This document shows, piece by piece, positions 1 through 64,000 of a stretch of 64,000 nt of DNA. The notes under the pieces are model-generated. The model was not told the origin of the DNA and searched no databases. It was given only the letters and a program-made list of their open reading frames with translations. A program made the translations under genes and the position numbers. The first letter of the stretch is position 1, and every line of letters begins with the position of its first letter. Source of the stretch: Leptasterias polaris (lineage: Eukaryota; Echinodermata; Asteroidea; Forcipulatida; Asteriidae); the NCBI GenBank assembly GCA_037783415.1, contig JAZGTN010000087.1:2232001-2296000 (forward strand), in the 5' to 3' direction.

Positions 1-464
1 GCCTCAAAAGCATTGATGCCTTAAAAGCAATGATGCCTCTAAAGCTATTATGCCTCTAAAGCAATGATGCCTCAAAAGCAGGGATGCCTAACAAGCAATT
101 ATGCCTCTAAAGCAAGGATTCCTAAAAAGCAATGATGCCTCTAAAGGAAGGATGCCTAAAAAGCAATGATGCCTAAAAAGCAATGATGCCTCTAAAGCAA
201 TGATGCCTCAAATACAAAGATGCCTCAAAAGCAATAATGCTTCAAAAGCAAGGATGCCTCAAAAGCAAGGATGCCTCAAAAGCAAGGATGCCTCCAAAGC
301 AATGATGACTCAAAAGCAAGGATGCCTCAAAAGCAAGGATGCCTCCAAAGCAATGATGCCTCCAAAGCAAGGATGCCTTAAAAGCAAGGATGCCTCAGAA
401 GCAATGATGCCTCAAGAGCAATGATGCCTCAAGAGCAATGATGCCTCAAGAGCAATGATGCCTC
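1..464 (+). repeat. 17-bp minisatellite in an eIF5B intron
   Basis: About 27 tandem copies of a 17-bp unit close to AAAGCAAGGATGCCTCA. The array runs off the left edge of the window and stops about 57 bp before the first visible eIF5B exon. Units differ mainly at the ATGATG/AAGGATG and CTCA/CTAA positions. Open frames across it are a by-product of the repeat. Confidence 0.9.
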
Positions 465-521
465 ATTTAATTCATAAAGTAGGAATGTTGCTCCTGATTG
501 ATTATATTTTCCTTTATAAAG

Positions 522-760
522 GTAAAGAAGAGAAAGCTTCCACTGAAAGTCAGCCGACATCCACAGTCTCCGAAAAACCCAAACAACAAGATGAGGAAGA
601 TGTGGACGAGGATGATGATGAAGACAGTGAAGAGGCGAGTAGTAGTGAGGAGGAGGAGGAGGAAGAAGATGAAGAGAGTGAATCCGAGTCTGAGTCCGAG
701 TCCGATGATGAACGAACGCCAGTAGAGAAAGCTAAAGAGAAAGTCAAACTTCGGATTCAG
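522..760 (+). CDS. EIF5B: eIF5B exon: acidic/serine-rich linker before the G domain
   Basis: This exon codes for about 79 residues. It starts with Lys/Glu-rich sequence, then a long run of Asp, Glu and Ser-Glu repeats, and ends in a basic helix that leads into the GTPase core. The acceptor is CCTTTATAAAG and the donor is CAG|GTCAGT. It enters in the middle of a codon, so another exon lies to the left of the window. The acidic stretch is typical of the poorly conserved N-terminal half of metazoan eIF5B. Confidence 0.88.
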
Positions 761-3700
761 GTCAGTGCAAGAGATAGTAATAATCTTGTTTCTCTCTCTG
801 TCTCTGGGTTGGCGCAGTGGTATCTTTCCACCCCTTCCACCTCTGGGAACCCAGTTCGAATCCCATCGGGGGCACTAAGTGGATTCGGTTTTCAGTCCCT
901 ACCTGATTGAGTGGGTTTTCTCAAAAATAATTCTCTGGGGTTTTTCTCCCACATCTAAAACTGAAACTTCCTTCCGTGTCTTCTCTCCATCGGGTTCTTG
1001 GTTAGTACAGTGATTAAGTTCACTTTTCTGAGAGTCCTTGGCTTCACAACCAGAATAAATGAAATGGAAGGTGGTGTCCTTATTAGCAGTTACGGCTTCG
1101 GCTGTTGTTAAGGGTGTTGCTATGGGACTCCTATGCTTCAACACATGTTCATGTGACAATCAAGCTGCAGCCGCATCAACCACAGCCAATGCAATGTGGA
1201 GACTAGAAGGTCAAGTAGTTGGGTACTTTCTCTTGGGTGTGAAAAAGAATCGGGTTGGCTCAGTGGTTTCTTTCCCTGCCTTTCACCTCTGTGGACCCTG
1301 GTTCAAATCCCAGCTCAGACCGGAGCTGGTATGTGGATTGGGTTTTCAGTCCCTACCTGATTGCATGGGTTTTCCCCATTTGGGGTTTCCTCTAAAACTG
1401 AACACTTCTTCTCGTTTCCTATTCACCATCCTGTTGTCTGGAGTGTGCGTTCTCCCTGGTATATCCGACCATTCTGCTGTTTCCTGTAATCTTGAGCTAC
1501 AAAAGCCACCCCTAGAATGGAAGACTCTCACAACACGTCATTTCAAAGCTATTGACTTTAGTATTTTTGGTCAAGATATCATTCAGTCTCTTTCATTGAT
1601 TGACTTCACACATGAAAATGTGGACACATGTGTAAAATTGTATGAACTTCTTTTAAGTGACCTTCTTGACAAACACGCCCCTGCCAAAACACGTCGTGTT
1701 ATCATTAGACCAAATACACCATGGTTTAATGACAAAATTCGAGCGGCTAAATGTCAAAGAAGGGCACTTGAACATATGTGGCGTAGGTCAAAACTTGAAG
1801 TTGACCGTCAACAATATTGTAAACAGCGGCAATTGGTCAAAAGTATGATGGAGGAGGCCAAAACTAGCTATTATTCTGCGTCAATTGCAGAATGTGCTCG
1901 CGATCAAAAGAGCCTTTTTCGTGTTGTCGACAATCTAATGCATAAAAGAAAAGAGCCAGTTCTCCCAAACTGTACTTCTGACCAAGACCTTGCTGACAGA
2001 TTTTCTGATTACTTTGTTGGTAAAATTTGTAAAATACGTAGTGAATTTGATGATCATTATGAGTTACAGAAGTGCGACAACCAAAATACTTGTGTTGCTT
2101 ATATATCTGATTTTGAGCCAACCACAAATGAAGAAGTTATGAAAATCCTTATGAATGCACCAACTAAGTCGTGTGAATTAGATCCCTTGCCGACATGGTT
2201 GATAAAAGAATGTGCTCATGATATCGTTCCATTCATAACAAGTATCATTAATAAGTCTCTTGTTTCAGGTATCTTTCCAAGTGATCTTAAGCTGGCGTAC
2301 ATTAGGCCCCTCTTAAAAAAGCCTAGTCTTGACAAAGAGGATCTTAAGAACTTTAGACCAGTCGCAAACTTGAAGTTTCTTGGGAAGATGATCGAGCGCA
2401 TTGTTTCACCTCGGTTGTGGTCTGTCATCACCAAATATGATTTGCAAGATCATTTTCAATCAGCATACAGGGCTAATCATAGCTGTGAGACAGCCCTGTT
2501 GCGTGTTCACAATGACATATTACGTGCAATGGATAGTGGCAAAATAACTGCGCTAATTTTACTCGATCTCAGTGCTGCATTTGATACTGTGGACCATAAC
2601 ATCTTGTTACACAGGCTTGAGAATAACATCGGTATTACAGGTGCGGCCCTGAGATGGTGTAAATCCTACTTACAAAACCGACCACAATGTGTGCGTGTTG
2701 GTCAATCTTCTTCAGAGGCTGTTGCACTTGACTACTCTGTACCTCAAGGGTCAGTGCTAGGACCGCAATGGTTTGTCATTTACACATCACCAGTTCGTTT
2801 CATCATTCAGAAGCATAAACTTCAATACCACCTTTACGCAGATGACACACAGATCTATTTGTCATTTGATGCAACACAACAAGACGCCAATTATTGTATT
2901 AAACGTATTGAAGCATGTGTTGAAGAAATCCGTCAGTGGATGAAAAATAATTACCTCAAACTTAATGATAACAAGACTGAGTTCATCCTCATTGGCTCTA
3001 AACAGAAACTCAATAAGATAACTACCTCACATATTACAATTGGGAACTCAACCATTGCTTCTGTTCAATCTGTGTGCAATCTTGGTGTCGTCATGGATAA
3101 CACCATGACTCTGGACTCACATATCTCTTCAATTGTAAAATCATCTTCTTACCAGATCAGAAACTTGGGTAGAATTCGTAAATATCTCACTCCACAATCT
3201 GCTGAACAATTAGTACACGCCTATGTCACTTCTCGTCTAGACATAGGAAATTCCCTTCTTTTCGGACTTTCAAAATCACAGGTTCATCGTCTTCAGTTGA
3301 GACAAAACATGGCTGCTCGTCTTGTCACGTGCACCAAACTGTCCATGCACATAACTCCTGTCCTTTGTGAGTTACACTGGCTACCCGTTCATCTTAGGAT
3401 CCAGTTTAAGCTGTTGCTTCTCACTTACCGTGCTGTCAATGATCAAGCACCACCATACATCTCTGATCTACTTGAATTATATAATCCACCCCGGTCTGGT
3501 TTGCGATCAGCTGCTAAATTACTCTTGGTTGTGCCTAAATCATCTAGGTCCTGGGGCGACAGAGCTTTCTCTGTCGCAGCTCCCCGGTTATGGAACGCAA
3601 TTCCCTACAATATTCGTACTTCTCCATCACTTGAGACATTCAAAAACAGGTTAAAAACACATCTCATGCAAAGCACTTATGGTCGGGATCATGTGTAAAT

Positions 3701-6700
3701 GCTTATTTCAGTTTTTCCATTTGTAAATCATGATTGCATCCTGTTTACTATTATGTACTTGTGTACGTTGCTTTTGTTTTTATGACCATGTTGCTCTGTT
3801 TGCGCCATGAGCGTTTTTTGCGGATTTGTGCGCGTTATAAATGTTCTATATTATTATTATTATTATTATTGACACTTGCGCTGTTGGATATGTAATGAAA
3901 TAAATGAAAAAACTACTTTATTGTCAGTGCGTATACAGGTTAACAAGACAGGTTGGCCATAATGAGCTAAAATGGAATCTCTTGCATTATTTGACTATAG
4001 CCCTTTTTGAAACCAATCCTTTGGCTTGGGCTACACAAGTCAATTTGAAAACAAACACTTTTGGTAAAGGACTTCAAACAAACAGACGCAAAGTTTCGAA
4101 AATGTCCTATGAGCTTTTTTTGTTGACAACTTGCCGACAGCTTTGTCTCTGTCAACCAAGTTTTTGCTGAGCAAGATTTCTCTGTGCCAAGCTACTTTGT
4201 GTCCCTGGAAAGCTCTTAGCAATGTGGCTCCATGCTTTATTTTTAGCATGATTATATCTGATAATATGATTTTTTGTATCATTTGTTTTCTTCTCTTGCA
4301 GAAACGAAGAGAAGATGCTGAATCTAAAAGGTCAACAGATAAACTCAGGTCACCTGTAGTTGTCGTCCTTGGTCATGTGGATACGGGGAAAACGAAGATT
4401 CTAGACAAGGTATGGTTCAGCACCATCGGTGTTCCTCTGGTGGCGGTGATGGCAGTCCCTACTCCTGCCCTAAATAAATAAAAATTCATAGAATCATTTG
4501 TGTTACTTTTTGTTTCTTTTTGCAACATTTTGTCAAGATCCAGCTGGATCTTCTTGCCAAAATGGATTTTATTTGTTAAATTTGTCAATTTGGGGGTGCT
4601 GATTTTTTTTAAAGTTTAGTACCATTATTTTTCAACCTTGTCTTCAGTCGCCATTTTTAATTTCGAAATGGCCGCTTTTTTTAATTATATTTTGTCCCAT
4701 ATCTTGAATTGTGAGCAACGTAGAAGAGTAAAGATTGTGGCAATATTCAAAATTTACCCATGTTTATGATACCAGGGATTCCATTAAAACATTGCCTTAC
4801 TTAAAAATGAGAATGTAAAATGAGAATGAGTTACATTTCATCGTTATCAATATTTTGAAGATCCGTCACTCTCATGTTCAAGACGGAGAAGCAGGTGGTA
4901 TTACACAACAGATTGGTGCTACGATGGTCCCCCCTGATGCTATCAAGGAACAAACTAAAATGTGTCGACAGGTGAGATTCAAAATGATTGTGTTTACAGA
5001 CAAAACAGTTTCAGAGAAATTGAACAACATTGGTTTTATCAGGCCCGACACTCTTCCTACTTTAGTCCGATTTCCGATTTTTCTTTTTGCCCGGGAAAAA
5101 AACCCAGTAAAAATTGTGATTAAATAGCCTGAAAAGTCTATTGAAGCCTACACCATGTGGACATGTAGGTCAGTCCTTGTACTCGATAAAACGTTCCTAC
5201 TTTCAAAGGGCCCAGTATCATGCCTATTTTTTCAAGGGTTCATTCTTAATTTTCCAACAAAACTTTGTGAAAGTTATTGTATCAGTGGAAAACAATGTAT
5301 TTGGATGTTGTAATGACGTCATATTCTTTGAAATGATTTCTTTCAACTTGCATGGCAAAATATCTAGACTGAAGATGTTTTGTGCACGTAGAACGCCAAT
5401 ATAATAATAATAAATAATAATACGCAGTTCTTATATAACGCTTTATACTCCCGATGGGTGTCTCAAAGCGCTCAGTATTTTTCTTACAAGGTATGTGGAG
5501 TTACGTGTTGAAGTATGAGACCTATTCCTTTGCATAGCACCATGTAATGGTTTACAAGGTGCTGTGGCGCAATATGCAGCCAATCAAACCAGGAACACCG
5601 GGGCGAACCCCTTCTCTTTACGATAAGTGCACTTGGTTCTTTTACGTGCATTACACAACACACAGGACCTACAGCTTTACGTCCCATCCGAAGGACGAAG
5701 CATGTGGTTAAGTGTCTTGCTTAAGGACACAAGTGTCACGACTGGGATTCGAACCCACACTCTGCTGATCAGAAACACCAGAGCTTGAGTTCGGTGCTCT
5801 TATCCGCTCGGCCACGACACGCCACGTTTTTTGTAGCAGCTGATGATTTTTGAGCATCAAGTGATACATTATGTTTAGCTGCGATCAATAAGGGAAATTG
5901 TCACTGAGAAGTTGTCTGCAAACCGTTTTATATCTTGGCACCATGGGATTTGGGAATACATCTTGGATGGTTTTAAAGAGTTACATTTTTTGAGTAAACA
6001 TCATGTTTGTTTTTTTTCAATACAACTTGTTGCACATGATCATCATTCAGCATAGACTTGTGTCCATGGCCGCCTCGTCCTCAGATTGTAATGGAAGTGC
6101 ATTCTAAGGGTCACCACCATCACCTGTTCTCTTTCAATCGCCACTATAGACCTTTCTTTTGCAACGTCACAGCCCGAGTTTTTGCCAACCCAGGTTGGAA
6201 AAGTATGGAAAGCCATAACTGCAAATCAAAAACAGATTGCCACAGTTTGTAGCAGTGTTACACAAATATTCAAAAATAGTGTTGAATTTGTTGGAAACAA
6301 ATCAACCAATCATGGAAGGTATTTCCGTTCATGAATCTTTACAGAAAATGTTGAATTTGGTCACAACATTTTTTAACACGATTGAATGTTTTGCTAACAT
6401 TCGGCCGTCCATGCCAACCGGCGCACTTTGTTTATCAACAAAAGAAAGGTCTATTGACACAACGCATAATTAATGCATCTACGCACAATGCGTGTCCACC
6501 ATTTCCTCCATTTTGGTGATCAATTTTGTGGCGTGTCGTGGCCGAGCGGTCTAGATCACCGGACCTAAGCTCTGGTGTTTTCAGCAGCAGAGTGTGGGTT
6601 CGATACCCGGTCATGACACTTGTGCCCCTGAGCAAGGCACTTAACCATTATTGCTTCGAAAAAGTTGGGAAGGTAGTGCATTCTGCTCTACCAGCCAGGC

Positions 6701-9700
6701 TCCTAGTGGATGATACCCATGCCTACATCCTTATGGACTGTGAAGGGGGGTAACCCTGTTTCAGCCCCAGGAGTAGGAGGCAACGTGCCCCTGGTGTCAA
6801 TTGATTTGGGTCGATAGCCCAAATCAGTTATGGCCTTGTGAGTAAGGCGATATCTCATAAAAAATAAAAAAATAAATAAAAATTCCTTTATATAGATTTT
6901 GACTCCCAAAACTGTAGACAGAATAGGTGTGTGTAAGTGCACTGCGCATCATGCAAGTGGGTCTCTTCTCAGCTCTTGTACAGTCTTGCACGGACAAAAC
7001 AATTAAATTTTATCAAAATGTAATGACCTCGTGATGAAATCAGAATGCTTCAAAACAACATCGTGCTTTCATAACAAAAACTCAAAAATCATTTTTTCTG
7101 TTTCCAGTTCGCCAAAGAAGAGCTGAAGATTCCAGGCCTGTTGATTATCGACACGCCAGGCCACGAATCCTTCAGTAATCTACGCTCTCGTGGCTCCTCC
7201 CTCTGTGATATCGCCATCCTAGTGGTGGACATCATGCATGGATTGGAACCACAGACCATCGAATCACTCGGCCTCCTCAGGTCACGTAAAACACCGTTCA
7301 TTGTAGCACTGAATAAGGTAAATTGAAAATCAACTTATAAAGCTACTTCATTAGTAGCCCTATATAGGACTCTTCGTCTGTGCTGTACACAGATACAGAG
7401 TCCTAAATATTAGGGCACGTTTCTGGGGCGGAAACATTTCAAAGCTTCATAACTCAAATCTTACCTGCAAGAAGCCACTAATTTCACCGGATTCACATTC
7501 CATGGCGGCATACATTTTTTTGCGGTGGTTTTTGGACGACATATATTCCTCATTAATCTGTCATTCAACGTTAAAAAATTATGCAAACTGTTAATAAATA
7601 AATGCATGTGTTCGCGTATGTTTGCGTGGGCGCAGATTTGTATCACACCTTTTGGTCACAGTATCTTGACTGCACAGCGTTAACATGCAAACGCAATGCG
7701 CGTCATGCATCCTGCGTCTTACACGCGAACTTGCGCGAACGCACGGCAGACACTGTGAGAAGACGAACAAAATGGGTGTTTTTTTAACATTGGGGGCTGC
7801 ATTATTTCACGAAAATGACGGATTAAAGGGGAATATATGACAATATTGTTGAAGGCACGAAAATAATGGAAGGAAAAAAACACCCTTGTTGCATAAAATT
7901 GTGTGCTTTCAGATGCCTGAGAAAGGCTTCATGCCTGAAGGCTTTCTCAGATTCAAATGTCTGGGTTGGAAATTACCTCTTTTTCTAAAACTACATTACT
8001 TCAAAGGGGATTGTTTCTAACAATGTTTTATAATATCAACAGCTCTCCAGTGCTCTTTACCAAGTAAGTTTTTATTGTCATTAACTTGTAGAGTAATTAC
8101 CAAAAGTACACCTTCCTTTAATATTAAACGAATTTGACTTCTGATTGTTTCCCATTTTTCGATAAAGATTGATGTTTTGTATGAATGGAAGACCAGTCCG
8201 CACACAGACATCACCACCACCATAAAAAAACAGAAGCGCCACACCAAAGATGAATTTGACGAGAGGGTGAAGGCCACCGTCACCGCATTTGCTGAACAGG
8301 TAAAGAAGTTTGACAATATTTATATTTAGTTTATTTCTTGAGCTACCAAAGAAATATTGTCTGTTTAGCCTGAACGCGTTTGGGTTTTTTGGGGGGGGTT
8401 TTTTAATTGAAGGGCGGGGTACTTGTTGACATTTTTGTGGAAGGACGGCCTTGTAGAGGTGCTGGTCATCTGTTCCTCCTTGCCACTCACTGGCTCGGTA
8501 TTTTATACAATTTTAAATATTTGTACCTATTTTTATATTCTCGGTCATAGTTATATTTTTAGGATTGTATCTTTTCATTCCTTTTAGTGTTTTGCCAGTG
8601 TGAAGTGTAATAAAATAAATAAAATAAATAAAATAAAATCATAAAAAAGTAGTCAAAATACCAAAATAGTAATGAAAAGAAAACTACATAAGCAATAAAA
8701 GCATACAGAGGAAGAGGTAAGCGAACCAGTTGGAGCCCGATGGATTGCCTAAAAGGTACAAAGTTTCTGTCTAGAGGCTCTCCTCTCCAGCTTGTTCTGA
8801 GAAAGTCGAAAGTTTATAAAAAATATGTATATTTACAATTTTAGATTAAAAAACTAAAAATATATGAAAATATGAACTTTTAACATACACACACACACAC
8901 ACCCACCCTTACAGATCCGGTTTGTGGGGTACTGCTATTGTTGTTCTATTATTCCCTTTTCTGAAGAATTCCCTTGTGGGGTCCAATTGTTCCTATTGAA
9001 ATGACCTTGTGGGGTCCATTGTTCCATTGTTGTCAGGACCCCACAAGTGCCAATCCGTGCGAACACACAAGTGTGTATACGCCTGCAATCGTGGTTGTCC
9101 CTCTTTTGTTTATACTTTAACTTTTTTGCAACAGCTCCCATTGGTTTTGTACACGTTTTCCAACCGTGGACCTTTCCCGAACCGTGAACCTATTGTCCTC
9201 TTTTGTTATAGGTCCCCGGTTTGAATGTGTGTACCTACGTATCCCGGTGCGCACACCGTTGTGGGGACTTCCTATTGTTGTTCTATTATTCCCTTTTCTA
9301 AAGAATCTGGTGTGGGGACCCAGTTTAACAAAGAAAAACGTTGTGGGGACCTTTGTTCCATTGTATAAAAGTCCCCACAGCTCTGGGTATGCCTACCTAC
9401 TCTCGCACGTGTGTAAATACCGGCAATCGTGGACCCTCCTTTGTTCAACTCTTTGTGATAGCAACCGTGGACCACAATGCTTTCCTTTGTGATAGCAACG
9501 GTGGACCACAATGCTTTCCTTTGTGATAGCAACCGTGCTCTCACTTTCGGTACCTTATGGAGACCAAGGACAAAACAAAAAAGGGAAAACAAAAGGACTC
9601 CACATGGAATTTCTAAAGACCGGGGTGCTCCACAAGGAAATTTGTGTACAAAGTCTATGGGAAACTGTTAAGTGCAGGGACAAAGGAAAGAACAAAAGAG

Positions 9701-12700
9701 GATGCATTTTTCTGTCTGTGTGGACCTATTGTCCCTTTTGTTATAGGTCCACGGTTTGAATGTGGATACCTACCCACGGTTACACAGCTCTGTGTGTAAG
9801 TCCACATAGTGTTTCAAGTCCCTACATTATGTGGACCTCTTTTGTTCTCGGGTCCACACTTGGTATGTAGTGTTAAAACATGAAAACCAGCAAACAGGTT
9901 GTAAAATACAAGGAAAAGAAAAATGACAAAAGAAACTTCCTGGTCTTGTAGAGAGCCTGCAAGCTCTTGAAAATATCACACCCTGTGAGTTTAGGTGTTT
10001 TATCTTATATAGCACTTTATCTCTTAGTCTTACTCAAGTGCCATGACCAGGAACTGAACCTACACTCTGACGACACAAGAACTTGAGTCCTGTGCGCTAG
10101 ACCGCTCAGCCACGACACTTTATTCCCTAGTGGAGTTTTACATTATACGCAGTTCTTATATAGCGCTTTATACTCCCGATGGGTGTCTCAAAGCGCTCAG
10201 TATTTTTCCTACAAGGTATGTGGAGTTACGTGTTGAAGTATGAGACCTATTCCTTTGTATAGCACAATGTAATGGTTTACAAGGTGCTGTGGCGCAATAT
10301 GCAGCCAATCAAACCAGGAACACCAGGGCGCGAACCCCTTCTCTTTACGATAAGTGCACTGGGTTCTTTTACCTGCATTACACAACACACGGGACCTACG
10401 GCTTAACGTCCCATCCGAAGGACGTGGTTAAGTGTCTTGCCTAAGGACACAAGTGTCACGACTGGGATTCGAACCCACACTCTGCTGATCAGAAACACCA
10501 GAGCTCGAGTTCGGTGCTCTTATCCGCTCGGCCACGACACGCCACCCACGACACGCCACATTAAGTTCATTAATAGTGGTTTGTAAAAAGTGAAATATTC
10601 CGGAATTAGATATTAAAGATGGCCTTTACCTGAATTCAGACTTTTTAAAGTCTGCCTGGTAATTAAAAAAAAGCTGTAATATTTCTCCGAATTAAATAAG
10701 TCATACTCTTGACCTACTTCTCTGGCACTGAGGATACTATTCCCAAAAGCTCTTTTTGGAATCTATAACTCCAGGGGTTATCAAATGGTGGATATGCCAT
10801 CATTTCAACATGCCTCCTAAGATCCGGATCCCAGTTTCAGACTTTAACAAAATCACATTCCTGAATGTTGTTATTTTAACCCTTTAGCACTTACGAGCAA
10901 ATTCAACAAAGTCATTTACTCACTGAGCAGGGCGGGGAAAAGTCATCGAATTAATGCACTATCTGGAAGTCGTATCATAACTTCCATTGTAATTATTTTT
11001 TTGTATTACAAGTTTGGTTTATTTTGTAGAGGATAAAATTATCTTTCGAATGATTCACACATATATATGTATTTGCTTTTACTGAATTGAAGCTTTCAGA
11101 TTGTAAATATGTTGACACACCAACGAAAATAGACAACTGTTAGTTTGCATTACGTTAGCGTCAGTGTTTCACGGAAAGTTGTGCACACAACTTTTTCAAC
11201 TTTGCTATCGTTTCAAACAAGAACAAAATGTTGACAAAGTGATTGAAATAATATCAAAACATACCTTTAGAAATGAACAATCTTGTCTATATTACTTTAT
11301 GGATAACAATAAATTTCCTCTACAATGTAAACTCCTTTCAATAATGTGTGAAAAACATGGCGAAAGCCCAGCGAAACATCGTCGCTTTCGTAGTATACAT
11401 TATAGTGCGTGTGTGCGCGTAATGCATTGTACATACGATACGGTACGCACACACAGAGAAGCATTGACACGTCGTGCTAGATTTCCGACCTTTGAACCTT
11501 TGGAAGGAGATTACTTGGTTTTTGTCAATGGTGACCACGGGATATTTTTAGACTGGCGCAATCTTTAGATCACGCTCTTTCGACGGCTGTTTGCGGCAAC
11601 CCGCTAGCATGTGTAAAACCGAAGATACAAAGTGTTGTTTAATCTCGGGCGGTTTTGGGCGGTTTTGGCTGGGCGGTTTCGGGCGGAACAGTGACTAAAG
11701 GGTTAAAAACATTTTTCAACTCTGAAACATTTTTGTACAGATTATCATTAATTTCCACTCATTTGAAATTGTACTTTTACTAGGGTTTGAATGCTGCTCT
11801 ATTTTTTGAGAATCCTGACCCTAAATCGTACGTTTCCTTGGTGCCAACGTCTGCCCACTCTGGGGATGGGATGGGGAACTTGATAGCTCTACTAATTGAA
11901 TACAGTCAGACGAGAATAGCCAAGAGGCTAGCTTTCTCAGAGGAGCTTCAGTGTACTACGCTAGAGGTGAGTTAAAGAACATTGTCTGTTGACGGGCCTG
12001 GAATTTCATCTTTGAGAGTGCAAGGCCAGTTTCAATTTGCAAAGGGCACTAAAAAAAAAAAAAGCTTAAGTGTTTGAAGGGGCCAAGACAAGGACAACAG
12101 AGGCCATGGCCCTCTGTGGCCTGTGTGTAATTCTTGGCCTGTATTGTGATGTAGAATGCATGTTGCTTCAAGTCGAGCAACGGTTTTAGTAGAAAAACCT
12201 GTGTCTCATTTTAAAGATGAAATATAGATTTCAATTAGGTAGAATCTAGTTTTTCTTTCCCTGCCTTTCACCTCTGTGGATCCCATTTCAAATCCCACCT
12301 TAGATTGGAGCCTTGCACGTGGATTGGGTTTTCAGGCCCAACCAACCTAGGTTGAATCTAGGTTGATTTTATAGGAAAAACCTTTGTGTAATTTAATAGG
12401 AAAAACCTTTGTGTAATTTAATAGGAAAAACCTTTGTGTAATTTAATAGGAAAAACCTTAGTATAATTTAACTCAAGGTTGTAAAGCATTCAGTGTTTAC
12501 CTGTAGCCAAGTAGAATTCTAACTATGGACCATCATCCAGTGAGAACTCTGTCCAAAAAGTATTAGTTGTTGAGTTTTTTAAGTAACTCTCAAGAAAAAG
12601 CACAAGTTTCTTTGTTCGACAAAGAAAAAATTGATGACTGGTTTTTTGAGGGTGATTTTTGATGATTCATTTGTTTCTTACCACAAAAGGTGAAATCTCT

Positions 12701-15700
12701 TCCCGGTCTTGGCACGACGGTAGACGTCGTACTGGTCAACGGACGACTGAGGGAAGGAGATACTATTATCTTAGCTGGTCAAGAAGGTCCTATAATAACA
12801 CCAGTAAGAGGTTTACTGATGCCACAACCTTTGAAGGAACTCAGAGTAAAGGTATGTGAAACAGCGAACCAATGGCCAGATAAAGTCAGGGATCAGGTTT
12901 TCTCAGTGGTTTCTTTCCCTGCCTTTCACCTCTGTGGATCCCATTTCAAATCCCACCTTAGATTGGAGCCTTGCATGTGGACTGGGTTTTCAGGCCCAAC
13001 CTGATTGCATGGGTTTTCCCTACTGGGGTTTACCTTCCACATCTAAAACTTAACTCTTCTTCTCGTTTCCTAATCATTCTGCTAATTGTGCTGTTGGATG
13101 TGTAATATATGAATGACTAAATAAATAAACAGTGCACTGATAACCCATTGAGTGTAAATCATCATCTGCCTGACAGAGAAGGTCGATACAAATAAATGTT
13201 ATTTTGCTGGGCCGTTTCTTTACACTTATAAATCACTGTAGGATATTTACACTCATCATATGTGAGTGGAAAAACATATCTTAATAACAAAGTATTAAAA
13301 AGTTAGTGAAAGTACGAACAGAGAAATACTTGTACTTCTTTTAAGACCACTACATGGCTTATTATCTCTTTGCATGAATGAATTGTAGTAAAGTTCAGTA
13401 TTCAATTTTCCTCCAAATTCTACCAAAACTTTAATGCGGTGTGTAACAGGCAGTAGAAGTTCAAAGGCTGTATGACACCATGCAGTAATCACAAACTGTA
13501 CCGATTTTAACCATATAGAACAAGTCTCGCGTGTACACAAAATGCTGGCATCACCTTGAGGCTAGAAAAGCCAACAAACTTGAAAACATATTTCCACAGA
13601 TTACCGGTTGCAGAGACGGGATTCTACTTCATGACTGAAGTCACTCATCACAGGTTGAATTCAATCAAATTAGCTTGAAATCTTGTTTGACCAGTTTAAA
13701 AATTGACAAAGTTTGTGACGGCATTTTTTTACCAATGTATGGGACTTGATCAATGTATAAATCAGATCTCTGGTGTATTGAGTGTTTAATGTAATGGTAC
13801 ATAGCGTCACCATAGGCATTTGTGCAGTAACTTACAGGTGCACTGAGCATGCCCAGCAGTAAGTCATATATCGTCTGCTCAGGACTATAAGACCATTAGT
13901 GCAGTTTGTATAGATTTCATTAGGCCAAATTTAAAAAAATACCAGTTGATCGTCCTGATTTTTCCAAAAAGAGGAGGATGAGGGCCTTTTTATTTTATTT
14001 TATTTTTTTTTCAAGATGGCCGCCAAGTATTTCAATTCAAACAGGCCACCAATTCTTCAGTTTGAAATCATCGCTAACTTTCTTTATATCTATTTGTTGC
14101 ATGGGGTAAGTTTACATCAAAAATTAAAAAAAAAATAATAATAATAATAAAAAAGGATGCGGCCTCAAAAAAGGATGCGGGCGGGGACGATCATCTGGTA
14201 TTTTTTTTTACTTGGCCTTAAATTACTTTTGCATGTTTTTGAGCTTCTGATAAATTAAGTTTGTTGATTAAGAGTGGTCTTCAAAGTGTTTGTTTAGCAA
14301 AAAGAAACATTTATTTTTTTAAAGGTATTATACAGGATTGGTAGAGCTGACAAAACAGTCGCAAACAAAGTTCATGTTTTGTGTAATCAACCACATACAT
14401 GAAATAACAAAATTTCAGCTCAATTGGTCATCGAGGTCACGAGAAAATAGTGAAAAGAGAACTGATGTGTTTTCTGTTTTTCAAACATGGAGTTTATTAT
14501 CACGCGTGATAAAAACTATTGTTTTACTCATTTCTCAGAAACGATAGCATTTTAGGCAGAAATATTTTAAGGAACCCTTTCTACCATTACTTACTTTAAA
14601 TCATTTAAGTTATGTGTGAATCTGTGAACATTTGTGTTTTTCGATCTTACCAATAGTGTACAGGGCCTTTAAGTAAAACATTCATTTGTTGATTTTGATT
14701 TTTTTCAAATCAGCATTTTTCATTTGATGACCTTTTGATCATTACGGATGTGAAATTGCAATGAATGACCTTATAGCACTGAGCAAACGACATGTATTAG
14801 TATGCTGGACAGCCAACGCAATGACGAAAATTTGATGGCAATGTAGGATTATTTGAGAAATATGTGATCTTTACTAAACCAGTCAATGTTTCTGTATAGA
14901 TAGTTCCCAGTAGACGACATCTTTACGGGCAAATCGCATTTTGGCGCGCCAAGCGCTCAAATTATTAACGCAGCCGCGTCGTTCACTAACCAATCATGCA
15001 ATGAGTTTTGTGAAATGTGCGCGTGCTGCACGCCGTTCTCACGCGTAACGCATGACTGTGTGTTCCAAATTGCCCGTAAAGATGGCCGATTTACGTCATA
15101 TTGCAACCTATCTATATTTTGACCTCAGAATCAATATGAGAAGTTCAAAGAGATCAGTGGCGCACAGGGAGTCAAGATCCTTGGTAAGGATCTAGAGAAA
15201 GCTCTGGCCGGAATGCCGTTACTTGTAGCTCAACAATCCGATGAAGTCGAAATTCTAAAGGTGAGAAACTGAACAATCTTTCTGCATTCAGAATAACTTT
15301 AGTTATAAAGGATAATTCACCCACGGGCATAGGAAGACTAAAGTTAATTCAGAGCATCTAGTTGTCACAATACAACCAAACCTGAGATCATATTTGCAAC
15401 ATCTCTTCAAAATCAGCAGTGGATAAACAAAGACTTTTGGGAATGTGGAGGCCCCAGGCTGTGGAACGCTCTCCCATTGTCTCTGATCAATCACAAATTT
15501 TGAACTATTTAAGAAATGCCTGAAAAGCCAGCTATTTATGGCAAGCTATTCTGGCTGGTCCGTCAGTAATATGCGCCACCTCGCCTTGTATACCTTACAA
15601 GGCATTGTATTATGGTCTCATAGAATCATTCATAACAAGCTCCACCAAATCTGCTATTTCGGCGCCAGGAGTGTCATTTATGACAGACATGGCGCTATAA

Positions 15701-18700
15701 ATGTACAGTATTATTAGTATTATTATTATTATTATTCATAGACCTCTCTGTTCATTTGTTAATACTGTAAAGCGCATTGAGAGTTCCTGTGGTTCTGAAA
15801 TGCGCTATAAAATAAGCTCTATTATTATTATTATTATTATTATTGTTTTTATCTGGCAAGAGGCATTTTGAGGAGCCGTTTGGAGAAGAGCGTAGTGATT
15901 ATGAGTATGATAATTAATGGTCAAACAGGAGTGTTAATAAAATAGAATTGAATAAATGCCATTAATCTTGTCTTGGTAGGACGAGGTATCGCAACTATTG
16001 AAAGACGCACTTAAATCTATCAAGCTAGCAGACCTTGGGGTCTCTGTCCAAGCTTCCACACTAGGATCTCTTGAAGCGTTGCTAGAATTCCTCAAGACGT
16101 CCGAGATTCCTGTAAGTATATATGCTGCTTAATCTCACAAAGATTATTAGCACCAACTGTCTGGGTAAACTTTAATTAAATTTGGGTTAAACAAAGAAAA
16201 TATGACTGGAGCGGGATTTGAACCTGCAACATCTGGATTAACGCAACAGGGCTCCACCAACTGAACATAATGAGGCAATGCATGTAACATTAGGCTTTAT
16301 CTTCAAGCAAACTTGAATCATGAATTGTGATTGGTCGACCCATAGCAACAGGAGATGTGATATAAACCTATATTGCACTGCCCATATCAAACCCTGCTAT
16401 TCTCACTCCATGCACATGTATAGTGCTATTCTAAGCTATGCGCAAAAACGTACAGCTGTTCTAACACTGTATTATGTTAAGCTGCGCGTAAAGTTTGATT
16501 GAAGATAAATCAGTTGTGCGTGGAACATGTAAATATATGGTGTCTGCGTTAGCTAAATTTTACTTTCCTAACAATATGATGTAATTTTTATAGCCATTAA
16601 CTAAGTTAATCTAAAGTATTTAAAGAAACAGAATCGTGCACATGAAAACTCAATATGGTTGGGACCAACTTGGTCCCGGAAGTTCAAATACGCACGAGAC
16701 TTGCACAGTCTAGAGCAGAAAAGTAGATGTCCATGTACTCTTAGTATTTGATCTTTTGGTTTATACTCCACAGTATGCAGGCATCTCTATTGGTCCTGTT
16801 CACAAAAAGGACGTCGTGAAAGCATCTGTTATGCTGGAACGAGATAGCCAGTTAGTATTGCTTCTGGGTTTGTTTTGAATTTGTGTTTAAGTGCCAGATA
16901 CGAAGTGTGGACCTGAGAACAAAAGAGGTCCACACAATGTAGGAACTTGAAACAGTATGCGGATGTACACACGTCCACACAGTTTTTTTTACAGTATTGG
17001 AGAATTTTTTTTTTTTTTCTGCAGTGCACAGAACAAAGGAGTGTCCACAGAGTGTATGTGGGTGGATTTACACATTCAAACCGGGGACCTATAACAAAAT
17101 GGGACAATATGGTCCCCGGTTGGGTGGAGGTCCCCATTGGAAAGTGTGTACAAAACCAATGGGAGCTGTTGCCAAATGTTGAAGTACCAACACAAGAGAG
17201 ACAGTAGGATGTCCCTGATTGCAGGTGTTTACACATCCCAGTGCACACACCATTGTGGGGACTTCCTATTGTTGTTCTATTATTCCCTTTTCTAAAGAAT
17301 CTTGTTGTGGGGACCCAGTTTAACAAAGAAAAACGTTGTGGGGACCTTTGTTCCATTGTATAAAAGTCCCCACAGCTCTGGGTATGCCTACCTACACACT
17401 TGTGCGTGTGTGTTGTTGGACTTGGTGTTTTCTCCTGAAATGGTGTCAGTGATAATGTTGCTTTATTCCATTTGTGACCTGCTCTATCGAATTGAGGAAT
17501 GTCTCGGACATTTTGGAAATTGAGTTATGCATACCACGTTAACAAGTAACTCACTGGCTTTCTAGCAATGTCTTTATTATTTCCGTAGCTTATTCCAGTC
17601 CAAAGTTATCGGGCATTGAAGAAGGTCACTAAGACGAGGCCACTTCCATTTTTTTACGACGTGTTTATTTAGATAATCGTTTTTAACAACAGCTAGCTAT
17701 CCGCGCGCGACGCGATCAACCACACACGCATAGAACGATTCTTCACGTAGCTCATGAATAATTCATACAGAGGGATAAACAACCGCGACACCAACTCTGC
17801 GCAGGGCCCAAACGACGGCATGCTACGCTCTCGATCTCCTACCCACCAAAACACATTGAACTACGTTGTGTAGTATAGGATGGGCTACACTGTGCGTGTA
17901 GAGAGACTCGCGCGATCGCATAGAAGAAAGAAAAAAAAAACATCGCGCGGCTGTAAAACCGGCTTCAAATCCTTCAGAACGCGTAAACGACGGGCTGAAA
18001 GCTTTGTGACGTCTTCAGGTAAACATCCAAACTGCGCACGCTCGTCCCCTCTCATCCAATCAACGATCTCTGTTTCTTGATTTTTGTAAAGCCCGCCTAA
18101 TCTAAATATCAAGTTTTCAGCCGTAAATTGATAAGTTTTCCGGCCTCCTGACTATGTTATCATAGGTAAAAAAGAACGGTTGAGGTCATGACCTTTTTAA
18201 TGGTACCAAAACAGTCGTCCAACGTGAATGGAACTGCTCGTTCGCTGCAGTGGAATTAAACACCTTTTTCATGATTTTTGAAGGCAGCTGAGACCGTCTG
18301 GACAAAAAATAATTGCGTACAAACATGCTCAGGAAAAGTACTTTTTGTGGATTTATTCATCTTTTTAATTAAAGGTAAGACCACGACAAGAGAGATCGAG
18401 TTTTGCTTAACCTAATACCACCGAAATCGCGGAATCGGGTTTTGGATATTTTTTTCATGATTTCGATTGTCAACAACTTTTGTATGGCGAGTTACACGTA
18501 AACGTGATTTCCGAGACATTCCTCATTTCGATAGAGCAGGTCACATTTATGTCCCTTTTGGGGTGTTTGTCTGTTTAAATTGTCTGTTGAAAACTTCAAT
18601 TTTTGTTTGCAGAGAATGTGCAACTGAGACTTTCATAAGTTTCAAATTGTTTATTTAGATTTTGGTTTAGATTGTTTTGATACTCTTATGTTTATTTTGT

Positions 18701-21700
18701 CAAGTGAAACAAAGGGGGTAAACTTTCATTACATATTTGGGGTGATTTTTTTTTTACTAGAACGGGATATGAATGTTTGAATACCCGCAAGACTTGCACA
18801 GTCTATTACGCCACATACATGTAGTGTAAATTTGGGAGTAATGGTGCTTTTGTACTGACACATTTTTCATTAACATTTTCACCATCTACACAGATATGCA
18901 GTCATCCTGGCGTTTGATGTGAAAGTGGAACGTGATGCCCAAGACATGGCTGACAGGGAGGGCATTAAAATATTCCAGGCAGACATCATCTACCATCTCT
19001 TTGATAAGTTCATGAGTTACAGGGAAGAGATGAAGCAGAAACAGAGGGAGGAGCATAAAAACATCGCCATCTTCCCGTGCAAGCTCAAGGTCATGCCGCA
19101 GTTTATTTTCAATGCTCGGAATCCCATTGTTGTCGGGGTCATGGTGGAGGCCGGTATCGTCAAGGTTGGGACGCCTATCTGTGTTCCATCGAAGGAGGTA
19201 GGTTTTGTGTCAAGTAATAGTAACAATAATAGTAGTGGCTTCTTATATAGCGCTCAAATTCATCACTCAGTGTCGCTCATAGTGCTCTGACATAGTTACC
19301 CCTGATTACTGGGCCATTTGTTTCATTCATTAAACCATCTCAGCTCCCTTGGGAGTATACAGCCTGTGCTGCCAAGTATGTAGCACACCAAGCTAAATCA
19401 ATCACAAGAACCATCTCTGCCCTCACAGGTACCCATTTACACCTGGGTGAAGAGAAGCAATTATAGTTAAGGGTCTTGTCATGATACGAATTCAAACCCA
19501 CATTCTGATGACTCAGTCACCAGAACTTGAGGCCGATGCACTGAACCGCTCGATGGTTAAACCCTGGCACCATTGTGCCATACACGTTTGTTCAAGATTG
19601 TGTATTGGTGTTCGCTTTCCCAGAACTAAGTAGTGTCAAGTGTTGATTCATTACTTACATGCCTAGTTGTTATTTGCCACAAGTTGAAGCAATGTGATTG
19701 GCTGATGAAAGGTTTTTGAAAAAAAAATTACTGATTGGCTATTTACTGTAGTTTTCTTTGCTGTGTGTTCGATCACTGGAATATTTTAAATTTTAAACTT
19801 AATTTCACCTGTTTATATTCCCTCCATTGCACAGTGTATTGTACTAGGTGCAGTCTCAAGTATAGAGGTAAACCACAAGAATGTAGAGACTGCACGTAAA
19901 GGCCAGGAGGTGTGTATTAAGATTGAGAATACTGGCGGGGATGCTCCTAAGATGTATGGCAGACACTTTGACAGTGAAGACCTCCTCATCAGTAGAGTAA
20001 GTACAAAAGGTTACATCTTCAAGATTAGATATTGCCACTCCAGGACAAACTGTTGGTGAATGGGTAGAATGGTCCCCTGTCTTTATCGGCAAGGATAAAG
20101 ACAGGCACTGGTCTTACAGGCCCAATGATTTCATTGGCTACAATGACTTCGTGCTGTGACGTAAGCTTTCTATATCTGTGTTATGATTGGTCCGAGGTGA
20201 TCGGTCGTCCGCATGCAGCGTATGCACACAGTTTACATCATTTAGTGTTGTTGGATGTACACATGTACTTGTGAAATGACTAGGAATCTCTGTGTGAAAT
20301 GGATGTGAGGTCATAGGTACATCCGACGGGATCCCGGCTGGCGCTTAAGGCTGGTATCTGGCGTTTTTCACAAGCCTGAAAGTGTGACGTCAGATGTTCA
20401 GGCTAGTGAAGTGGGGACTTTTGGGACGCTAGGGGGCAGCAGACTTACCAGGTAAATCCATTGTTTTTGGTAATGTGCGTATGCGCAGAACTACGTAAAT
20501 GATGGATTTACCTGGTAAGTCTGCTGGCACCTAGCGTTCCAAAGTCTCCCATTGAGATCGGTGTTTAGTGAATTGCCTGAATATCGAGCCCTGACATTCA
20601 CCTCGGTGGTCCCCTGGTTTGAATCCTGCCTCAGACCTATTGGAAGTTTTCCTCAAACTTCTTAAACTGAGCACTTCTTCATCATGTTCTCGACACAGGT
20701 ATCTTCAGGCCTACGGGTCACAGTGCTAGACACTTTAGAGGATTTGTTTGTTTCCTAACCAGAAAGATTTTAATAATATATACAAAACAATGAGCAGAGA
20801 CAGTTGTATAGACCTTTAGCCCATGACGTCATTTGAGTAGGGCACCCTCGCCTAGAGGTCAAAAGGAGGTTGTTCATCAGCCTGAAAAACTGACGTCACA
20901 CTAGAGGCTCGTGAATAACGCCAGATACCAGCCTGACCAGATGTTGCCAGATGTACCTTTGACCTCGTAGTCAATTCACATGTACATCCATAGTGAATAA
21001 AACAAAACTACATGATGTAAACATTATGCACAGACTGCATGCAGACGACCGCAAGTGCAAGCTGACAAATTACATCCCCTCAGACCAATCATATCACAGA
21101 TATGGAAAGATTGCGTCACAGCACGTTTGTCCAATGAAACCATTGTAGCCAATGAAATCATTGGGCCTGTAAGACCAGTACCTGTCTTTATCCTTGGGTG
21201 GATAAAGACGGGGGACCATTCTAGTTGTTCATTGGCCAATCATGTGCGCCGCGCATACAAATCTGTGCATTTCCATTGTTTCATCATCGGTTTACCTCTA
21301 AGATGGCAGCTTGATGACGTCAATGCATAAAGTCTATTTAAATCTGTGGTGTTTTCCCTAGTGTACTGGGCCCAATTTCATGGCTCTGCTTACCGTAAGC
21401 AAAGAATCTGCGCTTACGGAAGCAGGGAATTCTGCACTTACGTCTAGCGGGTTAGCATGGAATTTTTGCTTGTGCGCTTGCGTAGTCCACATTACTAGGA
21501 ATTCTAGGCTTACACAGCTAGCGCAGAAATTTGGCGCTTGCTCGGTAAGCGGAGAATGGTGATCGCAAGCGCAGAATTCTGCGTTAAGCAGAGCCATAAA
21601 ATTGAGCCCTGATCGACAGACAGGCAGAGTATTTTATTAGTGTAACATTATTTTGTGTTTTTTTCTTTGGAGAACAAAGAATAGTAGTAAACTGTTAATG

Positions 21701-21843
21701 AAAATTTGTTTTGCGGTATTTGTTGTCGTGTGCAGATATCCCGGGAGTCCATCAACGCCGTCAAGAAATACTTCCGCGATGACCTACAAAAAAGTGACTG
21801 GCAAACAATGATAGAACTCAAGAAGATGCTGGAGATCTTATGA
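522..21843 (+). CDS. EIF5B: Eukaryotic translation initiation factor 5B, 3' part of gene (13 exons)
   Basis: eIF5B is the cytosolic translational GTPase that joins the 60S subunit to the 48S initiation complex and works with eIF1A and initiator Met-tRNA. The exons are 522-760, 4302-4409, 4861-4971, 7108-7317, 8168-8299, 11784-11966, 12690-12851, 15129-15260, 15980-16111, 16774-16850, 18894-19197, 19835-19996 and 21736-21843. Joined, they give one open frame of about 686 residues. It runs through an acidic linker, G1 (GHVDTGKT), switch 1 (GGITQQIGA), G3 (DTPGHE), G4 (NK|ID, split by an intron), G5 (TSAHSGDG), domain II, domain III, the connecting helix and domain IV. Vertebrate eIF5B is roughly 1220 residues, so some 530 N-terminal residues lie left of the window. 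No frame break or missing catalytic residue is seen. Identity is certain; exon ends rest on reading GT-AG borders and family colinearity. Confidence 0.96.
806..1055 (+). mobile_element. tRNA-derived SINE (family A, full-length copy)
   Basis: The head GGGTTGGCGCAGTGG is a box A-like motif and CAGTTCGAATCCC a box B-like motif. The body carries the family words GTGGATT.GGTTTTCAGTCCC and CTAAAACTGAA, and the tail ends AATAAATGAA. It sits 45 bp after the donor of the acidic eIF5B exon. Other family members are at 1252, 12252, 12896 and 23233. Confidence 0.8.
1252..1438 (+). mobile_element. SINE family A copy, interrupted by the LINE
   Basis: The copy has the head GGGTTGGCTCAGTGG, a box B-like GGTTCAAATCCC and the body words found at 12896-13131. 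The body stops at about 1438, where LINE sequence begins. A piece matching the SINE tail (GCTGTTGGATATGTAAT) reappears at 3878, after the LINE. Confidence 0.75.
1439..3870 (+). mobile_element. CR1/L2-type LINE, 5'-truncated, reverse transcriptase frame intact
   Basis: A non-LTR retrotransposon. Only the last motif of the apurinic endonuclease (PGISDHSAV) remains at the start, so about the first third of ORF2 is lost. The reverse transcriptase is complete: [47 protein letters not shown] and the catalytic YADD at 2835-2846. The C-terminal block [12 protein letters not shown] leads to a stop at 3696-3698. The 3' UTR ends in a (TTA)n run at about 3849-3870, the tail type of L2/CR1 elements. The frame is open for about 750 codons without a break, so the copy is recent. 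It continues upstream through SINE sequence by chance. The exact clade (L2, CR1 or relatives) is uncertain. Confidence 0.88.
3871..3907 (+). mobile_element. SINE family A tail separated by the LINE insertion
   Basis: CGCTGTTGGATATGTAATG followed by AAATAAATGAAA matches the tail of the SINE at 12896-13131. This supports a LINE insertion inside the SINE that begins at 1252. Confidence 0.55.
4302..4409 (+). CDS. EIF5B: eIF5B exon: start of G domain, P-loop
   Basis: The exon encodes 36 residues containing the G1 phosphate-binding loop GHVDTGKT followed by KILDK. The acceptor TTCTTCTCTTGCAG is strong and the donor is AAG|GTATGG. Its basic beginning (KRRED) continues the helix from the previous exon in frame, so no exon is missing between them although the intron is 3.5 kb and holds a LINE and two SINEs. 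Confidence 0.95.
4861..4971 (+). CDS. EIF5B: eIF5B exon: switch 1 (G2)
   Basis: The exon encodes 37 residues with [17 protein letters not shown], the conserved switch 1 of eIF5B/IF2-type GTPases including the Mg-binding threonine. The acceptor, TATTTTGAAG, is weak. The donor is CAG|GTGAGA. The upstream intron is only 451 bp. Confidence 0.95.
5403..5825 (-). mobile_element. tRNA-Leu/Ser-like SINE (family B)
   Basis: On the minus strand it starts GGCGTGTCGTGGCCGAGCGG, resembling a class II tRNA (box A TGGCCGAGCGG), with a long variable region and box B GGGTTCGAATCCC. The body ends near ATATAACTGCGTATTATTATT. It is nearly identical to the copy at 10142-10556. It lies in the intron before the switch 2 exon. 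Confidence 0.82.
6146..6454. mobile_element. MITE with ATAGACCTTTCTTTTG TIRs
   Basis: A 309-bp element with perfect 16-bp terminal inverted repeats ATAGACCTTTCTTTTG, no coding capacity, and a TA-rich target context. A related copy is at 26197-26491. The superfamily is not clear; TA targets would fit Tc1/mariner. Confidence 0.78.
6530..6882 (+). mobile_element. tRNA-Leu/Ser-like SINE, second subfamily
   Basis: The head GGCGTGTCGTGGCCGAGCGG matches family B, with box B GGTTCGATACCC. The body differs after the head (AGCAAGGCACTTAACC, GGAGTAGGAGGCAACG) and ends in an AAAATAAAAAAATAAAT tail. Confidence 0.75.
7108..7317 (+). CDS. EIF5B: eIF5B exon: switch 2 (G3) to first half of G4
   Basis: The exon encodes 70 residues. 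[15 protein letters not shown] is the G3/switch 2 motif with the catalytic histidine, followed by the conserved [20 protein letters not shown] helix. The exon ends on ALNK, the first half of the G4 guanine-specificity motif. The acceptor is TTTCTGTTTCCAG and the donor AAG|GTAAAT. Confidence 0.97.
7855..8010 (-). repeat. Fragment of the TTAA-flanked MITE family seen at 24529
   Basis: The words TTGTGTGCTTTCAGATGC and GCCT.AGAAAGGCTTCATGC and GAAATTACCTCTTTTTCTAAAACTAC match the interior of the 24529-24893 element in reverse orientation. The ends are not clear. Confidence 0.5.
8168..8299 (+). CDS. EIF5B: eIF5B exon: second half of G4 and following helix
   Basis: The exon encodes 44 residues beginning ID, which completes NKID, and continuing with LYEWK and a lysine-rich [11 protein letters not shown] segment as in other animal eIF5B. 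The acceptor CGATAAAG is modest; the donor is CAG|GTAAAG. Confidence 0.95.
8890..9872 (+). repeat. GTGGGGACC-rich dispersed repeat, copy 1
   Basis: Begins after a (CA)n run and is full of GTGGGGACC/GGTCCCCAC-like words, with internal duplications (TGTTGTTCTATTATTCCC at about 8938 and 9267; a 34-bp block repeated at 9470-9530). The segment 9255-9400 is nearly identical to 17255-17400, and its right end is the reverse complement of 16880-16965. This looks like a non-autonomous element with subterminal repeats; class unknown. Several open frames across it share no family features. Confidence 0.6.
10000..10128 (-). mobile_element. SINE head fragment, tRNA-like
   Basis: On the minus strand it reads AGTGTCGTGGCTGAGCGG then a degenerate box B region ending in CAAGTGCC-type words. 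It is a diverged family B head ending just before the next SINE at 10142. Confidence 0.55.
10142..10556 (-). mobile_element. tRNA-Leu/Ser-like SINE (family B), full copy
   Basis: Nearly identical to 5403-5825: minus-strand head GGCGTGTCGTGGCCGAGCGG, box B GGTTCGAATCCC, and the same body with GGTGCTGTGGCGCAATATGC. The head is followed by a second short copy of its first bases (ACGACACGCCAC repeated on the plus strand). Confidence 0.85.
10880..11702. mobile_element. TTAA-flanked MITE, piggyBac-like
   Basis: An 823-bp element bounded by TTAA duplications at 10876-10879 and 11703-11706. The TIR is CCCTTTAGCACT against CCCTTTAGTCACT. TTAA targets and CCCTTT ends fit piggyBac-like elements. The right end has GGGCGG-rich subterminal repeats (about 11645-11685). 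A 134-codon open frame at 11164-11568 shows no transposase features and is taken as chance. Confidence 0.78.
11784..11966 (+). CDS. EIF5B: eIF5B exon: end of G domain, G5
   Basis: The exon encodes 61 residues beginning [10 protein letters not shown] and containing the G5 motif [14 protein letters not shown], then the helix that leaves the G domain. Acceptor TTTTACTAG, donor GAG|GTGAGT. A TTAA-flanked MITE ends 81 bp upstream. Confidence 0.96.
12252..12350 (+). mobile_element. SINE family A fragment
   Basis: About 98 bp that match 12903-12997 almost base for base (TTTCTTTCCCTGCCTTTCAC through CAGGCCCAACC). It lies in the intron before the domain II exon. Confidence 0.75.
12371..12472 (+). repeat. 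25-bp tandem repeat, 4 copies
   Basis: Four head-to-tail copies of a 25-bp unit containing AATAGGAAAAACCTTTGTG. Only the last copy shows substitutions. Confidence 0.9.
12690..12851 (+). CDS. EIF5B: eIF5B exon: domain II beta-barrel
   Basis: The exon encodes 54 residues beginning [15 protein letters not shown], the EF-Tu-like domain II that contacts 16S/18S rRNA in IF2/eIF5B proteins. It ends KELRVK. Acceptor CCACAAAAG, donor AAG|GTATGT. Near-identical SINE fragments lie on both sides (12252-12350 and 12896-13131). Confidence 0.96.
12896..13131 (+). mobile_element. SINE family A copy with complete tail
   Basis: The box A-like region TTCTCAGTGGTTTC has lost the GGGTTGG head. The body words are intact and the tail reads GCTGTTGGATGTGTAAT followed by AAATAAATAAAC. 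It begins 44 bp after the domain II exon. Confidence 0.75.
13923..14217. mobile_element. MITE with GGCC TIRs and TTA duplication, Harbinger-like
   Basis: A 295-bp element with imperfect TIRs GGCCAA.TTAAAAAAATACC and shared GATCGTCC. It is flanked by TTA at 13920-13922 and 14218-14220, a TWA target site as used by PIF/Harbinger elements. The interior is A/T-rich with a GATGCGG repeat. Confidence 0.65.
14895..15116. mobile_element. 222-bp MITE abutting an eIF5B splice acceptor
   Basis: The ends are TATAGATAG and CTATCTATA, with internal inverted words ATCTTTACGGGCAA and TTGCCCGTAAAGAT. A copy about 95% identical by eye is at 26572-26800. The right end lies 12 bp before the exon at 15129. Confidence 0.8.
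15129..15260 (+). CDS. EIF5B: eIF5B exon: end of domain II / linker to domain III
   Basis: The exon encodes 44 residues, including [18 protein letters not shown], which is near-invariant in the family. The acceptor is GACCTCAG and the donor AAG|GTGAGA. Only 12 intron bases separate the exon from the right end of a MITE (14895-15116), so the 3' splice signals other than the last 12 nt are MITE sequence. Confidence 0.95.
15420..15735 (+). mobile_element. Decayed LINE 3' end (CR1/L2-type)
   Basis: One frame reads [11 protein letters not shown], the C-terminal block also present in the LINE at 1439-3870 ([11 protein letters not shown]), followed by broken coding sequence, GCGCTATAAATGTACAGTA and an (ATT)n tail. 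Confidence 0.7.
15738..15845 (+). mobile_element. Second LINE 3' tail fragment
   Basis: GTAAAGCGCATTGAGAGT followed by AATGCGCTATAAAATAAGCT and (ATT)n is the classic 3' UTR tail of CR1/L2-like LINEs. It lies directly after the previous tail. Confidence 0.65.
15980..16111 (+). CDS. EIF5B: eIF5B exon: start of domain III
   Basis: The exon encodes 44 residues and ends [17 protein letters not shown] plus TSEIP, a conserved block at the start of domain III. Acceptor TCTTGGTAG, donor CCT|GTAAGT. Confidence 0.95.
16180..16265 (-). repeat. tRNA-like repeat fragment with TTTTCTTTGTTTAACCC tail
   Basis: On the minus strand, CAGTTGGTGGAGC (box A-like) and GCAGGTTCAAATCCCGC (box B-like) are followed by TTTTCTTTGTTTAACCC. 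Related fragments occur at about 39120, 39230 and 40490. Confidence 0.55.
16774..16850 (+). CDS. EIF5B: eIF5B exon: domain III core
   Basis: The 77-bp exon encodes [20 protein letters not shown] and a short tail. It must end at CA before the donor GTTAGT, because this is the only choice that joins in frame to the next exon (CA+A gives Gln, followed by YAVILAF). Acceptor TATACTCCACAG. Confidence 0.93.
16877..17400 (+). repeat. GTGGGGACC-rich dispersed repeat, copy 2
   Basis: 17255-17400 matches 9255-9400 almost exactly. 16880-16965 is the reverse complement of about 9785-9870. It begins 27 bp after the 77-bp domain III exon. Open frames of 60-175 codons arise from it on both strands but show no known domain. 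Confidence 0.6.
17474..18544. mobile_element. 1.07-kb TIR element in an eIF5B intron
   Basis: About 34-bp terminal inverted repeats beginning GTGACCTGCTCTATCGAA and continuing GAGGAATGTCTCGGA, with one mismatch seen. The flanks ATTT on both sides may be a 4-bp target duplication. No transposase frame is present. The interior includes a GC-rich region (17700-18070). Superfamily unassigned. Confidence 0.72.
18894..19197 (+). CDS. EIF5B: eIF5B exon: domain III end, connecting helix and domain IV start
   Basis: At 304 bp this is the largest exon in the window. It encodes [16 protein letters not shown], then the long helix with [14 protein letters not shown] and a KQKQREEHK segment, then the first strands of the domain IV barrel ([18 protein letters not shown]), ending in CVPSKE. 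Acceptor CCATCTACACAG, donor GAG|GTAGGT. Confidence 0.96.
19205..19560 (-). mobile_element. tRNA-like SINE, diverged
   Basis: A minus-strand head with GAGCGGTTCAGTGCATC and a degenerate box B (GGGTTTGAATTCG) is followed by family-specific words (CAGGTGTAAATGGGTACC) and GAGCGCTATATAAGAAGCC at its 3' end. It is related to family B at the 3' end. It starts immediately after the donor of the 304-bp exon. Confidence 0.6.
19835..19996 (+). CDS. EIF5B: eIF5B exon: domain IV
   Basis: The exon encodes 54 residues, including [20 protein letters not shown] and a [12 protein letters not shown] motif, part of the C-terminal barrel that contacts initiator tRNA and eIF1A. Acceptor CTCCATTGCACAG, donor AGA|GTAAGT. 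Confidence 0.95.
20055..21240. mobile_element. 1.2-kb foldback element in the last eIF5B intron
   Basis: Long inverted arms of roughly 330-390 bp (about 20055-20450 and 20835-21240) share GGATAAAGACAGG, GGTCTTACAGGCCCAATGAT, GCTGGTATCTGGCGTT and GTGTGACGTCA in mirror order. The centre has a further hairpin at 20428-20545. A decayed SINE fragment (20580-20690) lies in the loop. No transposase is encoded. Confidence 0.72.
20428..20545. repeat. Nested hairpin inside the foldback element
   Basis: Arms of about 38 bp containing GCAGACTTACCAGGTAAATC and its reverse complement, joined by about 40 bp. The left arm contains CTAGGGGGCAGCAG; the right arm carries the mirrored but altered version. Confidence 0.75.
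21368..21609. mobile_element. MITE of the GGGCCCAATTTCAT family
   Basis: TIRs are GGGCCCAATTTCATGGCTCT against GGGCTCAATTTTATGGCTCT. The interior is repeated GCGCAGAATTC-type words. Family ends also occur at 39055, 41079 and 57554. It lies 126 bp before the last eIF5B exon. Confidence 0.72.
21736..21843 (+). CDS. EIF5B: eIF5B last coding exon
   Basis: The exon encodes 35 residues beginning [18 protein letters not shown] and ending LKKMLEIL, followed by TGA at 21841-21843. The conserved C-terminal helix WQTMIELKK, which binds the eIF1A tail in this family, is intact. Acceptor TTGTCGTGTGCAG. Confidence 0.95.
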   Translation: MSRESINAVKKYFRDDLQKSDWQTMIELKKMLEIL

Positions 21844-22020
21844 GCATCAACGAGGAGCGGGGAACCGTGGATTAATGTCAAGAGTAATGGAGATCTTTGG
21901 AACCAGGGAAGTGTCACCTTTAGTATGGAAAATTATACCTGCTGTTTTGGATGGAACTGGACAAATTCCAGACAATAGAGAAATATGGTTTTATAAATAA
22001 AAGGGAAGACACCATGACTA
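21844..22020 (+). promoter_or_regulatory. EIF5B: eIF5B 3' UTR with polyadenylation signal
   Basis: AATAAA lies at 21996-22001, about 153 bp after the stop codon, in TTTATAAATAAAAGGG context. This is the first canonical signal downstream, so it is the likely end of the transcript. Longer 3' ends cannot be excluded. Confidence 0.65.
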
Positions 22021-23232
22021 CAACTTTCAGCTGGAGCAGTTTTGTGAGCTTCGTGACTTCAGGGAGCATCTCAAAAGTTTGAATGGGAGGAGCGTTTTAT
22101 TTGGATCAGAGAAGTATTCCAGCGAGCATACATAGACCAGTCTCTTAGACAGTCGGAATATTCAAAATACCAACGTGCATATATTTCGTGTAGAAATGTT
22201 ACCATAGTTTGACACAATGTTGCAGTCCAGCGGAACGTTCTGGTGGTCGACTAGATTCAGGGTGTATGCCTGCCTGTCGTTACATTCTGACTTGGGTAAG
22301 AGTTAACTTTTGTACGAATTGACTTCCGTACAAATTGACCTGGGTACAAATTGACTTGGGTTCAAGTTTACCTGGGTACGAGTACAAGTTGACCTGTTTC
22401 ACCACTCTCAATAACATGAGGATCATGTAGGTAAATTTGTGCTTGTCACACGTATTGAGAAATTAATCCCACAAATTGCGGTGATATGTTTGTTTGGACA
22501 ATTTGATCAAGTGCATTTCTTTTTGTTTGACAAACAGGGAAAGTGGTTGGAAAATGTCTGTCATCCGACCGTAAGTTCACACTCTGCGCAACAGAACTCT
22601 GGCCGAATAGTTGGTATTACAAATTACAAACTTTAGGAAAGCGTGAAACCAATTGAGCCATAAGTTACGCTTGGGTTGTAAATCAGGGGAGTTTATCCTT
22701 TAGACAAGCTTTTGACAAGAATCAACCAATCCCCTACAAAATGCCTGGAGACTGGTAACAAAATGAGTGATTTTGTACATTCCAGGGCATTCCCTGGCAG
22801 GCAGGATACTGCTTGGGTCGTATGAGAAATTTGACATTTTGTATCATATTTACCTCATCAAATCAAAAATTGTAAAATAACAACTAAACAATATTTGAGA
22901 TGTGCCCCCTTTTATTCATATCAAAAGTTAATCAAAATCATGCAATTTCTGTAAAATGGAAAATACAGTGTTTTCCTCCATTGTACAAATCATGCATGTT
23001 TGTGGCTCTTCTGTAAACATGTGATGTCACAGATCACATGGTCTATACAATTTTGTTCTTATATATTGTCCTGAACAACTGCATGTTTGCAAATAATACA
23101 TACAACATGACAGTTTGACAAGCCCCCCCCCCCCAACCAATCACAAGCTGCAGCAATTTGTATCGACAATAGGTGCAGTACTTAAGTGCTTCGTGTACTA
23201 ACTCATGTGACATTGCTGTAACAGGCTCATTC
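22021..23232. other. Intergenic sequence after eIF5B
   Basis: No gene is seen. A short degenerate tandem array of about 18-20 bp units (GTACAAATTGACCTGGG-like) lies at 22305-22400, and a poly-C run at 23125-23135. Confidence 0.6.
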
Positions 23233-23490
23233 GGGTTGGTGTAGTGGTATCTTTCCTCGCCTTCCACCTCTAGGACCCCGGTTCGAATCCTTCTAGGGGC
23301 ACTATGTGGATTGGGTTTTTAGTCCCAACTTGATTGCGTGGACTTTCCCTGCAATAAGTGTATCCTCCCTTATCTGAAACTTCATTCCTTGTCTTCTCTC
23401 CATTGAGCTCTTGGCTAATACAGTGATAAAGTTCGCTTTTCTAAGAGTCCTTGGCTTCACAACCGAAATAAATTTAAAAAAAATTAAAAT
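23233..23490 (+). mobile_element. SINE family A copy
   Basis: The head GGGTTGGTGTAGTGGTATC, box B CGGTTCGAATCC, body GTGGATTGGGTTTTTAGTCC and tail CACAACCGAAATAAATTTAA match the copy at 806-1055. Confidence 0.8.
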
Positions 23491-24291
23491 AAGGCTGGAG
23501 TTCTTTCCAAAACAGTAACATGTTTTGCACTGCCTGCAGAATAGTTTCCCAGGTTTCTGTTTGGTAGTTTCTTTCAAATATTTCTTTACTGTTGGCGGTA
23601 TCCCTATTTTGCCAATATATTTGTTCAGGGGTGCCAGTCAGAACTCATTCAAATTCTGTTCCAGTCAATTTTTCTTTGTTCAGTGAAAATTTGAATTAAA
23701 ATTTACCTAGTCAGTTTAACCTTGTGGATATCTCAGAATTTCTGACCAAACTTAGCTGATTCCTTTTTAAAGGAAACATGAATGAAAAACAGAATGTTCG
23801 CTTTCTTAGAGACAGGAAAGAGCTCATTCTTTGTTCATTTTTACAGAGATCTGTTAGTTGGTAATCAGCATGCAATAACTTACTTTATTTATTCTCGTTT
23901 TGTTAATCCAGGTCTGAAATTATTGGGTAGGGATGCAGAGAAAAGTTTCACTCATTCTGTTTCTAAAACATTTCCTGGAATCGTTGCAATGTTTACGGTT
24001 TAAGGTCTTCTTGAACCTCCTGTGCTTTGGGTTCGCTTTGTCTAAATTAACACTTGCGTTTACATCAGTGAGTTCTTTATGAAGAACTTCTTCAGGTGAC
24101 GTTTTTAAAACCTGTTTTTCTGAATTTTTGAAGGTAAGAATTTACCTTGAAGGCCTTTGTGATTGTTATTGATTAAGTGCTGTTGGTCGTTCGAATGGTC
24201 AAAAGTTCCTTTAGAAGGTCAAATGTAAGTCACTTGAAGATAAAGATATATATTATTTTATTTTCAGAAGAGTAAAGTAATTTCCTCTACT
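23491..24291. other. Non-coding, nothing recognised
   Basis: AT-rich sequence with only short chance open frames; no repeat family or splice-bounded coding stretch was recognised. Confidence 0.5.
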
Positions 24292-24957
24292 AATAATGAT
24301 AATAAAACTGGCTTCTTATATAGCGCTCATATCCGTCACTCAGTGGCGCTCAATACGCTTCAACAGTCGGTATTTTCCTGCAAGGTATGTGGAGCTATGT
24401 TTTGAAGTATCAGACCTACATGTATTCCTTTACATAAGCACCATGTAATGGTTTACAAGGTGCTGTGGTGCAATATGCAGCTAATCAAACCAGGAACATC
24501 GGGGCGAATGTGCACTGGGTTCTATTAAGGGCACTGAACACGTTTGGTAATTACTCAAAATATATATTAGCATAAAAACTTACTTGGTAACCAGCAACGG
24601 AGAGCTGTTGATAGTATAAAACATTGTGAGAAACCACTCCCTCTGAAGTAACGTAGTTTTTGAGAAAGAGGTAACTTCTCACTAAAATAATAAAAGACTT
24701 CATGCATGAAGCCTTTTATTAGCATCTGAAAGCACACAAAATTGTGCAACAAGGGTGTTTTTATTTTCTTGCAACTTCGATGACCGATTCACTCCAAATT
24801 TTCATAGGTTTGTTATTTTATGCATATGTTGGGATACACTGAGTGACAATACTGGTCTTTGATAATTACATGTACCAAACATGTTCAGTGCCTTTAAGTG
24901 CATTACACAACACACAGGACCAACGGCTTTATGTCCCATCCGTAGGACAAAGCTAGA
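24292..24957 (-). mobile_element. SINE family B, split by a MITE
   Basis: 24292-24528 and 24894-24957 are two parts of one family B SINE: GGTGCTGTGG.GCAATATGC before the break, GTGCATTACACAACACACAGG after it. The join between them is at TTAA. The tRNA-like head is missing. Confidence 0.75.
24529..24893. mobile_element. 365-bp MITE with TTAA duplication inside a SINE
   Basis: The TIR GGGCACTGAACACGTTTGGTA pairs with AGGCACTGAACATGTTTGGTA at the right end. TTAA duplications are at 24525-24528 and 24894-24897. The interior has a hairpin around GACTTCATGCATGAAGCC. TTAA targets suggest piggyBac- or Kolobok-type mobilisation. Confidence 0.82.
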
Positions 24958-26196
24958 TTTCAGTAAACAAACCAAACAACCAACATATGAACATTGTATC
25001 AAATTCAGCGCGTTTCTTTTTTTTGAAAGATGATTTATGTTGTTTTTTTGTCAAGGATTTCATGCATGCTTATATGGAGCTTATTTTGATTGCGGCAATC
25101 AAATTAAAGCTTCTGTGGGTTGTTTGCCAAGAGCTATTTCCTCAAACTAGATAGTTTATCAGACTGATAATTCTCTGGAGGTTTGGTTAGAAACAGTGAG
25201 TATTCAGATTGAAATAAACAATGTTACCTTTTGTTGATTACTAACCTGTCTTTTCGCCTGTTTCATTACAAATACAATACAGACAATACCCACTATCAAA
25301 TATTTATATTTTGTAAAAAATATTTACTAAAATTGATTGCGAATGATTCCTTATGCCTTGGAGATGAATAAAAACATGTTTCTCAGAGGAAGAATATATT
25401 GTTATGTGTTTGTTATAATATTCATTTATTTGTCTTGTGTGTCAATATTTTGAATAATTTTTGTTTTTTAAAATTATTTTAATTTATTTATTTGTTCACA
25501 GGTTTGTTGTTGATGTTTTGAAAACTAGAAGATTGGAATGAATGTTGTCTTACAAAAACTGATAATGAATTGTACATATCCAGTTGGTAAGTCATTGCGC
25601 CGCAGGCATGTGTATCTGTTGCACGCCCGTTTTTTGCTACGTCGCAAAAGGTTGCGTATATTTGTGTGTAAATTTTACCAAAAAACACCCATTTCATAAT
25701 TCAAAAGCATTTCTCATGACAGAAACTTTTCCCTTCTGAGAAGTCCTCTGCCTTTGAAGAACGTATGTAAAAATCCAAGTCCAATTATTAAACTTTCCTT
25801 GTTTAAATAATTTAAAGAACTAACTCAATGGTACTGGTTATTAGTGAAGCCAGTTTGTGGGCGTGGGCGTGGCTTACAGTCATTGGAAGTAGGTCACAAG
25901 AACATGATGGGCATATGTAACAAGGATTGTTTGGAGAGTTTTCATGTTCTCAGGGAAAATATCCTCAAATACTTTGTGAAAATAGCATTTTTACCTCCAG
26001 TCCTCCACCCATGTTTGTTTCTGTCTAACTGCATGTCTGTGAACAAGATATCTAAAACAGTGAAGAAGATTTTCCACGAAACGTTCTTGAAAGTTAACCA
26101 ATCATTTATGTTTTGGTGAACACCCGGATCTTTTTTGTGGCCCACAAGAAAAAATTGGAAGTTAATACATTACTTTGACACACTAAAAGTAGGCCT
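24958..26196. other. Non-coding, nothing recognised
   Basis: AT-rich intergenic sequence without a supportable gene or element boundary. Confidence 0.5.
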
Positions 26197-26491
26197 ATAG
26201 ACCTTTCTATTGCAACGTCACAGCCCAAGTTTTTACCAACGGGGAGGTTGGAAAACTTTGGAAAACCATAACTGCAAATCAAAAACAGATAGCCATAGTT
26301 TGTAGCAATGTTACACAAATATTCAAAAATAGTGTTGAATTTGTTGGAAACAAATCAACCAATAGAAGGTATTTCAGTTCATGAGTCTTCACAGAAAATG
26401 TTGAATTTGGTCACAAATTAACACGATTGAATGTCTTGCTTACATTCGGCTGTCCATGCCCATTTGTTTTAACAACAATGGAAATGTCTAT
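26197..26491. mobile_element. MITE, second copy of the ATAGACCTTTCT family
   Basis: The left end ATAGACCTTTCTATTGCAAC and interior AGTGTTGAATTTGTTGG match 6146-6454. The right TIR has decayed to GGAAATGTCTAT. Confidence 0.75.
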
Positions 26492-26571
26492 AAGAGCGCC
26501 ACCTTGTGGAACATTTGGGGCATTCATCACCCCTGTCAGCAGCAGGGGGTACGTTTTTGCGGTCGTAACCA

Positions 26572-26800
26572 ATAGATAGTTCCCAGTAGACGCCATCTTT
26601 ACGGGCAAATCGCATTTTGGCTTGCAGGCGCGTCAAGCGCTCAAATTATTAACGCAGCCGCGTCATTCACTAACCAATCATGCAATGAGTTTTGTGAAAT
26701 GTGCGCGTGCTGCACGCCGTTCTCACGCGTAACGCATGACTGTGTGTTCCAAATTGCCCGTAAAGATGGCCGACTTACGTCATACTGCAACCTATCTATA
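26572..26800. mobile_element. MITE, second copy of the TATAGATAG family
   Basis: Colinear with 14895-15116 over the full length, including GCATTTTGGC, CGCAGCCGCGTC and GCACGCCGTTCTCACGCG. It ends CTATCTATA. Confidence 0.82.
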
Positions 26801-26910
26801 GCAAGTTCAACCGAAACAGTTATTGGTACGTTACAACCGCGAAAACGCAAGCCCGTGATTTTATCTGCAAGGTTAAAGACAGGCACTTGTCTTTCATTGG
26901 ATACAATGGG

Positions 26911-26982
26911 TGCGTTCGATTAGCTTCCCCGTGTGTACCGCGCGGGGATTTGTTAGCCACGCAACGAGGCTAATCGAACACT
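26911..26982. repeat. 72-bp hairpin with GTTCGATTAGC arms
   Basis: Inverted ends TGCGTTCGATTAGC and GTGTTCGATTAGCC around a GC-rich centre. This may be a short MITE. Confidence 0.6.
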
Positions 26983-27063
26983 GTGGTGTTTTCGCTTGGC
27001 ACTCTGGGAAAATTAAGGTCAAACGTATTTGCGTAGCGGTAGAACTTACAAAAGTGTTAGCCC

Positions 27064-27138
27064 ACCTTGTTGGGCTGTAACGGCTCTCTTTTAACATGAG
27101 ACCGATGTTAAAAGAGAGCCATTACAGCCCGACAAGGT
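27064..27138. repeat. Near-perfect 34-bp-arm hairpin
   Basis: Arms 27064-27097 and 27105-27138 pair with one or two mismatches and a 7-nt loop (GAGACCG). Key words are GGGCTGTAA and GGCTCTCTTTTAACAT. Outer AGCCCACC/GGTGGGCT words extend the stem. Confidence 0.85.
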
Positions 27139-27170
27139 CACAGGTGGGCTACCCCAAATCTAGCCCTGGT

Positions 27171-27204
27171 AGGACGTCAGTCAGTGCCACTGCACTGACG
27201 TCCT
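27171..27204. repeat. Short GACGTC hairpin
   Basis: AGGACGTCAGTCAGTG pairs with CACTGCACTGACGTCCT, next to the longer inverted repeat. Confidence 0.7.
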
Positions 27205-27698
27205 GGGTATAAAGATCCTGTACAATGCGAACAAAATTTTGAGTACAATTTTTTCCTATTTTTACCTAATTTGAGAAGCTGAAACTCCATTCATTTATTC
27301 TTGGTGCCCTTTACTACTCTTTTGATGAGTTCAAAAACAAACAAATACATCCATGAATGACATTATTTCCGAAAATAAGTCCGAGTTGTGCACTGGCGAT
27401 GTGACTCCGTCGTGTTGCCGCCCGGAAGAAAAAACGTTGAGTGTTACGGGTTAGACAGCGCCCTATTTTGTGGACTTGGCTCCATGTCAGTTGAGGTTGT
27501 CACATCGCCAGTGCACAAGTCGGATTTATTTTCAGAAATAATGTCATCCAAGGATAAAATTTACAATTCTGAATAGAGCAGGCGTAAAGTTCAGGAGACA
27601 AGGAATATGTGAGTAAAGTTTCAGCTTCCTCAAAAAGGTAAAAATATATAAAAAAATTGTTATACATTTTTCGCAACGGCAGAGGACCTTTATACCCT
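27204..27698. mobile_element. 495-bp foldback MITE
   Basis: Ends are GGGTATAAAGATCC and GGACCTTTATACCC. Inner mirrored words include TGCACTGGCGATGTGAC against GTCACATCGCCAGTGCA, and AAGCTGAAACT against its mirror. The loop is about 100 bp. No open frame of note. Confidence 0.78.
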
Positions 27699-27827
27699 GA
27701 ACTCCGTCGCGTTGTATATGTTTTAATAAGTTTTGATGCTTTTAAACTGATTGTCTATAAAACCTTTCTTGTTTTAAGAAACATTTGTGTAATCTAGGAC
27801 GTTAAATTTGAGCCTAATTGAAAAAAC

Positions 27828-28109
27828 TATTCCTTTACATAGCACCATGTAATGGTTTACAAGGTGCTGCAGCCAATCAAACCAGGAACACCGGGGCGAA
27901 CCCCTTCTCTTTTCGATAAGTGCACTGGGTTCTTTTACGTGCATTACACAACACATGGCTTTACGTCCCATCCGAAGGACGAAGCAATAATGGTCAAGTG
28001 TCTTGCTTAAGGACACAAGTGCCACGACCGGGACTCGAACCCACACTCTGCTGAACAGAAACATCAGAGCTTGAGTCCGGTGCTCTTATCCGCTCGGCCA
28101 CGACACGCC
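27828..28109 (-). mobile_element. SINE family B copy at the palindrome border
   Basis: On the minus strand it starts GGCGTGTCGTGGCCGAGCGG with box B GGGTTCGAGTCCC. The body is shortened and has lost the TATATAACTGCG end. Its tRNA-like head touches the outer end of the giant inverted repeat at 28109. Confidence 0.8.
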
Positions 28110-31100
28110 AAATAAATCCTCTGACAACGTCTGAATCCGTGTTCTGAATGTATTGCCACAAACGAAATCGCGGCCGTGAAGATGCAATTTTAACACCCCG
28201 AGTTAAAAACAAACTAATGCATTTTGTTTTTCTAGGTACTCTACATACAAAAATACAAATGATTTTTTACTTATTGTCATCATTCCCAATGCAACTCTGT
28301 CTGGCTACGGCGCCAATGCTTTCATAATCATATCAGTCTCCCCGATTGTCAATTGAACGCCCGTACACTAACTTAGTTTGAACATCCTATCCGTGCCCTA
28401 ACTTTCCAATGCATTGTTCCAAACCAAGACCCCAACGAAACCACCCAACCGAACACCGCAAAATTCTCACCGGTAATTTTTGGCTGGTGGCACTGTGTAC
28501 GGCAAAGCTAATGTTCCTTCTATATTCTAGCTCTAGACCTATTCATTCATTCATTCATTCCACAACGAGTACCACCGAATCAGACACTCAAAAATATCCA
28601 ACAAAAACACATGTGAAATTACGGCATTGCCCATTGCCTACAGTCCACGTTCTATAATCTAATGTCATAATACACTTATGGCCAACCCGGCTCACCAGCC
28701 CCCTGACCATCTCCAAATCCAATCCATCATCTAAAACGATACCACGGCAAGTAGAATACACCGCGGCCGCTGTACACCGAAAACACTCTGGTGGAATCAA
28801 CGCTGTAACTTCCCGCCAAGTCAAAAATAGGACTGATCAGTAGCATGCCATTTCCTAGTGAACTATCCTACAGCGTGTGCCGCCAACTCAATTATTTTTT
28901 AAGTCCGAACTTTATATGCGTCTCCTGTTCCCGAGTCACTGCTCCTCTTAATCAAGATGGCGTTCAATGGTCTATACCTAAAGCGTATACCTTCCACTCA
29001 CATCATTTGATCATTTGTAAATCCGCACCAGTGTCCCCATGTTTCCTAAACTAAAACTATACATAAAACTTGATCCGTCCACTCAAAAATTATTTACTAA
29101 GAATAAAGCACTTGTTTCCCCATACCATAGTATCCTGTGTAAAGTATTTCACTCGCAACAAAGTATAAAACAAGGATTTCCCTATGCCATAGTATCCTGC
29201 GTGCCCCGTCGCAAATTATTTACTGAGTATAAAGCACTGAAATCCCATGCCATAGTATCTAATGTAAAGTATGAATAAAAGGTTCATCAAGTCCAAAATA
29301 CATATGTTCCTGGGGGGGACCCAAGTGGGTGTCGTGGAAGGGCAGCGGTCTCCGAAGACAGAGGTCCCCGGTTCGAGCCGCAGTGGTGACAGGGTTAGAG
29401 GCCGCAAGAGAGCCACTCACCGCGCAGTGAGACGCGCCGCCCATTCGAGGATGGGAAGGAAACTTAAAACTTAAAACGAACCTCTGCACTTTTTTTCAAT
29501 AATTTTTTTTTTTTTTTTTAAAAGGTTCTTTAAAACGCCTCGAATTTATATGTAACGGGATTCGATCCCGGGACCTTTCGGTCCAGAGTCCGGAGCCCTT
29601 CCACTGGACCACTGCTCCTCTTACTTAAGATGTGTTTGAGTTTAATTTTAAACCTTAGAATGAACAACTTTAAATCAATTATGTACAAAAAGAACACCCG
29701 GGGTTCGAACCCAGTACCTTTCGGTCCAGAGTCTGGAGCCCTTCCACTGGGCCACTGCTCATCTTACTTAATTTGCGTTCGAGTTTAATTTTAAACCTTG
29801 GAATGAACAACTTTAAATCAATTATGTACAAAAAGAACACCCGGGGTTCGAACCCAGTACCTTTCGGTCCAGAGTCTGGAGCCCTTCCACTGGGCCACTG
29901 CTCATCTTACTTAATTTGCGTTCGAGTTTAATTTTAAACCTTGGAATGAACAACTTTAAATCAATTATGTACAAAAAGAACACCCGGGGTTCGAACCCAG
30001 TACCTTTGGGTTCAGAGTCCGGAGCCCTTCCACTGGGCCACTGGTCCTCTTACTTAATTTGTGTTCGAGTTTAATTTTAAACCTTGGAATGAACAACTTT
30101 AAATCAATTATGTACAAAAAGAACGCCCGGGGTTCGAACCCAGTACCTTTGGGTTCAGAGTCCGGAGCCCTTCCACTGGGCCACTGGTCCTCTTACTTAA
30201 TTTGCGTTCGAGTTTAATTTTAAACCTTGGAATGAACAACTTTAAATCAATTATGTACCAAAAAAACACCCGGGGTTCGAACCCAGTACCTTTGGGTTCA
30301 GAGTCCGGAGCCCTTCCACTGGGCCACTGGTCCTCTTACTTAAATGTACGATCGAGTTTAATTTATAACCTAAGAACATCAAATCAACAGCGGCTAAAAA
30401 GTAAACTACATAGCGTAGTTGCGCTCCTCATCTCGCAAATTATTTACCAAGTATAAAGCAAGGATTTCTGTATGCCATAGTAAACCCAATGGTTTTACCT
30501 CGTACAAAAAAGAACAGCCTGGAATTGAACTCGGGACCTTAGCGTTCAGAGTTCGGAGCCTTTCCACTGGACCACTGCTCCTCTTATAAATTAAACTGCA
30601 TTCGAGTTTAGTTTTATATCAAATCAACAACGGCCAAGCAGAAAACGTAAGTATGAACAACTTTAAATCAACAACGTGTAAAAAGAACACCCGAGTTTCG
30701 AACCCCGTACCTTTGGGTTCAGAGTCCGAAGCCCTTCCGCTGAGTCACTGCTCCTCTTAATCAAGATGGCGTTCAAGTGTGATTTAACACCAGAACATCA
30801 AATCAACAACGGCTAAAAGGTAAACTGGTGTATAGCGTGTTCACATTATTTGCGTGTAAGGCAATGATACCATAGCGCCCTGCAACTCCATTGGTTTTAC
30901 CACGTACAAAAAGAACACCCGGGGTTCGAACCCAGTAACTTTGGGTTCAGAGTCCGGAGCCCTTCCACTGGGCCACTGCTCCTATTACTTAATTTGCGTT
31001 CGAGTTGAATTTTAAACCTTGGAATAAACTTTAAATCAATTATGTACAAAAAGAACACCTAGGTATCGAACCCGGTACCGTTTGGTTCAGGGTCCGGAGC

Positions 31101-32248
31101 CCTTCCACTGGGCCACTGGTCCTCTTACTTAAATGTACGATCGAGTTTAATTTAGAACCCGAACATCAAATCAACAGCGGCTAAAAAGTAAACTACATAG
31201 CGTAGTTGCGCTCCTCATCTCGCAAATTATTTACCAAGTATAAAGCAAGGATTTCTATATGCCATAGTACCCTGCGTAAACCCCATGGTTTTACCTCGTA
31301 CAAAAAGAACACCCTGGAATTGAACTCGGGACCTTAGCGTTCAGAGTTCGGAGCCTTTCCACTGGGCCACTGCTCCTCTTATAAATTAAACCGCATTCGA
31401 GTTTAGTTTAATATCAAATCAACAACGGCCATGCAGAAAACGTAAGTATGAACAACTTTAAATCAACAACGTGTAAAAAGAACACCCGAGTTTCGAACCC
31501 CGTACCTTTGGGTTCAGAGTCCGAAGCCCTTCCGCTGAGTCACTGCTCCTCTTAATCAAGATGGCGTTCAAGTGTGATTTAACCCCAGAACATCAAATCA
31601 ACAACGGCTAAAAGGTAAACTGGTGTATAGCGTGTGCAAATTATTTGCGTGTAAGGCAATGATTTCTTTTTACCATAGCGCCCTGCAACTCCATTGGTTT
31701 TACCACGTTCAAAAAGAACACCTGGGAATTGAACCCAGTACCTTTGGGTTCAGAGTCCGCAGCTCTACCACCAGGCCACTGCCCTTCTACACAAGTTCCC
31801 GTTGAGTTTAAACATAAACCTTAGACTTAACAGAACTAATTAAACAAGGTACAAAAGAAGTTTGTGTGTAAATTTAACCTCAGAAAGGACAGATTGATTT
31901 ATTTGAATTTCAAAAAGAATTCTGCGGATTCGAACCTGGGACCCATCGTTTAAGAAACCAAAGCCTTTTCACTAGGCTGTTGCGTTTGCCATCTCGTTGC
32001 CTTTGATAATAATATATATACCTTAGAATAAACTACATTACCGAAGGGAACAGGATTAAACATATATGATTCAGGGATTCGAACCTGGTACCACGGGGTT
32101 TGGAGTCCCGATCCTTGTCCACAAGGCTAGTGGTCCTCTGCCTAATTTGCATTTTTATTTGATGTAGAATCTCAGAATGAGTTACCACCGTAGAGAATTA
32201 TAAACTGATACGATGAAAGGAATGGGACTTGATACGACGAAGTTTGCC
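28110..32248 (-). repeat. Left arm of giant inverted repeat with tRNA-like units
   Basis: This 4.1-kb arm is the reverse complement of 33103-36903, nearly identical over long stretches. On the minus strand it carries about 15 tRNA-like units with box B motifs near 29557, 29700, 29843, 29986, 30129, 30272, 30522, 30693, 30919, 31066, 31317, 31492, 31721, 31931 and 32082. One further unit in the opposite orientation is near 29318-29390. The outer 1.1 kb (28.11-29.28 kb) has no tRNA-like units. An 83-codon frame in that part is mirrored in the other arm but its upstream frame is not kept. Confidence 0.88.
29633..30350 (-). repeat. 143-bp tandem tRNA-like cassette, 5 copies (left arm)
   Basis: Box B starts at 29700, 29843, 29986, 30129 and 30272, exactly 143 bp apart. 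Each unit is about 71 nt of tRNA-like sequence plus about 72 nt of AT-rich spacer ending in a CGCAAATTAAGTAAGA-type word. The other arm has only three copies, which accounts for most of the arm-length difference. Confidence 0.92.
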
Positions 32249-33102
32249 CCATACTAAATTTAGTTTTTCTGTGTGAAAATAAATATTGAGTATATACGAT
32301 ATTTGCCATACGGTCAGACTTGAGCCCATTTTGAAGTCATTTGTAAACATTCATCTAAGATAGGCTTTAGTAAATGTCTGTAAGTGAATAATGAAACGGA
32401 TAATAATAAAAATTACTGGATATAACGGGGGGAACTTCAGCAAACGATACCGAATAACAGAGTATCACTAGGGAACGATATTGTGTTGTGAATGAGTACA
32501 AAAGCATGCCAGCCAAACGTAATGTGTAAAATTGAACAAACGTACATACAGCTACTAGAAACATACATAGCGCAAACATTGCTACAGTCGGTGCTTTCAG
32601 GCATGGTCTAAGAAACCAGAACAAACGAGTATACATTAGTCTTGCCTGAACAGTTTTCTGAAGATAAACGCCTCGACAAAAATGCTCTAATTATCACCCA
32701 CAGCCGACACAGAGACAGCCAGGTTCAAGCGTGCTTGGAGACCATTTTGAAAACACGTGTACGCGGCATATTGCCGGGTACCCTGAATATATAAAGCATT
32801 GATTGACTGATAAGAGACAAACTAAAGGGTATCAGACTACTCGTTCTCTTATGGCACGGTTTAAAAACTCTGATATAACGGTGCCTCCAAAAAATATTAT
32901 ATTATATTATTTTTAGTCCGAACCCCTTGTCCAAAGCACCTGTAACTTGGAGACTATCTTTTACATATAACGGACTTTCTTTGGTTACATTTTGAGGCAA
33001 ATCGGAGGGAAAAGTTTTCGAGGCTGAAAAAATGGAAAGACTACCTATGGCTCCTAACAATTATTCCCGTGCATTTTATTCAACCAAAACACCCGTGCAT
33101 GC
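32249..33102. other. Central spacer of the giant inverted repeat
   Basis: About 850 bp of unpaired sequence without a recognisable gene. The stretch at about 32640-32720 (GTCTTGCCTGAACAGTT.TCTGAAG) also occurs at 39663, so the spacer holds at least one dispersed repeat. An 89-codon minus-strand frame at 32367-32636 has no recognised features. Confidence 0.7.
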
Positions 33103-34367
33103 CACAACTTCGTCGTATCAAGTCCCATTCCTTTCATCGTATCAGTTTATAATTCTCTACGGTGGTAACTCATTCTGAGATTCTACATCAAATAAAAATG
33201 CAAATTAGGCAGAGGACCACTAGCCTTGTGGACAAGGATCGGGACTCCAAACCCCGTGGTACCAGGTTCGAATCCCTGAATCATATATTTTTAATCCTGT
33301 TCCCTTCGGTAATGTAGTTTATTCTAAGGTATATATATTATTACCAAAGGCAACGAGATGGCAAACGCAACAGCCTAGTGGAAAGGCTTTGGTTTCTTAA
33401 ACGATGGGTCCCAGGTTCGAATCCGCAGAATTCTTTTTGAAATTCAAATAAATCAATCTGTCCTTTCTGAGGTAAAATTTACACACAAACTTCTTTTGTA
33501 CCTTGTTTAATTAGTTTTGTTAAGTCTAAGGTTTATGTTTAAACTCAACGGGAACTTGTGTAGAAGGACAGTGGCTTGGTGGTAGAGCTGCGGACTCTGA
33601 ACCCAAAGGTACTGGGTTCAATTCCCAGGTGTTCTTTTTGAACGTGGTAAAACCAATGGAGTTGCAGGGCGCTATGGTAAAAAGAAATCATTGCCTTACA
33701 CGCAAATAATTTGCACACGCTATACACCAGTTTACCTTTTAGCCGTTGTTGATTTGATGTTCTGGTGTTAAATCACACTTGAACGCCATCTTGATTAAGA
33801 GGAGCAGTGACTCAGCGGAAGGGCTTCGGACTCTGAACCCAAATGTACGGGGTTCGAAACTCGGGTGTTCTTTTTACACGTTGTTGATTTAAAGTTGTTC
33901 ATACTTACGTTTTCTGCATGGCCGTTGTTGATTTGATATTAAACTAAACTCGAATGCGGTTTAATTTATAAGAGGAGCAGTGGCCCAGTGGAAAGGCTCT
34001 GAACTCTGAACGCTAAGGTCCCGAGTTCAATTCCAGGGTGTTCTTTTTGTACGAGGTAAAACCATGGGGTTTACGCAGGGTACTATGGCATATAGAAATC
34101 CTTGCTTTATACTTGGTAAATAATTTGCGAGATGAGGAGCGCAACTACGCTATGTAGTTTACTTTTTAGCCGCTGTTGATTTGATGTTCGGGTTCTAAAT
34201 TAAACTCGATCGTACATTTAAGTAAGAGGACCAGTGGCCCAGTGGAAGGGCTCCGGACCCTGAACCAAACGGTACCGGGTTCGATACCTAGGTGTTCTTT
34301 TGGTACATAATTGATTTAAAGTTTATTCCAAGGTTTAAAATTAAACTCGAACGCAAATTAAGTAATA

Positions 34368-34438
34368 GGAGCAGTGGCCCAGTGGAAGGGCTCCGGACTC
34401 TGAACCCAAAGGTACTGGGTTCGAACCCCGGGTGTTCT
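34368..34438 (+). repeat. Best-preserved tRNA-like unit (tRNA-Gln(CUG)-like, anticodon stem broken)
   Basis: The 71 nt fit a cloverleaf: acceptor GGAGCAG with GTGTTCT (6 of 7 pairs counting G-U), D stem GCCC/GGGC around AGTGGAA, anticodon loop CTCTGAA (CUG at positions 34-36), 5-nt variable loop, T stem CTGGG/CCCGG around TTCGAAC, then TTTTT. Box A TGGCCCAGTGG and box B GGTTCGAAC are intact. The anticodon stem CCGGA/CCCAA pairs at only two positions, so this is a tRNA-derived repeat rather than a working tRNA gene. Confidence 0.75.
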
Positions 34439-35012
34439 TTTTGTACGTGGTAAAACCAATGGAGTTGCAGGGCGCTATGGTATTATTGCCTTACACGCAA
34501 ATAATGTGCACACGCTATACACCAGTTTACCTTTTAGCCGTTGTTGATTTGATGTTCTGGGGTTAAATCACACTTGAACGCCATCTTGATTAAGAGGAGC
34601 AGTGACTCAGCGGAAGGGCTTCGGACTCTGAACCCAAAGGTACGGGGTTCGAAACTCGGGTGTTCTTTTTACACGTTGTTGATTTAAAGTTGTTCATACT
34701 TACGTTTTCTGCTTGGCCGTTGTTGATTTGATATTAAACTAAACTCGAATGCAGTTTAATTTATAAGAGGAGCAGTGGTCCAGTGGAAAGGCTCCGAACT
34801 CTGAACGCTAAGGTCCCGAGTTCAATTCCAGGCTGTTCTTTTTTGTACGAGGTAAAACCATTGGGTTTACTATGGCATACAGAAATCCTTGCTTTATACT
34901 TGGTAAATAATTTGCGAGATGAGGAGCGCAACTACGCTATGTAGTTTACTTTTTAGCCGCTGTTGATTTGATGTTCTTAGGTTATAAATTAAACTCGATC
35001 GTACATTTAAGT

Positions 35013-35440
35013 AAGAGGACCAGTGGCCCAGTGGAAGGGCTCCGGACTCTGAACCCAAAGGTACTGGGTTCGAACCCCGGGTGTTCTTTTTGTACATAAT
35101 TGATTTAAAGTTGTTCATTCCAAGGTTTAAAATTAAACCCGAACGCAAATTAAGTAAGATGAGCAGTGGCCCAGTGGAAGGGCTCCGGACTCTGAACCCA
35201 AAGGTACTGGGTTCGAACCCCGGGTGTTCTTTTTGTACATAATTGATTTAAAGTTGTTCATTCCAAGGTTTAAAATTAAACTCGAACGCAAATTAAGTAA
35301 GATGAGCAGTGGCCCAGTGGAAGGGCTCCGGACTCTGAACCCAAAGGTACTGGGTTCGAACCCCGGGTGTTCTTTTTGTACATAATTGATTTAAAGTTGT
35401 TCATTCTAAGGTTTAAAATTAAACTCAAACACATCTTAAG
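35013..35440 (+). repeat. 143-bp tandem tRNA-like cassette, 3 copies (right arm)
   Basis: GGGTTCG positions at 35066, 35209 and 35352 give the same 143-bp period as the left arm. Copies are almost identical to one another. Confidence 0.92.
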
Positions 35441-36903
35441 TAAGAGGAGCAGTGGCCCAGTGGAAGGGCTCCAGACTCTGGACCGAAAGGTCCCGGGATC
35501 GAATCCCGTTACATATAAATTCGAGGCGTTTTAAAGAACCTTTTTTTATTAAAAAAAAAAATTATTGTAAAAAAGTGCAGAGGTTCGTTTTAAGTTTTAA
35601 GTTTCCTTCCCATCCTCGAATGGGCGGCGCGTCTCACTGCGCGGTGAGTGGCTCTCTTGCGGCCTCTAACCATGTCACCACTGGGGCTCGAACCGGGGAC
35701 CTCTGTCTTCGGAGACCGCTGCCCTTCCACGACACCCACTTGGGTCCCCCCCAGGAACATATGTATTTTGGACTTGATGAACCTTTTATTCATACTTTAC
35801 ATTAGATACTATGGCATGGGATTTCAGTGCTTTATACTTAGTAAATAATTTGCGACGGGGCACGCAGGATACTATGGCATAGGGAAATCCTTGTTTTATA
35901 CTTAGTTGCGAGTGAAATACTTTACACAGGATACTATGGTATGGGGAAACAAGTGCTTTATTCTTAGTAAATAATTTTTGAGTGGACGGATCAAGTTTTA
36001 TGTAGAGACCATCAGTTCAGGATACATGGGGGACACTGGTGCGGATTTACACATGATTTGAGTGGAAGGTATACGCTTTAGGTATAGACCATTAGTTTAC
36101 TCGGGAACAGGAGACGCATATAAAATTCGGACTTAAAAAATAATTGAGTTGGAGGCACACGCTGTAGGATAGTTCACTAGGAAATGGCATGCTACTGATC
36201 AGTCCTATTTTTGACTTGGCGGGAAGTTACAGCGTTGATTCCACCAGAGTGTTTTCGGTGGACAGCGGGATGTATTCTACTTGCCGTGGTATCGTTTTAG
36301 ATGATGGATTGGATTTGGAGATGGTCAGGGGGCTGGTGAGCCGGGTTGGCCATAAGTGTATTATGACATTAGATTATAGAACGTGGACTGTAGGCAATGG
36401 GCAATGCCGTAATTTCACATGTGTTTTTGTTGGATATTTTTGAGTGTCTGATTCGGTGGTACTCGTTGTGGAATGAATGAATGAATAGGTCTAGAGCTGG
36501 ATTATAGAAGGAACATTAGCTTCGCCGTACACAGTGCAAGAGCCAGCAGCCAAAAATTACCGGTGAGAATTTTGCGGTGTTCGGTTGAGTGATTTCGTTG
36601 GGGTCTTGGTTTGGAGCAATGCATTGGAAAGTTCGGGCACGGATAGGATGTTCAAACTAAGTTAGTGTACGGGCGTTTAATTGACTTTCGGGAAAACTGA
36701 TATGATTATGAAAACATAGGCCTAAGTAAAAAATCATTTGTATTTTTGTACGTAGAGTACCTAGAAAAGAAGAAAAAATGCATTAGTTTGTTTTTAACTC
36801 GGGGTGTTAAAATTGCATCTTCACGGCCGCGATTTCGTTTGTTGAATTACATTCAGAACACGCGTCACGGATTCAGACGTTATCGTGAGAGGATTTATTT
36901 CTA

Positions 36904-38520
36904 AAAGAAATTCAGATTTTTGATTCTTTTATTTTGGGGGTGGAATGATATACTATTTCAAACGTATATTTTGTTTAAATTGTTGGTACTATTTAATTTC
37001 ATGATTTGCTAATTTATAATTTCAGTGTCTTTTGGAGAAGAACAACCCACTACATTTTCAAAGAAAAGAGGTGCGGTAAAAATTCAAAAACATTGATAAT
37101 TTCTTTTAGATCAATAAACCAGGTCTACAACAAATGGACAAAAGTCATGAAGAACCATTAAGTAAATTAATACAAAAACAATGAATACAACAATAAGTGA
37201 AGAACTTTGATATTTTAAAAAGTGTATTGCTGGTTTTGGGGGTTTTGGTTTTTTGGTGGTTTTTTTAAAAATCTGACAAAGGCCCCTAAAAATATTTTGA
37301 ATAGATTTGAAAAACACACAGAATTGAATATCAAACAAAAATAAAATGACACAGAATCTCGTTCTCTTTATTCAGTTTTTTTCCTACCTCAATGAGATGC
37401 AAGTAAAAATACAGGTAAATATGCTTTCAAATTGATACCCATATGCACCCGACCCCATCATTAAAACATTACAGCATTTTTAAAAAGACAAACAATTTGG
37501 TAATTTCAGGATGTAGGTGCCAGACTAACCCATTTTGGAAATGAGGCCATCATCAATGTTTGAAATTACGTTTACGTTGATTACTCAGCAGGATCCTTAA
37601 GTGAGGACGTAAAGCCAAGTGTGCTTGATTTTTGGTGGAGTGCAGATCGGACACAAAGTTCTGACTTAAACAAAAGCTAGAGTTCAGTTAACAACAGCTG
37701 GGCCTACATGTAATTCCTCCCGCTTTTTCCATTTTAGAAATATGCGGTAGGTCCCCTACAGATTGATCTCAAACACAACCATCCCCATCCATGTATGGAG
37801 GTAGCAATCATCATAGTTTTCGGATAACTACGAGTGATAAAAGATTGTTTAACCCAAAATGCTCTTCTAAAGAAAAGCAGATTGTTTGTTGTGACAGCAA
37901 GTCAACATTATGCCGGTACAATACAATAGGCCCAAACGTTATACTTCAGCTGTTTCCGGCCAATGTATTTTAAAGTGCCGTTTTGTAAGTGCACGTAGTG
38001 CCACAAATTAACTGTTTTACGACTAATTCGGCTTCTACACGGGTTCCACGAGAGCTATTCGTGTGCTACACTTTAAGCTCGTATAAACTACACAATAATG
38101 CTTACCTCTAAAGCTCCATAGAGATATTAAATCATATAAAATGCGCATCACCAACGGTGCCATTTGACAGTAATCCAGCACAACTGGACGCCATTTTGAA
38201 TACTCACGTCACGGAATCAACAGCCGTCGAGCACCCTGACTCCTACAGGTTGTCTCTGTTATCAAGCGATAATCGGGTACCTTATATTATCTTTGGCTGG
38301 TTCCAACCACGTGTGTCTTCCCCAGACTACAGGGGCATGCAACTGGCTCTCGCAAAATCTCGCGGTGACCAACTTGAACGATGATAGGCCGATATTCTTT
38401 CCACGACTGGTTTCAAGTCTTGAACACCTTTTTTTTTTTAATAGATGTTGAATTTTGCATACATCTAGTAAATCGTTGCGGTACCCCACCCGATGCTCCA
38501 AAACAGCATTTGAACCACAT
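36904..38520. other. Non-coding, nothing recognised
   Basis: AT-rich sequence after the palindrome. Short frames at 37111-37338 and 38157-38384 have no family features or good splice borders. Confidence 0.5.
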
Positions 38521-38526
38521 CCATGT

Positions 38527-38610
38527 ACTGGACTTGCTCGGTGGTCTAGTGGTAAGCAAACCAAACAGACACTGTAATGGTGGTGGGTTCGGACCCCACC
38601 TAGTGATATT
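38527..38610 (+). repeat. tRNA-Glu-like pseudo-unit with long T-run
   Basis: Box A TGGTCTAGTGG and a perfect T stem GTGGG/CCCAC around TTCGGAC are followed by TTTTTTTTTT. The acceptor arm pairs poorly and the anticodon region does not form a stem, so it is a pseudogene or a SINE head. Confidence 0.5.
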
Positions 38611-39054
38611 TTTTTTTTCACAGAGCAATTGAAAACATTTACTTTCTTTTGTAAAAAAAATAAACTCAAACTCTTCATTAAGGAAAATTGCTTCATAGAA
38701 TCCCAGTTAAACTTACTTATTGAACTGATTAATTTTAAGATCAACTATTTTAAGGTCCTAGATCGAACTTGCTCCTGGTTTAATAATGCTTTGGGAGAAC
38801 TGCCTGATTTTGGTGTGAGGTAGCGCATACATTTAATAGAAATTCAACCCACAAAACAAACATCGAGTACACAACATTTTCACAGACATCCTGGTGTTTC
38901 TTTTTTTTTTTTTACATCACTTAGAATTTTTGAAAATGGCTAAGATTTGATAAGCTGGAAACAGACTGCATTAAATTTAGACATTTAAAAACTTTCTCAT
39001 AAAAATGTACCAAGTGGCGAATGAAACGCACACTGGATATCTTAACATCAATTG

Positions 39055-39442
39055 GGGCCCAATTTAATGGCACTCCCTACTAGGGAATTATGTGCAAACA
39101 TCCTGTTACAACCTATAGAAATAATTTTGGGTTGAACAAAAACAAATTGCCAAGAGCCGGACATGAACCTGTGACCTCTTTGTTCTGGGGTGCCAGTCAG
39201 ATATTGACAAAATAGGGAGACCGCCAACAAGGTAGCTCAGTTGGTAGAGCGCTGGCACATTTATCTGGAGGTTGCAGGTTCAAATCCATCTCTAGTGAAT
39301 TTATTTTTGTTCAACCTTTAATTATAAAAAATGTACCTATATAGTCAGTTTCCCTTGCAGTTTATTACTTAAACTCATAGAAAATGCATTTCACAGGGCA
39401 GCTCAAGCACAGATTTGTAAGCAGTGCCATGAAATGGGGCCC
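39055..39442. mobile_element. MITE of the GGGCCCAATTTCAT family with tRNA-like insert
   Basis: Ends are GGGGCCCAATTTAATGGCAC and GGGCCCCATTTCATGGCACT. Inside are two tRNA-like fragments in opposite orientations (about 39125-39185 minus, 39230-39303 plus), the second with GCTCAGTTGGTAGAGC and GGTTCAAATCC, both next to a GTTCAACC-type tail word. Confidence 0.65.
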
Positions 39443-39719
39443 AGGTAGTTTATCAAAATTTAATTTTTCAAATTTGTGAGTTAAAATGGTATTCACAATT
39501 TTAATATTCTGGAATTTTTGATAATGCTATTGCGAGAATCGATTGCATAGCAAGTCTTATATTTATGTTATTTCCATTAATGTAGGGATAAACAAATTCA
39601 TCAGTGCCCTGAAGGGTCTTAGAGACTTACTATAAAACCAAAAAAAATAAGTATACATATTTAGTCTTGCCTGAACAGTTCTCTGAAGTCTAAAACCACG
39701 AAAGCAATGCTGTAATTAT

Positions 39720-40330
39720 TGTCCACGGAGACAGACAACTGAACATATACTCAGTAATCACCCCAAATATTACCCAAACTGATGTTTTATTGGTCATGTT
39801 CTCTTAAACTAAACAAATACTCATTAATTACCTCAACCCAAACTGATGTAACATTGGCCAAGTTCTTCTTAACTGAACATGTAATCAGGCAACTTCAATA
39901 ATGCAATTTTGGGGAAACCTTTTTTTTTTTTTTTTTTTTTAAGAAAATTAAAATAAACACACTCAGTATTTTTCTCAATTTTAACTCATTCTGCTGTTTT
40001 ATTGGTCATATTGTCTTTAAAATATGTAATTATAATCAATTTTCAATAAGTATACAAAACTGGACATATTTATATACTCAGCAGTATTGATTCAAGTGAC
40101 CCAAACTGATGTCTTTTGGTCACATTCTCTCCAGTTGAACATATACTCATTAACTCAAATATCAACCAAACTGAAATATTACTAGTCATGTTATCCTTGA
40201 CTGAACATATACTCAGTAATTGCCTCAAATATGACCCAAACATATTTATTATTGAGTCAGGTTCTCTAAAGTGAACCTACACTCAGCAATTTCCTCAAAT
40301 TAAACCAGATTGGCAACTCAAACCCCAATA
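39720..40330. repeat. Degenerate tandem repeat with CTGAACATATACTCA units
   Basis: At least six diverged copies of a roughly 70-130 bp block with CTGAACATATACTCAGTAAT, CCCAAACTGATGT and TTGGTCATGTTCTC words. A 22-nt T-run at 39920 interrupts it. Confidence 0.65.
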
Positions 40331-41078
40331 TACATGTAAAACATTTGATGCTCTTATTAAATCTTGGGTGTGATCCCTAGCTACTCAGCAGCTAACAGTT
40401 GTATGGCTTCTGACTGTCACCCCCCCCCCCCCCACCCCCCTATCCCCGAACAAAAACATAGACAAAATTAAATAGGGCTAGATAAATCAGGTAGTAGAGC
40501 GCCGGCACGTTAAACTGGTACAAATCCCGCTCATGTAAATTTTTCTTTGTTCAACCGCAAACTAATCATCACGGCACTTGTGTGTAAAATCATGAAGGTA
40601 GACACAAAACAAGCAGGGCTGATGGAGACAAATAAGGGTCAAGTAAATTGAAAAGCTACATGTAATTGAGTTTCAATTTCTGGGAAGTTTGGATGGTTTC
40701 AGGATTCACAAGCCCCAATATACCAGGTAGAAATGGTGTAAGGCACTATCATCATCCAATGAACCTAATATGATCTCCTTTTTTAACACATTGGAGAGAA
40801 AAATAGCTTTGGACAACAACCTGTACAAATTTGATAAGTGGACTGCTCTTAAAAATGACCCTTTTAAAATAAGATACCAGAATACAGTATCTGGATTGTC
40901 TGTTTTTCCCTCTCTATTTTTCCTTGGTATGTAGTTTGTACATGTATGTTGTATTGTTTTGTGTTATCTTGAGCATTGCCAAAAAAAATAAAAACCCCAA
41001 AACAAACAAAAAAACAAGTGTACATTTGATTTCAATAACATACATACAAAATTGAGTACATAGAAGTGCAATTGATCA
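40331..41078. other. Non-coding with a tRNA-like fragment and poly-C run
   Basis: Poly-C at 40421-40438. A degenerate tRNA-like piece lies at 40490-40555 (GTAGAGCGCCGGCAC) with the TTTTTCTTTGTTCAACC tail seen at 39300 and 16190. Nothing else supportable. Confidence 0.5.
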
Positions 41079-41332
41079 GGGGCCCAATTTCATAGAGCTG
41101 CTTAAGCACAAAAAGTAGCTAAGCACAACAAAATTATGCTTGTATATTTGGTGTGCGGTAACACCAATCTACATGCTGGGTAGTTTATGTTCTTTTGAGA
41201 ACTTGTCTTGCTGTTACCAGAATAAAAACACTATGTCAAATGTACAATGTGTGACTGGTATCCTGCTTTTTGCTTAACTGATAATTGCTTAGCATAATTT
41301 TCTGCTTAAGCAGCTCTATGAAATTGGCGCCT
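41079..41332. mobile_element. MITE of the GGGCCCAATTTCAT family
   Basis: The TIR GGCCCAATTTCATAGAGCTG with CTTAAGCA extension pairs with GGCGCCAATTTCATAGAGCT at the right end; about 254 bp long with no coding capacity. Confidence 0.8.
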
Positions 41333-41584
41333 GCTCTTTGCCCTCTAATGGGAAGATGGTACAATAATCAATTTGCACATGTTAAATACGTTAATTACAT
41401 AAAGCTGTTTGTATAAATATTTACAAGCTTGAATACAATATGCAAAAATAAACATGGTACCACACTCCTTCTGTACGAAAAAACTACATTTTAAGATTTT
41501 ACATGTTGAATATTTTATACAAAAGTGTGGTATTTGTACAATCATTTGAATTGCAGGCAGGTCAAAATTCAGGTCAGAGGTCAA

Positions 41585-41750
41585 AGCGCTTTTTCGCATT
41601 TGCTCATTTGCGCGTTTACGCATTTGCGCTTTTGTGCAAATGCGCAAAGCACTTTTGCAAAAGTGCAAATGAGCAAATGTGCAAAAGCGCAGACACGGAG
41701 CAAATGCGCAAATGCGCAAAAGCGCATATGCGCAAATGCTAAAAGCGCTG
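41585..41750. repeat. Short GCAAATGC/GCGCAAAAGCGC repeat
   Basis: About 165 bp of reiterated, mutually complementary 8-12 bp words (GCAAATGCGC, GCAAAAGCGC, GCATTTGCGC). The first half tends to be the reverse complement of the second, so a hairpin can form. Confidence 0.8.
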
Positions 41751-41755
41751 TGGTA

Positions 41756-41914
41756 AACAAGCGCAAGGAGGGAAGTGTTAACCAAAGAGGGAAGTGTTAA
41801 CCAAACACAAGGAGGGAGAAGGTAAACAAACGCAAGGTGGTAAGTGATAAATAAACGCAAGGAGGGAAGTGGTTAATAAACACAAGGAGGGAAGTGGTAA
41901 ACAAACACAAGGAG
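41756..41914. repeat. 25-bp minisatellite, left part
   Basis: Units close to AAACGCAAGGAGGGAAGTGG plus TAAAC. The array is cut by the BEL element and continues at 49063. The last five bases, AGGAG, are the target duplication. Confidence 0.9.
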
Positions 41915-42517
41915 TCTTCTGACCTCACTAAGTCGAGTATGTGACGAAATTAGTCAGAGGTTAAACACTATTCCATGGAATACCAGTCATTTGCTTCTTT
42001 ATTGGAACCAGTGTGAAACTGTAATAAACAAGAATAAAACATACATTTAGTTATAAAGCATAACGTGAAGGAAGCCTTAGAATATAAATAGGCTGGCATA
42101 GAATAGGTAAAGTCACATAAAAGACCCTAAATCCATGCTAAAATACGAAACAAAAGAATTGCCCAGTTTCCGGACAAACGTTAAACGTGTAGTGCCTTCG
42201 CAATGCACACATGGTCAAAAAGTACATGTACAACGCACATGTAGCCGATTTTGGCAACAACAGTTTTAAGGAACTAAACTAGCCTGAAAACCCAACAAAT
42301 CGAGTGAGCTAGACAAGGAATGAACTATGATAATAAGACAGAATGTAAAACTTACAGATTGTGCTTGATCCAAGGGAAAAAACAAGGATATTGGGGCTCA
42401 AAACGGCAGAATTATACGAAGGCTTTACAACGGGAAAATGATAGACGTGAGTAAAATAATAATCTCTAGAGGGCGCTATATAAAAAGGCGAGAGGCCTAA
42501 GTTCTCGGGGCAAGACA
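41915..42517 (-). repeat. 3' LTR of the BEL/Pao element
   Basis: 603 bp, read on the minus strand from TGTCTTGCCCC to GGTCAGAAGA. It matches 48460-49062 except at two noticed sites. A sense AATAAA lies near its 3' end and a TATATA motif near its start. Confidence 0.95.
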
Positions 42518-42598
42518 CTCCCCGCCTGGCATCTGTAAGATGTCAAATCTAGCAATAGAAGAGAGTTTACAGTGGGAGCACTTTTTGGTGATCACTAT

Positions 42599-43456
42599 CT
42601 ACTGATCAGAGTCTTTGGCGAGAAGGAGAACAACTTCAGTCACAGGCCTCAAGAACAGCTTCGGTTCTCCGCTTCGGATGACTTTGACTTCAATTTTCCT
42701 GACTTTCCCGTCATCACTTGGAAAGGTCTTGTTGATCATCCCAAGAGGCCAGCCATTTCTCTTGGCTTGAGAATCTTTCATGAGGACTACGTCTCCTTCT
42801 CGCAAGTTTGGTTTCTCAGATGTCCACTTAGTGCGTGTCTGAAGACAGTTGAGGTACTCCTGCCTCCACCTTTTCCAGAACATGTCAGCTAATCTCTGTA
42901 CACGTTGCCACTGACATCTGAAGAGATCCTTATCATCAAACTCGCAAGGGGAGACAGAAGGTATACCAACCTTCTGTGTAAGGAGTGTCGCTGGTGTCAG
43001 AATGGAAGGGTGTTCAGGATCTGTAGAGACTGGGGTAAGCGGTCTGGAATTTATGATCGCAGTCACCTCTGCCATGAGAGTTGTCAACACTTCATGAGTT
43101 AGTATGCCTGGTCCAAGCTGAAGTAGCATGGCATCGAGAATGCGGCGTGTGATGCCAATCATCCTTTCCCAGCTGCCGCCCATGTGCGAGGCGTGAGGAG
43201 GGTTGAACTGCCACTCACATCTGTTATCAGCAAGGATATTCTCAATCTGCTCCTTCTGACGTCCTGAGGAGTTGATGCCAAGCTCACTACAGGCTCCTAC
43301 AAAGTTAGTCCCGCAATCAGACCTCAACAGCTTTGCAGGTCCTCTCAATGCGAAGAAGCGTCTCAGTGCGTTCACGAAGCTAGAGGTGTCCATATAGACT
43401 CGATCACTTCGATGTGAACAGCACGGGCGGCCATACATGTAAAAATCACAGCCCAT
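42599..43456 (-). pseudogene. BEL/Pao integrase, C-terminal part (out of frame with pol)
   Basis: The 285-codon frame contains the second aspartate of the integrase core (SDCGTNFVG), the catalytic glutamate region PPHASHMGGSWERMIG and the DUF5641-like end with RPLTP and NLREGDVVLM. It overlaps the end of the long pol frame. The two encode overlapping parts of one original protein, separated by what looks like a 2-nt insertion in a TATAT context near 43390. Confidence 0.9.
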
Positions 43457-46400
43457 CGCTTGCTGTTGGCTTGTCCTCCTCTTGTTTTTCGGGCTGTCAC
43501 TGTCCAGGGGCCGAAGACATCTAGGCCTACATAGGTGAAGGGTGGACTTGTGCTAAGGCGGTCAGCAGGCAAGTCTGCCATTATCTGCTCTTGTAGCTTG
43601 CCTCGCAGTCTTCGACAGGTTACACAGTGGTAGATCAAACTGCTGATGACTCGCTTACCACCAAGGACCCAGAAACCGGCTGCTCTTATGGCACCTTCAG
43701 TGAAGTGTCTGCCCTGATGCCGGACTACTTCATGGTAGTGTCTGATGAGAAGCGTAGTGACATAGCATTTCCCGGGGATTACCACTGGGTGTGTCTCACC
43801 AGTAGACAGCTTGGCTTTCTCAAGTCGACCTCCAACCCTGAGAAGACCGTCTTTGTCGACAAAGGGGTGTAGCTTCTGAAGCGGGCTGGACCGAGGAATG
43901 GGTTGGCCACTTTCAAGACGTCTGAGCTCGTCTGCATAGGCTGTTGTCTGAACAGCACGAAGAATTGCCATCTTTGCTCGAGTCAGTTGGTCTGGGCTTA
44001 AGTGCTCCTTATATTGGTGCCATCCTCGACAAGGGCTACCTCTATCTACTTGCGAAAAGGAGTGAGCGAGGTGGGTGAGTCTCGAAATGGCTTTCTGAAG
44101 CGACCTCCAACTTGAGAAGTGTTTGAAGCGTCCACTGGTCAGGCCTGCTTTAGAAACGTCTGTGGCACAGGTGGTAACTTGGGGTCTCACTTCTGTGTCG
44201 CTTTCGGGATCAACCAAGCTGAATGTCTCCTGACATAAGGAGGGGGAACTGTGTTTAGGATCACAGAGGAATGCGGGTCCACTTAGCCAAGTAGATGTAG
44301 ATAATCCAGATGCCGGTAGTGCCCTGGTAGCATGATCGGCAGGATTATGGTCCGTCGGGACGTAGTTCCACTGGCTTGCTTCAGAGGAGCGTTTGATGCG
44401 TTGCACTCGGTTCTGGATATAAACGTAGAAACGTCTGGTCTTGTTGTAGATATACCCAAGCACAACTTTGCTATCACTGAAGAACTTGACTCCATGCAGA
44501 TGTACATCTAATTCGTCTTGGACTGTCTCTGCGATTTCTACGGCCATAACAGCTGCTGCAAGTTCCAGACGAGGGATCGTGGGTTCAGGCTTAGGAGCAA
44601 GCTTTGCCTTGCCAAAGATAAATCCTACTTCGCAATGACCCTCACCATCTGTGATCTTGAGGTATGAGACAGCCGCAATCGCTTTTGTCGATGCATCACA
44701 GAAGACATACAACTCTCGCTTCTGGGCTTGAGAGAGTGGGAGAGTAGTGTACATTCTTGGGATCTTCAGTTCCTGGAGATCTTCGAGGGAGTTCTTCCAT
44801 CTCATCCATTCCTCATACTTTTCTTTAGGAAGAGGTGTGTCCCAGTCACAGGAGTCACGGTTAAGTTCTCTGAGGATGGAGCGACCCTGGATACTTACTG
44901 GAGCAGCATATCCGAGGGGATCGAATAGGCTGTTGATGGTAGACAATACCCCACGTCTTGTAAATGGCTTGTCACTGGTCGTCGCTTGGAAGGTGAATGT
45001 GTCTGCTGCCAAGTCCCACTGAAGGCCCAAGCTCCGCTGCGTTTGAAGGGAGTCTTGTCCAAGGTCAAGGTTCTGAAGCCCTTTGGCAAGGTCTTCTTTG
45101 GGAAAGGCTTTCATGACATCTGCACTGTTAGATGCGATTTTGTGAAGACGAAGATTGGACTGTGCTAGCATGTCTTGTGATTTCTCCAACACTTCAACAG
45201 CCTTGCTAACACTGGGAAATGACTGAAGCCCGTCATCGACGTAGAAATGTCGATCGACGAAGAGTCTTGCTTGGTCACCATACTCTTCATGTCCTTCTGC
45301 AGCCGTTCTCTTAAGTCCGTAGATCGCTACAGCTGGTGACGGACAGTTGCCAAATACATGGACCCTCATGCGATAGTCCAGGATGTCCCCATCAAGGTTG
45401 TTGTTGTCAAACCAAAGAAAGCGGAGGTAATCTCTGTGTTCTTTCTTGACGAGAAAACTATGGAACATCTGCTGGATATCGGCCATGATGGCTATTGGTT
45501 CACATCTGAAGCGAATGAGAATGCCTAGCAGACTGTTGTTGAGATCTGGACCTCTGAGTAGCACGTCGTTCAAGGATACATTGTCATGTTGAGAGCTGGA
45601 GTCGAACACGATTCTGATTTGGCCCGGTTTCTTCGGGTGATAAACACCAAAGCTAGGTAGGTACCAGCACTCTTGGCCTGGCTGGAGTGGTAAAGCTAAC
45701 TCTGCATGACCACTGATGAAAATCTTGTCCATGAATTCAATGTAGTGGTCTTTCATCTTGGGTTTCTTGAGGAGAGTGCGACGAAGAGACATAAGACGGT
45801 TCACTACTTGTTGTCTGTTGTTGGGTAGGCGTCGCCGGGGGGTTCGAAAGGGGAGAGGGCCCACCCAACTGTTGGAGTCATCTCTGACAAATTCTTCATT
45901 CATGATGGAGAGGAAAGTGTCGTCTTCAACTGACGGGGCCAACTTGTAATCTTCAGGAGACTCAAGGAAGACATCGGAGCCGATACTATCTAGCTGTTGT
46001 TTCTCATGTCTGGGAGTCTTGTTGACGAACGTTTCCTTCACATGGAATTTGCTCTCACATGGTGTTAAGTGGCTTGGACGGCCGTTATCAAGGATACTCG
46101 TTTTGAAGCTATTGACGGCTGGTTTGTGAGCTCCCCCGAGGCAGACATCTCCCACTATGACCCATCCCAAGTCCAATTGTTGGGCGTAGGGGGCAGTGTG
46201 GGGTCCGTTGCTCTGACTGCGAACCTTGTGGACCTGAATTACATCTCTGCCAAGTAGAAGAAGAATCTGTGCTGTTTGATCAAGCGGAGGGATCATGTGA
46301 GCGATGGCCTTTAGGTGAGGATGATGCCTTGCAGCCTCAGGAGTTGGAATTTCACATCGATTGTTTGGGATAGAGTCGCACTCGAGGAGTGGTGGCAAGG

Positions 46401-47226
46401 CCAGCTGGACTTCTTCATCTGCTGATTGTATTATGAAGCCGTTAGCTCTCCTTCCATAGGCGCTTGTTGTGCCAGAACATGTGCGGAGTTCGTAGGGAGA
46501 GGTGTCTCCGAGAATGTTAAACATGTCAAAGAAGGCAGACCTGGCAAGCGAGCGGTTGCTTTGATCATCCAACATCACATACACCTTCACCTTCATGTCG
46601 GGTTGGCCCTGCGGATACACGCTGGCTAGACATATCTTGGAACACGATTTTCCAGGTAGACCATCTCCACAAACGTCTGTGCAACTTGTGGAAGCTACTG
46701 ATGGCTCTTTACTGGGTTGCTCCCCGCCATGGTTTTCCACAGGCAAAGAATCGGTTCTTTTCCAAGGTGGCAGGCCATTATGAAGGGCGGATACATGACG
46801 ATCGCTGTCACACTCAGTGCAGCGAATTTGAACGTTGCAGTCATTTGCCATGTGAGAAGTAGAAGCACAGCACCTGTAGCAAATACCATGCTCTCTGAGA
46901 AAGGCCTTTCTTTCCTCCAATGGTTTTCCTCTGAAGCCACGGCACTTTCTCAAGGAGTGGGGTCTCTTGTGAATGGGGCACTGCTTGTCTGGGTCCATCA
47001 GTTCATTGGGGGCAAAGGTCGAAGTTTTCTCCACCTCAGTCTTGTGCACAGCGATTGAGGGCTTTGATATGAACGAACTTGGCATGGGCTTATGGCTTGT
47101 GGATGTCGTCATGCTGGACGAACGGAAAGCAAAGCTTGGATCAGTTCTCATGTCGGCCTGTGAGTACACAAAGTCAGCGAAGAAAGTAAATGGGGGGAAA
47201 GGAACATGATGCGTTTTCTTGTACAT
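43372..47226 (-). CDS. pol: BEL/Pao pol: zinc knuckle, protease, reverse transcriptase, RNase H, integrase N-part
   Basis: A 1284-codon frame. In order: CYRCC...H...C zinc knuckle near residue 115; protease-like VMLDDQSNRSLA near residue 220; reverse transcriptase with IRIVFDSSS, an IMADIQQMF block and catalytic YVDD at about residue 662 (45232-45243); RNase H FCDAST near 845; integrase zinc domain (HYHEVVRH...CVTC) and first core aspartate in YVGLDVFGPW. It ends abruptly within the integrase because of the frame break, with the remainder at 42599-43456. All catalytic motifs noted are present. Confidence 0.95.
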   Translation of the reverse strand: MYKKTHHVPFPPFTFFADFVYSQADMRTDPSFAFRSSSMTTSTSHKPMPSSFISKPSIAVHKTEVEKTSTFAPNELMDPDKQCPIHKRPHSLRKCRGFRGKPLEERKAFLREHGICYRCCASTSHMANDCNVQIRCTECDSDRHVSALHNGLPPWKRTDSLPVENHGGEQPSKEPSVASTSCTDVCGDGLPGKSCSKICLASVYPQGQPDMKVKVYVMLDDQSNRSLARSAFFDMFNILGDTSPYELRTCSGTTSAYGRRANGFIIQSADEEVQLALPPLLECDSIPNNRCEIPTPEAARHHPHLKAIAHMIPPLDQTAQILLLLGRDVIQVHKVRSQSNGPHTAPYAQQLDLGWVIVGDVCLGGAHKPAVNSFKTSILDNGRPSHLTPCESKFHVKETFVNKTPRHEKQQLDSIGSDVFLESPEDYKLAPSVEDDTFLSIMNEEFVRDDSNSWVGPLPFRTPRRRLPNNRQQVVNRLMSLRRTLLKKPKMKDHYIEFMDKIFISGHAELALPLQPGQECWYLPSFGVYHPKKPGQIRIVFDSSSQHDNVSLNDVLLRGPDLNNSLLGILIRFRCEPIAIMADIQQMFHSFLVKKEHRDYLRFLWFDNNNLDGDILDYRMRVHVFGNCPSPAVAIYGLKRTAAEGHEEYGDQARLFVDRHFYVDDGLQSFPSVSKAVEVLEKSQDMLAQSNLRLHKIASNSADVMKAFPKEDLAKGLQNLDLGQDSLQTQRSLGLQWDLAADTFTFQATTSDKPFTRRGVLSTINSLFDPLGYAAPVSIQGRSILRELNRDSCDWDTPLPKEKYEEWMRWKNSLEDLQELKIPRMYTTLPLSQAQKRELYVFCDASTKAIAAVSYLKITDGEGHCEVGFIFGKAKLAPKPEPTIPRLELAAAVMAVEIAETVQDELDVHLHGVKFFSDSKVVLGYIYNKTRRFYVYIQNRVQRIKRSSEASQWNYVPTDHNPADHATRALPASGLSTSTWLSGPAFLCDPKHSSPSLCQETFSLVDPESDTEVRPQVTTCATDVSKAGLTSGRFKHFSSWRSLQKAISRLTHLAHSFSQVDRGSPCRGWHQYKEHLSPDQLTRAKMAILRAVQTTAYADELRRLESGQPIPRSSPLQKLHPFVDKDGLLRVGGRLEKAKLSTGETHPVVIPGKCYVTTLLIRHYHEVVRHQGRHFTEGAIRAAGFWVLGGKRVISSLIYHCVTCRRLRGKLQEQIMADLPADRLSTSPPFTYVGLDVFGPWTVTARKTRGGQANSKRWAVIFTCMAARAVHIEVIESIWTPLAS

Positions 47227-48391
47227 CGAGCCCTGGATGAGTCAACCACTTTTCCTGTAGAAATTGAGGGAGCTTTTCAACAATCGGATTTATCCCTCTG
47301 GAAGTGTCCAAGTAGTTAAGTCCGGGTAGGTTGTCTTCAAGCTTTGCTGCTTTCACTTCTGTGAGAAGATCTGCAAGTTCCTGTAGTCTCGGGTAGTCTC
47401 TGTTCCCAATCTTAGGGAAGGTGTCCAGACGAGAAAAAAGTGACTCCTCTATTGCCTCAGGGGACCCATACATCTTGTCCAATCTTTGCCATACCTTAAT
47501 TAGGCCATCTGAAGGATTGTTTATGTGGACTGCCCTGATCCTCGTAGCATGCTGAAGTGACTCTCCGCCAAGCCACCTAGTAAGTAGATCGAGTTCTTCA
47601 CTTGCTTTTAGGTTTAATCCCTGGGTAACATTGCGATAACTGGCTCTCCATGACAAGTAGTTCTCTGGCCGATTATCAAAAACCTTGAGTCCGGCTGTGA
47701 GAAGGTCTCGACGAGCGAGGTGGACTGTGAGGTCAAAGACATCTGAATGGCTTTGCAAAAACGGGTTTGACCTCCCGTTGTCATGCCATCGTCTGTCTGA
47801 TAGGTCAGTGTATTGTGCAGTGTGTAGAAAGGGATTTAGCACACCAGCTTGCGGGGGCGGAGTATAGAAGTCGGGCGGATCCAAGTGGGGATGAGCAGAT
47901 GAAAGAGCTTGAGCTTCAACAGCAGTGCTTTGTGGGTGCAAGTGTTCATCAGGGCGCTCTTTAGGACTAATCTTAGTAGGCTGGTAATCGGTGTGGTTAT
48001 CATGATGGTCAAAATGTGCGTTTATGTATTCTTCTGTACGTTGCTCGGGTTGGACTGATAGGGCAAGATGACTGGTGATGCTTGCTCTATCCTCAGTTTC
48101 TTTGGCATTTACAGCTGCCTCCAGTGTTTTGGCAGCAGCCAATGCAGATTCAGCTTCACCTTCTTTCTGCATGGCGAACAGCATAGCGTCAATGCGTGCA
48201 CGTTCCACCTTCATCTCGATTTGACGCCTGGTGTAATCAGCTTTCGTGCGTGCGGCCTCTGCTTTAGCACGCGCCTCTACTGCAGCCAAGCTGATGTGTG
48301 ACCTGGTTGAACATCGTGAAGATGAGGATGATCCGGGTTTGTATTCTGAAAGTATCTCCCAGTTCTGAGAAACTCCTGGAGGAGATGACAT
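47174..48391 (-). CDS. gag: BEL/Pao gag
   Basis: A 405-codon frame starting MSSPPGVSQNWE. An alanine/arginine-rich coiled-coil-like segment (about residues 30-95) is followed by the DUF1759-type capsid region with FDNRPENYLSWRASY and LLTRWLGGESLQHA. In BEL elements gag and pol are usually one frame; here gag runs out of frame about 50 bp into the pol overlap, consistent with a single extra base near 47215. Confidence 0.92.
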   Translation of the reverse strand: MSSPPGVSQNWEILSEYKPGSSSSSRCSTRSHISLAAVEARAKAEAARTKADYTRRQIEMKVERARIDAMLFAMQKEGEAESALAAAKTLEAAVNAKETEDRASITSHLALSVQPEQRTEEYINAHFDHHDNHTDYQPTKISPKERPDEHLHPQSTAVEAQALSSAHPHLDPPDFYTPPPQAGVLNPFLHTAQYTDLSDRRWHDNGRSNPFLQSHSDVFDLTVHLARRDLLTAGLKVFDNRPENYLSWRASYRNVTQGLNLKASEELDLLTRWLGGESLQHATRIRAVHINNPSDGLIKVWQRLDKMYGSPEAIEESLFSRLDTFPKIGNRDYPRLQELADLLTEVKAAKLEDNLPGLNYLDTSRGINPIVEKLPQFLQEKWLTHPGLDVQENASCSFPPIYFLR

Positions 48392-48459
48392 TTTGAAGTA
48401 GTGTTGCAGGGAACCACCAGTTAATGAAGATGCTCTTGTTGAGAAGCTAATCTTTTCAC

Positions 48460-49062
48460 TCTTCTGACCTCACTAAGTCGAGTATGTGACGAAATTAGTC
48501 AGAGGTTAAACACTATTCCATGGAATACCAGTCATTTGCTTCTTTATTGGAACCAGTGTGAAACTGTAATAAACAAGAATAAAACATACATTTAGTTATA
48601 AAGCATAACGTGAAGGAAGCCTTAGAATATAAGTAGGCTGGCATAGAATAGGTAAAGTCACATAAAAGACCCTAAATCCATGCTAAAATACGAAACAAAA
48701 GAATTGCCCAGTTTCCGGACAAACGTTAAACGTGTAGTGCCTTCGCAATGCACACATGGTCAAAAAGTACATGTACAACGCACATGTAGCCGTTTTTGGC
48801 AACAACAGTTTTAAGGAACTAAACTAGCCTGAAAACCCAACAAATCGAGTGAGCTAGACAAGGAATGAACTATGATAATAAGACAGAATGTAAAACTTAC
48901 AGATTGTGCTTGATCCAAGGGAAAAAACAAGGATATTGGGGCTCAAAACGGCAGAATTATACGAAGGCTTTACAACGGGAAAATGATAGACGTGAGTAAA
49001 ATAATAATCTCTAGAGGGCGCTATATAAAAAGGCGAGAGGCCTAAGTTCTCGGGGCAAGACA
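48460..49062 (-). repeat. 5' LTR of the BEL/Pao element
   Basis: 603 bp, the same length as the other LTR, differing at an A/G (AATATAAGTAGG) and an A/T (GCCGTTTTTGG) position. No clear TGG-type primer binding site follows it directly; a TGGTGGTTCCCTGC word about 40 bp inside is a possible shifted site. Confidence 0.95.
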
Positions 49063-49936
49063 AGGAGGGAAGTGATAAGTAAACGCAAGGATGGAAGTCG
49101 TAAATAAATGCAAGAATGGAAATGATAATTAAACGCAAGGAGGGAAGTGATAAACAAATGCAAGGAGGGAAGTGGTAAAAAAAACCGCTAGGATGGAAGT
49201 TGTTAATAAACACAAGGAGGGAAGTGGTAAATAAATGCAAGGAGAGAAGTGGTAAACAAATGCAAAGAGGGAAGTGGTAAACAAATGCAAGGAGAGAAGT
49301 GGTAAACAAATGTAAGGAGAGAAGTGATAAACAAACGCAAGGATGGAAAAGGTAAACAAATGCAAGAAGGGCAGTGATATATAAACGCAAGAATGGTAGT
49401 GATAAACGACTTTAAGGAGCGAAGTAAAAAAAGCAAGGATGGAAGTGATAAATAACAGCAAGGTGGGAGGTCGTAAACAAATGCAAGGAAGGATGGAAGT
49501 GGTAACAAATGCAAGGAGGGAAGTGGTAAATAAGCGCAAGGATGGAAGTGATAAACAAATGCAAGGAGGGAAGTGGTAAATAAACGCAAGGAGGGAAGAG
49601 GTAAACAAACACAAGGATGAAAGTGATCAAAAGGTGCAAGGAGGGAAGTGGTCAATAAGTGCAAGGAGGGAAGTGGTAAATAAACACAAGGATGGAAGTG
49701 GTCAATAAACACAATGAGGGGAGTGGTAAACAAATGCAAGGAGGGAAGTGGTAAACAAATGCAAGGAGGGAAGTGGTAAATAAACGCAAGGAGGGAAGAG
49801 GTAAACAAACACAAGGATGAAAGTGATCAAAAGGTGCAAGGAGGGAAGTGGTCAATAAACGCAAGGAAGGTAGTGGTTAATAAACACAAGGATGAAAGTG
49901 GTCAATAAACGCAATGAGGGGAGTGGTAATTTGGGA
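49063..49936. repeat. 25-bp minisatellite, right part
   Basis: About 35 copies of a unit near GCAAGGAGGGAAGTGGTAAA plus TAAAC, with AAC/AAT and GGAGGG/GGATGG variants, continuing the array interrupted by the BEL element. Open frames of 60-200 codons on the minus strand are repeat artefacts. Confidence 0.92.
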
Positions 49937-50335
49937 AGGAGGGGAGCAAGACTGTGATGTGTATTGATTCAGTGTTAAGAGTGGAGGAGGAGAAAAGATG
50001 GAGGAATATGTGAAAGGGTGAAGCATCTTATTTTGATTTCAAGATTTGGAACAGCAATTGGAGTGTTCATTGTAGTTTTACCAAAAATACATGTACTAAT
50101 GTTATGCCTGAATTCAAAACTTAAAATAAGTAAGCATATTCTCAAAATTGTCAAAAATTTGTGTTGTACCTTATTGCATTGGAGTTTACTTAGAAACTAT
50201 CATCTTTAACAAAATGGAATTGAATTCAATAAAGGAATAACATTTTACCACAGATTTTAAGTCTCAAATAAAAGAATTTACTCCAAGATATGAAACACAG
50301 ACTCCATATAAATGTATTGCGCAAATCAAAACTAT
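49937..50335. other. Non-coding gap between two minisatellites
   Basis: AT-rich, nothing recognised. Confidence 0.5.
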
Positions 50336-53300
50336 GCTAATACCCCTAAAGAAGTTTGGGGATGGTGAGAGTAGTACAAGTCTCCCACTACCCCTGAAGA
50401 AGTTTGGGGATGGTGAGAGTAGTACAAGTCTTCCACTACCCCTGAAGAAATTTAGGGGGATGGTGACAGTAGTACATGTCTCACACTAACCCTAAAGAAG
50501 TTTGGGGATGGTGAGAGTAGTACAAGTCTCCCACTACCCCTGAAGAGGTTTTGGGGATGTTGAGAGTAGTACCAGTCTCCCACTACCCCTAAAGAAGTTT
50601 GGGGATGGTGAGAGTAGAACAAGTCTCCCACTACCCCTGAACAAGTTTGGGGGGATGGTGAGAGTAGAACAAGTCTCCCACTACCCCCTGAAGAAGTTTT
50701 GGGGGATGGTGAGAGTAGTACAAGTCTCTCACTAACCCTGAAGAAGTTTGGGGGATGATGAGAGTAGTACAAGTCTCCCACTACCCCTGAAGAAGTTTTG
50801 GGGATAGTGAGAGTAGTACAAGTCTCCCACTACCCCTAAAAGGGTTTGGGAAATGGTGAGAGTAGTACAAGTCTCCCACTAACCCTAAAGAAGTTTGGGG
50901 GATGGTGAGAGCAGTACAAGTCTTTCACTAACCCTAAAGAAGTTTTGGGGGTGGTGAGAGTAGTCCAAGTCTCACACTAACCCTAAAGAAATTGGAGGAT
51001 GGTGAGAGCAGTACCAGTCTCCCACTACCCCTAAAGAAGTTTGAGGATGGTGAGAGTAGTACAAGTCTCCCACTACCCCTAAAGAAGTTTGGGGATGGTG
51101 AGAGTAGTACAAGTTTCCCACTACCCTTAAAGAAGTTTGGGGGATGGTGAGAGTAGTACAAGTCTCACACTAACCCTAAAGAAATTGGAGGATGGTGAGA
51201 GTAGTACAAGTCTTCCACTACCCCTGAAGAAGTTTGGGGATGGTGAGAGTAGAACAAGTCTCCCACTACCCCTAAAGAAGTTTGGGGGATGGTGAGAGTA
51301 GTACAAGTCTCCCACTACCCCTAAGGAAGTTTTTGGGAATGGTGAGAGTAGAACAAGTCTCCCACTACCCCTAAAGAAGTTTGGGGGATGGTGAGAGCAG
51401 TACCAGTCTCCCACTACCCCTAAAGAAGTTTGAGGATGGTGAGAGTAGTACAAGTCTCCCACTACCCCTAAAGAAGTTTGGGGGTAATGAGAGTAGTACA
51501 AGTCTCCCACTACCCATAAGGAAGTTTGGGGGATGGTGAGAGTAGTACAAGTATCCCACTACCCCTGAAGAAGTTTGGGGGATGGTGAGAGTAGTACAAG
51601 TCTCCCACTACCCCTAAGGAAGTTTGGGGGTAATGAGAGTAGTACAAGTCTCCCACTACCCCTAAGGAAGTTTGGGGGTAATGAGAGTAGTACAAGTCTC
51701 CCACTACCCCTAAAGAAGTTTGGGGGTAATGAGAGTAGTACAAGTCCCCCACTACCCCCTGAAGAAGTTTTGGGGATGGTGAGAGAAGTACAAGTCTCCA
51801 ACTACCCCTAAAGAAGTTTTGGAGGATGGTGAGAGTAGTACAAGTTTCCCACTACCCTTAAAGAAGTTTGGGGATGGTGAGAGTAGTACAAGTCTCGGCC
51901 ACTACCCCTAAAGAAGTTTTGGGGATGGTGAGAGAAGTACAAGTCTCCCACTACCCCTAAAAGGGTTTGGGAAATGGTGAGAGTAGTACAAGTCCCCCAC
52001 TACCCATAAAGAAGTTTGAGGGATGGTGAGAGTAGTACAAGTCCCCCACTACCCCTGAAGAAGTTTGGGGAATGGTGAGAGTAGTACAAGTCTCCCACTA
52101 CCCCATAAGAAGTTTTGGGGATGGTGAGAGAAGTACAAGTTTCCAACTACCCCTAAAGAAGTTTTGGGGGATGGTGAGAGTAGTACAAGTCTCCCACTAC
52201 CCCTGAAGAAGTTTGGGGGTAATGAGAGTAGTTCAAGTCCCCCACTACCCCTGAAAAAATTTGGGGAATGGTGAGAGTAGTACAAGTCTCCCACTACCCC
52301 TAAAGAAGTTTGGGGATGGTGAGAGTAGTACAAGTCTCCCACTACCCCTAAAGAAGTTTGGGGATGGTGAGAGTAGTACAAGTCTCCCACTAACCCTAAA
52401 GAAGTTTTGGGGAATGGTGAGAGTAGTACAAGTCTCCCACTACCCCTAAAGAAGTTTGAGGGATGGTGAGAGTAGTACAAGTCTCCCACTACCCCTAAAG
52501 AAGTTTGGGGATGGTGAGAGTAGTACAAGTTTCCCATTACCCTTAAAGTTTGGGGGATGGTGAGAGCAGTACAAGTCTCACACTAACCCTAAAGAAATTG
52601 GAGGATGGTGAGAGTAGTACAAGTCTCCCACTACCCCTAAGGAAGTTTTTGGGAATGGTGAGAGTAGAACAAGTCTCCCACTACCCCTAAAGAAGTTTGG
52701 GGGATGGTGAGAGCAGTACCAGTCTCCCACTACCCATAAAGAAGTTTTGGGGATGGTGAGAGAAGTACAAGTCTCCCACTAACCCTAAGAAAGTTTGGGG
52801 GATGGTGAGAGTAGTACAAGTCTCCCACTACCCTTAAAGAAGTTTGGGGATGGTGAGAGTAGTACAAGTCTCACACTAACCCTAAAGAAATTGGAGGATG
52901 GTGAGAGTAGTACAAGTCTTCCACTACCCCTGAAGAAGTTTGGGGGTAATGAGAGTAGTACAAGTCTTCCACTACCCCTGAAGAAGTTTGGGGGTAATGA
53001 GAGTAGTACAAGTCCCCCACTGCCCCTGAAGAAGTTTGGGGATGGTGAGAGTAGTACAAGTCTCCCACTAACCCTAAAGAAGTTTTGGGGGTGGTGAGAG
53101 TAGTACAAGTCCCCCACTACCCATGAAGAAGTTTGGGGAATGGTGAGAGTAGTACAAGTCTCCCACTACCCCTAAAGAAGTTTGGGGATGGTGAGAGTAG
53201 TACAAGTCTCCCACTACCCCTAAAGAAGTTTGGGGATGGTGAGAGTAGTACAAGTCCCCCACTACCCATGAAGAAGTTTGGGGATGGTGAGAGTAGTACA

Positions 53301-54445
53301 AGTCCCCCACTACCCCTAAGGAAGTTTTGGGGAATGGTGAGAGTAGTACAAGTCTCCCACTACCCCTAAAGAAGTTTGAGGGATGGTGAGAGTAGTACAA
53401 GTCTCCCACTACCCCTAAAGAAGTTTGGGGATGGTGAGAGTAGTACAAGTTTCCCATTACCCTTAAAGTTTGGGGGATGGTGAGAGCAGTACAAGTCTCA
53501 CACTAACCCTAAAGAAATTGGAGGATGGTGAGAGTAGTACAAGTCTCCCACTACCCCTAAGGAAGTTTTTGGGAATGGTGAGAGTAGAACAAGTCTCCCA
53601 CTACCCCTAAAGAAGTTTGGGGGATGGTGAGAGCAGTACCAGTCTCCCACTACCCATAAAGAAGTTTTGGGGATGGTGAGAGAAGTACAAGTCTCCCACT
53701 AACCCTAAGAAAGTTTGGGGGATGGTGAGAGTAGTACAAGTCTCCCACTACCCTTAAAGAAGTTTGGGGATGGTGAGAGTAGTACAAGTCTCACACTAAC
53801 CCTAAAGAAATTGGAGGATGGTGAGAGTAGTACAAGTCTTCCACTACCCCTGAAGAAGTTTGGGGGTAATGAGAGTAGTACAAGTCTTCCACTACCCCTG
53901 AAGAAGTTTGGGGGTAATGAGAGTAGTACAAGTCCCCCACTACCCCTGAAGAAGTTTGGGGAATGGTGAGAGCAGTACCAGTCTCCCACTAAAGCTAAAG
54001 AAGTTTGGGGAATGGTGAGAGTAGTACATGTCTCCCACTACCCCTTAAGAAGTTTTGGGGATAGTGGGAGTAGTACAAGTCTCCCACTACCCCTAAAGAA
54101 GTTTAGGGGGATGGCGAGAGTAGTACAAGTTTCCCACTACCCTTAAAGAAGTTTGGGGATGGTGAGAGTAGTACAAGTCTCCCACTAACCCTAAAGAAGT
54201 TTTGGGGATGGTGAGAGAAGTACAAGTCTCCCACTACCCCTAAAGAAGTTTGGGGGATGGTGAGAGCAGTACCAGTCTCCCACTACCCCTAAAGAAGTTT
54301 GGGGGATGGTGAGAGCGCAGTACCAGTCTCCCACTACCCCTAAAGAAGTTTGGGGGATGGTGAGAGCAGTACCAGTCTCCCACTACCCCTAATGAAGTTT
54401 GAGGATGGTGAGAGTAGTACAAGTCTCCCACTACCCCATAAAGCA
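50336..54445. repeat. 4.1-kb minisatellite, unit about 48 bp
   Basis: About 85 copies of a 47-49 bp unit built from CCTAAAGAAGTTTGGGGATG, GTGAGAGTAGTACAAGTCTC and CCACTACCC. Variants include TAATGAGAG, AGAGCAGTACC and CTAAAGAAATTGGAGG. A 16-codon period lets both strands stay open for up to about 160 codons, but frames break at each 47- or 49-bp unit. Confidence 0.95.
52400..53955. repeat. 920-bp higher-order repeat inside the minisatellite
   Basis: A block with the same order of variant units recurs at an exact offset of 920 bp: CCTTAAAGTTTGGGGG at 52541 and 53461, AACCCTAAGAAAGTTTGGGG at 52781 and 53701. Similarity runs for at least about 600 bp. Confidence 0.88.
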
Positions 54446-54740
54446 TGCACTTCATCACACACGCGAAAAGACTAGTCGTTCCGAGCCACGGTCCCTACTT
54501 ACGCCCAAAAGAAAGATACGCGAGTGTTATCCTTAACCAATCAAAATGATTGTTACATTACTAGTTGGGATACAGCGTGAAGGAAACTCTCGCAGGCTTA
54601 GTTCCCCAATGGAATTGATATGCTACAGGAAAATTACTTATTAAATTGTATTGTTTATTAAATTGTATTTAAACAAGAGCAACAACAAACAAGCATTCTG
54701 CACAACTATTACAGAGCATAACAAATAAATTAACATCTAT
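54446..54740. other. Non-coding, nothing recognised
   Basis: Sequence after the minisatellite with no clear features. Confidence 0.4.
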
Positions 54741-54803
54741 TATACTACAGAGCTTCATTTGAAACCAGGAGTAAATATTTGAAACAATCTTTTGGGAACT
54801 CAC

Positions 54804-54863
54804 CTTTTGCTGGAGAATGCAGCTTTTCATCTTTGATGGATAAAAGTGTCTCTGGAGATCCTA
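54804..54863 (-). CDS. Exon-like block 3 of the tandem set (unidentified)
   Basis: On the minus strand, CCTAG|GATCTCC begins and AAAAG|GTGAGTTCC ends an open stretch reading SPETLLSIKDEKLHSPAK. If the acceptor is at CTTCAG-like TTGCAG (54870) instead, the length is 67 bp and changes phase. It is not recognised as a known family. Homology to 55759-55827 is seen in both splice borders and the LH.P.K end. Confidence 0.35.
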
Positions 54864-55292
54864 GGCCTGACTGCAACTCAAACAAAAAACCTCAATTCGT
54901 GACATTATATTAAATGGTTAAATGCAGATCTTGCTTTTACCTCTGGATTTATGTACATGTTCAATCAAAAATAAATAATTATTTTGATTGTTGCAATCAA
55001 AATAAGCAACAGTGATTTTAGAGGTTGTCAAGAGCCTATGACAGTTCTCTTGAGGACTGGTGCTGGTTTTTAGCATCAGTGAGCTCTCTCTCAGAAAGAA
55101 ACTTATCTTTGCAAATGATGAAACAAAATTTTAATTACAAAAAAACTTAACACTTGTATTGATGTTTGTGTTTAACATAAAACTCTCTGGGGACAGAAAC
55201 AAACAGAAAATATACAACCCAGCCTCTCAACTATTACAGAGCTTCATTTGAAATCAGGAGTAAATATTTTAAACAAACTTTCGGGAACTCAC

Positions 55293-55360
55293 CTTTTGCT
55301 GGAGAATGCAGCATTTTTACAATTGACAGATAGAAGTGTATTTGAAGACCCTCGACCCGA
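55293..55360 (-). pseudogene. Exon-like block 2 of the tandem set (frame shifted)
   Basis: Same borders as block 3 (TTGCAG| and AAAAG|GTGAGTTCC). The interior has a one-base length difference that moves the reading frame between its halves, so this copy may be decayed. Confidence 0.35.
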
Positions 55361-55758
55361 CTGCAACTCAAACAAAAAGCTCCATTCGTGACAGGATTAT
55401 TTTTCTTTCTTGCAATCAATATAAGCAGCAGTGATTTTGGAGTATGCCAAATGCCAAAATGCAAGAAAATTACTAATATCAAAATTTGTATTTATCCAAA
55501 CAAAAATTTGACAAGAGCAACAACATGCATTCTGCAAAATTATTACAGAGCTGCATTTGGTACCAGGAGTTAATATTAATCCAAATCAACCCTGTCAACT
55601 CTGAAATGATTGCCACACAACACACACATTTGAATGAATTGTAATACTACAAGAAAATGACTGATATCAAATTTTGTATTAACAAGAGCAACAACATTAT
55701 TACAGAGCTGCATTTGGTACCAGGAGTGAATATTAAAAGTATAGTTTTGGGATCTTAC

Positions 55759-55827
55759 CTTTTACTGGAAAGTGCAGCTCCTTTTTCCATTGGTTTTCTT
55801 GTCGACGGGTAGATGTCTTTGCAGATC
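55759..55827 (-). CDS. Exon-like block 1 of the tandem set (unidentified)
   Basis: On the minus strand, TTTCTGCCTAG|GATCTGC and AAAAG|GTAAGATCC bound 69 bp that read SAKTSTRRQENQWKKELHFP with VK. The phase is the same at both ends and both splice sites are good. It is basic and polar with no known domain. Confidence 0.4.
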
Positions 55828-56191
55828 CTAGGCAGAAATGCACACAAAATATATTTATATTATGAACATTTCACAACATTCAGTGTTTAAGAACATTACC
55901 CATCATTCAAACAGTTGGGTTCAGATAACCTTCGCATTTGTGTTATGTTTTCAACTAAAACTAAGTGAAGAAACCCAACATTTTAGGCAGCCAAAATTGT
56001 TTGGAGGAACTCATGTATTTCAGGATTATTTTGATTGATGCAATTAAAATGAGCAACTGTAATTTAAGTGGATGCCAAAATGCCTGTGATATTTCTCTAT
56101 AGAAGATTGGTATGGTATGAACTTGGGAGATTGATTTACCTGTGAGGACCGTTCATTCAAAATATGTCACAGCCTTATCAAGGCTTTGATG

Positions 56192-56279
56192 CTATAGGGC
56201 AGGGCTTGATGGCTTGATGTCCACACCCATCTCATGCAGGAGGGAATGAAGTATGAACTCTCCCTCGGCAAGAACCATC
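56192..56279 (-). CDS. Possible terminal exon, unidentified minus-strand gene
   Basis: After an AACAG acceptor the minus strand reads MVLAEGEFILHSLLHEMG followed by VDIKPSSPAL and a TAG stop at 56192-56194. The composition looks coding. It lies 5' of the tandem exon-like blocks, so it would be an alternative end. Function unknown. Confidence 0.35.
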
Positions 56280-57120
56280 CTGTTTGAACTTTAAAGAGAT
56301 GGTACATTTTTTAGTTATTGAAAGAATGCATGAATAAAAACATTTCAAGTGTTTAGTTTAAGACTTACCATAAATTTTGATATTGAAGATTTATGCTCTG
56401 TCCAACATCATATACCACTGGTATGTCAAATTGGTTTTTATTTACCATAGGTTTTCCTGTGAAATTAGTAACAATATATGAACATCGTTTTACTTCATTA
56501 GGTTATAGTCTACCATTTACCTCTCACGTTAGGATTTATATAAGTAAAATGTGGGGTTTTTGTGTTTTTTCAAAGATTTTGAAGGCTAGCTGGGGATGTT
56601 AAACTAATTGTTTCAGGTGACATGGATTTACCCAAATCTGTGACCCATTTACTGGATTTCCTATAGTACATGCAAAACCATACCTACGGTTAAACCAGTC
56701 AAAGAATATTCAGTTGTGTTTGTTTTTATATACTCGCGTTACTGTTAGTATCAGATGGAAATGTTGCAAAATAAAACACATCAAAAGAACTGACAGCTCC
56801 TAACAGTACATAGTTTGTCAGGGATGTTTGCAGTGAATGTTTATTCTAATGCACGATGCAGCACTATGTGGGCTTAGGCGGGAACCATTTTTAACAATCA
56901 GGTTGATATGGGCTAAAGAAAGAGTACAAACTTTTTAAAGACATGTGGTCATTTCTGGTCATTTATTGATTTGTCCCCATGTCTTTTCAACATGTTTGGA
57001 CACCATGTCTTTTCAACACGTTTGGACACCAGCATGCAGCAGTGCTGCTATCAATTCTCCATCAAATTTAAACTTGAAATACTGCGATTATGTTCTACAT
57101 TTGTAAAAAATCTTCTCCAT

Positions 57121-57280
57121 CATTCATTCATGAGTCACAACCACTGCAGTGTTTCTCTGTCATTCATTCATGAGTCACAACCACTGCAGTGTTTCTCTGT
57201 CATTCATTCATGAGTCACAACCACTGCAGTGTTTCTCTGTCATTCATTCATGAGTCACAACCACTGCAGTGTTTCTCTGT
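57121..57280. repeat. 40-bp tandem repeat, four identical copies
   Basis: Four perfect copies of a 40-bp unit that begins CATTCATTCATGAGTCACAA and ends GTGTTTCTCTGT. ATGAGTCAC contains an AP-1-like TGAGTCA core in each copy. Confidence 0.95.
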
Positions 57281-57438
57281 CATGTGATGATATGATTAAG
57301 GAAGGGGTTACAATTTATTGTTTGCACATAGAACAGCTTCATCACTGCATTCACCACACAGTGACTACAATGAGTGATGACAGCCTGCAAAGTATCTAAC
57401 AGAAAAAAGGCCTTGTAAAGATGATTACTGAAAAATAC

Positions 57439-57496
57439 CTTAGTTTTTAACCTCGTCTTACTTGGTCCAAAATTAAGTATGTTTGGGTAAAGCTTC
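57439..57496 (-). CDS. Possible exon, unidentified minus-strand gene
   Basis: The strong acceptor TTTATTTTGCAG and donor AAG|GTATTT bound 58 bp that read KLYPNILNFGPSKTRLKTK. The phase (1 + 57) is compatible with splicing. Not recognised. Confidence 0.35.
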
Positions 57497-57553
57497 CTGC
57501 AAAATAAACAAAAATGGGACTGGACAAGCTTGTTGGTCTAGTGGTTTAGACAT

Positions 57554-57640
57554 ATTATGGACCCAATTTCATAGCTTAATTGCTTACCACGGAATTCTCC
57601 ACTACAAGGCCTAAGAGCTGAATTTCTGTGCTAACGCTAA
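57554..57640. mobile_element. One-ended fragment of the GGGCCCAATTTCAT MITE family
   Basis: GACCCAATTTCATAGC followed by TTGCTTACCACGGAATTC matches the left part of the element at 21368; no right TIR was found. Confidence 0.5.
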
Positions 57641-58057
57641 CTGTGTATGAAGAAGAATCCTTAGCAGAGTGATGTACATTGTACAAATTCCTTGCAACCT
57701 GTGAAACATGCTACATTACGATGAAGGTCTACATAGTAACCATGGCATACCATTTATAAAATGTTCAAAACCCGATCCCCCAACACTCTGCTGGAAACAG
57801 CCTCAATCCTCCAGAACCAATCAACATGAGTTTATACAAAGTGCCCATACTGATGCCTCAATCCTAAACAATTAACCATCATTATGAGTTGTGTAGGATA
57901 CCCTGTACCTTCATGTACATGTAGGTGAATGTCAAGTGTGCCGCAATGCTCCAAAGTCATCCAAATACTCCAGTTGAGTTTTAAGGACTCAGGAAGGTCA
58001 GGGTTTTAAATCTCATCAAGTTGTCATCAGCATTGTCTCAATCTCTGTCCTGGACCA

Positions 58058-58370
58058 TCAAGTCTCTGTCTTGAACTTCACAACATCATTTGCTGGTAGC
58101 TCATCTTTGCAAAGCAATTCAATGCATCTTTCCTGGTCTACGATCTGCAGGATTTGTGGCCGTGTTCCTTTCTGAAGAGTGACTGTGTTTTCATGTTACA
58201 TGTTGTCATTAGATAGTCCTTCATCCAGGTCTGAACAGTCACCGCTCTGGTGGGATGACAGGGTAATCCTTACTCAATCTCTTGCATCACTCTGTTCACT
58301 GTAATCATTATCATCAGTGGCTTAGTACACTCCAGGTGAATGCTTGAATATACCTCAGAGAAGCTGGATC
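58058..58370 (-). pseudogene. Decayed coding-like stretch with in-frame stops
   Basis: One minus-strand frame keeps protein-like composition for about 100 codons: an acidic TDDNDYSEQSDARD, then SGDCSDLDEGLSNDN, then TLQKGTRPQILQIVDQERC and IELLCKDELPANDVV, ending at TGA 58058-58060. It is interrupted by at least three in-frame stop codons (58197, 58274, 58323 regions). Either it is an old pseudogene, or the last 45 codons are a real exon and the rest intron. No family recognised. Confidence 0.35.
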
Positions 58371-58679
58371 ACTAACTGGTCCTACTAGTCAGCAGCTAAA
58401 AGGGATTGCTCCCTCAATGTAACAGAGTTGAACACCATGATTCAAATTAGTTCAATTTCTTTCAATATTTACCACTTTATTTTCACTCTGCTATAGAATT
58501 ATGTAATGTCTTAGTCTGTTTGTTTAATTAAATTTTTTAATTTAAAGAAAAACACAACAGAAAATTATTTTACAAAATAACATCTAGTATTAATTGCCTT
58601 CAATACAATCAATAAGTCTAAAAGGAACATTAATAGCACTATAATTGTTTTACAAATTTGACCCAGAATAAATCAATAA

Positions 58680-58834
58680 GGATACGTCTTGGCGAGGTTC
58701 TCCATCAACATCGGCAAATTTAATCCTCTCCCTCTAGTCAGATCGGACCTTCATGTAGGAGTGCAAGTCTTAAGTCATGGGGACTCCTGTGTTTCTCTTT
58801 AGGAGGTAAATGTAGCATGACCTTCTCTCACACT
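58680..58834 (-). pseudogene. Coding-like fragment broken by a frameshift and cut by a hAT-like element
   Basis: The minus strand reads MLHLPPKEKHRSPHDLRLAL plus LHEGPI, then a stop. The next frame continues with RERIKFADVDGEPRQDVSLL. The upstream side is interrupted at 58835 by a TIR element. Together this looks like a decayed gene segment. Not recognised. Confidence 0.35.
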
Positions 58835-59686
58835 CAAGGGCGTCGATTGCTACTGAAAAGTAGGGGGACGGGCGAGAAGTCTTGAAAAAAATACATCTTA
58901 CATTAATTGCACCCCACACCATTACTTTTACATATCCATTTTAATATGCTTCGGGAGTCCGGCGTTTATCGTGTGTCAGCTTGAAACTCTTCGAAAAAAC
59001 AAAATACTGGATTTTACTACATTTTGTGCGTTGTGCGATTGTAACAAAATGTAACACATTTGCACGTGCGCGCACACACAGACTTCCTTTTATAGACCCC
59101 TTGCATAACGCGGAACGCTAAATGGACCCTGAGGTCACGCACACTATTTTACGCGCAAAGAACACCTATCGTCCAATCATCTGCCTCCTTTGACCTCAGT
59201 GAGGGCGCTTTTTGGCCTCAGTGAGTGCGCTTTTTTAGCGTGTGATGTCATATGCAAGGGGTCTATTGTGTGGAGGGATCGTGTACCGTACATTTATAGC
59301 ATACACGTTTAAAACACGCATAACTTGAATGATAACAAGGTATGTAAGCGGGATTTTGGCGTTCATGTCTTGGACGAAACTTGTCGTCTATTTCTAGAAC
59401 GGAAATAGGCCCAAAATACCATTATGCGCGTGGTCCATCAGAAAAAAAGATTAAAATGAAGAAAACATTTCACCGTTTGTTCGCTATTCTGTTATTTGAA
59501 CAAAAATTGTAATGAAATATAAAATCAAGAAAATGGTGTATATTTGTATATTTTGTTGCATATTTCAGTCAATCAAAAAGTGGAGGAGACATCTAATATG
59601 CTGGCCCCCCCCAGTCTAAAAAGTGGGGGGGACATGTCCCCCCCCCCCCCCCCCCCCCCCCCGTCCCCCACCCATCGACGCCCTTG
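58835..59686. mobile_element. 852-bp non-autonomous hAT-like element
   Basis: TIRs CAAGGGCGTCGATTG and CAAGGGCGTCGATGG. The flanks CTCACACT (58827-58834) and CTCACAGG (59687-59694) match at six of eight positions, compatible with an old 8-bp hAT duplication. The right end is a G/C homopolymer region with a 25-nt C-run at 59638-59662. No transposase. Confidence 0.68.
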
Positions 59687-59694
59687 CTCACAGG

Positions 59695-61520
59695 TAGTGA
59701 GCGTCCAGGTTTTGGTACGTAAAGTAATTAGGTTGACTCAAATCGTTGACACAGAATAAAACCAGAATCAGAATAAAAACAATACACTTCTTGTACAGAA
59801 TCAAAGCAGTAAACTTCCTGGGGTCGGTTACTTCAGGGAAACATTTATTTCCTTACTGCCATCATAGTTGGTTAAAACATGCATAACAAACTAAAGTAAA
59901 CTGCTCTAAGCAACCAAATAATAACATAAAGTAACAATAAGTTAGGAAAGTTGTTACTGAAAAAATGTTCAACTTAAAACCCGATTTACTCATAATGCTC
60001 ATGTCCTCAATATGAGAAAAAAATTCAACAATTTTTTTCCAGAATGAAACTACAGTTTAGGGGTCCAAGGCAAATTTTTATTTTCTTACAATTCATCAAA
60101 ATAAAATAATTCCGGTTTGATGTAGGAGCGAATAAATTATGGAAGCTCAACAACAAAACATTGTTCTACAAATTGTAGCGTTTATTTGCATGCAAGATGA
60201 ACATTCACAGCTGGACAAAACAAACAACAAAACTGACACAAAATAAAACCAACTCATTTATGTACAAGTTCTGCAAAATGTTTAATAGCCACAGTTTATT
60301 TTGGTTGGTGAGCATTTTGCAATAACCATTTCTGTAGCTTGCCTCTGGAAATCGGAACATTTCATGGAATCCTGACAATTTGGCAATCTCCCACAAATTA
60401 TGAACTCTTTCTCACCCATACATGTGTATGCATGTCCAAATGCAGACGATCAACGCAGAAAGCATTTTGGGTGAAATTCGAGTCAAAGCAACCATCATGG
60501 TGCGCCAATTTTTGAAGCGATGCGATACACAACAATAGAACCTGACATAGTTACATGTAAAATACAGCATGGCGTCCATCTTGGCAGCTTGATTTATTTT
60601 CTAACGATACTCAGTTTCCAAAGATGCATTGCGGTATATTTTGAATATGGCACTTGTGCATATGGGCTTCACTTGTTTGGGTTGTTTTTCAGGTCAGAGT
60701 TATTTCCTTTATCACACCTATTGTTTTCAAAATACTCTAATCCATGCCCAACAATGGAATATTTTGAAATGGTATACCTATTCCAATGACTAGCAATTCT
60801 TCTTCTGGGCTACAATCCTAAATCTGAGTCTGACCTGAGTTTTGGGAGAATTTGTGACTTAAAAAATCTCAATTGTTTGGGTTGTAGTTTGAGGGGGTCA
60901 AAATGACTTCTAAAACATGCAAATGGATTGTATATCATCAAAGTCTTGTTGTACAATCAAATGAATAATAGAAACTCAACAAGACACTTTTTGACAAATA
61001 ATATTTGGTGTTAATTTGCTTGCAAGACGATCATTCCTAGTTGGATAAAATACACGTTTAATTCAATTCACTTGTTGAGGTTGTTATCGGGGGGGGGGGG
61101 TCAAATTTACAGATTGTACAACATTCAAGTCTTGTTGTGCAATCAAATGATTAATAGAAACTCAACAACAGAGCACTTGAGAATATATCTAATTCACTTC
61201 TTGTGGAAATTCAACAAGAAAACATTGGTTCTACACTTAATCATGTTCATTTCCCTTAAAGAAAAACATTCACCAATGGACAAAACTAACATCACAAAAA
61301 GTGCTTGACACAAAATATAATCAAGTACATGTTTTGGGAGAAATATCTTTGGGACCATTTTATTTATTTTAAATCTTGGGACAATAAAACCATTTTCACT
61401 TGAGTCATCCAAGGAAATACAAAACAAAAAATTAACCAAAAAGATGTTTCTTTCACTACAGAACTCTTCAAAAATTGACAATAAATCTATCAATTTTTTT
61501 CTGGGCTTTTACGTATACAT
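59695..61520. repeat. AT-rich region with diverged long-period repeats
   Basis: Words such as GGACAAAACTAACA/GGACAAAACAAACA with GACACAAAATA.AA (60215 and 61277), TTGCTTGCAAGACGATCATTC/TTGCATGCAAGATGAACATTC (61017 and 60188) and ATAGAAACTCAACAA (60968, 61154) recur, showing at least three diverged copies of one block. Poly-G at 61090-61099. No supportable gene. Confidence 0.5.
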
Positions 61521-61524
61521 GTAA

Positions 61525-62405
61525 AGGCCCTGTCACACCTTGACCTTTTAGCCAGCAAATGACGACGTATCAAAATGTCCCTAAAATGCCGGCATACGCT
61601 GAACTATCGATGTTTTTTCCAATTTCTTAGGGCATATATATATAGCGTATTCATAACGAGTTGGACGTATACATAACGTAATAGTAACTTATATAGAACG
61701 TTTCAATAACTTATAGATAACTTAAATACCAACGAATGCTTAGCGTGTTGCCAGCGTTCGCAACTTATGCCCAACGATACTCTAACTTATGCATAGCGCG
61801 CGGCAGCGTATCGCTGACAATCACGTGTCGTAGAAAAAGGCTGCCGCTCAACGATTCAAATCATAATTGCACTAGACATCGCAGTATCCTCCTGCGAACC
61901 CCCTTTTTATTTACCAATTCCCCTAAACGCTGCAAATACTCCATTATACGGTAGCTGTAAGTTAGAAACACGTTCAGTAAGTTCTGTGGTCGTCCGGAAC
62001 ACGTCAAAACGTCTATATCCATACGTCAAGATTCGTTGGAGATAAGTTCGACATAGGTTCAAATCACGTTACTCATAGGTTAGAAATAAGTTTTTATTAT
62101 CTCGACGTATGTCGACTTATGAGTAACTTACAAGTAACGTGTATGAACGTGTGTCAACGATTGCATAACTTACCTAAACTTATGGCCCGCGTATGCGGGA
62201 CGTATGAGCCATACGCTGGCATAAGTCGAAAAATGTTGTGCATGCACAACAATTTTCGACGACCTCGCCGTACTACGACGTATACCAGAGTGCTTCAGCA
62301 TTCTCTTAACTTATACAAAACTTATCCCTAACTTATTTGACGTATTCGCCAAGTTTTTCATACGTCGGCATACACTGGCTAAAACGTCAAGGTGTGACAG
62401 GGCCT
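61525..62405. mobile_element. 881-bp PIF/Harbinger-like MITE
   Basis: TIRs AGGCCCTGTCACACCTTGAC against AGGCCCTGTCACACCTTGAC with the following base pairs also similar. TAA is duplicated at 61522-61524 and 62406-62408, a TWA site typical of PIF/Harbinger. The interior is unusually full of CGTAT/ATACG and ACTTAT/ATAAGT words. No transposase frame. Confidence 0.82.
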
Positions 62406-62439
62406 TAAATGAATAATGAAAATTCAACAAGAAAACACT

Positions 62440-62611
62440 TGCAGGATGAATTTGAAATGTCCTGAAAAATGGCTTGCAGGTCTGGGTGCCGCTTATTCCA
62501 GACCTGGAATCTTTCAGATGTTACAACTCAGGATATTTAAAAAACTGTGAAAGTCTTAAGAAGGTTTTGAGAAAATCCTGAAACCAGGAAAACTCCGGAG
62601 CAATCATCTTC
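62440..62611 (-). CDS. Possible exon(s), unidentified minus-strand gene
   Basis: After the good acceptor ACACCTGCAG (62612-62617 on the plus strand) the minus strand begins GAAGATG with two usable frames. Further on, ERFQVWNKRHPDLQAIFQDI appears in an open frame near 62450-62540. The frame linking them and the donor are unclear. Low confidence. Confidence 0.2.
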
Positions 62612-62864
62612 CTGCAGGTGTTTAGCCTAACTTTAGTGAATGTTTATTTCTAAAAACTTCACAAGGATTATTCAATGTCTAAAAGAATATGTTTGCATGT
62701 TTGATAATTACGTACAGTCTTAATTTCCTATGCACCTGTGTAAATGGTTACCTCCAAGTTGCGTGTAAAAATGGCAAATTTTTTGCCCAAGCCTATCTAA
62801 GCCTCAATTGACAGTTAACTGAGGAATGTTCTGAAGAATATTGTATACATGTATGCTGACTCAC

Positions 62865-62928
62865 CTGAGGAACTTGAGGTTGTAGCTGTGACATGCTGTT
62901 CCTTGTCTGTGCTTGCATGCTTCACACT
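62865..62928 (-). CDS. Splice-bounded exon of an unidentified minus-strand gene
   Basis: Consensus-grade signals: acceptor TTTCCCCTGCAG and donor CAG|GTGAGT bound 64 bp. One frame reads CEACKHRQGTACHSYNLKFL and the other SVKHASTDKEQHVTATTSSS; neither has a stop. The cysteine pattern of the first is suggestive but too short to assign. Confidence 0.4.
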
Positions 62929-63595
62929 CTGCAGGGGAAACACATGCATAGTAACTGCATATAACTGTCACTGGATTCAAATTGCACACATTAGAGGTCT
63001 GTTGAAAGTTGCAAATAAGGCTTTTATTGTGCGAAGAATAAGGTTACAAAACTGCTTGTTTTTCTGCCCCCACACACCAATAAGGTTAAAGGTTTTGGGG
63101 CAAACTAGTTTGTTTGGAAATCTGATCTAAAAACACAAGTAAAGGCACAGCAAAGGGGGGGGGGGGGCACTAGAGGCAGACCCAAGGGAGGCATAGAGGC
63201 ATTAGCAAATATCATAGATGTCGGGCAGTCAAATCGTGTCTGTAACGCCTCAGATTTTCTCCATAAATTACACCAAAACGAGCGCGCTCTTTTTTGTTTT
63301 AATGTGCTGTCCACAAATTAGCCCCACTTCTGTGGCCAAGGCTAGCTGAATCCTTGGCCACACGTCCCGACCATTTCTTTTTAAGCTAAGAAACAGCCAT
63401 TTATAAACAATTATAGCGCATTCCCTACGGGCCAGTCGGCAGTTTAAACCAGCTAAAAGTGTTCATTTAGCTCTTAGCTTGCCTTGTGTGTTTTGGATGT
63501 TCAAACAAATAACTTTTAAAAAAGACATTTAAACGATAATTGAGCGACTTCCTCCGAATTAATTTCCGCAATGTGTACAAGGAGCCGCCATTTTG

Positions 63596-63759
63596 GAATG
63601 ACCCCAATCGTGTAAATCGAATACGACGTCATCGGCCGGCTGGGCTGTGGGCGGAGCAGACACAAACCAACCAATGAACTGTTCGCACCTTTACCTCGCT
63701 CCGCCCACAGCCCAGCCGGCCGATGACGTCGTATTCGATTTGCATGATTGGGGTCATTC
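63596..63759. promoter_or_regulatory. GC-rich 62-bp-arm hairpin with CRE and GC-box motifs
   Basis: Arms 63596-63657 and 63698-63759 pair with about two mismatches around a 40-nt loop. Each arm contains TGACGTC (cAMP-response-type), GGCCGGCTGGGC and GGGCGG (GC box). GCCGCCATTTTGG, a YY1-like site, lies just outside at 63585-63597. It may be a promoter of the minus-strand exons to the left, or a hairpin element. Confidence 0.6.
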
Positions 63760-64000
63760 TTGACGGATTTTTAGTGACGTTCGAGAACAAATGACGGAAT
63801 TTGCATGACGTTCGAGAAAATTGACGGAGTTTATTGCAAATGACTTTCGGTACTTTATTACCTTCGCGCAATCCACATCAAGCGTACTTGAACATAAGTT
63901 GATTTAGTTTCCAAAAACTAGCGTTCGGAAGGAAGTATTTCCGTTGTTAATCATCTCAGATACGTTTTGGTTTTTCATCTGGAGCTGTCCGATGGATTCT

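Follow-up and report, generated by a model that had tools for sequence, protein, structure and literature searches.

The window analysed here, a stretch of 64,000 nucleotides from the starfish Leptasterias polaris, contains a palindrome belonging to a multicopy family in this genome, of which it is a truncated, mosaic member. Self-alignment recovered a left arm (28110..32244, minus strand, 4135 nt) and an inverted right arm (33106..36900, plus strand, 3795 nt) that are 98.04% identical (3772 aligned columns, 386 gap columns) and separated by a spacer of 861 bp (32245..33105, plus strand), in agreement with the preliminary description of two mirrored arms of 4.1 and 3.8 kb around 0.85 kb. The innermost inverted block pairs 29842-32244 with 33106-35508 (2403 nt, 99%); further blocks lie outside it, and a second comparison pairs 28110-30084 with 34979-36900. 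A chance origin of the inverted repeat is excluded by the length of the arms and the recurrence of the same order in other copies.

Limits and mosaic structure of the window copy

The window copy is a shortened family member. On its outer side the left arm halts at a tRNA-Leu(CAA)-headed SINE (27818..28109, minus strand), which both arms of copy I75c and the left arm of J30 also carry at the equivalent position. The right arm had been thought to end at 36903, but homology with other copies continues to 39606. This outer continuation (36901..39606, plus strand) is unpaired in the window copy; copy C has its homologue in each arm, and other copies have it on one side or on both. Positions 28110 and 36903 are hence ruled out as element limits, the former being the edge of the SINE and the latter lying inside the longer homology.

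The window copy is also a patchwork of two subfamilies, C75 and C87. Across 51 diagnostic sites the left arm carries 29 C75 and 21 C87 states and the right arm 10 C75 and 41 C87 states; the inner part of the left arm resembles the C87 subfamily and its outer part has mostly C75 states. At 36319-36463 the two arms show no mismatch in 144 positions, and both are C75-like. For the outer arm, an AU test, chosen after inspection of the tree, rejected a clade of the two window arms (A_L+A_R; p 0.00017), and the inner-arm tree unites them with support of 93/88 from a bootstrap that had not settled.

Related palindromes in the same genome

Further copies, which had been suggested as something to look for, are abundant. 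With the sequence of the centre as query, at least 35 loci on at least 19 contigs gave strong matches, at least 43 in all and each of 679 bits or more (best 40 of 289 candidates scored); the 143-bp unit of the arrays gave at least 275 matches (best 40 of 1035 candidates scored), and a query from the outer arm yielded 40 main ones (best 40 of 97 candidates scored). Among the matches listed, all 11 pairs of outer-arm matches that could be formed on one contig have the left arm on the minus and the right arm on the plus strand, six of them at loci that had not been preselected. Judged from the outermost mirrored matches, fuller copies span ~20-26 kb, and their arms must therefore measure ~10 kb or more. 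From the centre outward these arms consist of inner sequence, a tandem array of the 143-bp class, a reversed SINE and several kb without units, and the fuller members have no obvious gene of their own. Loci are clustered, with at least 8 on contig C75 (0.42 expected) and at least 4 on C87 (0.18 expected) among the matches listed, the expectations assuming uniform placement.

Arms were compared in 11 copies, namely the window copy (A) and 10 picked because both arms were visible among the matches of the 143-bp unit. No obvious transposase was seen in the two longest stop-to-stop frames (at least 140 aa) of each of these copies; three frames from palindrome copies were also compared with Pfam. 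Other copies extend further outward than the window copy, and the arms run on beyond the sequence examined. With the outermost 256 bp of the left flank of copy B, no other palindrome copy appeared among the best 40 of 3045 candidates, a result dominated by an adjoining high-copy repeat and thus not proof of an end. The segment L031:1540-2100 is partly a dispersed repeat, whose first 288 bp occur alone elsewhere. The size of the element and its mode of spread are thus judged from sequence that stops short of the outer limits.

Concerted evolution of the two arms

Of the 22 arms, 17 have the partner in their own copy as the nearest sequence, the remaining five being one arm of A and both arms of B and F128. 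In the outer-arm stretch the similarity between the two arms of a copy is 96-100%, and on the tree the copy labels require 10 changes, the minimum for 11 labels, and the left/right labels 11. Two deletions, one of 2.7 kb in H75b and one of 0.3 kb in G75a, affect both arms of their copy and are absent from the rest of the 11 copies, so that changes private to a copy occur on both of its sides. Both arms also carry the SINE in I75c and an insert of 1.8-2.1 kb in D, which recur in single arms of other copies and hence are not private. Other events are confined to one arm: the SINE in the left arm of the window copy, the insert in the right arm of B, a 0.96-kb deletion in the right arm of D, and, in G75a, an end of the left arm at 38460. 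Since most arms are nearest to their partner and some indels lie in both arms, arm-to-arm gene conversion is the best reading of the concerted arms; it is well supported, though incomplete, and with it the earlier suggestion that the arrays are kept in pairs by conversion.

In this respect the starfish palindromes resemble those of sex chromosomes, described in the portions of the sources drawn on here as large inverted repeats in which gene conversion maintains the similarity of the arms (PMC3403216, PMC7023750). Unlike these, they constitute a family, with 35 or more related loci spread over at least 19 contigs and no gene seen in the arm sequence examined.

Mode of spread

The account that we consider probable is a multicopy palindrome family, with the window copy as a truncated mosaic member, in which conversion homogenises the arms, segmental duplication or ectopic recombination accounts for most of the spread, and the tRNA-like units are passengers. 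Gene conversion within the palindrome would keep the arms alike, unequal exchange may alter the lengths of the arrays, and copying would have taken place mainly within a chromosome.

A clearly less probable, though serious, alternative is a very large foldback-type DNA transposon, with the arms as terminal inverted repeats containing tandem repeats and a transposase acting in trans. It differs from the account above in the mode of spread alone. TU of sea urchin is a foldback transposon, and the group (FB, Galileo, Tetris, TU) is comparable, as far as the consulted descriptions go, in its long inverted arms with tandem repeats inside, variable middle and rearranged copies. The long inverted arms of the starfish family, their internal tandem repeats, the small variable centre and the dispersal over at least 19 contigs all fit such an element, as does the lack of an obvious transposase in the two longest frames per copy. 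The excerpted description of Tetris is similar, with long terminal inverted repeats containing tandem repeats, a non-coding middle domain and no autonomous copy found (PMC4079207). In the same excerpts, however, the terminal inverted repeats of Tetris reach 1,735 bp (PMC4079207), several-fold less than the ~10 kb or more of the starfish arms, whose tandem unit moreover is a tRNA-like Pol III cassette. The strong clustering on two contigs also argues against a transposon, and no common terminus or target-site duplication was seen in the arm sequence examined, which stops short of the ends where these would lie.

The tRNA-like arrays

The left arm contains an array of 15 tRNA-like units (29547..32136, minus strand) and the right arm one of 13 (33214..35517, plus strand) with a basic period of 143 bp; if active, both would be transcribed outward. 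All 28 passed the cut-off of E < 1e-3, with matches spanning 29556-32132 and 33218-35508. Each arm has in addition one reversed outer unit. That of the left arm lies on the plus strand at 29332..29382 (E 0.0038, above the cut-off); that of the right arm occupies 35673..35744 on the minus strand, with its match at 35681-35732 (E 0.0006). This bears out the 14-16 units per arm, mostly outward with one reversed, that had been described. By eye, the left reversed unit is the head of a SINE whose body and A/T-rich tail point toward the centre, and the right one is a similar SINE-like head. No SINE body or A-tail is visible by eye in the 143-bp cassette.

In a cassette of the 143-bp class, a Pol III unit with a T-run, tRNA-Gln(CTG)-like but decayed, is joined to a linker of ~70 bp. 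In the window and the other loci together, 257 of 325 units have an A-box-like and 251 a B-box-like motif, as scored with general patterns for these boxes. Four or more T follow the core in 303/325 units, compared with four A in the equivalent interval in 44/325. With head-to-tail units and tRNA-related Pol III boxes, the arrays qualify as tRNA-derived tandem repeats.

The units most likely are passengers of this kind rather than working tRNA genes. The gathering score of the Rfam tRNA model was reached at five places in the window, all within the palindrome and weak (29-35 bits, the best 34.8), and the anticodon stem is broken in the four best alignments, which thus show no intact cloverleaf. 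With bacterial settings, ARAGORN made no call among the array units of the window, and 18 Gln or Arg calls at 20 other loci holding 296 units. A functional tRNA cluster was set aside as first choice in view of the weak scores, the broken anticodon stems and cores as variable as their flanks: between copies, 35 of 216 core sites and 63 of 379 flank sites vary in the three innermost units (Fisher p = 1), and greater constraint on cores than on flanks of orthologous copies was not found in these three units.

That the units work as a Pol III locus, giving rise to tRNAs or tRNA-like RNAs or serving as boundary elements, in arrays kept by selection, is consequently unlikely. The excess of T-runs would fit such a role, as would the nucleotide diversity between copies, slightly lower in cores (0.029 vs 0.039, raw values). 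Cores are also more alike than linkers among the units of one arm in 6/6 arms (window 0.775 vs 0.647 and 0.531), a comparison that favours core conservation because core similarity was used to detect the units. A precedent is the human 1q23.3 repeat, a candidate boundary element according to the excerpted source, with many tRNA units in an array whose 7.3-kb unit contains tRNA genes and differs in copy number from person to person (PMC4041453). The starfish units, by contrast, are decayed and arranged as a palindrome.

As the units point outward in both arms, single-unit Pol III transcripts of the two arms would be identical in sequence, not complementary, and dsRNA from the window palindrome would need read-through across the centre.

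Tandem units containing tRNA-related Pol III sequence are likewise found in newt PolIII/TAN, Xenopus OAX, Rana/polIII and squamate SINE-derived satellites, with units of 67 to ~360 nt where sized, in the passages of the source used here (PMC10702118). The starfish arrays differ in forming mirrored pairs inside long palindromes; the main text of that source contains neither "inverted" nor "palindrom" (PMC10702118). Among the top-ranked titles of the open-licence literature, no description of paired tRNA-like arrays in palindromes was found.

More speculatively, and with a slightly lower probability still than a working Pol III locus, the family may be a new element class, a palindrome that is clustered by chromosome and homogenises itself, and on which the outward Pol III cassettes act in cis. 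By blocking replication forks or nucleating breaks near the centre, the cassettes might promote conversion between the arms and local copying of the entire palindrome. The propagating unit would then be the centre with its paired arrays, instead of terminal repeats and a transposase.

Ancestry of the palindrome

The central sequence is present in all 11 copies compared, which argues that the palindrome is ancestral and was not built anew at each locus. Among the matches listed, 7 of 35 loci have the centre in both orientations, plus followed by minus every time; at 1.82 Mb on C182, against this uniform pattern, two centre matches have like orientation. The spacer of the window copy is homologous to inner-arm sequence of other loci, and since this homologue sits in both orientations at seven of them, the window copy has lost one side of it. 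A distinct central domain of 861 bp is therefore ruled out, the spacer being inner-arm sequence retained on one side.

It is very improbable that each palindrome arose independently at its locus, by inverted duplication of a single-arm precursor through fold-back priming or template switching. The 96-100% likeness of the outer arms within a copy would agree with such an origin, while the shared centre and the indels confined to one arm speak against it. Of an initially proposed inverted segmental duplication, the duplication part is favoured by the clustering of copies on two contigs, and a separate making at each locus is contradicted by the shared centre. Although palindromes are classic misassembly sites, an assembly artefact such as a hairpin-joined read is extremely improbable, as the window arms differ by ~2% and by a SINE, and several contigs show the same order at independent loci.

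Significance

To our knowledge, concerted evolution of palindrome arms has mostly been discussed for sex chromosomes, on a few palindromes that carry genes. The starfish family unites in a single structure two known kinds of repeat, the foldback-like and the tRNA-derived tandem kind. It provides dozens of related palindromes in one animal genome, with indels marking conversion events, from which the rate, tract length and bias of conversion could become countable.

The palindrome belongs to a multicopy family

In agreement with the giant inverted repeat of the preliminary description, the left arm (28110-32244) and the right arm (33106-36900) are 98.0% identical across 3772 aligned columns (386 gap columns) and enclose a spacer of 861 bp. 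Per 200 columns, the inner part of the arms has 0-5 mismatches and the outer part as many as 12. A profile built from one unit core detects 15 minus-strand units in the left arm and 13 plus-strand units in the right arm, and one reversed unit in each arm, the left one slightly over the cut-off (E 0.0038); the initially reported counts and predominantly outward orientations were correct. The basic period of the array is 143 bp.

Further copies were found in the same genome, which was searched over 629.7 Mb in 334 contigs and in which the window lies at G000:C87:2232001-2296000. Ten comparison loci were picked for a minus-strand block followed by a plus-strand block, and 20 kb was fetched from each. 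All ten are palindromes, and the order minus then plus holds in all eleven copies, including the window copy A (units at E < 1e-3). Seven of them (A, B, C, G75a, H75b, I75c and J30) have a reversed unit beside the block, on one or both sides; D, E133, F128 and K72 have none there. As these loci had been selected for the minus-plus order, a second query was performed with unit-free outer-arm sequence. Among its 40 main matches (the best 40 of 97 candidates), 22 can be joined into 11 pairs within single contigs, every pair in the order minus then plus, and six pairs are new loci outside the earlier choice (contigs C182, C209 and C5, and three on C75). The remaining 18 are unpaired among the matches listed and include arms of known palindromes. 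The spacer query gave at least 43 strong matches at no fewer than 35 loci on at least 19 contigs (best 40 of 289 candidates), with over-representation on C75 (at least 8 loci, 0.42 expected) and on the window's contig C87 (at least 4, 0.18 expected). At G000:C70:11952121-11959688 (7.5 kb), all listed matches of the 143-bp unit are in plus orientation, possibly a one-sided array.

Extent and centre

The arm limits first described are not those of the element: the left arm halts at the tRNA-Leu-headed SINE, and homology of the right arm to other copies continues past 36900 to 39606. A piece further out in copy B recurs in mirrored orientation at the two outer ends of each of B, C, D and the C182 copy, with just its inner half at one C182 end. 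These mirrored matches span ~20-26 kb, so the window copy is truncated, on the left at the SINE and on the right at 39606.

The spacer of the window copy is inner-arm sequence: it is present in both orientations, plus then minus, at 7 of the 35 loci among the matches listed. The arms of E133 and F128 meet across just 159 bp. Centres with a tandem array of ~356 bp period are seen at G000:C43:684201-690074, C98:370689-373319 and C72:1900043-1904562.

tRNA-like units

The unit core is 72 nt long. In the four alignments shown, the Rfam tRNA model aligns full-length, the acceptor, D and T stems are mostly paired and the anticodon stem is mostly broken. The best score among 12 of the 20 loci is 44.9 bits (L050:8972-9043, in a fetched locus), and some units in other copies are better preserved than those of the window. 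ARAGORN, run with bacterial settings on the 20 loci, made 21 calls: 11 Gln(CTG), 7 Arg and 3 Leu, the last being the SINE. Four or more T directly follow the core in 303 of the 325 units of the eleven copies, and four A in 44; scored with A-box and B-box patterns, 257 units contain a motif like the A box and 251 one like the B box. Folding of eight unit RNAs was not clearly better than that of shuffled sequence (z -0.99 to +1.13). A weak tRNA match (26.6 bits, below the gathering score) lies beyond the array in the outer right arm, at 39226-39298 (+).

Within arms, mean similarity is higher for the core than for the linker in all six arms examined, a comparison that is biased because the units were detected via their cores. 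In the window right arm the values are 0.775 for the core, 0.647 for the upstream and 0.531 for the downstream linker (78 pairs); for G75a and K72, the share of pairs with the more similar core is just 64-83%. Between orthologous arms, variable sites make up 35 of 216 in the cores and 63 of 379 in the flanks (Fisher p = 1), with diversities of 0.029 and 0.039, respectively. This comparison covered the three units nearest the centre in 21 arms (20 distinct rows), as one K72 arm failed the length filter. Overall, the units look like Pol III cassettes that were amplified while recognisable and are now drifting.

Probable gene conversion between the arms

The central sequence is present in all eleven copies, so the palindrome predates its copies. 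Of 22 arm sequences, 17 have the partner arm of their own copy as nearest relative. On the tree, copy labels require 10 changes, as few as 11 labels allow, and left/right labels 11. Both arms of H75b share a 2.7-kb deletion and both arms of G75a a 0.3-kb deletion, each absent from the other ten copies. I75c has the SINE in both arms, and D has an insert of 1.8-2.1 kb in both. A frame within the latter gives a weak GIY-YIG match under the curated cut-off, suggesting a Penelope-like element.

Other changes are confined to one arm: the SINE to the left arm of the window copy, an insert of the 1.8-2.1-kb type to the right arm of B, and a deletion to the right arm of D. The left arm of G75a ends before the right one, J30 has the SINE on the left and has lost the corresponding site on the right, and the partner arms of B and of F128 are not resolved as sisters. 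The one-arm indels and the B and F128 partners speak against complete homogenisation. Pairing by gene conversion, one of the explanations first offered, is well supported by the partner relations and two-arm indels, but homogenisation is incomplete.

A mosaic window copy

The eleven copies form two subfamilies, one on C75 and C30, the other on C87, C128, C133 and C72. In the outer-arm tree, the left side of the window copy is basal to the former and the right side to the latter; a joint clade of its outer arms is rejected (p-AU 0.00017, in a test chosen after the tree was seen). The inner-arm tree places both window arms together among C87 copies (93/88, the bootstrap not fully settled). Scoring of 51 diagnostic sites gave 29 C75 and 21 C87 states for the left arm, and 10 C75 and 41 C87 states for the right. 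Both arms are C75-like and identical to each other (0/144 mismatches) around 36319-36463. The window copy is a mosaic of the two subfamilies, a pattern to be expected from patchy conversion between unlike arms. It may be a recombinant of two palindromes or may retain an old difference between its arms, two possibilities that look the same because the tree is unrooted.

A diverged (~77%) 97-bp copy of the central sequence follows at 39630-39726, 24 bp past the point where right-arm homology stops, and may mark an earlier recombination with another palindrome. Some 520 bp at 40862-41382 match the centre of H75b, and partly that of G75a, at ~91%. Left of the SINE, 27160-27717 is a plus-orientation copy of the ~0.57-kb insert of the G75a, I75c and J30 arms, outside any intact left arm.

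Surroundings

Plus-strand pieces of an eIF5B-like gene lie upstream, with motifs reaching ~20.0 kb (Pfam IF-2 and GTP_EFTU_D4 over, GTP_EFTU_D2 under the cut-off). Immediately before the first piece seen, 1059-3698 (+) holds a LINE-like frame for a reverse transcriptase, 879 aa long. Minus-strand tRNA-Leu(CAA)- and tRNA-Ser-like calls at 5733-5823, 10453-10543 and 28019-28109, in mutually related stretches, look like SINE heads, not tRNA genes. The SINE sequences may be of an echinoderm type. Downstream, minus-strand frames of a BEL/Pao-type retroelement occupy 42599-48469, one of them bearing a Peptidase_A17 domain, and a large minisatellite (50341-54443; 48-bp unit, ~84 copies) contains several minus-strand open frames of 110-177 aa.

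Relation to known systems and proposed mechanism

Foldback elements have the same layout on a smaller scale; the terminal inverted repeats of Tetris are given as up to 1,735 bp (PMC4079207). A foldback transposon is a possible explanation here, differing from the preferred reading solely in how the copies spread. tRNA-derived tandem repeats are described for newt, frogs and squamates (PMC10702118), and gene-converting palindromes for sex chromosomes. Their combination was not found among the top results of the open-licence literature and could perhaps be novel.

The palindromes are multicopy and share a centre, their arms are concerted, and the window copy is mosaic. In the preferred reading, conversion inside the palindrome would act on the arms, unequal exchange would alter the length of the arrays, and the copies would have spread mostly within chromosomes.
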